Positions 1 to 64,000 of a stretch of 64,000 nt of DNA are shown one piece after another (within the stretch, counting starts at the first letter, position 1; each line of letters begins with the position of its first letter). The notes beneath the pieces were generated by a model. That model was not told the origin of the DNA. It ran no database searches and was given only the letters and a program-made list of their open reading frames with translations. Source of the stretch: Rhizophagus irregularis (lineage: Eukaryota; Glomeromycota; Glomeromycetes; Glomerales; Glomeraceae); assembly GCF_026210795.1 (NCBI RefSeq), contig NC_089444.1:2408501-2472500 (forward strand). The letters run 5' to 3'. The position numbers and the translations under genes are program-made.

Positions 1-3000
1 CTGAACTATGCAAATATTTTAAAGCAACTTTTTCATTTGAATATCTTGTATATTTATCTTTCAAATTATTATAATATATTGGACCATCCTTCCATATTGC
101 CGAATATACTGTTATCAAATCATTTTCACTTACTTTTTTAATTTCATTAAGTCGATTATAAGGTATCCATTCAAATATTATATTTGTGTTAAAATTTATT
201 TCTTGAATGAAATTATCAATTTTTTTATTTTCACTCACTGACATAAAATTATTTAAAACTAAAACATAATCATTTGTATTTGGATTTTGAGATATTCCAT
301 ATATATCAAAAATTTCTTTACTAAATTCATTTATTAAATATTTTTCAGCCTATATATAATATATGAGAAATTAATATAATGCATAAAAAAATTACAAAAA
401 ATATCTGTATAAATTATATACCTCATTTCTTACAATTTCAATAGTATTCTGTGAGCCATGCAAACATCTTAAAGCAACTTCTAAATTTGAATCTCTTGTA
501 TAATTTCTACAATTCTTATTACGATATAATGGACCATCCTTCCATATTGCTGAATATATTGAAATAAAACTACTTTTGTCTATTTCTTTAATTTCATTAA
601 GTTGATTGTATGGTATCCATTCAAATACTGTATTTTCATATGCACCCATCATTTTTATATGCATTTCTTGAATGAATTCATCAATTTTTTCATTTCCACT
701 TTCCCAGATATAATTATTTAGAACCAAAATATAATCATTTGTTTCTGGATTTTGAGATATTCCATATATAACAAAATCCCTTATACCAAAAGTACTTTTT
801 GAATATTCTACAACCTAAAATAGATGAAGAATTAATATATTTTAATAAAAAAGTATTAAAGAGATTATACAAATTTAATACCTTATTTATAACAAATTCA
901 ATAGTATTTTGTGAGTTATATAGATATTTTAAAGCAACTGCTTTATTTGAAACTCTTGAGTAATTACTATACTCTTTATCTTTATTATAATATAATGGAC
1001 CATCCTTCCATATTGCTGAATATATTGTTATAGAACCATTTTTACCTATCTCTTTAATTTCATTAAGCTGATTGTATGGTATCCATTCAAATAGATTATC
1101 TTTATATGATGATTCTTTCATTTTTAATTGCATTTTTTGAATGAAATCATCAATTTTTTTATATCCACTTTCCCAGATAAAATTGCTTAGAACAAAAATA
1201 TAATCATTTGTATCTGGATTTTGGGATATTCCATATATAATGTAAATATCTTTATAACCATAAGTATTTATTAAATATTTTTCAGCCTAAAATAAATAAT
1301 AAATTAATATTATAATAAAAAAAGTATTAAAGATATTATATAAATTATATACCTCACTTATTACAAAATCAATAGTACTATGTGAATTATGTAAACATTT
1401 TAAAACAACTTCCTTATTTGGATTTCTTCCATAATTACTATAAAGTAATGGACCATCCTTCCATATTGCTGAATATGCTGTTATAGAATCATTTTTGCCT
1501 ATCTCTTTAAATTCATAAATCTGGTTGTATGGTATCCATTCAAATAATACATTTGACTTATATAATGATTGCATTTTTTGAATAAAATTATCAATTTTTT
1601 TATTTCCATTTTCCCAGAAAAAATTGCTTAAAACCAAAATATAATCATTTGTATCTGGATTTTGAGATATTCCATATAAAACAAAAATACTTCCGTCATA
1701 AATATTTGTTAAATAATTCTCAGCCTAAAATAAATGAGAAATTAATAATATATTATAATAAAAAGTATTAAAGAAAGCATATAAATTTTATACCTTATTT
1801 ATTACAAAATCAATAGCACTTTGTGAGTTATGTAAATATTTAAAAGTAACTTCTTTATTCGGATTTCTTGTATAACTTGTAGAATAACTAACAAAATATT
1901 TATAATTATAACATAATGGACCATCCATCCAAATTGCTGAATATACTGTTATAGAACCATTTTTGCCTATCTCTTTAATTTCATCAAACTGATTGTATGG
2001 TATCCATTCAAATACTACATTTGGGTAATGTATAATTTTAAATTGCGTTTCTTGAATGAAATTATCAATTTTTTCACTTCCACTGATCCAATTTGTTATA
2101 TTTATGAAATTATTTTGAACTAAAATGTAGTTATTTGTAATTGTATTCTGAGATATTCCATATAGTATGTGAAATACTCTTGAATATTTTTTAGCCTATA
2201 AATAAGCAAAAGAAATAATGAATATACTAAGTTAGAAAAAAAATTATTTAAATATTAAAGAAATATTATACCTCATTCATTAGAAAATCAATGGAATATT
2301 GTAAGTGACAAAAACATTTTAAAGCAACTTTTTTATTTGAATCTCTTGTAAAACTATTATATTCATTATTATATTGCAATGGACCATCCTTCCATATTGC
2401 TGAATATACTGTTATAGAATCATTTTTGCATGTCTCTTTAATTTCATTAAACTGATTGTATGGTATCCATTCAAATACTGTATCAATATATTTATCCATT
2501 TTTAATTGCATTTCTTGAATAAAATTATCAATTTTTTCATTTATACTGATACAATTTGTTACGTTTATGGAATTATTTTGAACTAAAATATAATCATTTG
2601 TATCTGGATTCTGGGATATTCCATATAATTTGTGAAATCCCTCATTGTTTGTTAAATATTTATTAGCCTGAAATAAAATAAAGGCAAATGAACTAGTAAG
2701 TATATTAAATTTAAAAAAATACTTAGATTATTAAAATAATATTATACCTCAATTATTAGAAAATCAATGGAATATTGTGAATTACGTAAACATTTTAAAG
2801 CAATTTCCTTATTTGGATCTCTTGTATAATTATTATACATATAATTGTATTGTAATGGACCACCCTTCCAAATTGCTGAATATACTGTTATAGAATCATT
2901 TTCACCTGTCTTTTTAATTTTATTAAACTGATTGTATGGTATCCATTCTAATATTGCACTTGATAATTGCATTTCTTGAATGAAATTATCAATTTTTTCA

Positions 3001-3556
3001 TTTCCACTGATCCAATTTGTTATGTTAATGGAATTATTTTGAACTAAAATATAGTTATTTGTAGATGAATCCTGGGATATTCCATACAATATATGAAATG
3101 CCTTATTGTTTGTTGAATATTTTTTAGCCTGAAATATAGACAAATAACATGGTAAATATATCAAATTAAAAATACTTAATTATTAAGAAAGAAATATTAT
3201 ACCTCATTTATTAGAAAATCAATAGAATGTTGTAAGTTACAAAAATATTTTAAAGCAACTTCTTTATTTGGATTTCTTGTATAACTATTAGTATAGTCAT
3301 AATTACGATATAATGGACCATCCTTCCATATTGCTGAATATACTGTTATAGAACTATTGTTACCTGTTTCTTTAATTTCATTAAACTGATTATATGGTAT
3401 CCATTCAAATATAATATCACTATGATCATTTATTTTTGATTGCATTTCTTGAATGAAATCATCAATTTTTTCATTTCCACTGGTCCATTCTGTAAAATGG
3501 TTATCTAGACATTTCAGTATATTATTTTTTGTTACTGGTTTGTTTTCAGAAAACAT
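1..3556 (-). CDS. Kinase N-lobe-array gene, copy A (3' part outside window)
   Basis: Protein kinase-like gene whose 3' half runs off the left edge. Eight exons are visible: 3203-3556 (ATG at 3556), 2748-3128, 2272-2667, 1794-2195, 1353-1724, 882-1286, 422-814 and 1-349 (partial). Each internal exon is a multiple of three, starts after an AG, usually with GCT (Ala), ends with GAG or AAG, and is followed by a GTAT intron of about 70-105 bp. Each encodes a kinase hinge motif (YGISQ.P.TN.YILV), then a leader (SGNEKIDNFIQEMQ), EWIPYNQ, a degenerate glycine loop (GKNGSITVYSAIWKDGP) and the beta-3 lysine motif VALK. Exons match copies B and C one to one. The exon at 1794-2195 has Thr where the others have Met in QEMQ. 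A TTG-initiated extension to 3592 is rejected because B and C start at the same ATG. The catalytic C-lobe is not seen here, so whether this copy is intact is unknown. Confidence 0.75.
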
Positions 3557-3620
3557 TGTTTTCAAAAAATATTTTCGAATAAAAATTTCCAAAAAAAAGA
3601 AAATTTAACGTAATAAATAA

Positions 3621-3640
3621 CTTACATAAGAATTATGTAA
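3621..3640. promoter_or_regulatory. TTACATAA/TTATGTAA pair upstream of kinase copy A
   Basis: Equivalent site for copy A, about 65-85 bases upstream of the ATG at 3556. Both palindromes have one substituted base, and the following 'gcttctt' is kept. Confidence 0.3.
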
Positions 3641-3811
3641 GCTTCTTAGTAATATTTTTCAAAATGTCGATCATGTAGCACGAGAAAATTAAGTTAAATT
3701 TTATAGCTTAGTATATTATCGCGGATCAATCGGATCATACTACTATTATGGAGATTTTGTTCGACCATTAAAATTGTAACCTAGTAAATTTATTAATTGT
3801 GGGTGCAGTAT

Positions 3812-4332
3812 AGGACCCCGAGCAATATATATAGGTAACAAGAAAGGTCAAAATTTTTATAATAGCTCTATGCAAGATTTTTATTATGGTAAATAAGCAA
3901 ACTCAACATGTGACTTCACAAATTGCCCAAAAATAAGCAATCTAACCATATGACTTTATAATATTATATTTTACAAAAATTATTTGATCAAATTTTCTCG
4001 CATTTATTATTACAATTTCACTTTTTTCAATAGTAATATCATCTTAGCTAAAATATCCGTCTTAGTAATTTTTTCCATCTCCTATTAACTTTTGCATATT
4101 AGTATAATACCATCGCTTATATTAATGGTATATAATGCATTATTAAATAACACCAAAAAATAAGCAATTATAATATATGACTTTTCAAAAATTCTGTGAA
4201 AATAAGCAAATGAAAAATATGACATTAGCAAAAAGTATCAATTTTACGCAAATCTAACCTCTAACTGTGGCTAAAATAGCATGTGACTAAGCAAACAATA
4301 TTGTTACCTATACATATATTGCTCGGGGTCCT
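3812..4332. mobile_element. MITE, AGGACC family (521 bp)
   Basis: Ends are inverted: AGGACCCCGAGCAATATA at left and its near complement ending GCTCGGGGTCCT at right, continuing to a shared GGTAACAA about 30 bases in. Flanking 8-bp duplications are TGCAGTAT (3804-3811) and CGCAGTAT (4333-4340), 7 of 8 identical. An 8-bp target duplication fits hAT-type transposition. It has no coding capacity. It lies in the 5' flank of kinase copy A and is absent from the flanks of B and C. Confidence 0.75.
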
Positions 4333-4399
4333 CGCAGTATTATATTTATAATTAGTGTATAAAATTTTGTAGTGATTTAAAATTGTAGGATGTTACAAA

Positions 4400-4795
4400 T
4401 GTAACGTCCGAGATGACGTTAAACTAGAAAACATGGGATTTGTGAAAGAGGTTTTATTTAGGGGAAAAGACAAAGTTGTAAAAATACGAAATTAACAGAG
4501 GTGTAAAAAATGAGAAAGTGACAGAAATGGGAAAGTGACAGAAAAGTAAGAATATGAAAATGACAGGGGAGTTTTACCTTTTAGAAAGGGTCAATTATGA
4601 GATATAAAAAGGAGTGATTTTTGACTTAGTAAAAAGGAGGATACGAATTTTTGTGATTTATTTTTATTAGATATATTTAGTTATATTAAACCAAGCGTAT
4701 TATTGTATTTATTTATATTACTAATAAAGTATTATTTTGTTAAGACTAAGGTGGCAACGTGATTTATCACAGGCTTCACAGGCTTAGGTCTTACA
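4400..4795 (+). mobile_element. Possible solo LTR
   Basis: A 396-bp block starting TGTAACG and ending CTTACA, a 5-bp TGTAA/TTACA terminal inversion. Inside are a TATA-like box (GATATAAAAAGG, about 4602) and AATAAAG about 115 bases later, in LTR order. No target duplication was found, so this is tentative. Confidence 0.3.
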
Positions 4796-6130
4796 ATATC
4801 AATGATTTTCACGGCGCAGTCGTGAAAATCATGATATTCCAGTGACTCCGTGAAATAACTGATTTATCTCACGGTATCCGTACCATAAAGCCCTTTGATA
4901 TACTAATAATGATAGACTTTTTATTCCAATCTTGATAGCCCATCTTTTTAAATAAACACCACCGTGAGAATATCAAGAAAAAAATCACAAATTTTAACTA
5001 GGAACCGTGAGACAATATGATTTATTTTATGAAATTATCTAATTAATACTCTTGGATTACTACTTTAAAATTGAGATCTAGTGAAAGGATTAAACCAAAT
5101 ATAATTAGGATTTAAGTTAAAATATATGTATTCGAACCCTTATCAACTTTGTAAATTCATGTACATATTGAAAATTTTATAAAAATAATAAAAGAAAATG
5201 AAGCATTTAATTGGTCAAAACCCACCCTAAAAAATCGCTTTCACGTGACTTTTGGCCGAAATTATGCAAATAATCGATGACCAGTAAAAATGATTATTTT
5301 ATATACGTCACGTGAAAGTAAATTTAAAAATTTAGTCGAATGTCTTATGATTACTGATCATTTATGATTTCAACTATATTAAAACGGAAATTTTTACTGG
5401 ACTTTGAATAGTAATTGATGTGCAAAATTGAGTAGCATCATTTTCTGTATAGTATAAACTTAACATAAAAGGCCAAAATTTATACGAATAGAAAGCCATG
5501 GTTCTAAACTTTTATTTTTTTAATTTTAAAAAAATTTGTTCTTCATAAAAGGGTTGGAAAATACTTCATACGCGAGTATGAAATCTTGGTTATTAATATT
5601 TTGCTATGTAAACAACCCGTATATTAAATAAATAAATAACCGGCAAATAAAAATAACCACCTGACATATATAGATATACATTCTACCCTTAGATTCTTAT
5701 CAATACAACTATTAACGTAAGAAAATTCAAGTGTCCTAGCCAGTTTTTTTTTTTAATAATAGAAAGGTTTTGCATAATCCGTTTACGTTATTATGGAATT
5801 CATCAATACTACCTTTAATAAACATAATTTCTATAATCCTTCACAGTATATGATATTTTCATTTTTGTGGATTATAGTTGGAAGGATTTTCGTGTCACTT
5901 CGAACTTAATAATAAGTAGGATTCATTTAAAAAAGAAATTGTTAGACAGAATTTTAGATTTATTATAATGAGAAAAATTGCACGAGGTGAAAAACAGTAG
6001 CAAAATGAGCAAAATTCGAAGAAAGCGCTAAAAAAATGTTTGAAGAAACAAGTAGTGAGGATTCGAAATGTCAATGTTACCAAAGGGAGTACAGTACCCT
6101 TGGAATTAACTTTAAAAAAGAACTGAGAGT
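4796..6130. other. Non-coding remnant of the kinase 5' flank with a hairpin
   Basis: Holds a long imperfect palindrome at about 4795-4838 and scattered CACGGT/ACCGTGAGA repeats to about 5020. From about 5090 to 6010 it matches the 5' flank of copy C, including a broken copy of the small ORF block at about 5860-6010, which has an in-frame TAG. No gene is supported; the 62-codon minus-strand ORF here is antisense to the decayed block. Confidence 0.5.
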
Positions 6131-7430
6131 TAGATAGTGGTCAGCTAAGTTAATAAAGAATCAGATAATAATAATAATATAAATAAAAGAGAAGAAAATG
6201 AAGATTTATTTGGAGGAAATGTATAGAGGATATAAAAGAAGAAAAATAATATGCATAATTTTAATTACATAACTAGAGTCATACCCTAGGGCCAGTAACC
6301 GGCCCCTTCTAAGAGTATGATATATACCATAAATTTTAACACTTATTTGCAGAAACAAAAGTATTGATAAGATATAATTTGAAATAAATAAATAATTTAT
6401 TTTATTTTTTTTTCATCTAAAATATTTTAATTTGTTTTTTACGTTTTAATTTAATAATCTTGTAATTGGCCTTAAAAGAAGAATTTATAAAAAACAATTT
6501 TTTTTAAAAAATTTTTTTCGTTTCTACTTTCTAACCAAAATAAAATAATTCAATAAAATTTATTTCTTTTTTAAAAAAATTTTTTCGTTTCTACTTTCTA
6601 AGTTCTAACCAAAATAAAATAATTCAATAAAATTTATTTCACATGATTAAAACTTAATATTGTAGGATATTTCAAATCAAATTTGGACGATTCTATGTCC
6701 ACATATTATGTTTTTAATAAATTAATTCATGTAATATATATTTTAATAAGAAAATTCATATAATTTTTCTTTAATAATTAAATTCATATAATGTTTTTAA
6801 TAATTAAGTTTGTATTATATTTTTAATTATAATTTTTTACTAATAAATATTTTTTTAATAAATAAATTTAATAAATTCGGATATATAATTTTTCTTAATA
6901 AATCAATTCATGTAATATATATTTTAATAATTAAATTTGTATAATATTTTTTAATAATTACTAAATTTGTATAATGCTTTTTTTAATAAATAAACTCGTA
7001 TAATGTTTTTTAATGAATAAATTAAATAAATTCGGGTATATATTTTTTTTTAATAAATTCGGGTATATATATTAAAATTCAGATATATATATATTTTTGG
7101 ATATATATATTTTTTATATAATTTGGATATATGTATATTTTAATAAAATTCAGACATATTTTTTTTATATTTGATCAGGTTCATTTAAGAATGTTATTCG
7201 CTTTATATATTTAATTTCCTTCAATTCCTATTATAATTAATCCCAAAAATTAGCCTCCTGAACAATGTATACTGTACGAATAATAAATATTTCCTTGATG
7301 TTAATATGTAGTTAGCTCCCAGATTTTTGGCCAGCCAAATTGATAATTCATAATTCCTTGATGTCAATATATGGTTAGCTCTTGATTTTTGATCAACCAA
7401 TTCGGATCATGCTGCAGATCATGATTAATT
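6131..7430. repeat. AT-rich low-complexity DNA with short tandem duplications
   Basis: A block of about 70 bp containing 'cgtttctactttcta' is present twice in tandem (about 6510-6640). From 6700 to 7150 imperfect units of about 35-45 bp built on 'aattcatataatgttttta' recur, ending in TA-rich runs. No coding sequence. Confidence 0.55.
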
Positions 7431-7484
7431 TTTTTTTTATATAAACGACCATTGTTCGTAATATTGAACTCAATATCAACTCAA

Positions 7485-7555
7485 TATCAATATCAATATC
7501 AATTCAATATCAATTCAATACAATATCAATATCAATATCAATATCAATATCAATA
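7485..7555. repeat. (ATCAAT)n microsatellite
   Basis: Repeats of ATCAAT with occasional interruptions. Confidence 0.8.
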
Positions 7556-7740
7556 ATATAAAAACGTACCCTATACTTAGTGCATAAGAGCTAACCAAAT
7601 TAGTAAAATTTTCTTTCCTTTCCAGGATAGCACGATTAGCATAACAACCAATTACAAGGACTATCACTATTAAAATGAAGATCACCTGATATCGTTAACT
7701 ATATAGTGTGATCTGTATATAGTGTCAAATAGTTAGTTCC
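7556..7740. repeat. Dispersed repeat, copy 1 (partner at 33736-33912)
   Basis: Shares ordered blocks with 33736-33912: TATAAAAACG(G/T)ACCCT, GCTAACCAAATTAG, CTTTCCTT, CAATYACAA and GTGATCTGTATATA. The partner lies just 3' of kinase copy B, so this may be an old piece of duplicated 3' flank or a mobile promoter-like repeat. Confidence 0.4.
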
Positions 7741-9575
7741 TTTTTAATGAAATTCATTTTTAATATTGTAGTTTTCTCTTCAGGAATTGTTAGTATTTTT
7801 GTTTTTCGTAATCATATTAAATTTGCTGATTTCATTAATATTAATTTTAAACGTTCATTCTTTAACCAGTCCATTGATTAATATTTCTCACATTTATTAC
7901 TTGATAAAATAATTCATTAGAGTTGGCATTCTACTGCTGGAACCTAAAATAGATTCCAGGAAATCTCTTTCCTTCTTTTAAATTCATACTCAATTTTATT
8001 TTCATTGAATTTTAATTATTAATATTTCTAGAAAATGAAAATTATTTAAATAGAAAATTTCCAAGATTGTAAATCAAGAAGGTTAGAAATTGAATGATTG
8101 AAAATTAATAATTTAAAATTCAACCTCATGAAATCACGGCACTTTAAAATATTTTTATAATCAGACATGATAAAATTGATAAATGTAATTGGAAACAATC
8201 ATGTGACCATCAAATTTTCATTCTAACTCAAAAGTATAATGTCCTTCGCTTATCTAAATAAAAATTAAATGATTTACTGAAACCCAAAATTTTAAACGAA
8301 ATCTTATTGATATCTAGATATCATTTGAAATTATAAGGTTTCGGTAAAGTAGTTTATTTATACACTTATGTGAGCGAAAATAATGATAAAAATCCAATCT
8401 TAAAAGTACAATTTAATAAATACTTACAGTATATAAATAATGAATATTACGGTATGTACTAGGGAAAATGAAAACCCTTAAAGTCCGTCACAACTGAAGG
8501 GCCGCAGTATGCACGTGACTGCGTTCAACCAGTTATTCTAGTTGTGGAAAGATACTTATAAACAAACTTTACAATTACGTCTCTCAGGATAATAATTCTG
8601 AAAATGAAGCTCAATTTTGGAACCTACAATTTAACTTTACTACGTATCTCAAACCCTCAAACCTGAATAGCGCCATAGTAATTTAAATGTTATGCACATC
8701 AGCACATGAATGTCCCCCTTATTAAATCAATACTTATGGAAAATCCGAAAGTTCATATCATATTCTACAACAGCACAACTTGAAGTTCGACATTTCAAAT
8801 TGTACAGTATATTATAACGTTTTAAATATACTGTAAGTCATAAATCAATTCTTTTAGATAATTTATAAAAAATAATAATTCCTAAACAATTTGAGAATAT
8901 GAGTTGCCGTACATCTAGGATAAATGAATAGGACGATAAACTAAATACAAAGTCCGTTCTCTGATTCTAATATAACTAAAATTCAATTAGTGAATTAATA
9001 TTAGAATATTTTTGAAATTCTAAGAGTACTAACTTTTACAACAGTTTTTTTAATGATTTTATAAATTATTCAATTATTCGGGTTTTGCCTGTTGTAAAGA
9101 TATGAAGCCATTGAATTGTTATAAGAGAACATAAAAAGCAAAGTTTTGAGTTTGTGTGCAACGATCTTTTCTTCTAAAAGGTAATCCCGGCCAAAAATTT
9201 ATTGCCATTTTTAGTAACTAGCCGAAATTCTCATAATTCCGGCCCTGAAAAATGCGTACAGCCATAATAAATTTTTTTTGGCCATTATATATATATCGGG
9301 TCCTGTTATGAGATTTTAAATTTCCTTCGTTTAAACTTAAAAAATTAAAATTTGTTTCAAACTTTTGGAAACATTAACATTATTACAGTACTCATTTTTT
9401 TTTTTATGGGTAAAAGCGATACTTTATTTATGAGATGACACAGAACATAAAATAAAATAAAATAAAAGTACACATTCAGTTTGGATAAATCCTTCCTGTT
9501 TACCCGCCTTCTCTTGTAACTGTATATAAAATATGCTTTTTCCTATTTAAACTGTTAGCAAGTTATTGTTTTCTA
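7741..9575. other. Intergenic, nothing recognised
   Basis: AT-rich, stop-dense in all frames. A single AGGACC-family-like end (TATATCGGGTCCTG at about 9290) has no partner. I see no gene. Confidence 0.5.
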
Positions 9576-9599
9576 CAGTGGTGTGCAAAAAAAATGACA

Positions 9600-11430
9600 A
9601 TTTTTACTGCGGCAGATCGTCATTATTCAATTTTAGTCGTATATAAATACTATGCGAAAGATGTGAAAAACAAACACCATGATCAAATAAATATTGGATG
9701 AGTAAGTTTGCCATTTATGGATTGGTATCAAGATAACTTCGCGAGCCTATCTTTGAAATCATTTGAATGCTGATACTTACTACAGATTAAGCAACGTTTA
9801 TTATAACTTTCCATCTGTGCTAAAGTTGTCAAAGGCCAATGGAATGACGATCGCACAGGATTGATAGTTAAAACGATAGATTTGAGAAATTATTTTTAAA
9901 GAATATTCCGTCCGAATTACACATACTCGTTAATTAATCTGATATTAGTAGCACACCTAATTCGCCTAATTCAGCTTAGCCATATACAGTAAATCATTAT
10001 TTTTTAGGGTGATTTATTCTATTAAAGAAAACAAGAATACTCTAATAACTTATTTATTACCTTGTATAATTAGACTATCAAGGCACGACTTATCCTTGAA
10101 AGATGTGTGATTTACGTTTTAAAATTTTGGACTTTCTTTCGAACGTTAACATTATAATCGATCGTCAAAGTAACATTAATAATGTTTACGAGGAACTACT
10201 GATTTCAGACAAATTATCTGGATTTCATATCCCATTCATTATTATTTATTACTATCACTAAAATTTTTATAGGCTTCATGAGTTAGCTGTAGAATTCTAC
10301 CCTCTTACACATTAGAAAACGGAACCATCTCATGATTTTAATGCAAATGATGTAAGAATTTATTCATTATAATTCATTTATTTCATTATTTATTATTTAT
10401 TATCAGTGAAAATAGTACCGTGAATTCCTTATTTTTCAAAAATTTTACGGATTTTCTTCTGGCAAACTTTTTTGTATATACTGTATATATATAATATATA
10501 TAAGGACCAAATTTTATCATTTTTTTTTTAACGTATTATAAAATGTTTGTAAGTTTCTAATGAAAAATAGATACCAATGATTAGCCAAATGTTAATAGAT
10601 ACACAGCACAAATTTTAAAAAGGGACATCTTTCAAAAAAAGACAGAATTTTCAAAAAGAATGGTTAAAAATTTACAATCGCAAAGTTAGACAAATCCATA
10701 ACGAGAAAATAAATTTGGAAGTGAAGACAATAGTTTCTATTTAAAATGGGTCGTTTAATTAACACATTAAATGTAATAAAATTTTTATTTGCAGGTTAGA
10801 AGAATTTTTAAATCCTTATATTGATGCAACAAATTGTGAAATTACAAAGATGGAATTTTCGTAAGAATTATAAATTTTTGGATCCTCAGCAAGATTTGAA
10901 AGAATGAATAAAAAATAATATTACTAGGAAATGACAGTGATCAGATGTCTCCAGAGAGTTTTTAGATTAAAAAAAAACCTCAAAAAATTTTTTCAGTGGT
11001 CATACGAATTCGTGGAATATACAAAGGATTTGAATTTTGAAGCACTGTCGACAGTCTTTGATTTTCCTTGGACGTGCTTATGAGATGGTAAAGAAGTCGT
11101 GGCCTCTCAAAAAACAAACTTACGTAAACGCAAGGTCAAATTGTGCTGTAGCGTTCAAAATTGCTTGAAAAGTAATTTCGGACACTTTTAAAATTTCTGA
11201 CATAGAATCTGGTAATACTGTAATTCTTGCTGTAATCTGATTATTTTTGAATTATTGGCTGATATTAGCAGTTTAGCACAAATCAAGGTTATTAACAGAG
11301 CAACAAGTATTGCTTTTAGTACTATTCTGCTTCAAGAAATCATATGTATTATCAGTCGTTACAGACTTATAACTGTAAGAGATCATCATTTAGAAAATAA
11401 TAAATGTGATACAAATATTTTCTCTTTTCA
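9600..11430. other. Interior of Tc1 segment, no intact gene
   Basis: No intact ORF. At about 10796-10860 an exon-like stretch (AG, then about 20 open codons, then GTAAGAA) could be a decayed exon fragment. The rest is stop-dense. Confidence 0.4.
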
Positions 11431-11439
11431 CTTATTACA

Positions 11440-11610
11440 ATATCATACTCAAAAATATTTTCAGAAGATTTTGTCCGAATTAACTTGTGAATCATAAAAT
11501 TTTAAAATCTTTCAGAATGATTTTTAACATTACATACATGATGCATTTTAGTCAGTAGATTATGTATCATTTAGCGATTCCATTTCAATTCCTAATTTTT
11601 TGAAAATTTA
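11440..11610 (+). pseudogene. F-box relic upstream of the intact F-box gene
   Basis: Nucleotides from 'tcaaaaatattttcag' through 'tagcgattcc' align with about 11876-12000, the F-box of the downstream gene, but with stops and frameshifts. It preserves the start of the domain (SKIFSxDLxEL) and the 'cattttagtcagtagattatg' region corresponding to ILVNRLW. It looks like a partial tandem duplication that has decayed. A TTG-initiated ORF at 11255-11497 runs into it but has no independent support. Confidence 0.55.
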
Positions 11611-11867
11611 AAAAAAATTGTGTAACTGTAATGTTTAGATCATCTATATAAATAAATTCTGTGTACCCTTACGACTGTGACGTTAAACAAAAATTTAAAA
11701 AAGCAAGATTTATATGCCGATCATATAATCCGGCTAGCGTTATGTTAAAGTTACGCCTAATTTTTGAAGCATGTTACACATAATTAGCAAACATTAATTG
11801 TATGAATTGTGCGACAATATTGGAATCATTTCTCCGAAAATCTAACTTTTCACTTGCAATTGCAAAT

Positions 11868-13385
11868 ATGTCATGTTCAAAAATATTTTCAGGAGATTTA
11901 CCTGAATTAACATATGATGTTATAAAATATTTTCAGAAAGATTTTTCAACTTTATATTCATGTATTTTAGTAAACAGATTATGGTGTCGTTTAGCAATTC
12001 CATTATTATGGGAAGAACCATTTACGATTCATAGCAATAATCATAAAATTATTGAAATTTACTTGAATAATTTTAATGATGATTTTAAAATGAAATTATA
12101 TGAATATAAAATTATTAATAATTCATTACCTTCAAAGAATATGTTGCTGTTTGATTATCTCAAGTTTTTAAAATATTTGAATACACTTAATTTTTTTTTA
12201 TTTGTTGAAATATGGTTAAGTATTGCTATTGATAATTTAAAACCCGAAAATATATTATATGATTCTGAAAAAAATTTTAAGAGATTATTTCATATGTCAT
12301 TATTTAAAATTTTTATTGAAAATGAAGTAAATTTAAATACTCTTGAAATTGAGGCTTCAGGTAGTTATTGTGATACATATCTTGAAAATAATCTTGAGTT
12401 AATTTTACAAAATCAAAATTTTATTCAAAACATTAGAAATTTGAAACTTCATATCTACAAATATGAAAAAAATACGGTAATTTATAATCAATTATTGCAA
12501 ATAATTCATTCACATCAAAATCTTAAAAAAATTTTCTTATTTGACTTAAGTATCAATTATTTATCTTTTTATCAATCATTATTATTATCAAAAGATTATA
12601 ATTGTTCAAATACTTTAAATACAATCGTTTTATATCAAATTGAATTAAATTTAATGAACAATCTTGATAAAATATTTGAACAATTAAATGTTTTAGAATC
12701 TGTTCATATTATTTATTGTTCATTTTTGAATAGTAATTTTATTCAACAAATTATTAATTTAACTAAACCATTTAAATTAAAATCTTTAATTTTAAATGAT
12801 GTACCACAATTTGAATCATTACAACAATTATTACTAAAATCTGGTGATTATTTAGAAAATTTCGGCGGGGAATTTTATTATAATCATGATATATCACAAT
12901 TATTAAACTATTGTAATAATATCAATTTTCTTTATTTTACTGAATATGAAAATAAGAATTCTACTTATCAAAAAATCAATTTAATTGAAAATATTAAAAA
13001 AAGTCTCAATTATCTTTCAATCAAAACATATTCACCAATTACTAGTTCAATCATATTAAAAAATCTAGGACAAATTCTCCCTTCTAAATTAGATTACATA
13101 AGTTTGAATTTAAACATTGAAAAAAGGGATTTTAGATTATTCTTAGAAAATTCTCAATATAGTTTTATTAATAAATTGTTAATACTACAATGTGGTGATG
13201 ATGATATTTTACATTGCATAAAGGACTATTGTATTATGAGAGTCAAGTATTTAGCTATTAAGGATCATAAGAAAGAATTGTTTGATTTGAAAGACAAAGT
13301 GAGGGAATTGGAGTTACGTAATATTAAAGTTCAAAGACATATTGATTTAGATATTAATATTTGTAACTTTATGAAAGAATATTGA
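11868..13385 (+). CDS. F-box protein with a degenerate leucine-rich C-terminus
   Basis: Single-exon gene, 505 aa from the chosen ATG. The N-terminal F-box (residues about 5-50) includes SKIFSGDLPELTYDVI and CILVNRLWCRLAIPLLW, the signature of the large F-box family of Rhizophagus. It would bind Skp1 in an SCF ubiquitin ligase. The remaining about 450 residues are Leu/Ile/Asn-rich with irregular repeats (NLKKIFLFDLS, KLKSLILNDVP-like), consistent with degenerate LRRs for substrate binding. The ATG at 11868 is preferred to an in-frame one at 11802, because family members start MxCSKxFSGDLPEL. The gene is inside a Tc1/mariner-bounded segment and just downstream of a decayed F-box copy. Substrate unknown. 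Confidence 0.85.
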   Translation: MSCSKIFSGDLPELTYDVIKYFQKDFSTLYSCILVNRLWCRLAIPLLWEEPFTIHSNNHKIIEIYLNNFNDDFKMKLYEYKIINNSLPSKNMLLFDYLKFLKYLNTLNFFLFVEIWLSIAIDNLKPENILYDSEKNFKRLFHMSLFKIFIENEVNLNTLEIEASGSYCDTYLENNLELILQNQNFIQNIRNLKLHIYKYEKNTVIYNQLLQIIHSHQNLKKIFLFDLSINYLSFYQSLLLSKDYNCSNTLNTIVLYQIELNLMNNLDKIFEQLNVLESVHIIYCSFLNSNFIQQIINLTKPFKLKSLILNDVPQFESLQQLLLKSGDYLENFGGEFYYNHDISQLLNYCNNINFLYFTEYENKNSTYQKINLIENIKKSLNYLSIKTYSPITSSIILKNLGQILPSKLDYISLNLNIEKRDFRLFLENSQYSFINKLLILQCGDDDILHCIKDYCIMRVKYLAIKDHKKELFDLKDKVRELELRNIKVQRHIDLDINICNFMKEY

Positions 13386-15340
13386 TTAGTTAAAGAATAT
13401 TTGATTAGTAATAAAATGACAATAAAGTTGCTTTACATATTTACTTTAATAATGGTATGATGTGGCGCGAATTTATAAATCATTTTTAGAAATGAACCTA
13501 GTCCACTGGTTTTTCAGACATTTGTTTACTACGTATAACTTTTTAATCATCCTGGACACAGACATCTAGTCCACCATATAAAATAAACTATTTTAGACTT
13601 TTGTGTATTTGTGTATTTGTCAGCTTGACAAGCCTTTTTTTTTCATGACTCTTGAAGGAATGAAAGTTCATATCACTAATTGTAATGTGACTAGCCAATA
13701 TTTTTTTTGTTCCAATACTCACCACAGAACATGGGACTAATGGGAGCAAATTTTGAATGTATTAAATATTAATTAATAATATCACAGGATCAATGATCAA
13801 GGATCGGAGCATATTATATTTTAATTTAAATTAAATTTTATAAATTTTAGAAATCTCAAAGGATGATTTTTTTTTTTTACACAAGATTATCGTAAAATGG
13901 TGTTAGAATAATGAGTGAAAAAAAATCATGTATTGTTTTATTTATTATTTAAAAAAAAATACAATAAGCTAAAAAAATCCATATTATTTTAGGTGACAAA
14001 TTTTATGTGGCTAACTATTAATCAAAATCAATGAAAGAAAACAAATACGATTAAAAAAAAAAAATGTAACAATTGAAAATCAAAAGTATACAAAACACGT
14101 GCTACATAAAAATCAGCACATTTTGAAAAAATTTTATTTTGTTTCACTTCATGTGGGAAGATAAAAATTTTTTTTTATTTTCCATATTTACAACATGTAT
14201 ATCATTTTGAAATAAGGGTAAATAAATAAGAAAAGAAATTATCTCATCCATATTTATATACATTACACCATTTCAATGAACAGATATTGTAATAATTGCG
14301 GTCTAAGGAGGGGATTAAGCCTCAATATTCCTAAGGTAACAAAAAATTATAATGATATTGATAAATTAGCCATTGGGGGCTTATCAATTAAATAAATTCA
14401 TGTGTGTAAAAAAAAATTTATTATTTTTTTTTCAAAATTAACAAATTCATTTTAATACAATTATTTATTTATTATTATTATTAATTAGGATTTTTACCAA
14501 ATTATTCCTTAAACATATATTATTAAGCCTCAATATTTCCTAAATAATAAACAATTTTACTGTGGCTGAGATTTTTTTAAATTAGTTACTGGGGGCTTAT
14601 TGGTTACCTTTTTTTGGATTTAATTAAAAATTTTTTTTTACGTCTTAAATTCATTTGTTAAAAAAATTTTTCATCTTACATTACAAATTTTTTTAATTTT
14701 TTTAATTAACTATAAATAAAAACAAAGTTTGCTGGGCGCTACTCTACTCAATAATGATTAATGGTTAATGAGTAATGATTAATGATTTAAAATTTCACCC
14801 AAAGTATTTCCTTAAACATATGTGACCCAAAAAGGGTATTTATTGCAAGTGTTTTGAAGAGCTTTGTATGGGAACTTCATGAAGTACATATATAAAAATA
14901 AATAACTACTATACTTTAAATTAATTAAAATAATAACCTTTGCACGCATTACAAGGTATAAATAAATAAAATAGGGAAACTGGAGGACTTGTTTTCTATC
15001 CTATGATAAATATGAAATGAAAGCCTTATAATTAAGATATTATTTTCAAGTGAAGCTTTTCCTATACTTTAATAAAAATTTTAGTTTATTGAACTTTAAA
15101 GTGATCTCATCCAGACAAAAAACTTAATATTGAATAAGATTACATTTCTGGAGACAGGAAATTCACAGTGCTACTTAAATATACTTATTAATAAAGTTTT
15201 CACATAAAACTATCACTAAAATATTATTTTCAAAAAATTACTTAATAAAATAGCCAAATTACTAATAAAATAACTAAAATGCTATCTTGCTAAAGCATTT
15301 TTAAGCATTTTTTACATTTAATTTCCAATTTTTTTTAAGT
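13386..15340. other. Non-coding interior of Tc1 segment with two tiny inverted-repeat elements
   Basis: AT-rich, no gene. Two blocks of about 70 bp (14315-14383 and 14524-14599) each start TAAGCCTCAATATT and end TTGGGGGCTTA or CTGGGGGCTTA, so each has an inverted end. The rest is homopolymer-rich. Confidence 0.5.
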
Positions 15341-15344
15341 TTAG

Positions 15345-15570
15345 AGGTTATGGATTGGTCTTTAATAATTCAGATCTAAAACTTATTGAAAACCACTGGG
15401 TAATTATTAAAAGGAATGTGGATTTGTATGAGTTAAAAAACCTTAGTGAATTTAAAAGTTTTTTAAATGAAGAGTTAAAAAAAAATTACCAAATATCCTT
15501 GTAATTGATCTTGTAAATTTAATATCACAACATGTCAGATTATTGAGAAAAAGGATAAATAAATATTATA
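15345..15570 (+). pseudogene. Tc1/mariner transposase C-terminal remnant
   Basis: Across several frameshifts it encodes MDWS, then NNSDLKLIENHWVIIKR, then NLSEFKSFLNEELKKN and a basic tail (HVRLLRKR). This matches the end of Tc1 transposases, where (S/N)PDLNPIENLW contains the last catalytic acidic residue of the DDE/D triad. The upstream domains were not found. It lies about 0.7 kb inside the right terminal repeat at 16249, as expected for that element. Confidence 0.7.
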
Positions 15571-15633
15571 ATAATTTTTCTTAAATAAATCTACTGCTTC
15601 TTGGCTATAAAATGATATATTGTATGTTTTAAT

Positions 15634-16179
15634 TAGAGATGATCTGAACTGAACTGGCCTGGTTCAGTTCGGCTCACATCTTGAGTGAACTGAGCCATGG
15701 TTCAGTTCAAAAGTTCAGTTCAGTGAACTGAACTGAACCAGTTCATTTTAAAGGTTTAATTTGAGCAATTTTAACAAGACACTATTGAATATTCATGTTA
15801 TGGATCATATAATAAACTAAAATTTATAATTTAAGTCTTGCTGATCATATAAATTTTTCAGTTCTTTATTTTTATTAGTATATTAAATACAAGAATTTTA
15901 ATTTTGTATACAAATGTGAAAATTTTTAATTTTGTATATATAAATGTAAAAACTTTTAAATGTTAATTGCTGTTAAATTAATAATTAATTTTAATGATTT
16001 GCCTTTTAAAGAGATAGTGATATTACATAATCATTAAATACAATTCTCAGTTCAGTTCAGTTCAGTTCAACTTAAACTGAACCGTGGTTTAGCAGTTCAG
16101 TTCAGGGTACGAGCGAACTGAACCATGAGTCAAGTTGATTCAGTTTAAACCGTGGTTCACTGAACCATAATCATCCCTA
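15634..16179. mobile_element. hAT-type MITE with exact 8-bp duplication (546 bp)
   Basis: Ends TAGAGATGAT and, inverted, TAGGGATGAT. The flanking sequence GTTTTAAT is identical on both sides (15626-15633 and 16180-16187), a perfect 8-bp target duplication. Subterminal regions are packed with GGTTCAGTT/AACTGAAC motifs on both strands, the likely transposase binding repeats. Non-autonomous, nested in the Tc1 segment. Confidence 0.85.
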
Positions 16180-16299
16180 GTTTTAATTGGTGTAATAGTT
16201 GTATGACTATCACAATTTTAAAAATTGTCATTTTTTTTGCACACCACTGTACATCTACACTACTGTACAACTAAACTACTCTAATCACTACTGAACATA

Positions 16300-16775
16300 T
16301 TGTCTAACAATCTACTCTTTATCTTTGTTTCTAAATTCATCCCATATTGATTTACTTTCTTTAACATCTAGAAACCTAACACTTCCTTGACTCACTTTAA
16401 TCATTGTACCATGCCTGAACTGCTTGACCATAATCATTTTATTTCTTCTTCTGCTTCTAACACTCTTTTCTTACCTTCTTGTATTTCCACAGTAGATTTT
16501 TAACCTCTTCTCTTATTTGTTGTGATGTACTAGCTGAGCATGCAGCATTAACTTCTTTGTACAAGAAAACATTTTCTGGTTCAATCATTTTTGTGCTTGA
16601 GGTTTCTTTCTCGTCTACTATTTGATTATTTGATGGTTCAGTTTTTTTGATGTTCTAAATTCCCTGACCACTTCTACAACAGTCTCTGTATTTGCATACT
16701 CTTTTATTGAAGTCATGACCAGTTCAGGTATTGGTTCTGATGAAATACATTTTCTCATTTTGTCGATGACAGTAG
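16300..16775 (-). pseudogene. Decayed coding fragment, unidentified
   Basis: Reading the minus strand, open stretches in changing frames include IDKMRKCISSEPIPEL, then MIEPENVFLYKEVNAACS, then KRVLEAEEEIK and MIMVKQFRHGTMIKVS. The charged, coiled-coil-like composition resembles retroelement ORF1 proteins, but I do not recognise the family. At least three frame breaks. Confidence 0.4.
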
Positions 16776-17289
16776 TATTTATCAATATATGGTTAAATTA
16801 TATATATAGTGATCCCTATGACAGTCTGATAGAATATATTTCAATATATTGTCTTTCCCTTATTACGTTAGAAATAAAAATATCTTCAGCTTTCAAAACA
16901 TTAATTTATTAATATTCCCTATTCCAAAAATTTAAAAAATAAGATCAATTGTTAAAAGGATTGGTACTTTAATTATGATATAAGTGAGATGTCAATAAGA
17001 TTAGCTTTAAGTTATAACCATTAAAATTTTATAATTAGACCAGAAATTTTACAAATAATTTTAAATTATAGTGGAATCAATAACAATAATTTAAAATTTT
17101 TAAATATTTTTAGAGCAGCAGAAGAAGGGGAAGGGGGATATGAAAGACTAGAAGTAAAATTATTAGGTGAAATTAAGACTAAAAGGTGGTAAAAATTTTA
17201 ACTTTAACATTTACATAGTGCATTATCTCAATTACTATTTCATAAATAAAATTATTATCTATATTAAATCTATGGTGCATTAAAAGTTT
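16776..17289. other. AT-rich gap, nothing firm
   Basis: Short open stretch at 17110-17190 (EGEGGYERLEVKLLGEI) with no clear identity; otherwise non-coding. The 65-codon ORF at 16715 overlaps the decayed minus-strand fragment and is probably a shadow. Confidence 0.35.
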
Positions 17290-17525
17290 TTTTAGGTTAT
17301 GACACTGTAAACCATAGCAGTCTACCATAGAACAAGCTTCTCCATTTATTTATGAAGAAATTATTTGTCAATATGGATGCCTAAGCAAAAAATATTATCT
17401 GATCAAGGAATGCATTTTAAAAATCAAATAATTGAGCAAGTAATGGAAAATTTTAAAATAAAACATTTATTTACAACACCTTATCACCCAGATAAATGAT
17501 GTACTTGTAGAAAATTGCAAATTTA
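17290..17525 (+). pseudogene. Ty3/gypsy-like integrase fragment
   Basis: Frame-broken stretch encoding LFVNMDA, ILSDQGMHFKNQIIEQV-like residues and HLFTTPYHPDK. This is the integrase core around the second catalytic Asp (SDQGxHF) and the (T/S)PYHP motif of LTR retrotransposon integrases. Stops and frameshifts throughout, and no flanking LTR pair was seen. Confidence 0.65.
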
Positions 17526-17862
17526 ACTTGTTCTAATATGCTAAATCATTCAATTCTATACTAACCTTTAAATAATACATTAAATTGATTTTTATAATTT
17601 GAAGTACATAATTGAAATCAGAATAATTGATATATGCTATATTAAAAAATGTTGTTTGTGAATCAAAAAATATTCTCAAAAAAAAATTGAGTTAATGAAA
17701 CATATTAATACATCAATATAAGCATGCAAGCAACTTATCCTAATTAGAAAAAAAAAAACTCTTTCCCGTAGGACTAAAAATTATTAGAAATCCGCAGTAA
17801 GAAAAATTAAAATAAAAACAAAAAATATTTTTTTACTTTTTCTTATAAAACACCTAATAAAT

Positions 17863-19538
17863 ATGGAGTCATACCAAGGTCAAGAGGAGTTTGAGGAACA
17901 ACTTTTAAAAGACGTCAGGTCTTTTGTAGGCAAAAACTTCAAAAAAGGGAAAAAAGGACACTTTAGAAAATACATTTGACAAAATATTCTTCAGAACGCT
18001 AAAAACATATAGGTTACTAGTGGAAATAAGTGATATTACTGGCATAAAAGGTGAATAAGTAGAAATAATAGCCAGGAGTATACTGAGGTTCGCATATAGA
18101 GAACATGATAATGACATTAAAAGAATTGGAAAAGAAAATACTCATCTTTGTTCATGGCTGAGGCAGGTGCAGCAAAAAAATCCAACACATGACACACTCA
18201 CACACAACTAGATAAAGAAATAGAAAGCGAGTTAAAAACACCAATCAAAAACGTCTCTGAACAAAGAAAAATGCCAAAAAATAAAAAACATGAAAAAAAT
18301 TTAGTAAAGGAAATTGTACTCACAACAAAAGTTGATCAGGCGCCAGTCCATATAAAATCAAGGGACCAGAGTACAATATTACGTGACATATTATTTTACA
18401 ATATACCATCAAGGTATGTGAAACAGAAGTGGTTGTTGCAATCAAACAATTAGGAACAGTGCATAGGATCAGAATAAAAAACATTATAAATACCAATCGG
18501 TAAGAGCAGATATATCATTATTGGAAGATTATGAGACATTCTTCTCGAAAGAAACGTGGAAGAAAAAAGTTTTAATTGGAAGCAACGAAAAAAATAAAAA
18601 AGTCATTAATGTTTGTTGGTTCAAAGGTGATAAGACAGTTAAAGACATAAAAAAAAGTGCAAGTGGAGGCTTATAAAGTAATTCAGATGAGTTACTACCA
18701 AGACATAGCAAGAAATAATTATACCTTTGAGTATAGAAAAATAGTGCATTTTTGAAATAAGATGGTCTTGTTAGCATACTTTAAAGATAAAGCTCAGTTG
18801 GACGACGCAATTGCTTTGGACGGAAATACGGACCAAGTCTGGACTATTCATGGGAAGTGTCAAGATAATTCGGTGATGAGGCCTCAAAGGGAGGTACCAG
18901 CCAGAGCTCTCGTGAGTACGGTTCCAGATAAGAAAAAACAAGATTCAACAATTGTAACACCAGCAGCTGTCAAAGAAGTAACCACGGAAGAGGTGGTCGA
19001 TACTGTTAATAAATTTAGGAAAAACTTGCTGGATGAACCACAAGTCGAAACAGTTTCAGCTCCATTAAAAGACTACACTTCCCCAGTTAATGTTGTAAAG
19101 ATAATAAAGGAATATAGAGAAGAGATTTTGGTAGAGCATGAAAAGACGTCAATTAATGATGCAATAATGATAGATCCAACAGCAGCAGATAGGATGGCCA
19201 AGAAAACAAGAGTCAATGACAAAAAGAAAAAGGGAGCTAAAAGTGATTTAGCAGAAAAAGTTGTCAAAGATGCGAAAAATCAATCGGTAAGTACAAAGAA
19301 TAGTGAGAAGATAGTTACGCCTGTGGAGTTACCTGAATACAACAAAGTCAATGCTGATTGTACTAAAAGGCTGGAAAAAAAGAAGAGTGAATACCCATTC
19401 ATGCTTTCAAATAATAATCCATTCATTATATTGGAGGAAGAGAATTATTTTTAGCCAGGTTTTTGTCATCGGCAGATGATGAAGACGTAATAAAAGCAAT
19501 CAAAAAGTGTATGAAGAAGAAACAAGGAACATGTAGCG
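17863..19538 (+). pseudogene. Retroelement ORF1-like pseudogene, 5' part
   Basis: Starts at ATG 17863 (MESYQGQEEFEEQLLKDVR) and continues through several frames to the MITE at 19539. Landmarks: ITGIKGE and FAYREHDNDIKRIGKEN, a possible RRM-like strand (RDILFYNIPSR, about 18384), the longest open block at 18762-19454 (230 aa, Lys/Glu-rich) and, after a one-base slip in a T-run at about 19450, FLSSADDEDVIKAIKKC. The C-terminus lies beyond the MITE at 20878-21012. The lysine-rich composition suggests nucleic-acid binding, as in LINE ORF1 or gag-like proteins; this is inference. No reverse transcriptase was found downstream. Confidence 0.5.
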
Positions 19539-20877
19539 AGGACCCCGAATAATACTGATATAACTCACAAACGGGTTTGCGTAGAGTTTATATGAAATTA
19601 CTTTTTAAACCCATAAATTGAGTTTGCGTAGATCGGTCAATTTTGGGATAACTCACATATCACGTTTGCGTAGAGTTTATAAATATATTGCATTATATGT
19701 TGATCAATTGTATAATATTGATAAAAATTAAGTTGCGCAAAACCATTAAGGATGGGTCCGTAATATATTTATGAAATTTGCAATATTACGGATTTTGGTA
19801 ATTAATTGTATATAGTAACAAAAAGTAATGCATTTCGCATTATTTTAATATTTTTTAATAAAAAAAAGTGCGAAATGCACTACTTTAACAAAAAATGGTG
19901 AATTTCGCACCATTTTATTAACATTTTAATAGAAAAAAGTGCGAAACGCACAATTTTAATAAATAATTGGTGAGTTTCGCACCATTTAATTAATATTTTA
20001 ATATAAAAAAGTGCGAAACGTACCATTTTATTAATATTTTAATAGAAAAAGTGCGAAATGCACCATTTTATTAATAATTTAATAGAAAAGTGCGAAACAC
20101 CATTTTAACAAAAAAATCGGGAGTTTCGCACATTTTATTAATATTTTAATATAAAAAAGTGCGAAACGCACCATTTTGACAAATAAATGGAGAGTTTCGC
20201 ACCATTTTATTAATATTTTAATATAAAAAAGTGCGAAACGCACCATTTTGACAAATAAATGGAGAGTTTCGCACCATTTTATTAATATTTTATTATAAAA
20301 AAGTGCGAAACGCACCATTTTGACAAATAAATGGAGAGTTTCTGCCATTTTATTAATATTTTAATATAAAAAAGTGCGAAACGTAGCATTTTGACAAATA
20401 AATGGAGAGTTTCGCACCATTTTATTAATATTTTAATATAAAAAAGTGCGAAACGCACCATTTTGACAAATAAATGGAGAGTTTCGCACCATTTTATTAA
20501 TATTTTATTATAAAAAAGTGCGAAACGCACTATTTTAACAAATAAATGGTGAGTTTCGCATGATATTATTAATATTTTAATAGAAAAAGTGCGAAACGCA
20601 CCATTTTAACAAATAAATGGTGATTTTCGCACCATTTTATTAATATTTTAATAGAAAAAAGTGCGAAACACACTATTTTAATATAAAATGGTGAGGTTGG
20701 CATGATTTTATTAATATTTTAATAGAAAAAATGTGAAATGAATTATATTAGTAACAAAAATTTTTTTGAACTAAGATTTGGATTTGCGTAGCGTTACTAT
20801 GAAAAAAAAGTTGCGTAGAGTTAATAGTAAATGCATGCCGATCATTTGTGAGTTATATTAGTATTATTCGGGGTCCT
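19539..20877. mobile_element. MITE, AGGACC family, with internal hairpin minisatellite (1339 bp)
   Basis: Ends AGGACCCCGAATAATACTGA and its near-perfect inverted copy ending TTCGGGGTCCT, extending through 'tataactcacaaa'. Flanks are ATGTAGCG (19531-19538) and ATGTAGCA (20878-20885), 7 of 8 identical. Removing the element and one duplication rejoins the reading frame of the surrounding pseudogene (GTCS to NVEYEESED), which confirms the borders. The centre is a tandem array of about 13 hairpin units. Confidence 0.85.
19850..20745. repeat. Minisatellite of about 13 hairpin units (about 71 bp each) inside the MITE
   Basis: Each full unit has GTGCGAAACGCACCATTTT, a short spacer, then GAGTTTCGCACCATTTTA and an AT linker, so each unit is itself an inverted repeat around GTGCGAAAC/GTTTCGCAC. 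Early units are shorter or degenerate; those at about 20155-20530 are nearly identical, pointing to recent unequal exchange. The minus-strand ORFs through the array are artefacts of its periodicity. Confidence 0.85.
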
Positions 20878-21012
20878 ATGTAGCAACGTAGAATATGAAG
20901 AGTCAGAAGATGGTTTGAGAGAAGTTAAAATCAAAAAAGAAAGAAAGCCCTGGGCTGGTAAGCCTGGAAGCAGGATGGGCCAAAAAAAGAAAAATGGTAA
21001 AAAGAAAATGTA
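20878..21012 (+). pseudogene. Retroelement ORF1-like pseudogene, 3' part after the MITE
   Basis: Continues the frame interrupted at 19538: NVEYEESEDGLREVKI, then a basic tail (KPWAGKPGSRMGQKKK) and a stop TAG at 21010-21012. The strongly basic C-terminus fits a nucleic-acid-binding protein. Confidence 0.55.
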
Positions 21013-21257
21013 GTGTAGGTAGTGTAGCTCAGAATAGTTTAATATACCCATATATATAGATAGTTCTAGATAGGTTGATGTAGCAGTTAAAGGTGTTGAT
21101 CAGGAATAAGAGGTGCCTCAACATAGAAAGAGCGAACAGGTTTATCCTGTTCAATTTCAATGGATGTATTGAGATTATTAGCTACTTGTATTTGTACTAG
21201 TGCGCGAAATACTTATTACAGGAGTGTTATAATTAATAAATATGTGTTTGTTGTTGT
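21013..21257 (+). other. Probable 3' end of the disrupted retroelement
   Basis: Non-coding stretch between the basic-tail stop and the hAT left end, ending with an AATAAATATGTG motif that could serve as a polyadenylation signal. Confidence 0.3.
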
Positions 21258-21485
21258 TAGAGCTTTTCACCGGATTATCCTATGAATAATTTAGGATAAC
21301 CCATTGGGAAATTTGAAGATCTGGATATTCTGTCAAATTAGGATAACGGGTAATCCGAGTAATCATCCTAGGATAATCCGAATTATCCTAGGATATAATC
21401 GAAACGTAATTACGTAAGTACGTAATACCATTTTTTTTTATTTTTTTTTCGTTGTCAGATTGTCAGAAGCCTTCAAACTGGAAAT

Positions 21486-22688
21486 GTGTCACTCACATTA
21501 GCAGACGAAATCAAAAAATATAAAACAGATGCTCTTATGGAATTTTTACAGAGAGAAGAGGACTTGGAGCTTGATGACTTGAAAGTTATTCGTGAAGAAA
21601 AAGTTAATGGGCGTGACTTTCTCAAGTTAACCGAAGAAAAACTTGAGCAACATGGAATGAAACTGGGACCTGCATCGAGGCTTGCAGACTTCATTAAGGA
21701 GTGTAAAAAGAAAGAAGCGCTCATTTTCCTCGTATAAGACTCAGAAAGACTTAAAAGAGGTATTAGCAAAGTATGGGATTGATGGTAATGGGATAGGTGC
21801 AATCCGTCAATTTCCACCAAGTAAGTCCTATCTTCTCAGTTTATTATTTACAAACTATTATGTGAGTTGATGGACTAATTTTAATGTTCCACTTTCTAGA
21901 AACATATACACTCGAAGACGATGATGAGGAATTGAAATAATGTATAAGGGAAATAAAACGCAGGTTGGGAAATATGGGGACTATTCTTGCCGATAGCAAT
22001 GAAGCCATGCGGTGTGAATATATTTTGGTCATTCTTCAGCTTGATACATGTATCTTTCATCATGAGTTTGCCGTTTTCTTACTAATCCCTATAATTAAAT
22101 TGAGTTGGAAAAATAAATTGATAATATACCAAACCAATTGAATTTCATTTTTACACTTACAACTTTGTACAAATTGAGTAAGATATCTTGAAATATTTCC
22201 CATGAAGTATCAGGTCTTCGCTATATATTGTCAAGAGAATAACAAAAAAAGAGATTACTTTGGCTCCCCAGTTAGAAATTGTTGGTGAAGAAAATACTGG
22301 TCGAGTCGATTATACAATCAAGGCACTTGAGGAACTTATTTGCATCACAGAAGGGATATTATATCAAGTGGTCATTAGCTTTGCTCAGAATCGCGGATGA
22401 TGCATTCGGAGATGACTTCGATTATATCTATGGAATCGTTACAACAGCTACGGATTGGTATTTCATCCTTTACGCTTCAGACGGAATATATTGTACAAGT
22501 AAAAATCTCTTAATATCCGATTTACCAAGTCTGCTTTAAAAGAGAATTCGGAGGATGAAAAAGAATTGTGTAAAAATGTGAAGCGAGTGATAGAAGTTAT
22601 TTTTGGGTTATTGAAGGATAGGATAGATGTTGAGAAGGAGCCGGCGATGAAGAAACAACGAGTTCAAGAGTATTTTGAAAACAAATAA
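21486..22688 (+). pseudogene. SAM-domain / possible PD-(D/E)XK family pseudogene
   Basis: N-terminal SAM domain (21486-21710: ALMEFLQREEDLELDDLKVI, FLKLTEEKLEQHGM, LADFIKECK) as in the abundant Rhizophagus SAM family. A frameshift at about 21712 moves into SFSSYKTQKDLKEVL, an intron-like break follows at about 21820 (GTAAGT), then TLEDDDEELK with a stop and MRCEYI. A 3' part (22262-22540) has LAPQLEIVGEENTGRVDYTI, EELICITEGI and FGDDFDYIYGIVTTATDWYF, and the tail (ALKENSEDEKEL) is in another frame. The VDYxI...ITEGK pattern of relatives looks like a PD-(D/E)XK nuclease core; here the Lys is Ile. Multiple lesions, so not functional. Lies within the hAT borders. Confidence 0.7.
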
Positions 22689-22943
22689 TCATGCATATTA
22701 GATAGAAATTTCATGTATAGGGTGCGTCCTGAACTTGTAATTTATTTTTGAGGTGCTTTATTAATAATTTATCATTGTAATAAAATAATAAAAAATTTAT
22801 TTTTCATTTATAGAACGATCACAATAATTCTTTATTTAGTAAAATAATTTGGCAAAAGCAAACATGTAAGGAGTGGTGGAGCAAATATAAATTCTAATTA
22901 ATTAATACGAGTACATATAGTGAAATAAACTCTAGTAAAATTG
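22689..22943. other. Spacer between convergent SAM and hAT pseudogenes
   Basis: AT-rich, with (TAT)n at about 22950-22972 at its edge. No gene. Confidence 0.4.
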
Positions 22944-25143
22944 TCACATATTATTATTATTATTATTATTAAACATTTCACCTACTCCAACTAAATTGCC
23001 GTTTCTTTTCAAAAAAATTAAAGCTTCAAATAAATCCGCCTTCATACTTGTCCTTTTTGAGGACATTATCAATCCAGCATCGCTAAAGACCCTTTCGCTT
23101 ACCCTGATGTTGCTTGGATAGATAAATACTTTCATGCCAATTGTGCTAAGACCGGAAATTGACTCTTATTTACGTCCCACCATTTTAAAGGATCTTGATC
23201 GTTTTTGATTTGTGCTATTACTAAATATCGTTCAACTTCATTATCTTCAGTCTGAAGATCATGAGATTCATCATCTGAGAACAAGCTTCTTTTATAAACT
23301 CATGTTGAAGTTTTTCTTTTTTTTGGTTTTGGCTCACATTCCTCTAGTTGAATATTAGTATTCTTTGCTAATTCATAAATTTCGTGAAGATTAGCTTTTG
23401 CTAATACCTTTTGTTCATTGTTTGCAAATGCTGTTTTTTTTTTACGTGGATCTAAAAGTGCCGCAATAAGTGCTTCCTTTTCAATTACCTCAAAATAATT
23501 TTCAAGTGCCTTATAAAGATTTGATTTAATACCATCCAAAAGCCCGAAGGTATTAGTAGGAGTATTTATTTTGATTTTTCATCTGGCATCGGGTTCATCA
23601 TCTTCATCAACTTCTTCAAATTAATGGTTTTCAAACGCATCATCATTTGTTTCCAAATCTAAATTAGAGTTTATTGTTAGACTAAACATAGTTTTGAGTT
23701 TAATGATACCTGGATATATATAACTCATTGTAGCATATTTTGTCCCTTCCAATCTTTCTGTTAACTTAGCAAAGGGACCTAAAATTTCAAGCAAATCTCT
23801 TATAATTTCCTATTCATCATTAGTAAGGTTAACTTTATTTAACCTTTTCACGTCCTCTTTAGCATTATTGTCTTTGCATGCATTTAATGATGAAATAACA
23901 ATATCAATATAAGGTTTTAAAGCAATTAACCTTTCCCATGCTATATATGTACTTGACCAACATTTTTCAACATCAGTTATTGCCCTATAAAAAATTCCAT
24001 GTAAATCACTCCCTTCTTCAACATCATCTGAAATTTTTTTTTGCACATTTAAAAGACGCTCATTTTGCTTTGGTGAAGTAAAAAAATTAATTAATCTTTT
24101 TGCACGTGCAATTAGAATTTCAGCAGTAAGTAATCCCTTCCTAACTACCAATTGGATTGTGTGTGCAGTGCATGATAATCTATGTAACTAAACTATTTGA
24201 TTAAGACACTTTTTCATGTTAGATGCGTTATCTGTAGTACAAAAAAAAACCTTATTTTGCAATTCCCATTGAGTAATAATTTTCTCTAATGCATGTTGAA
24301 TAGCTTCTCCGGTATGTGGATAGGACATATATTGAATAGCTAAAGTAATTTCTCTCATTTCAAAATCAGGTGTAATAAAGTGACATATAACTCCAAGAAA
24401 GCCCTGCTTACTACGTGAAGTCCAAAGGTCACAAGTAAGTGAAACTGAAGCTGCATTTTCATGGATATACTGCTTAAGCTTATTTTTTGAAAATTCATAC
24501 GCTTCAAATATTCTTTTTCGAAATTCTTTATCACTTGGAAGTTCAAAATTTTCACTTAAAGCATTAATAAATCGACGAAAAGAAGGAGATTTTAAAAGGT
24601 AAAAAGGTTGAAAATCCAGAATGAGCCATTCAAAAAGAAGAGTTTCCAAATATTTTTGCCGATCTGGTGTCATTTGTGGATGTGAATCTGATGAAATAGT
24701 ATAACGATCAATTTTTACTTGTTTTAAAGATGGTGTAATAGTTGCTGAAGGTTTAGAATGTTCATAAATTTTGTGTTTTCGATTAAGGTGGCTAATAATA
24801 TTACCAGTAGGACTGGAAGTTTCAATTTTTGAAGTACAGTTTTCACCGTTATCTAATTTTTGATTACATTCAAAAATAAATTTATTTGGATTTGATGGAT
24901 GATTTTTTTGCTCACCCAATTATATACCCAACTGCGAAGTTTTGATCCTCCCTTATTTTTAGCTTGAAAATCTAAATCATGTTCTTCTTTATTAAGAAGT
25001 TTATCAAACGCATTTTTTGTATATTTTTCTATATTAGTATTATCTAAAGGTGATGTTACGGGTGTATGATTTTCTATATCAATTATATCAATATAGTTAT
25101 CTTCAGATTGTACATGTGTTTCTAAAGTTCTTTCAGTTGACAT
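22944..25143 (-). pseudogene. hAT transposase, broken
   Basis: Starts at ATG 25143 (MSTERTLETHVQ). After a frameshift at about 24910 a BED-type zinc finger follows (FECNQKL...NCTSKI...HLNRKH), then the RNase H-like core with Asp in LTCDLWTS and Asp in CTTDNASNM. An in-frame TAG at 24188-24190 follows NQIV; the frame continues through CTAHTIQLVV, WSSTYIAWERLIALKP and LLDPRKK, with further breaks at about 23810, 23620 and 23300. It ends in the hAT dimerisation region (RVSERVFSDAGLIMSSKR). Domain order and content are those of a full hAT transposase. The start is 315 bases from the right end of the element. Confidence 0.85.
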
Positions 25144-25662
25144 ATTTAGATTAAACTTTAAAATATTCTTTGTTCTATAAATTCTTTGAATAAAAAAAAA
25201 AATGTTTTTTTAAAAGTAGTACAAAATACCAAATATTTATATACGATTGCCGATTTGTGCATGACTATCAAATCAGTCAATCAGATTATACATATTAATC
25301 ATTTTTCAGGATAATCTGGATAATCTGGATAATCTATAGAATTATTCATTCATAATTTCTTAAATCTGGATATCCGTATAAAATTAACCGGATATAAATT
25401 TGAATAATAGGATAATCCGGATAAATCCTAGGATTTTATCCATTCAAGGAAAGCTCTAGTCATTGTAAAAAAAATAAAAAAAAAAACTTATCCTAATTAC
25501 CGTTATATTTGAGTATATCTAATTATGGCAAAAAAATTATATATGGAGCGTTCTTTTGTATAAAATTCCATCTGATCTGATTCAATGATTAATATTTATA
25601 CATCGTTGAAATGGTCAGTAGAAATCTAAATCATGCAATTCTCACACCATAGGCATAAAAAT

Positions 25663-26202
25663 AGGACCCAGAAATAATATATATATAGGGGTAAGGTGGT
25701 GAAAAATTTTTTTACTATAAGCTGTATGCAGAGACTTTTTATATGAGTAGTACATATAATTGACACCTGATATTGAAAATCCTGCAAAAATATGCAAATA
25801 AAATTTCAGATATTAAGTTATTAATTATTTTATCATGACTTCTATATTATTTATAAAACCAAATACTAATGCGAAAAAATAGAATTTACCATTTTTTTAA
25901 TAATATTTTTCTAAAATTTCACTTTTTAACCCTTAGAAAATTCTTTCAATTAATACTAAATATTACAATGCAGTTAATTAAATAAGTACGTACAGTAAAT
26001 ATATTTTATGTATAAGATTAGCCAAATTTAGGCCAAAAATACGCAAACTAATTTTTTACATATAAAAATTTTGATAAAAAATATGCAATCTTGATGACCT
26101 AACTATAGATGAAAAATTCTAAAATTGTACGCAAATCAAAACTTTACTCCGTCTAATTCCACTATGATGGTGACGCATGTGTATATATATATTTCTGGTC
26201 CT
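25663..26202. mobile_element. MITE, AGGACC family (540 bp)
   Basis: Ends AGGACCCAGAAATAATATAT and inverted AGGACCAGAAATATATATAT. Flanks ATAAAAAT (25655-25662) and ATAAAAAC (26203-26210), 7 of 8 identical. The interior near the left end resembles the MITE at 3812-4332 (CTATGCA(A/G)GA, TTTTTAT). Non-coding; the two plus-strand ORFs near its right end are not supported. Confidence 0.75.
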
Positions 26203-26777
26203 ATAAAAACTGTTATCAGATCAGATATTTCCTGTAAAAATTTGATTTCATCATTCCATGTTTTTCATACAGTAAATGTAGCTGTCCCAAATGAAGTGAA
26301 AGACATTTACGAGTTATGTGAAATTTGTAGATCATCATGTGTTTTGCTTGTGTCAAATCTGGATTGATCGAAAATCAAAACAAGAATTTTTATTATGGCA
26401 TCTACAATTTGAGCTTTGGACTTATAATGGTTTGCATTACCTACTAGTATATTATAGTGGGTCATGCAATATACTTATGGAATTATATATACACTCTTGC
26501 TTTGATGTCAATTATTATGTCAAAAAAAAAAATAATAAACAACAATCTTAAAATGGTGTCTCTAAGATTTAGTAATATAATGTTAATTATTTAATTTCTC
26601 AATTTTATTTATAAAAACTAGAACTGTACCACTATGGCCGCCTGGCGGCGGCCTTCAAAATAAAATTAGGTGTAACATGAGCATAAATGCATAGTCAAAT
26701 AAACACTTTTTTTAAAGAACCCCTAATTGCTTTATTATACTTATATGATAACTGATAACATGATAATCTAGGTTTAT
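26203..26777. other. Intergenic, nothing recognised
   Basis: Stop-dense apart from a short ORF (26318-26551) with no family resemblance. A GC-rich palindromic patch CCGCCTGGCGGCGG at about 26639 stands out from the AT background. Confidence 0.35.
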
Positions 26778-26910
26778 TTATGAAATAGGAAGCAGTTGTG
26801 ATGCTACTTGTTCCAAGCGAGAATATTCTTTAATCACATTTGGATCTACTTTGAATGCATCTCTATTTAAATTCATTGTTTGAATTTGATCCCATTTAGG
26901 ACATCTGATT
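26778..26910 (-). pseudogene. Short C-terminal coding fragment, unidentified
   Basis: Open minus-strand stretch of about 44 codons reading CPKWDQIQTMNLNRDAFKV, then IKEYSRLEQVASQL, and ending LLPIS plus stop. It looks like the end of a protein, but the upstream part is missing. Family not recognised. Confidence 0.35.
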
Positions 26911-27395
26911 CAGTTTTATTGATTTAATGTTAGTAATAAATTATTAAAAAAATCATTAGTAATCAAATTATTATGAAAGTTTTAATAGTTCGTATATATA
27001 TGATCAGTGATCTATAACATATATTTGTAATATTATTATTAAGGATCAACAATTAAATTTTACAATAACTTCAATTTTTTTTTTTAATAAAAAATAAATA
27101 AATATAATGTTTATTACATATAAGATATAAAAAATACCAGATAATAAAAATGAATTTTAAAGACAGTTCGTATTTGTCAGGTGATCTATGACATGTGTAA
27201 CATGATCAGCAATTAAATTTTACGTAGACTTCAAATTTTTTTTTAAACCACTTTTCTTTGACATAAAAAATAAAATACGTTTTTTATTTCATTAAAAAAA
27301 ATAAATATAGCACTTATTACATATAAAATATAAAGAACAAATAATAAAAAAAATTAAAGAAAAGATTATTACTGGGTTACATTAGTTCATAAACA
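26911..27395. other. AT-rich gap, nothing seen
   Basis: Poly-A/T runs and two diverged copies of a block of about 130 bp (about 26985-27120 and 27165-27310: 'gttcgtat', 'tgatcagtgatctat/tcaggtgatctat', 'caattaaattttac'). Confidence 0.4.
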
Positions 27396-28387
27396 TTATT
27401 TAGTTTTTTGTTTTTTTCTACCTCTTGTTGAATTTGAAATTTTTGGTGTATTATTTTTTTTTTTAATATTTTCATTTCTCTCTTCATTTTCTTCAATCTT
27501 TTCATTAATTTTTTCTTCATTTTCTTCATTTGTAATAGAAGTTTCACTATCATGAATTTCATCACTTTGTTGATTTTGTAATAGCAAAGATCTTGAAATA
27601 TCTGCTATTTTAGTCATATTTGTTTTACGTTTATTTTTAGTTGGTGTCATTGACAATGATGGTTGTGTTGTTGAATTCTGTTGTATGAGAGAAATTCTTT
27701 GTTCTATAACAGATTTTGAAGATCCTTCATTACGTGAATCAGATTTTGATTTCCATGGAACTACATACAATACTGTTATCTGATTCTATTTTTGCTGATA
27801 CAAACTGAAATTCCAAAATTTCACAGTATAATTGATCTTTTGCAAAAAAAAATACTCCTGTTGTATGAACTGTTGAATTTTTTCTGGCTTTTGTTAACGC
27901 GTTCTTAAATCGCCCATTTGGTGGGTGAGTTAAATTTACAGTAAATGGAGTAAATTGATCCTTAGATATATAAATATGGCTTTACTTGTATTTGTAAAGT
28001 ATATCCACTTTCTGTTAATTCTGCATACCCCAAAGTCTTTCCAAGAAGATGTACAGTTGGTTTTATTATAGGAATATCTTCCTTATCGATAAGGAGTTGT
28101 ACATTAGTTGTAATAGAGACGTTTATTGAACTATCTTGAGTTGTTGAAAATTTTCCTGTAATTAAGTATACATTTTCTGCCTTAAGTGGCGAAGTTACTT
28201 CAGATCCATCATCTGAATCAAGGTCTGTGTTATTTATTAAGGTCATATAATTGTAAAATTTATATATTTGAAATGCATCTTCATTATCAATTCGGGAAAT
28301 AGCCATGCCTTTCTGCAAGACACCATTATTAATAGTTTCATCAGTCACAGAGAGTATATACACGATGGTTGTAATGTTTGCAATCAT
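27396..28387 (-). pseudogene. Unknown Rhizophagus-type family protein, two frame breaks
   Basis: ATG at 28387 opens MIANITTIVYILSVTDETI and runs to KPYL at about 27975, where four extra bases (TATA) shift the frame into a premature TAA. The next frame reads KDQFTPFTVNLTHPPNGRF and GVFFFAKDQLYCEILEFQF, then a second four-base gain (TGTA, about 27770) moves into VPWKSKSDS, a Glu/Asn/Lys-rich stretch and a basic tail ending RGRKKQKTK. Allowing for both insertions the product would be about 325 aa: a beta-rich N-terminal domain, an acidic linker and a nuclear-localisation-like tail. I do not know its function; an OB-like fold is only a guess. Calling it a pseudogene assumes the insertions are real. 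Confidence 0.6.
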
Positions 28388-28984
28388 ATTTCGAAATTTT
28401 TTTTGAATCTGATTATTATTAAAATGAAAAATGAATAAAAGTAAAAAAAAGTAAATGAATTACTTATATTTATAAAAAAAATCATGACTTTAATATATTT
28501 ATAATATATTTTATTTTTTAAAAAAAGTAATAATATTACAATTATTTATTATTATTTATGATTTATGATTATTAAAAAAATGTGATTTTATTACAATTTA
28601 TTACAAAATTATGATACATTTTAAAACTTAAAAAAGTGGTTCATTGAAAAAATTACGATTTTATTATTTATTAATATATGAAAAATTTTGATTTTTATCA
28701 AATTTATTAAAAAAAATGCAATTTTATTGAAAAAATTACGATTTTATTGAAAAAATTACGATTTTATTACAATTTATTGCAAAATTATGATGATTTTATT
28801 ACATTTATTTAAATTTAAAAAAAAGTAGTTTTCATTGAAAAATTGCGATTTTATTATTTATTTACATTAAAAAAAAATTGATTTTATCAAAAATTTATTA
28901 CAATTTATATCATTTATTAATTTATATAATAGTTTATGATTGAAATAACATAATCTCATTAACTGTTAAATATTACTTTATTAA
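28388..28984. repeat. Low-complexity AT repeats
   Basis: Irregular repeats built on 'gattttattacaatttattacaaaattatgat' variants and A/T homopolymers; no coding. Confidence 0.5.
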
Positions 28985-29585
28985 TTAAATAAATGATAAA
29001 AAAAAAGGGTAATTTTATTAGAACTAATTTGTTTATAGTTACTATATGCGGCTTTAAATTTTCTAACCTGTGAATTCAATTTTAGTTTATTTTCATTGTA
29101 ACGTAAATGATGATCATCTTTCAATTTTTCAATTTGTAAATTTATTTATTTTTTATTATTAAAAAAGTGTAATAATCTGTTGAAAAAAACCACACTTTTA
29201 TAATTATAGCTATAAAAAAAGGGTGGTTTCATTGTAACTAATTTATTTATAGTTATTAATTGCGGCTTTAGTTCTTTTAACTAATATTAACATGTGAATT
29301 TAATTGTAAATTATTTCATTGTAACGTAAATGATGATCATCTTTCAATTTTCAATTTGTAAATTTATTTTTTTTATTATTAATTAAAAAAACAAATAAAA
29401 AAATACAATTTTATTAATAAAAAAAGGTAGCTTCATTATAACTAATTTATTTATAGTCATTAATTGCGGGCTTTAGTTCTTTTAACTAATATTAACATGT
29501 GAATTTAATTGTAGATTATTTTCATTGTGATGTAAATGATGATCATCTTTCGATTTTCAATTTGTAAATTTATTTATTTTTTTTT
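28985..29585. repeat. Three tandem diverged copies of a block of about 170 bp
   Basis: Copies at about 28995-29160, 29215-29370 and 29420-29580 share 'aactaatttatttatagttatta', 'gcggctttagttctttt', 'catgtgaattta' and 'gtaaatgatgatcatctttca'. A fourth copy is at about 33485-33640, on the other side of the foldback and satellite DNA. Confidence 0.65.
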
Positions 29586-29595
29586 TATTATTAAC

Positions 29596-31034
29596 TAGTG
29601 TACTTTTGGATATAGTGAGTGAGTTTATTTTTGAAAGTATACTAATAAATTTATAAAAGATTTTTTTATAACAATAGATTGTGTTAGTGAGATTTATAAA
29701 AAAATTTTCTATGATTTTTTTTTAATAACAATATATTGGTAATAGACAATTAACTTATTAACTGAAGTTAATAATTGTTTTTAGTAAGATTTTTTTTATA
29801 GTTCACAGTAACACTAATATTACTGATAAGTAGTATAAATAAAACAATAGATAACATTTAATAAGGTTAATAAAAAAATTTTCCAAGATTTTTTTAATGG
29901 TATAGTACAATAGATAGATATAATAAAATTTTCTGAGATTTATATTAATAACAATAGGTATGCTAAATTTTTGGTGATTATTTTTTTTTTAATAACAATA
30001 ATAGATTGGTATCATAGTACAATGGATGGTATAGTACAATGTATTGATTTAATAAAATTTTTTGTGTTTTTTTTTAATAACAATAGATTGGTAATAGACA
30101 ATAAAAAATGTTGCAAAAACATTAAAAACTGAACTGATAATGAATTGGCAAATCAGATTGGTTTTCAATAATTACTAGTCGCAGTAATAATTGTCTATTA
30201 CCAATCTATTGTTATTAAAAAAAAGTCACCAAAAATTTTATCATACCTATTGTTATTAAAATAAATCCCAAGAAATTTTATACCTAGTATCTTTTGTACT
30301 ATACCAATTAATTTGTCATAAAAAATTCCAGAAACTGATCTATTGTATTAATAAAAAACCTTAGAAAATTCTTTATATCTATCCATTATAAGTTATAACA
30401 TACCAATCTGTTGTTATCAAAAAATTTTTTATATTGATCTAATGACTCTATTGTTAAAAAAAAGTTCAGAAAATATATTTATATCAATCTATTATTAAAA
30501 AAAAAAATTCAGAAAATTTTTTTATATCTATTCATTGTACCAATCTATTGTTAAAAAAATCTCAAATTTTTTTTATATATCTTAATCTATTTTATAAAAG
30601 TTTATTAAGTTATCTATTACCTATTAGTAGTTATTAGTATTACTGGAAAAAATTTTACTAAAAAACAATTATTAACTTAATAAGTTAATAATTGTTATTA
30701 CCAATTTATTGTTATTAAAAAAATCACAAAAAACTTATTAAATAAATCTATTGTACTATGATACCAATCTATTGTTTAATATTAAAAAAAAAATCACCAA
30801 AAATTTTATCATACCTATTGTTATTAAAATAAATCCCAGAAAATTTTATTATATCTATCTATTGTACTATACCATTATATTATTAAAAAAAAAAATCCTA
30901 GAAAATTTTTTTATACCAAACTATTATTAAAAAAATATCTCATTAAATTTTTTTATAAATCTCACTAAACACAATCTATTGTTATAAAAAAATCTTTTAT
31001 TAATTTATTAGTATACTTTTACAAAAGTACACTA
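29596..31034. mobile_element. Long foldback element (about 1.44 kb)
   Basis: The left end TAGTGTACTTTTG is mirrored by the right end CAAAAGTACACTA, and the similarity continues inward over several hundred bases (e.g. 'aagtatactaataaattta' versus 'taatttattagtatactttt', 'aacaatagattgtgtt' versus 'aacacaatctattgtt'). TA flanks both ends (29596-29597 and 31033-31034), as for Tc1/mariner-type MITEs. The arms consist of reiterated 'aacaatagattggta' motifs. No ORF. Confidence 0.65.
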
Positions 31035-31048
31035 TTTTTTTTTGATTT

Positions 31049-32995
31049 TTAGCTAACAAAAACGTCAAGTATGATGTTTTTAGCTAATAAAAATCAAATT
31101 TCCTTGATTTTTAATAACAAAAACGTCAAGTATGATGTTTTCAGCTAATAAAAATCAAATTTCCTTGATTTTTAATAACAAAAACGTCAAGTCTGACGTT
31201 TTCAGCTAATAAAAATCAAATTTCCTTGATTTTTAATAACAAAAACGTCAAGTCTGACGTTTTCAGCTAATAAAAATCATTTTTCCTTGATTTTTAATAA
31301 CAAAAACGTCAAGTCTGACGTTTTCAGCTAATAAAAATCATTTTCCCTTGATTTTTAATAACAAAAACGTCAAGTCTGACGTTTTTAGCTAATAAAAATC
31401 AATCTGACGTTTTTAGCTAATAAAAATCAATCTGACGTTTTTAGCTAATAAAAATCAAATTTTCTTGATTTTTAATAACAAAAACGTCAAGTCTGACGTT
31501 TTTAGCTAATAAAAATCAAATTTTCTTGATTTTTAATAACAAAAACGTCAAGTCTGACGTTTTTAGCTAATAAAAATCAAATTTTCTTGATTTTTAATAA
31601 CAAAAACGTCAAGTCTGACGTTTTTAGCTAATAAAAATCAAATTTTCTTGATTTTTAATAACAAAAACGTCAAGTCTGACGTTTTTAGCTAATAAAAATC
31701 AAATTTTCTTGATTTTTAATAACAAAAACGTCAAGTCTGACGTTTTTAGCTAATAAAAATCATTTTCCTTGATTTTTAATAACAAAAACGGCAAGTCTGA
31801 CGTTTTCAGATAATAAAAATCATTTTTCCTTGATTTTTAATAACAAAAACGTCAAGTCTTACGTTTTTAGCTAATAAAAATCAAATTTTCTTGATTTTAA
31901 TTACAAAATCATCAGACTTTTGATTAAAAAAAATCATTTTTTTTGATTTTTTAATCACAAAAACGTCAAGTCTGACGTTTTTAATTAAAAAAATCAGTTT
32001 TTTTTTTATTTTTTAATCACAGAAACGTCAAGTCTGACATTTTTGATTAAAAAAATCATTTTTTTTTTGATTTTTTAATAACAGAAACGTCAAGTCTGAC
32101 ATTTTTGATTAAAAAAATCATTTTTTTATTATTTTTTAATCACAGAAACGTCAAGTCTGACGTTTTTGATTAAAAAAATCATTTTTTTTTGATTTTTTAA
32201 TCACAGAAACGTCAAGTCTGACGTTTTTGATTAAAAAAATCATTTTTTTTTGATTTTTTAATCACAGAAACGTCAAGTCTGACGTTTTTGATTAAAAAAA
32301 TCATTTTTTTTTGATTTTTTAATCACAGAAACGTCAAGTCTGACGTTTTTGATTAAAAAAATCATTTTTTTTGATTTTTTAATCACAGAAACGTCAAGTC
32401 TGACGTTTTTGATTAAAAAAATCATTTTTTTTGATTTTTTAATCACAGAAACGTCAAGTCTGACGTTTTTGATTAAAAAAATCATTTTTTTTTGATTTTT
32501 TAATCACAGAAACGTCAAGTCTGACGTTTTTGATTAAAAAAATCATTTTTTTTTGATTTTTTAATCACAGAAACGTCAAGTCTGACGTTTTTGATTAAAA
32601 AAATCATTTTTTTTTGATTTTTTAATCACAGAAACGTCAAGTCTGACGTTTTTGATTAAAAAAATCATTTTTTTTTGATTTTTTAATCACAGAAACGTCA
32701 AGTCTGACGTTTTTGATTAAAAAAATCATTTTTTTTTGATTTTTTAATCACAGAAACGTCAAGTCTGACGTTTTTGATTAAAAAAATCATTTTTTTTTGA
32801 TTTTTTAATCACAGAAACGTCAAGTTGATTAAAAAAATCAATTATTTTGACGTTTTTGATTAAAAAAAATCAATTATTTTTGATTTTTCAATCACAAAAA
32901 CGTCAAGTCTGACGTTTTGATTAAAAAAAAATCAATTTTTTTTTGATTTTTCAATCACAAAAACGTCAAATTTTTGACGTTTTTGATTAAAAAAA
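31049..32995. repeat. Satellite array of about 30 palindromic ACGTCA/TGACGT units
   Basis: Tandem units of about 60-63 bp. Subfamily 1 (31049-31905, about 13 units) reads AAACGTCAAGTCTGACGTTT, then TAGCTAATAAAAATCA and TTGATTTTTAATAAC. Subfamily 2 (about 31910-32995, about 17 units) has CAGAAACGTCAAGTCTGACG, then TTTTTGATTAAAAAAATCA and TGATTTTTTAATCA. Each unit has two nested palindromes. Units between about 32150 and 32800 are almost identical, so expansion was recent. At 31400-31440 two short partial units sit in tandem. Confidence 0.9.
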
Positions 32996-33129
32996 AAAAT
33001 TTTTTTTTTCACATTTTAATAAAAAATGATCAACATACTATTTCATGATCTGTCAAGTTAACATTCTTTTTGAGCAGCACAGTTAAACTCAGCGCAAAAA
33101 GTTTCCATAGTGAATGTTCACTTTCTCTG

Positions 33130-33215
33130 TACATGTACATGTAGTCATGTACTGTACAGTACATGTTCATGTTCATGTTCATGTTCATGTTCATGTACAT
33201 GTACAAGTACATAAT
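33130..33215. repeat. (CATGTT)n / ACATGT simple repeat
   Basis: Runs of 'catgtt' bordered by 'gtacatgtacatg' on both sides, so the whole block is partly palindromic. Confidence 0.8.
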
Positions 33216-33299
33216 AATATAAAGATTAACTGGAGACTTTTTTACCAAAAAGGCAATTTTTTTCGTATCCACGGCAACTGTGCATGTGGTGATTTTTAA

Positions 33300-34060
33300 A
33301 AATGGAATGGGAAAATTTTGGCGAAAATCTGGTCAAAATGGGATGATCGACTAAAATTTTTTCCCCTTAAAGATAAAAATTACCAGAAAATCTTATCTTT
33401 GGGTTAATTAAAAAAATGTGTAATTTATGGGAAAAATCACAATTTTTAATTTAATTAACAAACAAATAAAAAAATACAATTTTATTAATAAAAAAAGTAC
33501 CTTCATTATAACTAATTTATTTATAGTTATTATATACAAGTTTCAATTTTTATAACATGTAAATCCAATTTTAGATTATTTTTACTTACTGTGACGTAAA
33601 TGATGATCAACTTCAATTCACGAAATTTATTTAAACAACTGCTGTCCAAAAAACAATCAATTGATATATTGAAATTGAAATTGAAATTGAAATTCATTGC
33701 AATGAACCGAAATTTCAATTATGTTTATATATATTTTATATAAAAACGGACCCTGTTTTGCCATATTTGCTAACCAAATTAGGACCTACTTCCTTCCTTT
33801 TTTGGAATACAACTTATTATTACAACGGCCAATCACAATAAACAACACTATGAAATTTAGATCATCTGATTGCTAACAACTTTGTATCGTGATCTGTATA
33901 TATTGATAAATAAGTTTTTACATTTATTATAATTTACAATACTAAATAATCTATATAATCAGTATTGAGTGTTAAATAATTTAAAACATATATTGTAAAT
34001 TATTGTAAATGTAATTTTATAACTTTCTTAATTATTTGTAATGTACCAATTTAAATTTAT
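33300..34060. other. 3' flank of kinase copy B, non-coding
   Basis: Contains the fourth copy of the block of about 170 bp (about 33485-33640), a short (AAATTG)n run at about 33677-33703, and copy 2 of the dispersed repeat shared with 7556-7740 (33736-33912). No gene. Confidence 0.5.
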
Positions 34061-34939
34061 CTAAATTTTGCAATCTAAGCATTCAGAGATATATTCATCA
34101 TCATTATACATTGGAAGATCCTTTGTAAAAGGGTTAAGTAATCGAGATATATAAATAGCCTGTAGATGAGTAGCTGCTTGATAATCTTTAATGGATGATG
34201 GATTTGCATTTGCTTTTCTGTATTCCTCTGCTTCCTTAAATTGTATTTCAATTTCTTCATTTTCTACTATGAAAATATCCCCTCCATAAGACTTATGAAA
34301 TGATAAAATTGATTCATTTATTTCAATAATACTTGGTCTATTGTTAGGATTTGAATCTAAGCACCTTTTCATCAAATCAATATAACATTTTGGTGCTTCT
34401 GGCTCATTTAATTCAGGTCTATTTCCATTACAAATATCTAATGCAAGAAATTTATCATGTGCACGATTGTAAAAAGGTTGTCTTCCAGTTGCAATAAAAT
34501 ACATTATCATACCAAAACTATAGATATCTGCTGCTTGAGTAAAGGCCTTTCCTCTTAATACTTCAGGAGCTACATAAGGCATAACTCCATAAATATTTTT
34601 TTCGTCTACATTACCAACTTCTCCACATAATCCCATATCTGAAATTAATATAAAATTACTAAAATCATCTATACTACTTAAAAATAATATATTTCCAGAA
34701 TGAAAATCACGATGAACTATTTGTTTTTGATGGATTTCAGTAAGACCATTAATAATCTTACGTAATACAGACACTTTATTTTGCCAGATGAAATATTCAT
34801 AATTTTCATTCATCCAATTATTAAAATTTCCATCCTTTGCATAATCAAGAACCAAAATAAAATCTTCTGTATCCGGATTTTGAGATATTCCATATATATT
34901 AGTGATATTACTTCCCTTAGTTATTGAATATTCTTTAGC
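34061..34939 (-). other. Kinase C-lobe exon of copy B
   Basis: Terminal exon, 293 codons including the stop. It begins after a TAG acceptor with AKEYSIT and carries beta-4/5 and the hinge (YGISQNPDTEDF), helix D (GNFNNWMNENYE), the catalytic loop HRDFHSGN, the metal motif DMG, VAPEVLRG, the helix-F Asp (ADIYSFGMIMY), a family C-lobe signature (CYIDLMKRC, NNRPS) and a charged tail ending DCKI. Phe-to-Met in DFG is tolerated in some kinases of this family, so activity is plausible. The matching exon of copy C is nearly identical, far closer than the N-lobe exons are to one another. Confidence 0.85.
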
Positions 34940-37900
34940 CTATTAAAATAAATTGATTAAAATAAAAGATAATATATTACTTACTAAATTAAATTCAAAA
35001 AAAAATTCATTGCAAATAATTTTTCAAAAAATTTCATACCTCATTTAAAAATTTGTTGTTAATATTTTGTGAATTATGTAAACATTTTAAGGCAATTACT
35101 TTATTTGGATCATTCCTTTTATATGTTTTTTCATCAGCAACATATTCTAATGGACCATCTTTCCAATTTGCAGAATATACTATAGCAAAACCACCTTTAC
35201 CTATTTCGTTAATATTATTAAACTGATTGTATGGTATCCATTCAAATACTATATCTTCATAGCTATCTATCTTTAATTGCATTTCTTGAATAAAATCATC
35301 AATTTTTTCATTTCCACTGATCCAATTTGCTAAATTTAAGTAATTATTCTTGATTAAAATATAATCATTTGTATTTGGATTTTGAGATATTCCATACAAT
35401 AACATAAATGCTCCATTTTTTGTTAAATATTTTTTAGCCTGAAATATAAATAAAAAAGATCATCATAGTTAATTTATTAAATTAAAAAGCATTTAAAAAT
35501 ATTTAAGAAAAACGTTATACCTCTTTTATTAGGGATTCAACGGAATTCTGTGTGTTTTGTAAATATTTTAAAGAGACTTCTTTGTTTGGATCCCTTGTAT
35601 AATCAATGCTATTTTGGTCATCATAATATAATGGACCATCCTTCCATATTGCTGAATATATTGAAATAGAAGTATTTTTGCCAATTTCATTAATTTCATT
35701 AAGTTGATCGTATGGTACCCATTCAAATACTGAATCTTTATATGTACTCATTTTTAATTGCATTTCTTTAATGAAATCATCAATATTTTCATTTCCACTT
35801 GCCCATGCAATAACTAAAATATAATCATTAGTATTCAAATTTTGAGATATTCCGTATATGTCACAAATTACTCTTTCAAATTTTGTTGCTAAATATTTTT
35901 CAGCCTAGTAATATATCATAAATAAAGAAATTAATTTAGTATTTTATTAAAAAATAATAAATAATTGTAAAAAATTATACCTCATTTTTTAGGAAATCAA
36001 TGGAGTTCTCTGAACTATGCAAATATTTTAAAGCAACTTTTTCATTTGAATACCTTGTATATTTATCTTTCAAATTATTATAATATATTGGACCATCCTT
36101 CCATATTGCCGAATATACTGTTATCAAATCATTTTCACTTACTTTTTTAATTTCATTAAGTCGATTATAAGGTATCCATTCAAATATCATATTTGTATTA
36201 TAATTTATTTCTTGAATGAAATTATCAATTTTTTTATTTTCGCTCACTGACATAAAATTATTTAAAACTAAAATATAATCATTTGTATTTAGATTTTGAG
36301 ATATTCCATATATATCAAATATTTCTTTACTAAATTTATTTATTAAATATTTTTCAGCCTATATAATATATGAGAAATTAATATAATGCATAAAAAAATT
36401 ACTAAAAATATCTGTATAAATTATATACCTCATTTCTTACAATTTCAATAGTATTTTGTGAACCATGCAAACATCTTAAAGCAACTTCTAAATTTGAATC
36501 TCTTGTATAATTTCTACAATCTTTATTATAATATAATGGACCATCCTTCCATATTGCTGAATATATTGAAATAGAACTACTTTTATCTATTACTTCAATT
36601 TCATTAAGTTGATTGTATGGTATCCATTCAAATACTGTATTTTCATTTATATCTATTCTTAATGATTGCATTTCATAAATAAGATCATCAATTTTTTCAT
36701 TTCCACTTTCCCAGATATAATTGTTTAGAACCAAAATATAATCATTTGTATCTGGATTTTGGGATATTCCATATATAACAGAAATATCTTCATAACCATA
36801 AGAATATTCTTCAGCCTTAAATAGATGAGGAATTAATATATTATAATTAAAAAGTATTTAAAGAGATTATATAAATTTATATATACCTTGTTAATTACAA
36901 ATTCAATAGTATTTTGTGAGTCATGTAAAGATTTTAAAGCAACTTTTTTATTTATTAATGAATCTCTTATAAAATTTTTATGATCATAATTATAATATAA
37001 TGGACCATCCTTCCATATTGCTGAATATACTGTTATAGATTCATTTTTACCTGTTTCTTCAATTTCATTGAGCTGATTGTATGGTATCCATTCAAATAAA
37101 TAAGTTTTATATAATTTCATTTCTAATTGCATTTTTTTAATGAAATCATCAATTTTTTTATTTCCACTTTCCCAGATAATATTGCTTAAAACAAAAATAT
37201 AATCATTTGTATCTGGATTTTGGGATATTCCATATATAATATAAATATCTTCATATTTATAAGAATATTTATTAGCCTAAATTAATAAGAAATTAATATT
37301 ATAGTAAAAAGTATTAAAGATATTATATAATTATATACCTCATTCATTACAAATTCAATAGTACTATGTGAATTATGTAAATATTTTAAAACAACTTTCT
37401 TATTTGGATCTCTTTCATAATTACTATAAAGTAGTGGACCATCCTTCCATATTGCTGAATATACTGTTATAGAACCATTTTTGCCTGTCTCTTTAATTTC
37501 ATAAATCTGATTGTATGGTATCCATTCAAATATTACATTTGGTGTATAAAATGATTGCATTTCTTGAATAAAATTATCAATTTCTTTGTTTCCATTTTCC
37601 CAGAAAAAATTGCTTAGAACCAAAATATAATCATTTGTATCTGGATTTTGGGATATTCCATATATAGTGAAAATAGCTTTATTACAAATATTTGCTAGGT
37701 ATTTTTCAACCTAAAATAAATGAAAATTAATATATTATAATAAAAAGTATTGAAGAAATCACATAAATTTTATACCTTATTTATTACAAAATCAATAGTA
37801 TTTTTTGAGTTATGTAGATATTTTAAAGCAATTTTTTTATTTGGAGCTCTTATATAATTACAATAATCTCTACTATAATATAATGGACCATCCTTCCATA

Positions 37901-39512
37901 TTGCTGAATATACTGTTATAGATCCATTTTTGCCTGTCTCTTTAATTCCATTAAACTGATTGTATGATATCCATTCAAATACTACATTTAGGTAATTCTT
38001 ATTTTTAAATTGCATTTCTTGAATGAAAGTATCAATTTTTTCATTTCTACTGATCCAATTTGTTATGTTTATGGAATTATTTTGAACTAAAATATAGTCA
38101 TTTGTAACTGGATTCTGGGATATTCCATATAATATATGAAATGCCTTATTTTTTGTTGAATATTTTTTAGCCTGAAAATAAACAAAAGAAATAATGAATA
38201 TACTAAATTAGAAAAAAAAATAGTTATACATTAAAGAAGTAATATACCTCTTTTATTAGAAAGTCAATGGAATATTGAAAGTTACAAAAACATTTTAAAG
38301 CAACTTCCTTATTTGGATCTCTTACGCATTTACTATAATTATATTGCAATGGACCATCCTTCCATATTGCTGAATATACTGTTATAGAACCATTTTTGCA
38401 TGTTTCTTTAATTTCATTAAACTTATTATATGGTATCCATTCGATTATACTAATACCATCAGTATCAATTTTTAATTGCATTTCTTGAATGAAATCATCA
38501 ATTTTTTCATTTCCACTGATCCAATTTGTTATGTTTATGGAATTGTTTTGAACTAAAATATAGTTATTTGTAATTGAATCCTGAGATATTCCAAACAACT
38601 TATGAAATTCACCTTTGTTTGTTAAATATTTTTTAGCCTGAAATAAAGAAAAATGAAATAATAAATATGTAAATTAAAAAATATTTAGATTATTAAAGAA
38701 ATCTACCTCATTTATTAGAAAATCAATGGAATATTGTGAGTTACATAAACATTTTAAAGCAACTTTTTTATTTGAATTTCTTGTATATTCTTCCTTCAAA
38801 TAATCATAATATAATGGACCATCCATCCATATTGCTGAATTTACTGTAATGGAACCATTTATGCCTGTCTCTTTGATTTCGTTAAACTGATTGTATGGTA
38901 TCCATTCGAATTTAATACCTGATAATTGCATTTCTTGAATGAAATTATCAATTTTTTCATTTTTACTGATACAATTTGTTACGTTAATGGAATTATTTTG
39001 AATTAAAATATAGTTATCTGTAACTGGATCCTGGGATATTCCGTACAATATATGAAATGCCTTATTTTTTGTTGAATATTTTTTAGCCTGAAATATAGAC
39101 AAATGACATGGTAAATATATCAAATTAAAAATTTAATTATTAATAAGAAATATTATACCTCATTTATTAGAAAATCAATAGAATATTGTAAGGTACAAAA
39201 ATATTTTAAAGCAACTTCTTCATTTGGATTTCTTGTATAACTATTAGTATAGTTATAATTATAATATAATGGACCATCCATCCATATTGCTGAATATACT
39301 GTTATAGAACTATTTTTGCATGTTTCTTTAATTTTATTAAACTGATTGTATGGTATCCATTCGATTATAATGTCTTCATGGTGATTTATTTTTAGTTGCA
39401 TTTCCTGAATGAAATTATCAATTTTATCATTTCCGCTGGACCAATTTATAAAGTCAGTTTCTAAACATTTCTGAATATTATCTTTTGTTACAGGTATGTT
39501 TGGAGAAAACAT
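34061..39512 (-). CDS. Kinase with ten tandem N-lobes and one C-lobe, copy B
   Basis: Complete gene reconstructed as 11 phase-0 exons: 39159-39512 (ATG), 38707-39087, 38248-38637, 37776-38171, 37339-37710, 36887-37276, 36429-36815, 35981-36358, 35521-35904, 35040-35438 and 34061-34939 (stop TAG). The total is 4710 coding bases, 1569 aa. Exons 1-10 each carry leader SGNEKIDDFIQEMQ, EWIPYNQ, a glycine-loop region, W(K/M)DGP and VALK or a close variant, ending at the helix-C Glu. The next exon supplies strands beta-4/5 (YGISQNP.TNDYILV). Only module 10 (residues about 1145-1277) has a canonical loop (GKGGFAIVYSA). The last exon holds IVHRDFHSGN (HRD about residue 1353), ISDMGLCGEV (DMG for DFG, about 1378) and the APE segment (YVAPEVLRG). 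Likely a cytosolic Ser/Thr or tyrosine-kinase-like enzyme of the expanded Rhizophagus family; the extra N-lobes are unexplained. An annotation pipeline could split it into many small genes. Confidence 0.8.
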
Positions 39513-39593
39513 TGTATCAAAAGCCCAAAATTTTCTTGAATAAAATTTTTTTTTAAAAAAAAAAATTTATGTAGTACAAAATTTGTCAAATAG

Positions 39594-39614
39594 CTTACGT
39601 ACTTATCACGTAAG
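39594..39614. promoter_or_regulatory. TTACGTA/CACGTAA pair upstream of kinase copy B
   Basis: Partly decayed equivalent of the double palindrome before copy C, about 85-105 bases upstream of the ATG at 39512, followed by the same 'gcttctt' sequence. Confidence 0.3.
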
Positions 39615-42600
39615 CTTCTTAGAAATTTTTTTATACAATTAAAAATGGTTGGATCGATGTTGATCATGTAGCACAAAAAATAAAATTAAGTTTAGCTTTG
39701 TATATTATCACAGGGTCATGCTACTATCATGCTGATTTTGTTTGGCCATCAAAATATTATATTGTCCATTTTACGAAAATTTATCTAATTAACACAAGAA
39801 TTACACATCATTATTTATAGTTTATATACTTACTGTTGCTGATTTAATTATTAGATGCATACATCTTCTTGTCCTTGGAGATAACGTCTTTTGATACTTT
39901 AACAAAAGATGATATTAAATAGAGTTAATATAAACTAAATAATTTTTTTTTCATTAATTTCGTTATTTTTTTTGGTAAATCACTTTTTAAATCATTTTTG
40001 ATAGATGTTTGTCAAGAAAATGTCCGTCATGTCAGGCAATAGTTATCGGACAAAGAGTGTCAGTGTCAGAAAAGTGGTTGCCTGGTATAACCTTCAAATG
40101 TGGAAATCAGATCAGCGTGGTAAACCTTAATTTTCATAAAGACTCTCCCGAAACAATTTCTTTTTAAATTTATAAAATTTTACAATCTGAAATATAGTTT
40201 AAATTAATTATTCAAGTGATGTCAAATGATTTCCGTACATTATCAATAAAGACCATATATTTCTCTATGCTAATAATGAAAATAATAATAAAACACATTT
40301 TTATTATCTTAATACCTTTATTTCTCAATTTAAATATTCATTTATTAATATAATTGGAATAAAACAAAGTCATGTATTTAAAGCTATTTAGGTTGTTTTA
40401 CTTTAACTAAATTTGATACTAATCACCTTTTGTTATTTTTTTGTGTTACAATTGATTATATTGTTACTTGTTAGAGTATTTATTAATATATATTTTAGTT
40501 AGAATTCTATATGTTTATCTTACAATTAACCATGTAAATCAAGAGTTCGCCACCACTACCACTACATAACTGCTACCTTTATCCTCAAAAAAATTATTAT
40601 TTTACAATTGTTAAATAAAATTAAAATTTTTTTTTTTAATTTATAAACTATTTGGGTAAATGTATGTCATTATTTAATAGACGTTAGATTGGAAAGAGGT
40701 TATTGGCTATTCTTTAAGTTATTCGTGCTTTGGGAACAATTATAAAAGCACTTCTTTCAAGTGCTGTAATTTCAAGATTATTCCAGCTGGAATATCTACT
40801 TTCATAAAATTCTGATGACCTATTATTTTGTATATTTTCACGTTCTAAACTTTCACTTTTAAAGCATTAAAATTAAAAATCAAATTTAACCATGGTTCTA
40901 GATAAGTTTTTGTCCATCGAGAGATTGCAATAATGAATGTATATTGAGGACTTATTTACATATTAGTAATAAATTAATCAAATTTACAGCAAATTGAGTT
41001 TTATTCCGCTTTAATTAGCTTCCAATTTTTTACAAACCTACAATCAGAAAGCTTCACAAGGTAATTGTTGAAAACACTTAAAATTAGATGGCCGTTAGAG
41101 TGGTACAATGCATTAAAAAAGGAAAAGTCAATTTCGAGATAATGGAAAAATATATTATGTAAGCATGACTAAATGATGATTGGCGGAAATCTGATGAGAA
41201 CAAATTTTATTGTTAACGTTAACATTAACATTAAAATTTCGTTCGTTCTGTTCGTTTCTTAATACTAAATTTAAAACCAAGGCCCACCCATTACATTAAA
41301 AGGTATTTTTTTATTTTTTTTAAAAAAAATCAAAAATAAGATCATAGAATTACGTTATAAAAAAATTTGATCGATAAATTTAATTTGTGATCTTATTATG
41401 ACAAAACAATAAATTAGATGATGAAAAATTAATAATCATTCTCTTGTAAAAATTAAAAACAAAATTTTGATATTTTTAAAAATTGGTCTACTTAGTAATT
41501 GATATAACATTATAACATTGACCAAAATTTTAATCATTTTAATTACCATAATAAATATTGATTTTACAGTAATATAATCGGTTGCCACATATAACAAGTC
41601 ATATGATTTCAAAGTGTTACGCTTCAAAATCATTTTTTTTAGAAATCCTTCTTTTCTTTTTTTTCTATCTATAGATATTGGTATTGATTCCTTTGACTTT
41701 ATTTTAATTCCTTAGACTTTGGGCATGTAAGTTTCAAAACTTCTTTTGAAGAATTGTATTTATCTAAGTTTTTTTTAGTTAGCAGCTTTAATTAACTTCT
41801 TTGGACTTTTGGTAGGTAAGATTTAAGTGACTTTTTATTTATTTAAAGTTTATTTGTATTACAACTTTTAATCTTTTTTTTTCATTTACTTTGTAGGTAT
41901 AATTCATTTCTTGGACTTTTAATTGGAAAGTATCGAAGCAAAAAGTTTGTTTTTATTTATTTTATTTTTCTTTTCATCTTTTAGGGCTGGGAACTCACAA
42001 ATCAGATGATATACTTACCACTGCCGTACCCTGGTAAGCATCAATTTACATTCTTTTTTTTAATTTACTAATGCTTATTTCCTTTGATTTTTTTTTTAAA
42101 TTTTTCTTTTAGGTTCTGAAGTCTTGGATTGGTTTACTGTGATACAGCAAGCACCATTCAGAATTTCTTCTTCATTTGGGAATTTTTTTCTATTTAATTT
42201 TTACTAAATATTTTTTCAATTTTCTTTTCATTTTTTTAGGATGCAATGAATGCTTTTACCATTGTGGATTTATGGTAGACATATTTTTCAATTCGGAATA
42301 TTTTTTTTAATTCATTAATAATTTTTTTCTTGAATTTTTTTTAACAAACTTCAGGTTTTGAAGGTCTTGGATCGGCGTGATTGCTGCGATGATGTCACTT
42401 TTTTTATATTTATATTTTTTTTTCCTTAACAAAATTAATAAACAAAGTTTATTTAATAAAAATTATAATTACACAAAAATAATGTATGTTGACTTGTGAT
42501 TTATATAAATAAATTTTTTTTGACTATTAATTATTAGTAAGTAGTTCCCATTTGTTAAACATTTACTTGCTTAGACTATGTAAGTGTATTTATGATTACA

Positions 42601-43009
42601 TATTGAAAATAATAAAAGCGTGATACTGAATATAAAAAAAATGGAGCATTTGAAACTACCTTGCGGTATCATTAAAAAATTGGTGTCACGTGATTTTTGA
42701 CCATTGAGTGATAAATAAACAGGATAAACACATCAAAAAATGGGTCACTGACGACTTTTCCTATATTGTCACATGAAGGTGAAATTACGCCGAGAAAATT
42801 TTGTTGCAGCCATATTAAAAAACAGAAAATATGATATTTCGACATTAGTCTTACTGATTGGTCAAAAAACTAAAATAGACAAAGTCAAAAAAAAAACACA
42901 CTTGTTAAATACATAAATTCTTAATGCTACAACTACTAACGTAAGAGGATTTTTTTTAAATAATAGAAAAGGGTCTTGCATGATTTGGAATTACACGAAC
43001 ATCTGGAAA

Positions 43010-43017
43010 TGACGTCA
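43010..43017. promoter_or_regulatory. Perfect TGACGTCA (CRE-type) site in the B flank
   Basis: TGACGTCA in a stretch conserved with copy C, where it is TGACGTCC at 52123. This is a consensus for bZIP/ATF-type factors. It lies far upstream of the kinase ATG and just before the small Cys-motif ORF, so it may serve the latter. Confidence 0.25.
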
Positions 43018-43159
43018 TCAAGCGTAGGCCCTTCGGACTAGTAATTATAAATCTGTACATCAATGACTAAAAATTCTGAATATTTTGAATTTTATGGTAT
43101 CATTGCCCACATGATCTATATATTCGCCAATATCGGCTTCAAATGTAATATCAATAACC

Positions 43160-43424
43160 TACAGTATATAATTTTCATTATATTGGTTCTTTACATGGAT
43201 TAGAGTTGAAAGAATTTTGTCAAATTAGTTTAAGAACAAATATACTAAATAATAAGAGAGATTCATTCAAAAAAGAAAAAAAAATCCAATGTAAAGGATG
43301 TAAAATTCTCAATAATTTAGTGAATATAGAATTTAAATTTTATTGTAGGACAGAATTTTGTATTTGTTGTAATGAAATAAAAATGATTATAACTAAGGAA
43401 CTTTATGCTCTAATATTGTCTTAG
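43160..43424 (+). pseudogene. Small Cys-motif ORF in the B flank
   Basis: Open stretch reading LELKEFCQISLRTNILNN, then CKGC and FCICC, closely similar to the copy at 52310-52595. No ATG in frame (the ORF opens at TTG), so it is either a downstream exon or a relic. Two CxxC pairs could bind zinc. Family not recognised. Confidence 0.35.
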
Positions 43425-43915
43425 CAAGCTTTGAAGAAAAATTTCTTTATATTACAGATATACTTAAAATTATAAATAAATAAATTTTTTTTAATATTTG
43501 GATGAATTAAACTTTTTATTTCTTAATTAACTCCTGTCACTAGCTAACTGTTTAATCAATTTATTTATTATAATCTAATTAGTAAAAAAAGAATCTGGTT
43601 TCTGGTTACGTTTCACCATTCGTAACCCAACAAAAAATATGTGTATATAAATATTATTATTTATTTCTTTTTTAAAAAAATAATTTTTTCAATAAAAGGT
43701 AGTAGCAAATACCGCTAATATAATTTTCGTATTTCCATTAACTTTTCGCATTCATTATTAAGGATACTAATTAAATTCAAAGTTGAGAAACTTATTATCA
43801 TAATCTATTATAGAAATTTTTTACTACAATCAGGTTTTATAGAAATATTCAGGAATCAGATGATGTAACTTTCATAATATCACGTGTAAATTTATGATTA
43901 TGGTCAAATGAAAAA
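43425..43915. other. Intergenic, nothing recognised
   Basis: AT-rich, stop-dense. Confidence 0.4.
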
Positions 43916-44777
43916 TAACTACCCCAAAAAATTCTGCGTAAATCATGTGATCATCACATATCACATGATTGAGATTAAAATTTATATAAAAAAAATTCTG
44001 ATATTCAAAAAAATTAAAGTATTTTATTATGAAACTTTTAAAGAAAAACTTTATTACTCTATTACTTTTAAAAAAGAAAATATTTCATAAATTTATTAAT
44101 TCACTGCCTATCTACAAAATAAATCACTTCTGTTTATTATGATCTTTCCAAGTGCGTGAATTTGTAATCTGTCTTTCATACTTATTATTAATTTCTTTTT
44201 TTGCAAATTATTCCATTCCCTTTTAAATCTTTTCACCATGAAAGTTTTTCCCAACCACATAAATATTTATTATATTGTTGTTGATGATGTGGAATTAAAC
44301 GAATAAGAAGAATATAAATTACCAAATCAAGACGTGGTCGAATAAATTTTTGAAACATTGCAATTAAAATCTATTCTACTAGTTAAATCATTTTCTAAAT
44401 ATTCATTAGTGTTGATTTCTAAAATTCTTTCAAATAGTTGTTTTGACATTTCTTCTAGAGTTAAAAGTCCTACCTCTGTGTTAGATTGATTAGATTGTTT
44501 ATATTGCAAAGTAGCTTTATGACGACATATATTACAAGTTTTAATTTGCTGAGTATTTTCATTAATGAAAGCTTCTAGAGGTAAATTTTTTTGACATTTT
44601 TTACATTTTTGTAAATTAATAGTAGTTACAATATCCATATTGAAAGTGGAAAAGCGAAACTTTAGTAATAAAAGTTTAATTTATTTGTAAATTACGTAAC
44701 TCTTTAATCTTTCAATCATGTGATATGTGATGATCACATGATTTACGCAGAATTTTTTGGGGTGCTCTTGGGGTAGT
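43916..44777. repeat. Inverted repeat of about 60 bp bracketing a Cys-motif ORF
   Basis: Left arm 43916-43974 and right arm 44715-44777 are reverse complements over 'aactacccc...aaaaaattctgcgtaaatca' and 'tgtgatcatcacatatcaca', with one insertion of about 10 bases (GCTCTTGGGG) in the right arm. The bracketed 740 bp contains the ORF at 44327-44638. Confidence 0.7.
44327..44638 (-). CDS. Small protein with CxxC...CxxC zinc-binding motif
   Basis: ATG at 44638, 103 aa. The N-terminus (MDIVTTINLQKCKKCQKNLP) has CKKC and, 19 residues later, CNIC, followed by Arg-His: a probable single zinc-ribbon. A Gln/Asn-rich linker and an acidic helix (TLEEMSKQLFERILEI) follow. After a frame change at about 44345 the downstream minus strand reads MWLGKTFMVKRF and NNKYERQITNSRTW, so the gene may originally have continued (to about 44105) and be frameshifted. 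Similar cysteine headers occur in multicopy Rhizophagus proteins; function unknown. It sits between the arms of an inverted repeat. Confidence 0.45.
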   Translation of the reverse strand: MDIVTTINLQKCKKCQKNLPLEAFINENTQQIKTCNICRHKATLQYKQSNQSNTEVGLLTLEEMSKQLFERILEINTNEYLENDLTSRIDFNCNVSKIYSTTS

Positions 44778-44893
44778 TCTGAAAAATCGACAATCGTTTT
44801 TTTCTTCAGTACTAGCACCTTTCTCCGTTCAACAATTTCCTTCTTTCGTAACGAGATTTGTATTTGCCTTGCAGGCTGCTGTTTGATTAGCAA
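44681..44893 (-). other. Weak ORF overlapping the inverted-repeat right arm
   Basis: Opens at TTG, not ATG; 70 codons, basic (ISLRKKEIVERRKVLVLKKK, then FSELPQEHPKKF). It could be the end of an exon upstream of the Cys-motif gene. Low support. Confidence 0.2.
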
Positions 44894-45912
44894 GTACAGC
44901 TAAAGGATTAGTCTTACATGTTTTTACTTTATTGTTTCAGAAAATTATGCAATTCATTTTGTTGATCTATTAAAACTATATATGTTTTTTATTCTTGGTC
45001 ATGACCAATGCTTACCATTAAAAAATATAATTTATTTGTTTTTTTCTCAATTCCCTTAAAAAACATTTGTAAATACCTCTCTTTGCTCGAAAAGTATCAA
45101 TAAATCCACGAAAAATTGATAGAAATTGAAATTTGGTACAAGGAAAAGAAATCAGTTGACGTCCAATCCTCGTGATTTTTGCTTAATTTCTTATGAATAT
45201 AATATACAAAAATTTCTTGAAATTTTCTAATTGTTCGTGATACTAATATGTCTATATGAATGTAACAGATCACGCTCTAAATGAAATGAGCGAAGGTATA
45301 CTTTACAAAGAAAATTTGGCGAATGTTTGGGTAGAAGAGAAAAGATTACTAGAACTTGAATTTGTCAATATTACGTGTAAACTAGAAAGTTATAAATACA
45401 AATTTATTAAAATTTGATAATTACCAGTTATTCGCTATTTTTGTTGGTGGTTATTTCATATTACTATTGGATAGTAGCAGGAGTTTATTATAAAATTGCA
45501 TGAAGAGTCCCATCAAACTGACAGTATCATTATTGGGATGATTTAAAAAAAAATAGTAGTCTAATGCAACATGTATATAAATAATAAATTATGCATCTCT
45601 CAAAAAGAAAAAAATTGTTTGTTATCGATCATATAGCATATTTACTTCCCCCTTTTTTTATAGCTTTAATAGCTTCAAAGCATTTTTGGTATATGAATTA
45701 AATAGGTTATTATCTTGATTGTCAAAATTATTTATTTAATTTTCTCAATTTTATTTATAAAAATAAAATTTACATTAACAATTTACAGCACTAAATAATC
45801 TATATAAACAGTTTGAGTAAATGATAACATAAAACATTATATTATAAATCACTTTTATAAATGTAATGTATAACATTCTCAATTAATTGTAATGTACCTC
45901 ATATAAACTAAA
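44894..45912. other. 3' flank of kinase copy C, non-coding
   Basis: No ORF of note. 45760-45910 resembles the 3' flank of copy B ('ttacaatttacagcactaaataatctatata'). Confidence 0.4.
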
Positions 45913-46797
45913 TTAAATTTTGCAATCTAAACATTCAGAGTTATAATCATCATCATCATCATTATATTTTGGAAGGTCCTTTGTAAAAGGGTTAAGTAAT
46001 CGAGATATATAAATAGCCTGTGGATGAGTAGCTGCTTGATAATCTTTAATGGATGAAGGATTTGCATTTGCTTTTCTGTATTCCTCTGCTTCCTTAAATT
46101 GTATTTCAATTTCTTCATTTTCTACTATAAAAATATCCCCTCCATAAGATTTATAAAATGATAAAATTAATTCATTCATTTCAATAATACTTGGTCTATT
46201 GTTAGGATTTGAATCCCAACACCTTTTCATTAAATCAATATAACATTTTGGTGCTTCTGGCTCATTTAATTCAGGTCTATTTCCATTACAAATATCTAAT
46301 GCAAGAAATTTATCATGTGCACGATTGTAAAAAGGTTGTCTTCCAGTTGCAATAAAATACATTATCATACCAAAACTATAGATATCTGCTGCTTGAGTAA
46401 AGGCTTTTCCTCTTAGTACTTCAGGAGCTACATAAGGCATAACTCCATAAATATTTTTTTCATCTACATTACCAACTTCTCCACATAATCCCATATCCGA
46501 AATTAATATACAATTGCTAAAATCATCTATACTACTTAAAAATAATATATTTCCAGAATGAAAATCACGATGAACTATTTGTTTTTGATGGATTTCTGTA
46601 AGACCATTAATAATCTTACGTAATACAGACACTTTATTTTGCCAGATGAAATATTCATAATTTTCATTCATCCAATTATTAAAATTTCCATCCTTTGCAT
46701 AACCAAGAACCAAAATATAATCTTCTGTATCCGGATTTTGAGATATTCCATATATATTAGTGATATTACTTCCCTTAGTCATTGAATATTCTTTAGC
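45913..46797 (-). other. Kinase C-lobe exon of copy C
   Basis: Terminal exon of copy C, 295 codons including the stop. It has the same motif order as copy B: hinge, IVHRDFHSGN, ISDMGLCGEV, YVAPEVLRG, ADIYSFGMIMYF, RCWDSNPNNRPS. Copy C keeps the family-typical Trp in RCWDSNP, where copy B has Leu. The aspartate run near the C-terminus comes from a short ATC (tri-nucleotide) expansion at about 45945-45962. Confidence 0.85.
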
Positions 46798-49700
46798 CTA
46801 TTAAAATAAATTGATTGAAATAAAAGATAATATATTACTTACTAAATTAAATTCATCATTACAAATAATTTTTCAAAAAATTTCGTACCTCATTTAAAAA
46901 TTTGTTGGTAATATTTTGTGAATTATGTAAACATTTTAAGGCAATTACTTTATTTGGATCATTCCTTTTATATGTTTTTTCATCAGCAACATATTCTAAT
47001 GGACCATCTTTCCAATTTGCAGAATATACTATAGCAAAACCACCTTTACCTATTTCGTTGATATTATTAAACTGATTGTATGGTATCCATTCAAATACTA
47101 TATCTTCATAGCTACCTATCTTTAATTGCATTTCTTGAATGAAATCATCAATTTTTTCATTCCTACTAATCCAATTTGCTATATTTAAGTAATTATTCTT
47201 GATTAAAATATAATCATTTGTATTTGGATTTTGAGATATTCCATACAATAACATAAATGCTCCATTTTTTGTTAAATATTTTTTAGCCTGAAATATAAAT
47301 AAAAAAGATAATCATAGTTAATTTATTAAATTAAAAAAGTATTTAAAATATTTAAGAAAAACGGTATACCTCTTTTATTAGGGATTCAACGGAATTCTGT
47401 GTGTTTTGTAAATATTTTAAAGAAACTTCTTTGCTTGGATCCCTTGTATAATCATTACTATTTTGGTCATCATAATACAATGGACCATCCTTCCATATTG
47501 CAGAATATATTGAAATAGAACTATTTTTGCCAATTTCTTTAATTTCATTAAGTTGATCATATGGTATCCATTCAATTACTGTATCTTCATATGTATTCAT
47601 TTCTCGAATGAAATCATCAATTTTTTCATTTCCACTTGCCCATGTAAGAACTAAAATATAATTATTTGTATTTAAATCTTGAGATATTCCATATATATCA
47701 CAAGTTACTAAATATTTTTTAGCCTAGTAATATATAATAAATAAAAGAAATTAATATATTTATTAAAAATTAATACAAATAATTGTGGAAATTTATACCT
47801 CATTTATTAGGAAATCAATAGGGTCTTCTGAAATAAACAAATATTTTAAAGCAACTTTTTCATTTGAATCTCTTGTATATTCTTCTTTCAAATAATCATA
47901 ATACAATGGACCATCCTTCCAAGTTGCTGAATATACTGTTATACAACCATTTTTACTTATTTCTTTAATTTCATTAAGTCGATTGTAAGGTATCCATTCA
48001 AATATTAAATTCGTTTGATCTGAAAAATGCATTTCTTGAATGAAATTATCAATTTTTTCATTTCCACTTACTAATATGAAATTATTTAAAACTAAAACAT
48101 AATCATTTGTATTTGGATTTTGAGATATTCCATATATATCAAAAATTTTTTTACTAAATTCATCTCTTAAATATTTTTTAACCTACAATAGATAAGAGAT
48201 TAATATAATGCATTAAAAAAGTAAAAGGAATATTTATATAAATATTATACCTCATTTCTTACAATTCTAATAGTATTTTGTGAGTTATGCAAACATCTTA
48301 AAGCAACTTCTAAATTTGAATCTCTTGTATAATTTCTACAATCTTTATTATAATATAATGGACCATCCTTCCATATTGCTGAATATATTGAAATAGAACT
48401 ACTTTTATCTATTACTTCAATTTCATTAAGTTGATTGTATGGTATCCATTCAAATACTGTATTTTCATTTATATCTATTCTTAATGATTGCATTTCATAA
48501 ATAAGATCATCAATTTTTTCATTTCCACTTTCCCAGATATAATTGTTTAGAACCAAAATATAATCATTTGTATCTGGATTTTGGGTCATTCCATATATAA
48601 CACTAGAAATATCTTCATAACCATAAGAATATTTTTTAGCCTTAAATAGATGAGGAATTAATATATTATAATTAAAAAGTATTTAAAGAGATTATATAAA
48701 TTTATATATACCTTGTTAATTACAAATTCAATAGTATTTTGTGAGTCATGTAAAGATTTTAAAGCAACTTTTTTATTTATTAATGAATTTCTTATAAAAT
48801 TTTTATGATCATAATTATAATATAATGGACCATCCTTCCATATTGCTGAATATACTGTTATAGATTCATTTTTACCCGTTTCTTCAATTTCATTGAGCTG
48901 ATTGTATGGTATCCATTCAAATAAATAAGTTTTATATAATTTCATTTTTAATTGCATTTTTTTAATGAAATCGTCAATTTTTTTATTTCCATTTTTCCAG
49001 ATAAAATTGCTTAAAACAAAAATATAATCATTTGTATCTGGATTTTGGGATATTCCATATATAATGTAAATATCTTTATAATCATCATAAGTATTTATTA
49101 AATATTTTTCAACCTAAAATAAATAAGAAATTAATATTATAACAAAAAATTATTAAAGATATTATATAAATTATATACCTCACTTATTACAAATTCAATA
49201 TTATTATGTGAATTATGTAAATATTCTAAAACAACTTCCTTATTTGGATCTCTTGCATAATTACTATAAAGTAGTGGACCATCCTTCCATATTGCTGAAT
49301 ATACTGTTATAGAACCATTTTTGCCTATCTCTTTAATTTCATAAATCTGACTGTATGGTATCCATTCAAATATTACATCTCTTTTATAAAATGATTGCAT
49401 TTCTTGAATGAAATTATCAATTTTTTCATTTTCATTTTCCCAGAAAAAATTGCTTAAAACCAAGATATAATCATTTGTATCTGGATTTTGGGATATTCCA
49501 TATATAGTAAAAATTCCTTTATTACAAATATTTTCTAGATATTTTTTAACCTAAAATAAATGAAAATTAATATAATAAGAAAGTATTGAAAAAATTATAA
49601 AATTTTATACCTTATTTATTACAAAATCAATATTATTTTTTGAGTTATGTAAATATTTTAAAGCAACTTCCTTATTTGGATCTCTTGCATAATTATAATG

Positions 49701-51348
49701 CTTATAATTATAAAGTAATGGGCCATCCTTCCATATTGCTGAATATACTGTTATAGAACCATATTTGCTAATCTCTTGAATTTCATTAAACTGATTGTAT
49801 GATATCCATTCAAATATTGCATCTGAGTGACGCTTATTTTTAAATTGCATTTCTTGAATGAAAGTATCAATTTTTTCATTTCTACTGATCCAATTTGTTA
49901 TATTTATGAAATTATTTTGAACTAAAATATAGTCTTTTGTAACTGGATTCTGAGATATTCCATATAATATGTGAAATCTATAACTGACTGTTAAATATTT
50001 TTTAGCCTGAAAATAACAAAAGAAATAATGAATATTCTAAATTAGAAAAAAATATTTATTCATTAAAGAAGTAATATACCTCTTTTATTAGAAAGTCAAC
50101 GGAATATTGCAAGTTACAAAAGGATTTTAAAGCAACTTCTTTATTTGGATCTCTTGCATAATTATCATACATATATTGCAATGGACCATCCTTCCATATT
50201 GCTGAATATACCATTATAGAACTAATTTTACCTGTCTCTTTAATTTCATTAAACTGATTGTATGGTATCCATTCAAATATTGCATTTGAATTATAATGTT
50301 CAATTTTTAATTGCATTTCTTGAATGAAATCATCAATTTTTTCATTCCCACTGATCCAATTTGTTATGTTTATGTAATTATTTTGAACTAAAATATAGTT
50401 ATTTGTAATTGAATCCTGAGATATTCCAAATAATTTATGACATCCCCTATTGTTTGTCAAATATTTTTTAGCCTGAAATAAAGAAAAATGAAATAGTAAA
50501 TATACAGTATATATTAAAGCATTTATATTATTAAAAAAAACTACCTCATTTATTGGAAAATCAATGGAATATTGTGAGTTACATAAACATTTTAAAGCAA
50601 CTTTTTCATTTGAATATCTTGTGTATTCTTCTTTCAAATTATCATAATATAGTGGACCATCCATCCATATTGCTGAATATACTGTAATGGAACTATTTTT
50701 TCCTGTCTCTTTAATTTCATTAAACTGATTGTATGGTATCCATTCAAATTTAATACCTGATAATTGCATTTCTTGAATGAAATTATCAATTTTTTCATTT
50801 CTACTAATCCATTTTGTTATGTTAATGGAATTATTTTGAATTAAAATATAGTTATTTGTAACTGGATCCTGGGATATTCCGTACAATATATGAAATGCCT
50901 CATTTTTTGTTGAATATTTTTTAGCCTGAAATATAAATAAATGAATAGTAAATAATTGAATCAAAATACTTAAATTATTAAAGGAATATTATACCTCATT
51001 TATTAGAAAATCAATAGAATATTGTAAGTTACATAAATATTTTAAAGCAACTTCTTTATTTGGATTTCTTGTATAACTATTAGTATAGTTATAATTATAA
51101 TATAATGGACCATCCATCCATATTGCTGAATATACTGTTATAGAACTATTTTTGCATGTTTCTTTAATTTTATTAAACTGATTGTATGGTATCCATTCGA
51201 TTATAATGTCATCATAGCGATTTATTTTTAGTTGCATTTCCTGAATGAAATTATCAATTTTTTCATTTCCACTGGTCCAATTTATAAAGTCAGTTTCTAA
51301 ACATTTCTGAATATTATCTTTTGTTACAAGTATGTTTGGAGAAAACAT
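45913..51348 (-). CDS. Kinase with ten tandem N-lobes and one C-lobe, copy C
   Basis: Paralogue of copy B with the same 11-exon layout: 50995-51348 (ATG), 50545-50925, 50080-50472, 49611-50006, 49179-49550, 48712-49113, 48251-48640, 47799-48182, 47370-47723, 46889-47287 and 45913-46797 (stop TAA). It totals 4710 bases, like copy B, though five individual exon lengths differ. Modules keep the leader, EWIPY, the degenerate loop, WKDGP and VALK; in the 47370 exon the lysine motif reads VSLK. The tenth module (exon 46889-47287) again has GKGGFAIVYSA. The last exon has HRD (about residue 1351), DMG and VAPEVLRG, and a longer acidic stretch (YNDDDDDYN) near its end. The intron at 50473-50544 is 72 bases with no stop in frame, so a retained form would stay in frame. 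No disabling change was found, so it is likely expressed if its promoter works. Confidence 0.8.
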
Positions 51349-52343
51349 TGTATAAAAATCCCAAAGATTTTTTCAGAAAATTCTAAAAATTTCTAAAAAA
51401 AAAATTTTTATGTAGTACATAATTTGTTAAATGACTTACGTAAGTATTACGTAAGCTTCTTGGAAATTTTTTTATACAATTCAAAATGGTTGAATCAATG
51501 TTGATTATGTAGCACAAAAAATAAAATTAAGTTTAGCTTTATATTTTCACAGATTTTGTTTGGCCACCAAATTATCGTTAAATTTTATAGTCTATTTTGC
51601 TGATTTATCTAATTCACATTTGTTGGACACTACTAAATTGAAAGACTAAAATGAATATAATTAGAATTTAGATTAAAAAAAGTATGTTCAAATCCTTTAT
51701 CAGCTTTGTACATATTGAAAATTTATATAAATAATAAAATCGTGGTATTATAAACAAAAATGGAGCATTTGCAGTGATAAATAAATAGGTTAAAAACACT
51801 AAAAAAGGAAAATGGAAAGTGCCGATTTTTCCGATATTGTCACGTGAAAGTGAAATTCCGATGTTGTAGTTATATTAAAATTGATAAATTTTAACATTTT
51901 GTTAAATAAATAAATTATTAATATTACAACAATTAACGTAAGTGTCTCCTGGTCATTTTATTTTTATAATAGAAAAGGGTCTTGCATAATCTGCTTACGT
52001 TATCATGAAAACATGTCAATAATATTTATTTTTTATATTACAACTTACTAGGAAACCAAAGTGGTGGATAAATTATGGAATCTGACATCTAAGAAACATA
52101 GAATTACACGAACATCCAGAAATGACGTCCTCAAGCGTACGATCTTCGTTACACTTCGGGCTAGTGATCACTTCGGACTAGTAATCACAAATCTGTACAT
52201 CAATGACTAAAATATTTTGAATATCTTGAATTTTATGGTATCATTGTCCACATGATCTATATATTCGTCAATATTGGCTTTAAACGAAATATCAATAACC
52301 TACAGTATATGATATTTTTCATTATATTTGTTCTTTATGTGGA
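51349..52343. repeat. 5' flank of kinase copy C (shared duplicated block)
   Basis: Non-coding upstream region homologous to the flanks of copies A (3600-3800 and 5090-6010) and B (39513-39780 and 42590-43200). Shared landmarks are paired TTACGTAA motifs about 90 bases before the ATG, a 'gattttgtttggcca' stretch, 'acatattgaaaat', and 'ttacacgaacatc...aaatgacgtc' around 52100-52130. This copy is the least interrupted and probably shows the ancestral spacing. Confidence 0.6.
51435..51454. promoter_or_regulatory. Paired TTACGTAA palindromes upstream of kinase copy C
   Basis: Two TTACGTAA palindromes (51436-51443 and 51447-51454), the first within CTTACGTAAG, sit about 90 bases upstream of the ATG at 51348. 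Equivalent but partly decayed pairs lie before copy B (39594-39614) and copy A (3621-3640). Conservation of position suggests a cis element, perhaps for a bZIP-type factor; that is inference. Confidence 0.4.
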
Positions 52344-52595
52344 TTGGAGTTGGAAGAATTTTATCAAATCACTTTAAGTACAAATGTACTTAATAATATG
52401 TGGGATTCATCAAAAAAAAAAATTCAACGTAAAATATGTAAAATTCTCAATAATGTGAACATAGAATTTAAAGGACAGAATTTTTGTATTTATTGTAAAG
52501 TAATAAAAAGAATACATTTAATAAACTTTAGTTCTAATAATGTCGTAGTAAGCTTTGAAGAAAAATTTCTTTATATTACAAATATACTTGCTTAA
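52310..52595 (+). pseudogene. Small Cys-motif ORF in the C flank
   Basis: Reads CSLCGLELEEFYQ, NVLNNMWDSSKK, FCIYC and ends SFEEKFLYITNILA plus stop TAA. It aligns with 43160-43424 and, more weakly, with decayed sequence at 5860-6010. Paired CxxC motifs suggest a zinc-binding domain. No ATG in frame nearby; probably a last exon or a relic carried with each kinase duplication. Confidence 0.35.
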
Positions 52596-54486
52596 AATCA
52601 TATATACGCAAATTTTTTATGTTTAGATGATCAAATTTTTCATATTATTCCTTAATTAATTCCTGTCATTAGCCAACTGTTTAAGCGATTTATTTATTGT
52701 AATCATCTCAATGAGAAAATTTTTTTATATTTTAAAAATTTTTTTCTTTTTTGTTTTAATACTAAAAAATTTTAATTGATTTGCTTTTTAAAAAAAAAAA
52801 ATTCTGGCTGAATTTTATTAAAAATTCATAAACCTTTATGCAGCCTGAAAATCATCAATTTTACAGTAAATTTCATGAAATCCGGTAATTTATTGTAGGG
52901 TTGTGTAGTATTATGATGTGACTCTTTAAAAGTGTACATCTAGTAAGTACTTTAAAAGACAAGTATATTTTAAGTGAGGTTTTAACATATACTAATCTTG
53001 CACTGAAACGTATATCGTGTTACACAAAGGCTATAATGTTATTCTATCTTCATATAATGGGGGCAGATTTGGCCGGAATTATGGCATTAAGAAATTACGA
53101 ATGTGACAAATAATTGCGTGAAAATTCTAAATCCTCTGAATAATTTATAGTAGAGGTGTGATGCGGGGTGACGAACATTTTATTAAGATCACGTGACTCT
53201 GCCGCTTTAGACCAGACGATGATTGTGATAAGTGTGTTTTTTTTGTGCTTCAAAATTACTATATAATGAAATTATCACTGGTACGTCTTAAGGCATTATT
53301 AAAAATGGGCCGATAATTTAGGCCGATGATTAGTTTAGGACATGAGCTACGTCCTTAAATTTGATGGTAAGTGACGTAATCCGCAATTATGGAAATTATG
53401 CGAAATTTATGTGAAAATTATGAGTGAAATTATGCACATATATAAAGATTAGCATTTTGCGAAATTATGTGTTAAAATTTGTGTTTATCACAAAATTTTG
53501 AGACTTTTGTGATATATTGTGAAATGCGTATACACTGCGACAATAATTTCAAGAGGAAATTGTTACCATGAGTAGAATTTGGGAAAACGTTATATATTCC
53601 GTTTCGGACACTTCAAACATACCATTACAAATGTAAAATATAAAAAATTACTATACTACAGGTGGATTCCACGTCATTGACGAAGTAACACATAAGAGTT
53701 AAGATCATTTTATCGTAGTAATAAAAATTTATTGATAATTAATATGCTTATGACATTACTAACGGGAGTAATAATCAATAACAAATATAATGCAGTGATT
53801 TGTTGTACGTACTGTTTAAAGCGAGACTTATCTATTGTTCTCGATGTTATGTAACATATCCTTAATAGATGCGTTAACCTTCACATCTTGGTAAATATTA
53901 TATATATATATATATTTTTTAATTAGTAACGCGTTTATTAATTATGGTATGAAAAATCTACATATAAATTATACGAACACCTAGAAAATAATATAAAAAT
54001 ATATTACCCTCTATAACTAACCGATCTATTCTAAGACTATGATAAATTTAAAAATTTAAATTTGTTAATTTTCAATATCTATATCTTGTGTGTGTAGATA
54101 TTATATTTTTAATATTTAATGAAATAAATCAACCGAGTCTCGAAAATATTTTGCTGCAGATTAACTTATTACAAATGAGACAAATGAATTAAAAAAACTT
54201 ACTGCTTTTTATATTCATAGTAATTATTACATCCCATATGTATATATATTATTTCATTATTTTGTTTGAATTTTAAATTTTTTATTTACATTTTGCATTT
54301 GCACTACTACTGTATATATAATTACATTTTCATACTATAGTAATAAAAAGCTAATGTGTAAGCCATAAAGTTTACATTATACGCAATGCAATTTTTTAAA
54401 AAATATACACATTGAGTATTTTTACCATCATTTCTCTTCCATCTTTTCTCCTCTTCCTTATTTTCCCATTAATCAGTAATAAATCA
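52596..54486. other. Intergenic between kinase block and CRN gene
   Basis: No ORF above noise. A (TA)n run at about 53900. 54430-54486 is the 3' end region of the CRN gene. Confidence 0.45.
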
Positions 54487-57400
54487 CTAATCATGGCACA
54501 TCTCCCATTTATCAATCAAAGACTGACCCTCTTCCTGTTCAAATATAATAGGTAAAAAAGATCTTATTGCATTTTCCCCATCCAATTCATTCTCACCAAA
54601 GGTGCTCCAATATCTATCTAATGGCCAAGGGCGTGCATAAAGTACTTTAGATAGTCGTTCATTAATTTCATCATCAAATTCAAACGCTTCAACGCCTCGA
54701 ATATACATAATTTTTGCTTCTTCTCCAGGAAATTTTGATCGTGTATATATAAAATCTACGCTTATCAGTTCTGATGTTGCTTTTTCTGGGGTTTCTCCCT
54801 TTTGAAAATCGGTATAGATACCTAGAATCTTATAATCTTCGTGCGATTTACCAAAAACACTTACTGGATTTATTAATAGGAAATTGTCTGCCGATTTATA
54901 GGTTGATTGTTTTGCATTCTTGTTTTGAATTGATATGACGCCATAACCAGAAGAGTATTTAAAGGGAATGACATGATCGATATTTTCGAACCCAAATGGC
55001 ATCTTGATGGCAGCATGGCGGTGATAAGCTTCTATGACAAGATCCTCCATTAGGAATTTATTCCCTCCAGATTTCACACAATCCATATTGGTAGCCAGCA
55101 AAGATATCCAATGATTAAATCCAACTTCTGCATCATTTATTTCCAATTCGTCAAGAAGCACATCATGGCCATTCATTTTTTCTAAAAATGATCTTAAGGG
55201 AACTTTCTCCAAATATGTAACTTCTGGTCCAAACATTTACATCTCCATATCTCATCGAAAATAGGATGCGATTGACAAGTTCTCTTCTTTCTCCCACTTC
55301 TACTACCCCACGATTGAGCAGTTCCACCAATGTGTCCAAGCAGTTTTTCCAACCAACATTAATGATTCCTTTTAGAGCTCCAGATGCAAGGATAGCATCA
55401 GAAGGATATGTGCAAAGAATACTTGTACGATCAGGTGAAATCCCTATAGCAGTAGCCATATGGGATGCTATCAGATCGTCTACTTCTGCAATTCGAGGAG
55501 GAACTTCAAGAGCCAGGGTGCAAGATATACATGCAAAGTTAGCAATATAATCATCCTTCTTATTGCTAAAGTTGCGGATCTTGCACAAAGCTAGTTGAAT
55601 AAGTTCATCGACTCCAACTCCGGCTTTAGCAAGAGAGCCCCAAAGGGGAGTTCCTAGATATGCAACCCTTTCAAGATCGTAATTTTTATCAAAGTTTTCT
55701 TTACCAACGTTTTCAGCAAGTAATGCTAACACGTCCGTGGTACTGACATCTAAATACGCAGGAAATATTTTGAAATTAGTTGTTCTGGCAGAGACGGTAT
55801 CTATTATCGTTGGAGGAAGGAAATTGTCAATCTTCCTATTTGTGCTGAGAAGAATATTAAAGAATCCTATCCATGGAATATGCCGAATTTGTTGTCTCCA
55901 TAGAACAAAGTAGGTATCACCATCCTTTCTCCGCGTAATCAATTCATGTGCCTCGTCAATACAACAAACTACAGGGATATCTATTCCGGGAAATAATTTC
56001 TTAACAAATTCTTGGTTATTGTATTTTGGTAGAGAAGATTCACTTTTCACTAACGATCTCAAAACAGTATTCCAGAATTCTTCACATTCGCGATCACCGC
56101 TAATTTGAATATTCCAAAACTGCTCTGTATTCCATCCTTTGTCTTTAATTTTTTCGATTGCGCCACACAAAAGAGCCCTAAATTTATTATCCCGAATTGT
56201 ATCCAGAACTTGTTGAGCATAAGGTGTTGATTTGGGGTATCCAGAACTATACTCACTACGTTTGCAGATGTACAAGACATAGATCCCCTTGGTTCTCAAT
56301 TCCGCCACAAGCCGCGTTTTACCGGAACCGGAGCTTTGTGTGATTGCTAAATAAGGGGCGTACCTTCCATCTGACAACCAAGTTTCATGAAATTGATTTA
56401 GCCGAGCGTAAAAGCCTTCCAGAACAGTGCCCTGGTATTCAGTTTGGAATGCTTTTTTAATTCTTTCCCATTCATAATCATCTGTAAAAAAATAATAATA
56501 TATACAGTGTAATGAGAAAAAAAATAATGATTTATAAACGCAGAACACCTAACAGTTTGTTTAAAACAATTGATTACCTTCTTCGAGCTTCACCTTTTTG
56601 TTTGGAAAGTCTAAAAAAGAAGAAAGTGCGCAAGTAAATAAAATGTCAGAATTGTATTTAGATTTTGAAATATTCGAATCCAGCCATGGTACACATACCA
56701 ATAATTATAATAACATCTAATTCCATATTATATAGATTATCAATAGAAATAGTGGGATCCAAGGTTTTCATTTCATTTCTTTTGCGAAGGGAGAACATCC
56801 CATGGGAATATTTTCTGAGGGTATTAAACCTATCTTTGATTAATTCTTTTAGATCATCTAGATAATGAATTCCATTTTCTTCCAGTTCTTCTCGCTCAAA
56901 TAAGACTGTACCATAATGATCATAACGAACCAACATTCTCTTATCTTTTTTAGTTAGATAGAATGTGATTAAAGAGTATTAAGACATTTCGTAATAAAAT
57001 TCGTATATGGGCCAAAACAATTGATTACCTTCTTCGAAATTCACCTTTTTGTTTGGGTTTGGAAAGTCTAAAAAAGGAGAAAGTGCCAAAAAAAGTCAAT
57101 AGACAATTTAAATAAGAAGTAACGGAAAGATGGGGACTACGAAGATATGAAAAAGAATATAATACAGCGCAGAATTGGCAGGAAGCACATTATTTTATAA
57201 CAATGAAAAAATTGAATAAATGTATTTTTTTCAACAGTTAATTTCTTGTTCGAGAGGTAAAACATTGAGAGGCACTTACCGTTACCAGCGATATCATAGA
57301 TGGCGATGATTTGGATATTTCTTATGTTTTCCTTTATAAAATTTTGATCATTAAGTTCATTTTCAAAATATTTTTCAACCAGTTTAAGAGGATCCATTTC

Positions 57401-57673
57401 TATTCCGCCAAGTTCGACAATGTCATCTTCAGTAGAAATTTTTTCGATATCAACATTATGGACATTAACTTTCCAAAGTTTCATGTATTCTTGAATTTTG
57501 TACATTCCCCTGATATGGTTTCTTAAAAGTGCAACGTTGAGTTGGTTTAAGTAGATTTTTAGATCATTTTGTTCATCATACAATATGTACTTTCTTTCAT
57601 CAGAGTCTTTGAAAATAGAAATTGTTTTTACATTTCTATTGTTTACAAGTAAGCAATTAAACGACCGATCCAT
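54487..57673 (-). CDS. Crinkler (CRN)-type protein: ubiquitin-like header, P-loop NTPase, REase-like domain; one frameshift
   Basis: Exons inferred: header 1, 57280-57673 (ATG at 57673, contains MKLWKVNV, the LWK-type core of CRN headers); mini-exon 1, 57029-57067; alternative header 2, 56699-56936 (own ATG); mini-exon 2, 56578-56610; main exon from 56481. All junctions are phase 1, so either header can join the body. The body has Walker A (SSGSGKT), Walker B (VVCCIDEAHEL) and helical regions typical of CRN NTPases. The C-terminal part has the REase-like pattern: Asp in NIDHVIPF, then IQNK (Q-x-K). One surplus base at about 55236 separates the NTPase and nuclease frames, so the copy is disrupted unless this is a sequencing error. 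Family members act as effector-like proteins, often nuclear; the role here is unknown. Confidence 0.7.
56578..56936 (-). other. Second CRN header cassette (alternative first exon plus mini-exon)
   Basis: ATG 56936, 79 codons plus one base, ending at a strong donor (GTATGT, 56698). It reads MLVRYDHYGTVLFEREELEE, DLKELIKDRF and MFSLRKRNEMKTLDPTISI, with a hydrophobic strand LDVIIII: a ubiquitin-like layout different from header 1. It is followed by its own copy of the phase-1 mini-exon. The surrounding block of about 70 bp (mini-exon plus intron edge 'ggtaatcaattgtttt') duplicates 57015-57080. Confidence 0.55.
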
Positions 57674-58436
57674 TAGGAGATATAGATAAAAGGAGTAAGT
57701 TTAAAATAAGAAAAAAAGTTTGAAGAAAGAAGTTTGATAGCGTATTTGAAGGTAAATATACTCTGAAAGTATCAATTTATCAGTAGTTTCTAAGCTAATA
57801 TGGTTTGCATGAAAAAATCTGATTACTGATTTCATCAGTGATTATAAAGTGATGACTTGATTTAGAGTGCAATGTTGGCTAAACCTTGCGTAATTCTGAC
57901 CGTTATATGTACTACATGTTATACGAGTTCGAAATAAGGCAACTGTGACCCCTGGTCACGATCTCATGATTATGCGTAAAGCTTGTAACTAGTGTCTTTA
58001 TACATAGAAAAAAATTGGTATGTGGACGAAACTGGATCTGATTTAACTTTACCAGATAAATGTTAAAAAAACGAAGTTAAGTTGTAAAAAGAATTTGAAT
58101 AATAGAGGTAGTCTACTTTTTTGGAGGAAGCGGAAAGAAGGATTATTGTTATTCATAACTTAGGAGTTAACTAAAAAGAGAATAACTTTTCCGCAATATT
58201 TATTGTAAAACGGTATTGTGGATAATATATTGTAGTATGTGATCCAATATGTGATCCACAAAGTGTTTTTTTACGTTGAATGATTTATATATTTAATTTA
58301 TGTAATAAAAGCTTCCATTGATGATGTTTTAATTGTTTGGGAACACATAATGATCGAGAACAAATTTTAGACTCGATTAATAAGTAGTAAGTTGAATATA
58401 TATATTGTATTAATGATTTTAAATTATTTAATATAG
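57674..58436. other. Spacer between divergent CRN and TRP-like loci
   Basis: Likely contains the CRN promoter. No coding support for the missing 5' exons of the TRP-like gene. Confidence 0.4.
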
Positions 58437-60205
58437 CAAGTTCAGGAGTTAAAATTACACCAACACCAACAATTACTTTTATGATTCCTTATATTAAATT
58501 TGTTAATTATCCAAAAGATTATGATTGGCTTTTAGAAATAATTATGCCTCAATCTAGTCCATTTGTTAAAACAATTAGTGGTGATATATATAAAACATGG
58601 AATGGAGAAGCAATAATTAATTTTAAATGGAATACCTTTGGAAAATATTATTACTTGATAATTTGGGCCACATTTATGGCTTTACTTGGATGTTTTACTA
58701 CTGCTGTAACAATTCCTCAACAATATATTGACAAAGATGTTCAGGTCCAACTTTTGATTGCTTCTATTATACTTGGATTAATTCATCTCAGTTTTGAAAT
58801 TCGACAAATTATTTATAATCCTATTAAGTGGATCCGTAATTTTTGGAATATATTTAGTATGTATTAATGTTTCTTTTAGTTATTTGATTTATACTTTACA
58901 ACAGTTTAACATATGATTAATTATATTATAGATATACTTGCATGTGTGCTTCCAATTTTTAGTGCTGCTCACTGGCTTCAAACGGATGACAAACATGTTA
59001 AATTACTTTCTTTTTCATGTCTATTTTTGGATATAAAATTTCTTTTATTTTTTAGAGTGTTTGAATCTTTTGGTGTATATTTTGCAATTATAATTAGTGT
59101 TGCAAAACAAATTATTTCATTTATAGTAGTATTGTTTATTATTATAATTAGTTTTGCACATGCATTTTATATTATGTTATCACCAATAGATACTAATTTT
59201 TCATTTGATAATCGTGTGATCAATAATGATCCTAATAATCCATGGAACATAGTTCCTACTTATGGTAAAGTACTTGATGATGGAACTATAGATTCTAATC
59301 CATATATTATTCAATTACCAAATGAAAATACAAACATGTTTATAAGTTATCAATCTGCACTTTTTGCAATGTATAAATTTTTAACAGGTATATTTTTTTT
59401 ATTTATATTTTATTTTTTATAATAATTTATTTAAATTTATTTATCACTATAAATATTTAATTAATTATTTAGGTGATTCAAGTTCATTATCCAATTGGTC
59501 ATATATGAATAATCCATCAATTGTAATATTGAGTGTTTTATTCTCACTTTTAATTGTTGTATATCTTATGAATTTATTTATTGGATTACTTAATATTGCG
59601 ATTGATAAGGATAATGATAGAGTCTCATATTTAATACAAAAAGCAGAGGTATAATATATAATCATTATATTAGTATATTTTCTTTTAATTATTATTAATA
59701 AATTATTATTTTTTTTTTATAGATTTTAGCTGAAATTTAATTATTTTATTTATTACCACATCAGAGACGTTGGAAAGAATTCCAGAAGTAATGTATGTTA
59801 ATTTTTAACTTTTTACTTTTTTTTCTTTTTTTTTTTTGAAAGAAAATATCCATATATAAAGTACTAATGCTTATAAAATTTTATAGATATTATTATGCAA
59901 ATGTTGATAAGACACGTGAAGAAATCAAAAAATTAATTAGTGATGGTCAATGGGATGCTGATGTATTTTCAGAAATGAGAGAAGATCTATTAAAAAAACT
60001 TAATATTCAAAATTATAAAACCGATCAAAAATTATTAAAAGAAATACAAGAAAAACAAGAGGCCGATCAGAAATTATTGAAAGAGATGCAAGAAAAAAAT
60101 GAAACTGATCAAAAATTACTAAAAGAATTACAAGAAAAACATGAGAATGATCAGAAATTATTAAAAGAGATACGAGAGATATTGTTAAACAAAACAATGA
60201 TATAA
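58437..60205 (+). pseudogene. TRP-like ion-transport protein, 5'-truncated and frameshifted
   Basis: Exons: 58438-58856 (after an AG acceptor), 58932-59387, 59473-59648, about 59721-59795 and about 59887-60205. Encodes the ion-channel membrane domain: GKYYYLIIWATFMALLGC, LLIASIILGLIHLSFEIRQ, ILACVLPIFSAAHWL, FLLFFRVFESFGVYFAIIIS, IISFIVVLFIIIISFAHAF, a pore loop before FAMYKFLTG, and LIVVYLMNLFIGLLNIAI. The conserved segment after KAE has a TAA (59738-59740) where relatives have Glu, then a one-base slip near WKEF, so the tail is out of frame. The tail has four near-identical 14-residue coiled-coil repeats (DQKLLKEIQEK). The large N-terminal region expected for the family is missing. Confidence 0.7.
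60031..60175 (+). repeat. Four 42-bp coding repeats (coiled coil)
   Basis: Repeats of DQKLLKE(I/M/L)QEKxE in frame at the end of the TRP-like gene; heptad spacing predicts a coiled coil for channel assembly. Confidence 0.7.
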
Positions 60206-61119
60206 AAAAAAAATAGTAAGTATTATTTATAAACAACTTGATTCACTAGTAATAGAAAATTATTGTAATCAATCATAAAATTTCTTTAATTATGGTATAT
60301 AATTATATAATAATAAAATAAATATATTATTATATTTACGCCTAATATATTAGTAATTGAATAAAAAAATTTTCGATATTAAATTATTAATAAGAGGTTT
60401 TTACTTCAAATCACCGGGGGTGATCATCACCGTTGGCCAGAATTATCAATTTTTACCGGCACTATATTTTTTAATGCTGGTCGATTATAATAATTTCAGT
60501 CACCGGTGATCATCACCCCCGGTTATAGTTAAAACAAGAATCCAAAGAACATTAAAAAATTTAACCTACCTTCACAATAAATTTCATCAATTAATTAGTC
60601 AAATAAATATATACTGCAAAGCAGTAATATTGTACTGAGTTGTGAAAAATATTATCACATTGCTAATTTTCTTTTTCAAAGAATCATATTTATTCGCTGT
60701 TCGCCGGCAGCACGTGTCTTACTGGCGTAGTAAATTTCTGTGTTTATCACGATACGGATATAAAACTTACCAAATGGAGGATTTGGTATTAATTCCGACT
60801 TTTGACTATTTTTGTTAAACAACAACTTTTTTTTTTTTAAAAAAAGAAAAATACTTTCTGTTATAGGCAATGGCGCAATTTTTGTTTATTTATTCACGTT
60901 ATTGTGTAACATTACTTGTGTCATTTGGTCAAGTTTGTGGCTGTATGAATATCTAAATTGGCAAATTGATCGGATTTCGGATTTCGGTATCCTTTTAAGT
61001 AGTTTTATTTCTTTTATTTCTTTTTTTTTGTTGGAAAAAATTTTAAAAATATTTTTAAGTTTCATTTATAAAAAATTATTTTAAGTCATTTTATTATTAT
61101 TATTTTTTTTGAATAAAGA
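60206..61119. other. Intergenic, with MITE and an ORF lacking ATG
   Basis: Besides the MITE at 60413-60523, an ORF at 60812-61084 predicts two hydrophobic stretches (FVYLFTLLCNITCVIWSSLW) but opens at TTG and has no family match. Confidence 0.35.
60413..60523. mobile_element. Tiny MITE with perfect 20-bp inverted repeats (111 bp)
   Basis: ACCGGGGGTGATCATCACCG at 60413-60432 and its exact reverse complement at 60504-60523. The arms are GC-rich in an AT-rich background and contain an internal TGATCA palindrome. No clear target duplication. Confidence 0.7.
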
Positions 61120-62625
61120 ATGTCCAAACTCAATAAAGATATCCTTTTCTTAATATTTGAAGAATTACAAAAAAATTCAAAGTCCCTCTTTTCATGTCTA
61201 CTGGTCAATAGACTTTGGTGTGAAACTGTGATACCGATTTTATGGAGGAATCCTTGGTGTTACAATAGTATTAATTATAGAATTAAAAGCTCTTTATTTA
61301 TCATTATTTCTCACTATTTAATCGATGATATAAAAGAATTCATTACAAATCAAAGAATTCAATTACCTTCATGTTCAAACCAATCACTCTTATTTGATTA
61401 TTTATCCTTCTGTAGAAGTATCAATGTAGATATTATAAATGATATAATTTCTATTGGATCACCTTTGGCTTATAATCAATTTTTTATGCAACAAAAATTT
61501 TATTATCTCTTTATGAAAAAATGTCCAGAATTGAAATATTTTGATATGATGTCAATTAAACACCAAATATTTTATATTCCAGAAGCCATGGTTCGTCTTG
61601 AGTCACTTTGTGAATTACGATGTGATACAATAATTGATTCTTCATATTTTTATGGATTATCACAATTCTGTAAATATATACAAAGGCTTTTAATTGTTAG
61701 TATGAACCCAAAACCTAATCATGGTATTATTAAGTTGATTGAAGTTCAGAAGAAATTAAAGCATTTTGAATGGGTTGATAATTTTGATGATGATTATACG
61801 GATTATGATTATGATCCATACGAAGAACTTCTTCTTGCACTAGAAAAAAAAGCAGAAAGCCTCAATTATTTAAAAATAGTTTTTTTTTATCTGTGTAATT
61901 ATGAGCATACATTATTTCAAGATATGCTTCCAAAGTTTGATAAATTAAAAGTATTAATAATTGATGATTATATTTCTTTTGATGAAAAACAATTAGAAAA
62001 ATTGAAATTACATGAACTTGAAGTTCTTAATATAGAGCGGAATAAGATAAATGTAATTTCCAGTATAATTGAAAATAGTGGAAGGCGTCTCAAGAAAGTT
62101 TTGTTCGATCCTAATAATATTAAATATGAACCTTTTAACTTTAATGAGGGTTCTCTCATCAATTTTATTCGTAAAATTTATGAAAATTGTCCTTTAATTG
62201 AATACTTGTCAATTGCATTCTCACCATCAGAGGAGCATTTCGTTGAACTTGAAAAATTATTAAAAATTTGTAAAAATTTGAAATCATTATTATTAATTAT
62301 AATTTTTGATAATGAAGAAGATACTTATGAAGATTATTTGAAAAATGGGAAAGAATTATTAAAAATGTTAATTAGATCATCACCAAATAATTTTAAAGAA
62401 ATTAGGTTCTGTTATAAATTTAAATTTTCTTCAGAAATCTTGAAGGAATTCTTGGAAAAATGGAATGGTAGACATGCAATTACACTATTTACTACTGAAA
62501 ATTTAGGAGAGAATTATATTTATAAGGAACTTACCAATAAATATAAAAGAGATGGAGTAATCAAAGATTTTAAATATTTACCTTATGTAGATTTAACTGA
62601 ATATATTACGGAAATTTGCTTTTAA
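61120..62625 (+). CDS. F-box/LRR-like protein
   Basis: Single exon, 501 aa, ATG 61120 (MSKLNKDILFLIFEEL, a common start for this family). F-box at residues about 3-47: ILFLIFEELQKNSKSLFSCL, LVNRLWCETVIPILWRNPW. The rest consists of degenerate leucine-rich repeats (e.g. KLKVLIIDDY, LEVLNIERN, CPLIEYLSIAF, CKNLKSLLLII), consistent with a substrate-binding solenoid in an SCF ubiquitin ligase. No lesions. Substrate unknown. Not closely related to the F-box gene at 11868 beyond the domain architecture. Confidence 0.9.
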   Translation: MSKLNKDILFLIFEELQKNSKSLFSCLLVNRLWCETVIPILWRNPWCYNSINYRIKSSLFIIISHYLIDDIKEFITNQRIQLPSCSNQSLLFDYLSFCRSINVDIINDIISIGSPLAYNQFFMQQKFYYLFMKKCPELKYFDMMSIKHQIFYIPEAMVRLESLCELRCDTIIDSSYFYGLSQFCKYIQRLLIVSMNPKPNHGIIKLIEVQKKLKHFEWVDNFDDDYTDYDYDPYEELLLALEKKAESLNYLKIVFFYLCNYEHTLFQDMLPKFDKLKVLIIDDYISFDEKQLEKLKLHELEVLNIERNKINVISSIIENSGRRLKKVLFDPNNIKYEPFNFNEGSLINFIRKIYENCPLIEYLSIAFSPSEEHFVELEKLLKICKNLKSLLLIIIFDNEEDTYEDYLKNGKELLKMLIRSSPNNFKEIRFCYKFKFSSEILKEFLEKWNGRHAITLFTTENLGENYIYKELTNKYKRDGVIKDFKYLPYVDLTEYITEICF

Positions 62626-63421
62626 TGTACAATGATTGTAGCTGCATTGTAGTATAAATATTAGTACTGTAGTAGTATGTGTTATAAGTCATAATGTTAC
62701 AATTGTTACATATGACCATAACATGATTTTATATTTGTATTAATTTATTATTATTGTTATATATATTAAAGTATAAATATTACAATATCAGAAAAATACA
62801 TTTTATATTAACAATTATTAAAGGTGTTTCTTTGTAAAAAAAATTTTAAATAAAATTTATTAAAATAAACTATTTCTTTAAAATTACGGCAAAGATATCG
62901 CGGGAAATCACTGATTTTTTCTTATTTGGTTAATTCCATTTTTTCATAATTGAACTTCGAATCTCAGATTTATTTTTTATAAAAACAAGTTGTCTTAGTC
63001 ATGAAGGAAGTTCTAACTTCTAAATAGTTCCTAAAATTAGAAAATAGGAATAATAAGGCGACACAAAAAAAAAATTAGTTCTCATATGATCATATCTCGG
63101 ACGGGTCACCTGAGTGGAAAATCCATAACCAATAAAAATGCTTCACAATATATCACATGATAAATTAATATAAGTGCTTAAATTTAATTTTGTAACAATC
63201 CTTGTATTCAAAGATTTTTCATAAATTAGTGCTAATACCCAGGAGGATTCGGTAATTTTTGAAAGTTTGCAGGACTTACAGGGTCTAATGGATCATGGTA
63301 CAGATATAATTAAATTCATTATATTCATATTTTTTATCAAACATAATAATCCTGTGCGGAGTAAAAATATTAAGTTGTACGTTGAAACAGTAATTACATT
63401 ATCCTGTTGTTGACATTTGTA
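62626..63421. other. 3' flank of the F-box gene, non-coding
   Basis: AT-rich, stop-dense; no gene seen. Confidence 0.4.
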
Positions 63422-63691
63422 TTATCCTCTATTAAAATTATTAGTATCTTTGAATTTCCTTTCGCTCCTCTTTTCTATTAAGCCATTTAAATTATCAAAG
63501 AATATTATGGTTTTACCATTATGTGCTTGAAAAGTTTTGATCAACCTTTCTGTGTCTGGTAAATGACACTCCAAGAATATTTCCGTTATAACTCTGTGAT
63601 TTTGTTTGGGTTCAGTGAATTTTTTCGGAATAGTAACCGGTTGAATAGCAATCCGGATTCTTTCAGTAATTTCAGCAATATAAATACGGAA
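63422..63691 (-). pseudogene. Coding fragment, unidentified
   Basis: About 88 open codons ending at TAA (63422-63424): IAEITERIRIAIQPVTIPKK, VITEIFLECHLPDTERLIK, KTIIFFDNLNGLIEKRSERK. No start codon, and a stop at its upstream edge, so it is a last exon or fragment. Composition looks genuinely coding (few stops, varied residues, unlike the flanks). Family not recognised. Confidence 0.4.
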
Positions 63692-64000
63692 TTAAAATGG
63701 ACTATCAGAATTTCTAAAATTAACTGATAATTTGCTGATAATTAACCATGATAAAAAACGGAAGAAAAACGGAAAAAATATGAATAGATCAAAAAAATAA
63801 TATAATAAAATAAAAAAGCAAATAAAAAATTCACTAGGGATAACAGTCAGTGACGCCTGCTGGGGGTCTGGGATCCCAGTTTTTTTTATGTAATGCAACG
63901 CCGTAACGAACTATAATTCATAACTAAAGTTTTATTTAAAAAAATATATTATTAAAAAAATTAATGCCTATACAATACAATAGTAGTATTAAATATTGAC
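63692..64000. other. Window end, nothing recognised
   Basis: Poly-A-rich; a short inverted motif CTGGGATCCCAG at about 63868. No gene. Confidence 0.4.

Follow-up and report, generated by a model that had tools for sequence, protein, structure and literature searches.

A window of 64,000 nucleotides from Rhizophagus irregularis, by which we mean the whole stretch of DNA that was analyzed, carries on its minus strand ten tandem N-lobe modules (exons 1 to 10) followed by a single C-lobe exon (exon 11). We tentatively interpret this locus as one gene encoding a single TKL-like kinase, formed by exons 10 and 11, with nine tandem pseudo-N-lobes upstream; taken jointly with the origin and binding role proposed below, this interpretation has in our judgment somewhat less than an even chance of being right.

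Gene model of the array

The gene model, derived from the DNA letters, consists of 11 phase-0 exons running from 39512 to 34061 on the minus strand (C16:2442561-2448012 in genome coordinates; Table 1). From exon 1 to exon 11 their lengths are 354, 381, 390, 396, 372, 390, 387, 378, 384, 399, and 879 nt, each divisible by 3, and the ten introns between them measure 62 to 100 nt, all with GT-AG boundaries. The predicted product has 1,569 amino acids, and its sole stop codon is terminal. The αC position closes each of exons 1 to 10, with Glu in eight of them and Lys in exons 4 and 6, while the β4/β5 stretch ([Y/F]GISQ) lies near the start of exons 2 to 11, so that the hinge strands of each lobe are supplied by the following exon. 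In these respects, i.e., coordinates, strand, ten N-lobe modules in phase 0, a single C-lobe, borrowed hinge strands, and frame-neutral cassettes, the gene model agrees with the original prediction. The repeat unit of 193 nt occurs in ten copies spaced 434 to 481 nt apart; together with the same layout elsewhere in the genome, this places the arrangement far beyond chance.

Table 1. Predicted features of the target array and its neighbors (window coordinates)
Feature	Positions	Strand	Basis or remark
Exon 1: Met start, leader, pseudo-N-lobe 1 (β1-β3, αC)	39159..39512	-	Glycine-loop region TCKNSSIT
Exon 2: lobe 1 β4-β5, leader, pseudo-N-lobe 2	38707..39087	-	Gene model
Exon 3: pseudo-N-lobe module	38248..38637	-	Gene model
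Exon 4: pseudo-N-lobe module, final residue Lys replacing αC Glu	37776..38171	-	Gene model
Exon 5: pseudo-N-lobe module	37339..37710	-	Gene model
Exon 6: pseudo-N-lobe module, final residue Lys	36887..37276	-	Gene model
Exon 7: pseudo-N-lobe module, β3 = VALR	36429..36815	-	Gene model
Exon 8: pseudo-N-lobe module	35981..36358	-	Gene model
Exon 9: pseudo-N-lobe module, glycine-loop region GKNTSISI	35521..35904	-	Gene model
Exon 10: canonical, terminal N-lobe	35040..35438	-	Gene model and lobe comparison
GKGGFAIV, terminal-lobe glycine loop, unique in type within the gene	35178..35201	-	Exon 10 translation, by hand
Exon 11: β4-β5, hinge, C-lobe (HRDFHSGN, SDMG, APEV), stop	34061..34939	-	Gene model, Pfam
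Neighboring array 1, running off the window edge; exon 1 at ~3556-3203	1..3556	-	
Neighboring array 3: ten N-lobe modules and one C-lobe exon (45913-46797)	45913..51348	-	

Terminal kinase unit and upstream lobes

Exons 10 and 11 together matched the Pfam family PK_Tyr_Ser-Thr (PF07714) at 3.2e-39 and 135.2 bits, against a cut-off of 23.1, and contain all of the kinase motifs (GKGGFA, β3 ALK, αC NE, HRD, DMG, and APE), with Met in place of Phe in the DxG motif. By profile and motifs, this unit is a predicted eukaryotic protein kinase. Its best matches among solved structures were MLK1/MAP3K9 and TAK1/MAP3K7, which it resembles in a domain-wide alignment of the terminal N-lobe plus C-lobe (E 4e-22). 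Both of these kinases belong to the TKL group, and neither is known to have tandem N-lobes.

The upstream modules are, by sequence comparison, homologous to the kinase N-lobe. Three spliced upstream lobes were 56 to 60% identical to the terminal lobe from leader to β5. A Pfam search of a two-module piece (exons 6 and 7) returned no kinase match, a profile of 13 internal lobes reached a best E of 0.11, to a non-kinase, among PDB sequences, and one of 13 internal-lobe members scanned with Pfam hit a kinase family at E 0.029. Because upstream lobes retain 56 to 60% identity to the terminal lobe, we read these misses as divergence. Two AlphaFold models were examined, one of a 282-amino-acid translation of two modules in which a 72-nt intron was left unspliced and one of a single exon; their mean pLDDT values were the pair 44 and 61, and in the two-module model the alignment rows other than the query covered the first half only, as in a similar alignment. 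Neither low-pLDDT model had a Foldseek match among PDB chains at E ≤ 0.001. The upstream exons (118 to 132 amino acids) contain N-lobe elements only, with no C-lobe in between, and as predicted they fall outside the definition of a pseudokinase, a two-lobed fold with lost catalytic motifs. Scans of IMG/VR and GTDB with the module alignment gave 30 and 16 pattern matches, respectively, none of which tblastn confirmed.

Recurrence in the genome

In the same genome, 23 arrays with 6 to 36 module matches each were read, and a single C-lobe exon closes 22 of them within the stretch read. Eight of nine further kinase loci have two or three N-lobes with the canonical loop in the last only. The array architecture is common in this genome but not universal: in the stretches fetched, the C2 plus-strand locus L026 consists of a lone N-lobe match and a C-lobe match. 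Left out of these counts were module matches below 45 bits, C-lobe matches below 100 bits, module matches overlapping a C-lobe, and two C-lobe chains carrying at most one module (a single N-lobe match in C2 plus strand, none in C10 upstream). Array 3 in the window is closely paralogous to the target. Array 1 has its terminal lobe and C-lobe outside the window (C16, about 2406.5 to 2407.9 kb).

Stop-free frames with usable splice sites were found in 279 of the 293 module matches, a total that counts twice some modules split by stops or frameshifts (seen in C2, C16_2534501, and C28), making the counts of those arrays slightly high. Five of the 14 unclean matches belong to the C2 array; among the 14, one is cut by the stretch end and another is a first exon read past its Met, and these two are not breaks. 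The 14 unclean matches would suit a collection of several separate genes or pseudogene fragments, an explanation that we consider highly improbable for the target, as its internal exons are preceded by AG and followed by GT, the Met leader occurs in exon 1 only, and 251 of 258 measured introns are 50 to 110 nt long. One full-length transcript would be expected instead.

Two classes of N-lobes

Across the arrays, the kinase glycine loop (GGF) was present in 22/22 lobes adjacent to a C-lobe and in 0/257 others (Fisher 4e-33). With the glycine loop masked, 21 of the 22 terminal lobes formed an exclusive clade (support 0.89), and the non-terminal lobes share a derived loop motif, GKNG[L/S]IT, across arrays on several contigs. 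The terminal lobe is, by these comparisons, a lineage separate from the internal lobes. Of the 22 array C-lobes, 21 have the catalytic-loop Asp (16 HRD and 5 HHD/HCD, with C2 as the miss), all have SDMG, and 15 match the stricter pattern H.D.H.GN.

These data bear on how the modules might be used. Since the modeled exons are in phase 0, any skip would preserve the frame, and the array could be envisaged as mutually exclusive cassettes in which one N-lobe exon plus the C-lobe per transcript yields alternative kinases. We find this very unlikely: each alternative in such a set would be expected to retain the functional residues, whereas none of the 257 non-terminal lobes has a catalytic glycine loop, so that swapped isoforms would be without one, and the terminal lobe is a lineage of its own. 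One-exon-at-a-time splicing for catalysis is disfavored, as are decoys equal to the terminal lobe. The original prediction had suggested that the extra lobes could compete for the C-lobe; competition on equal terms is not supported, given that the glycine loop and the clade are restricted to terminal lobes. Among the roles that it had suggested, a scaffold or regulatory partner fits better than a decoy completing an active kinase, since the internal lobes appear to be a specialized pseudo-lobe repeat; they might conceivably act as decoys that bind without catalysis. The non-equivalence of the ten lobes and the frequency of the architecture in the genome had both been overlooked.

Divergence and selection

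Between arrays 2 and 3 and between arrays 2 and 1, divergence was 0.079 and 0.102 in the internal exons, 0.020 and 0.018 in the terminal lobe, and 0.031 and 0.035 in the C-lobe, respectively; over three array pairs, the internal lobes outpaced both the terminal lobe and the C-lobe by a factor of 2.5 to 6. This rate bears on intramolecular autoregulation, in which the pseudo-lobes would dock on the terminal kinase and copy number would set its inhibition or activation, with N-lobe pairing in RAF and pseudokinase docking in JAK as precedents. Of 238 internal lobes, 178 have both the β3 Lys and the αC Glu, suggesting a retained N-lobe core, and the distinct lineage of the terminal lobe also favors such docking; against it stand the faster divergence of the internal lobes than of the surfaces supposedly contacted and the range of 6 to 36 module matches per array. 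We regard autoregulation as possible, albeit unlikely.

The divergence of internal exons was about equal to that of introns. Pooled exons changed faster than introns between arrays 2 and 1 (p 0.002), more slowly between arrays 2 and 3 (p 0.047), and no differently between arrays 3 and 1 (p 0.26); the notion that introns clearly lag behind internal exons, based on single introns, was dropped after the pooled comparison gave these mixed directions. Relaxed constraint or gene conversion could likewise account for intron-like divergence of internal exons. Selection counts for 228 internal modules gave an overall ω of about 0.59, with p < 0.01 for conservation in 52 of 130 columns, and no column was significant for positive selection after multiple testing (six at p < 0.01 uncorrected). 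Frames are mostly open despite the fast change; in a simulation, 10% random substitution placed stops in 89% of modules.

Neutral tandem-exon expansion by unequal exchange, leaving an array whose only requirement is to do the kinase no harm, would agree with the overall ω, the intron-like divergence, the broken state of some modules, and the finding that 136 of 238 internal modules have their nearest relative in their own array, for 53 of them the direct neighbor. The conserved columns, the single derived loop motif on several contigs, and the 279 open matches argue against such a by-product, and we hold it to be quite unlikely.

Possible origin, role, and relation to known systems

We infer that fusion at a phase-0 exon brought the hinge of one kinase N-lobe up against the leader of the lobe that follows, with no C-lobe included, and that the hybrid hinge-leader exon would then have been multiplied via unequal exchange. 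The pseudo-lobes, if folded, would constitute a multivalent, rapidly diversifying binding array, its ligands being most likely partner proteins or signals of non-self or host origin, that could hold and switch the single active kinase at its end. A competent kinase with a specialized, fast-evolving pseudo-N-lobe array of this kind is the reading toward which we lean, with confidence just short of even. Broader and rather doubtful is the proposal that in arbuscular mycorrhizal (AM) fungi the N-lobe became a recognition repeat, that large, rapidly diversifying pseudo-N-lobe arrays of variable copy number, each tied to one active kinase, form a receptor-like repertoire for partners or non-self, and that much of the huge kinome of the species is so built.

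The original prediction had called the architecture unfamiliar, and tandem N-lobes ahead of one kinase were likewise not found described in the literature searched. According to passages of three papers, R. irregularis has 2,533 kinases (PMC10234402, which also describes Nanopore RNA-Seq), protein tyrosine kinase PF07714 is the most frequent motif among its expanded genes (PMC6123716), and its high-copy signaling genes, including kinases, are over-represented beside MULEs (PMC8647823). Those passages make no mention of tandem N-lobes; the expanded kinases they describe share the Pfam family of the target's terminal unit, unlike the upstream lobes tested here, which Pfam does not recognize. If many kinases of this root symbiont carry pseudo-N-lobe arrays that profiles miss, the kinome is mis-described, the N-lobe would serve additionally as an independent repeat, and the arrays would become a concrete candidate mechanism for partner sensing by the fungus.

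In JAKs and plant tandem kinase proteins, a degenerate kinase module lies on the N-terminal side of an active kinase, an order that the target shares. Those systems have at least two two-lobed kinase or pseudokinase domains per chain, whereas the target has a single C-lobe and the degenerate unit of the arrays is an N-lobe only, repeated about 5 to 35 times. Pseudokinase expansions across life, fungi included, were reportedly described by Kwon et al. in 2019. In fungal NLR-type receptors, high-identity repeat arrays that vary in copy number and change fast adjoin a conserved effector domain; the arrays described here share this arrangement, but their repeat is a kinase N-lobe exon.

Anatomy of a predicted tandem N-lobe gene

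The target gene (array 2) is predicted to comprise 11 exons on the minus strand, with the C-lobe in exon 11 alone, at the coordinates of the original prediction. Each of exons 1-10 encodes a leader, an EWIPY-type strand, a glycine-loop region, beta-3 and alphaC, bearing out the count of ten N-lobes, and the beta4-beta5 strands ([Y/F]GISQ) open exons 2-11, so that hinge strands do come from the following exon as proposed. The alphaC Glu position ends exons 1-10, with Lys instead in exons 4 and 6. All 11 exon lengths are multiples of 3, in agreement with frame-neutral cassettes; in the predicted gene model, the 10 GT-AG introns measure 62-100 nt and the product is 1,569 aa.

Pfam matched a kinase to exons 10-11 (3.2e-39), with no kinase match in the spliced piece of exons 6-7. 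When 13 upstream lobes, spliced and drawn from several arrays, were compared with the Pfam kinase family, one scored E 0.029, and a profile of the 13 had no significant match among PDB chains. Because the three spliced upstream lobes compared were 56-60% identical to the spliced terminal lobe (the N-lobe adjoining the C-lobe), the upstream lobes are considered homologous to a kinase N-lobe. Kinase expansion in Rhizophagus irregularis is already known from earlier reports (PMC10234402, PMC6123716, PMC8647823); among the matches listed from open-licence full-text literature, we found no paper on tandem kinase N-lobes and no description of a tandem N-lobe array architecture.

Array 3 is a close paralogue of array 2, located ~11.8 kb from it on the same strand, and the pair represents a local duplication. 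The exon 2/3 intron of array 3 (72 nt) has no in-frame stop, and its retention would therefore preserve the reading frame.

Coordinates of arrays and other features (window positions unless a contig is named)
Feature	Position	Strand	Content
Array 1	1-3556	-	cut by window edge
Array 2 (target)	39512-34061	-	exons 1-11
Array 3	45913-51348	-	
Array 3, exon 2/3 intron	50473-50544	-	72 nt
Open frame a	24188-24919		
Open frame b	54487-56548		
Open frame c	11784-13385		
Open frame d	61117-62625		
23rd array, beyond stretch	C16:3498363		terminal-type lobe match
23rd array, beyond stretch	C16:3498673		C-lobe match
Largest array (L029+L027+L028)	C20:1704501-1726500		36 module matches, 35 clean
L031	C10:1168001-1176000		C-lobe upstream of array
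L026	C2:775001-781000 (4435-5685)	+	one N-lobe match, then C-lobe match
L043	C6:180001-182100		C-lobe, 409-aa frame

Recurrence across the genome

The architecture recurs in the genome. With a 70-aa module as the query, 150 scored matches were obtained out of 3,538 first-look candidates, in 56 clusters (at least two matches in 33; 35 on C16). When 26 stretches picked from these matches were searched with a profile of nine target modules, 23 arrays were found, including the three in the window, with 6-36 module matches each; 279 of the 293 matches were clean, i.e., stop-free with usable splice sites. A single C-lobe exon closes 22 of the 23, some such exons being cut by the stretch end, and the 23rd exits its stretch, with terminal-type lobe and C-lobe matches just beyond. 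These counts exclude a C-lobe match without a module match on C10 and the lone N-lobe plus C-lobe of L026, a kinase-like gene without an array. Measured introns were 50-110 nt in 251/258 cases (median 72).

The largest array found, on C20, has one C-lobe downstream and a predicted product of roughly 4,900 aa, reckoned at 128 aa per module; in its L027 part, 378-nt and 396-nt exons partly alternate, which hints that two modules may make up the unit of repetition. At L031, the upstream kinase C-lobe shares an open frame with the array's first N-lobe exon, an arrangement that may capture a stage in the fusion of a C-lobe to an N-lobe.

Two classes of lobe

The lobes fall into two classes. In an alignment of 282 modules, for which first exons were cut back as far as their last stop, GGF, from the kinase glycine loop (GKGGFAIV in the target), occupied columns 80-82 in 22/22 terminal lobes and 0/257 others (260 aligned, 257 with a residue there; Fisher 4e-33). 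Internal lobes, first-exon lobes being counted apart, had Asn at column 80 in 210/238 and the common consensus GKNG[L/S]ITVYSAIWKDGP. In a tree with loop columns masked (271/282 modules), 21 of the 22 terminal lobes formed a clade of 21 (support 0.89), and first-exon lobes did not cluster (best pure clade 3/21). Beta-3 Lys was present in 22/22 terminal and 221/238 internal lobes, and Lys was accompanied by the alphaC Glu in 178/238 internal lobes. Array C-lobes retained the catalytic-loop Asp in 21/22, SDMG in 22/22 and APE in 19/22 (SPE on C7, one cut, none seen on C20). Swapping of N-lobe exons as cassettes for catalysis is disfavored because the GGF loop is confined to terminal lobes.

Ten further small loci were chosen from terminal-lobe or C-lobe matches, not as a random sample of the kinome; one, L041, lies inside an array counted already and was left out. 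Eight of the remaining nine have 2-3 N-lobes with GGF in the last only (the L044 C-lobe is known from its search match alone). None of 12 upstream lobes carried GGF, one in L040 being nearly canonical (GKGDFATV). In L043, no N-lobe was found in the 2.1 kb read; an unrelated 409-aa open frame that looks like a retroelement protein occupies the place expected for N-lobes, upstream of the C-lobe.

The modules of small loci L035-L040, L042 and L044 include a second type, in which a Cys-rich, zinc-ribbon-like segment separates the hinge from the leader (open frames ~115-188 aa). This type also forms the last lobe in three arrays (C20, C16:3360001 and C16:3561501) and the second-last lobe in the two of these on C16. 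In some modules the hinge leads into a Cys-rich leader, which we take to be the usual N-terminus of this fungus's kinases; such modules suggest that the hinge of one N-lobe may have been fused to the leader of the next.

Selection, turnover and a predicted binding role

A parsimony count over 228/238 internal modules, which ignores recombination and base bias, gave an overall omega of 0.59, with 52/130 columns conserved at p<0.01 (29 after Bonferroni) and excess change at uncorrected p<0.01 in columns 6, 10, 13, 35, 77 and 82; no column of the 130 was significant for positive selection after correction. For arrays 2 versus 3 and 2 versus 1, omega was 0.58 and 0.62 in pooled modules 1-10, and 0.19 and 0.49 in exon 11; exons 1 and 7 exceeded 1 in 2 versus 3, each resting on one synonymous change. 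Nucleotide differences (2 versus 3, 2 versus 1, 3 versus 1) were 0.079, 0.102 and 0.121 in internal exons, 0.104, 0.063 and 0.137 in introns, 0.020, 0.018 and 0.033 in the terminal lobe, and 0.031, 0.035 and 0.036 in the C-lobe. The rate of change in internal lobes is therefore close to that of introns, but most of their frames are open. At the sequence level this fits fast evolution with a kept core; relaxed constraint combined with gene conversion would look similar. The nearest relative lay within the same array for 136/238 internal modules (a direct neighbour for 53, a module three positions away for 26), including 33/33 on C20, and in another array for 24/24 in the window's three arrays.

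Recognition proteins show fast-changing repeats adjoining a slow output domain, and because the arrays share this arrangement, we favor the prediction that they form a multivalent binding array on a single active kinase, in which the upstream pseudo-lobes would be folded and would together serve in binding. The main rival is that the array autoregulates the kinase.

The other long open frames in the window (a-d) look like a putative zinc-finger transposase, a putative P-loop protein and two putative proteins of the F-box type.
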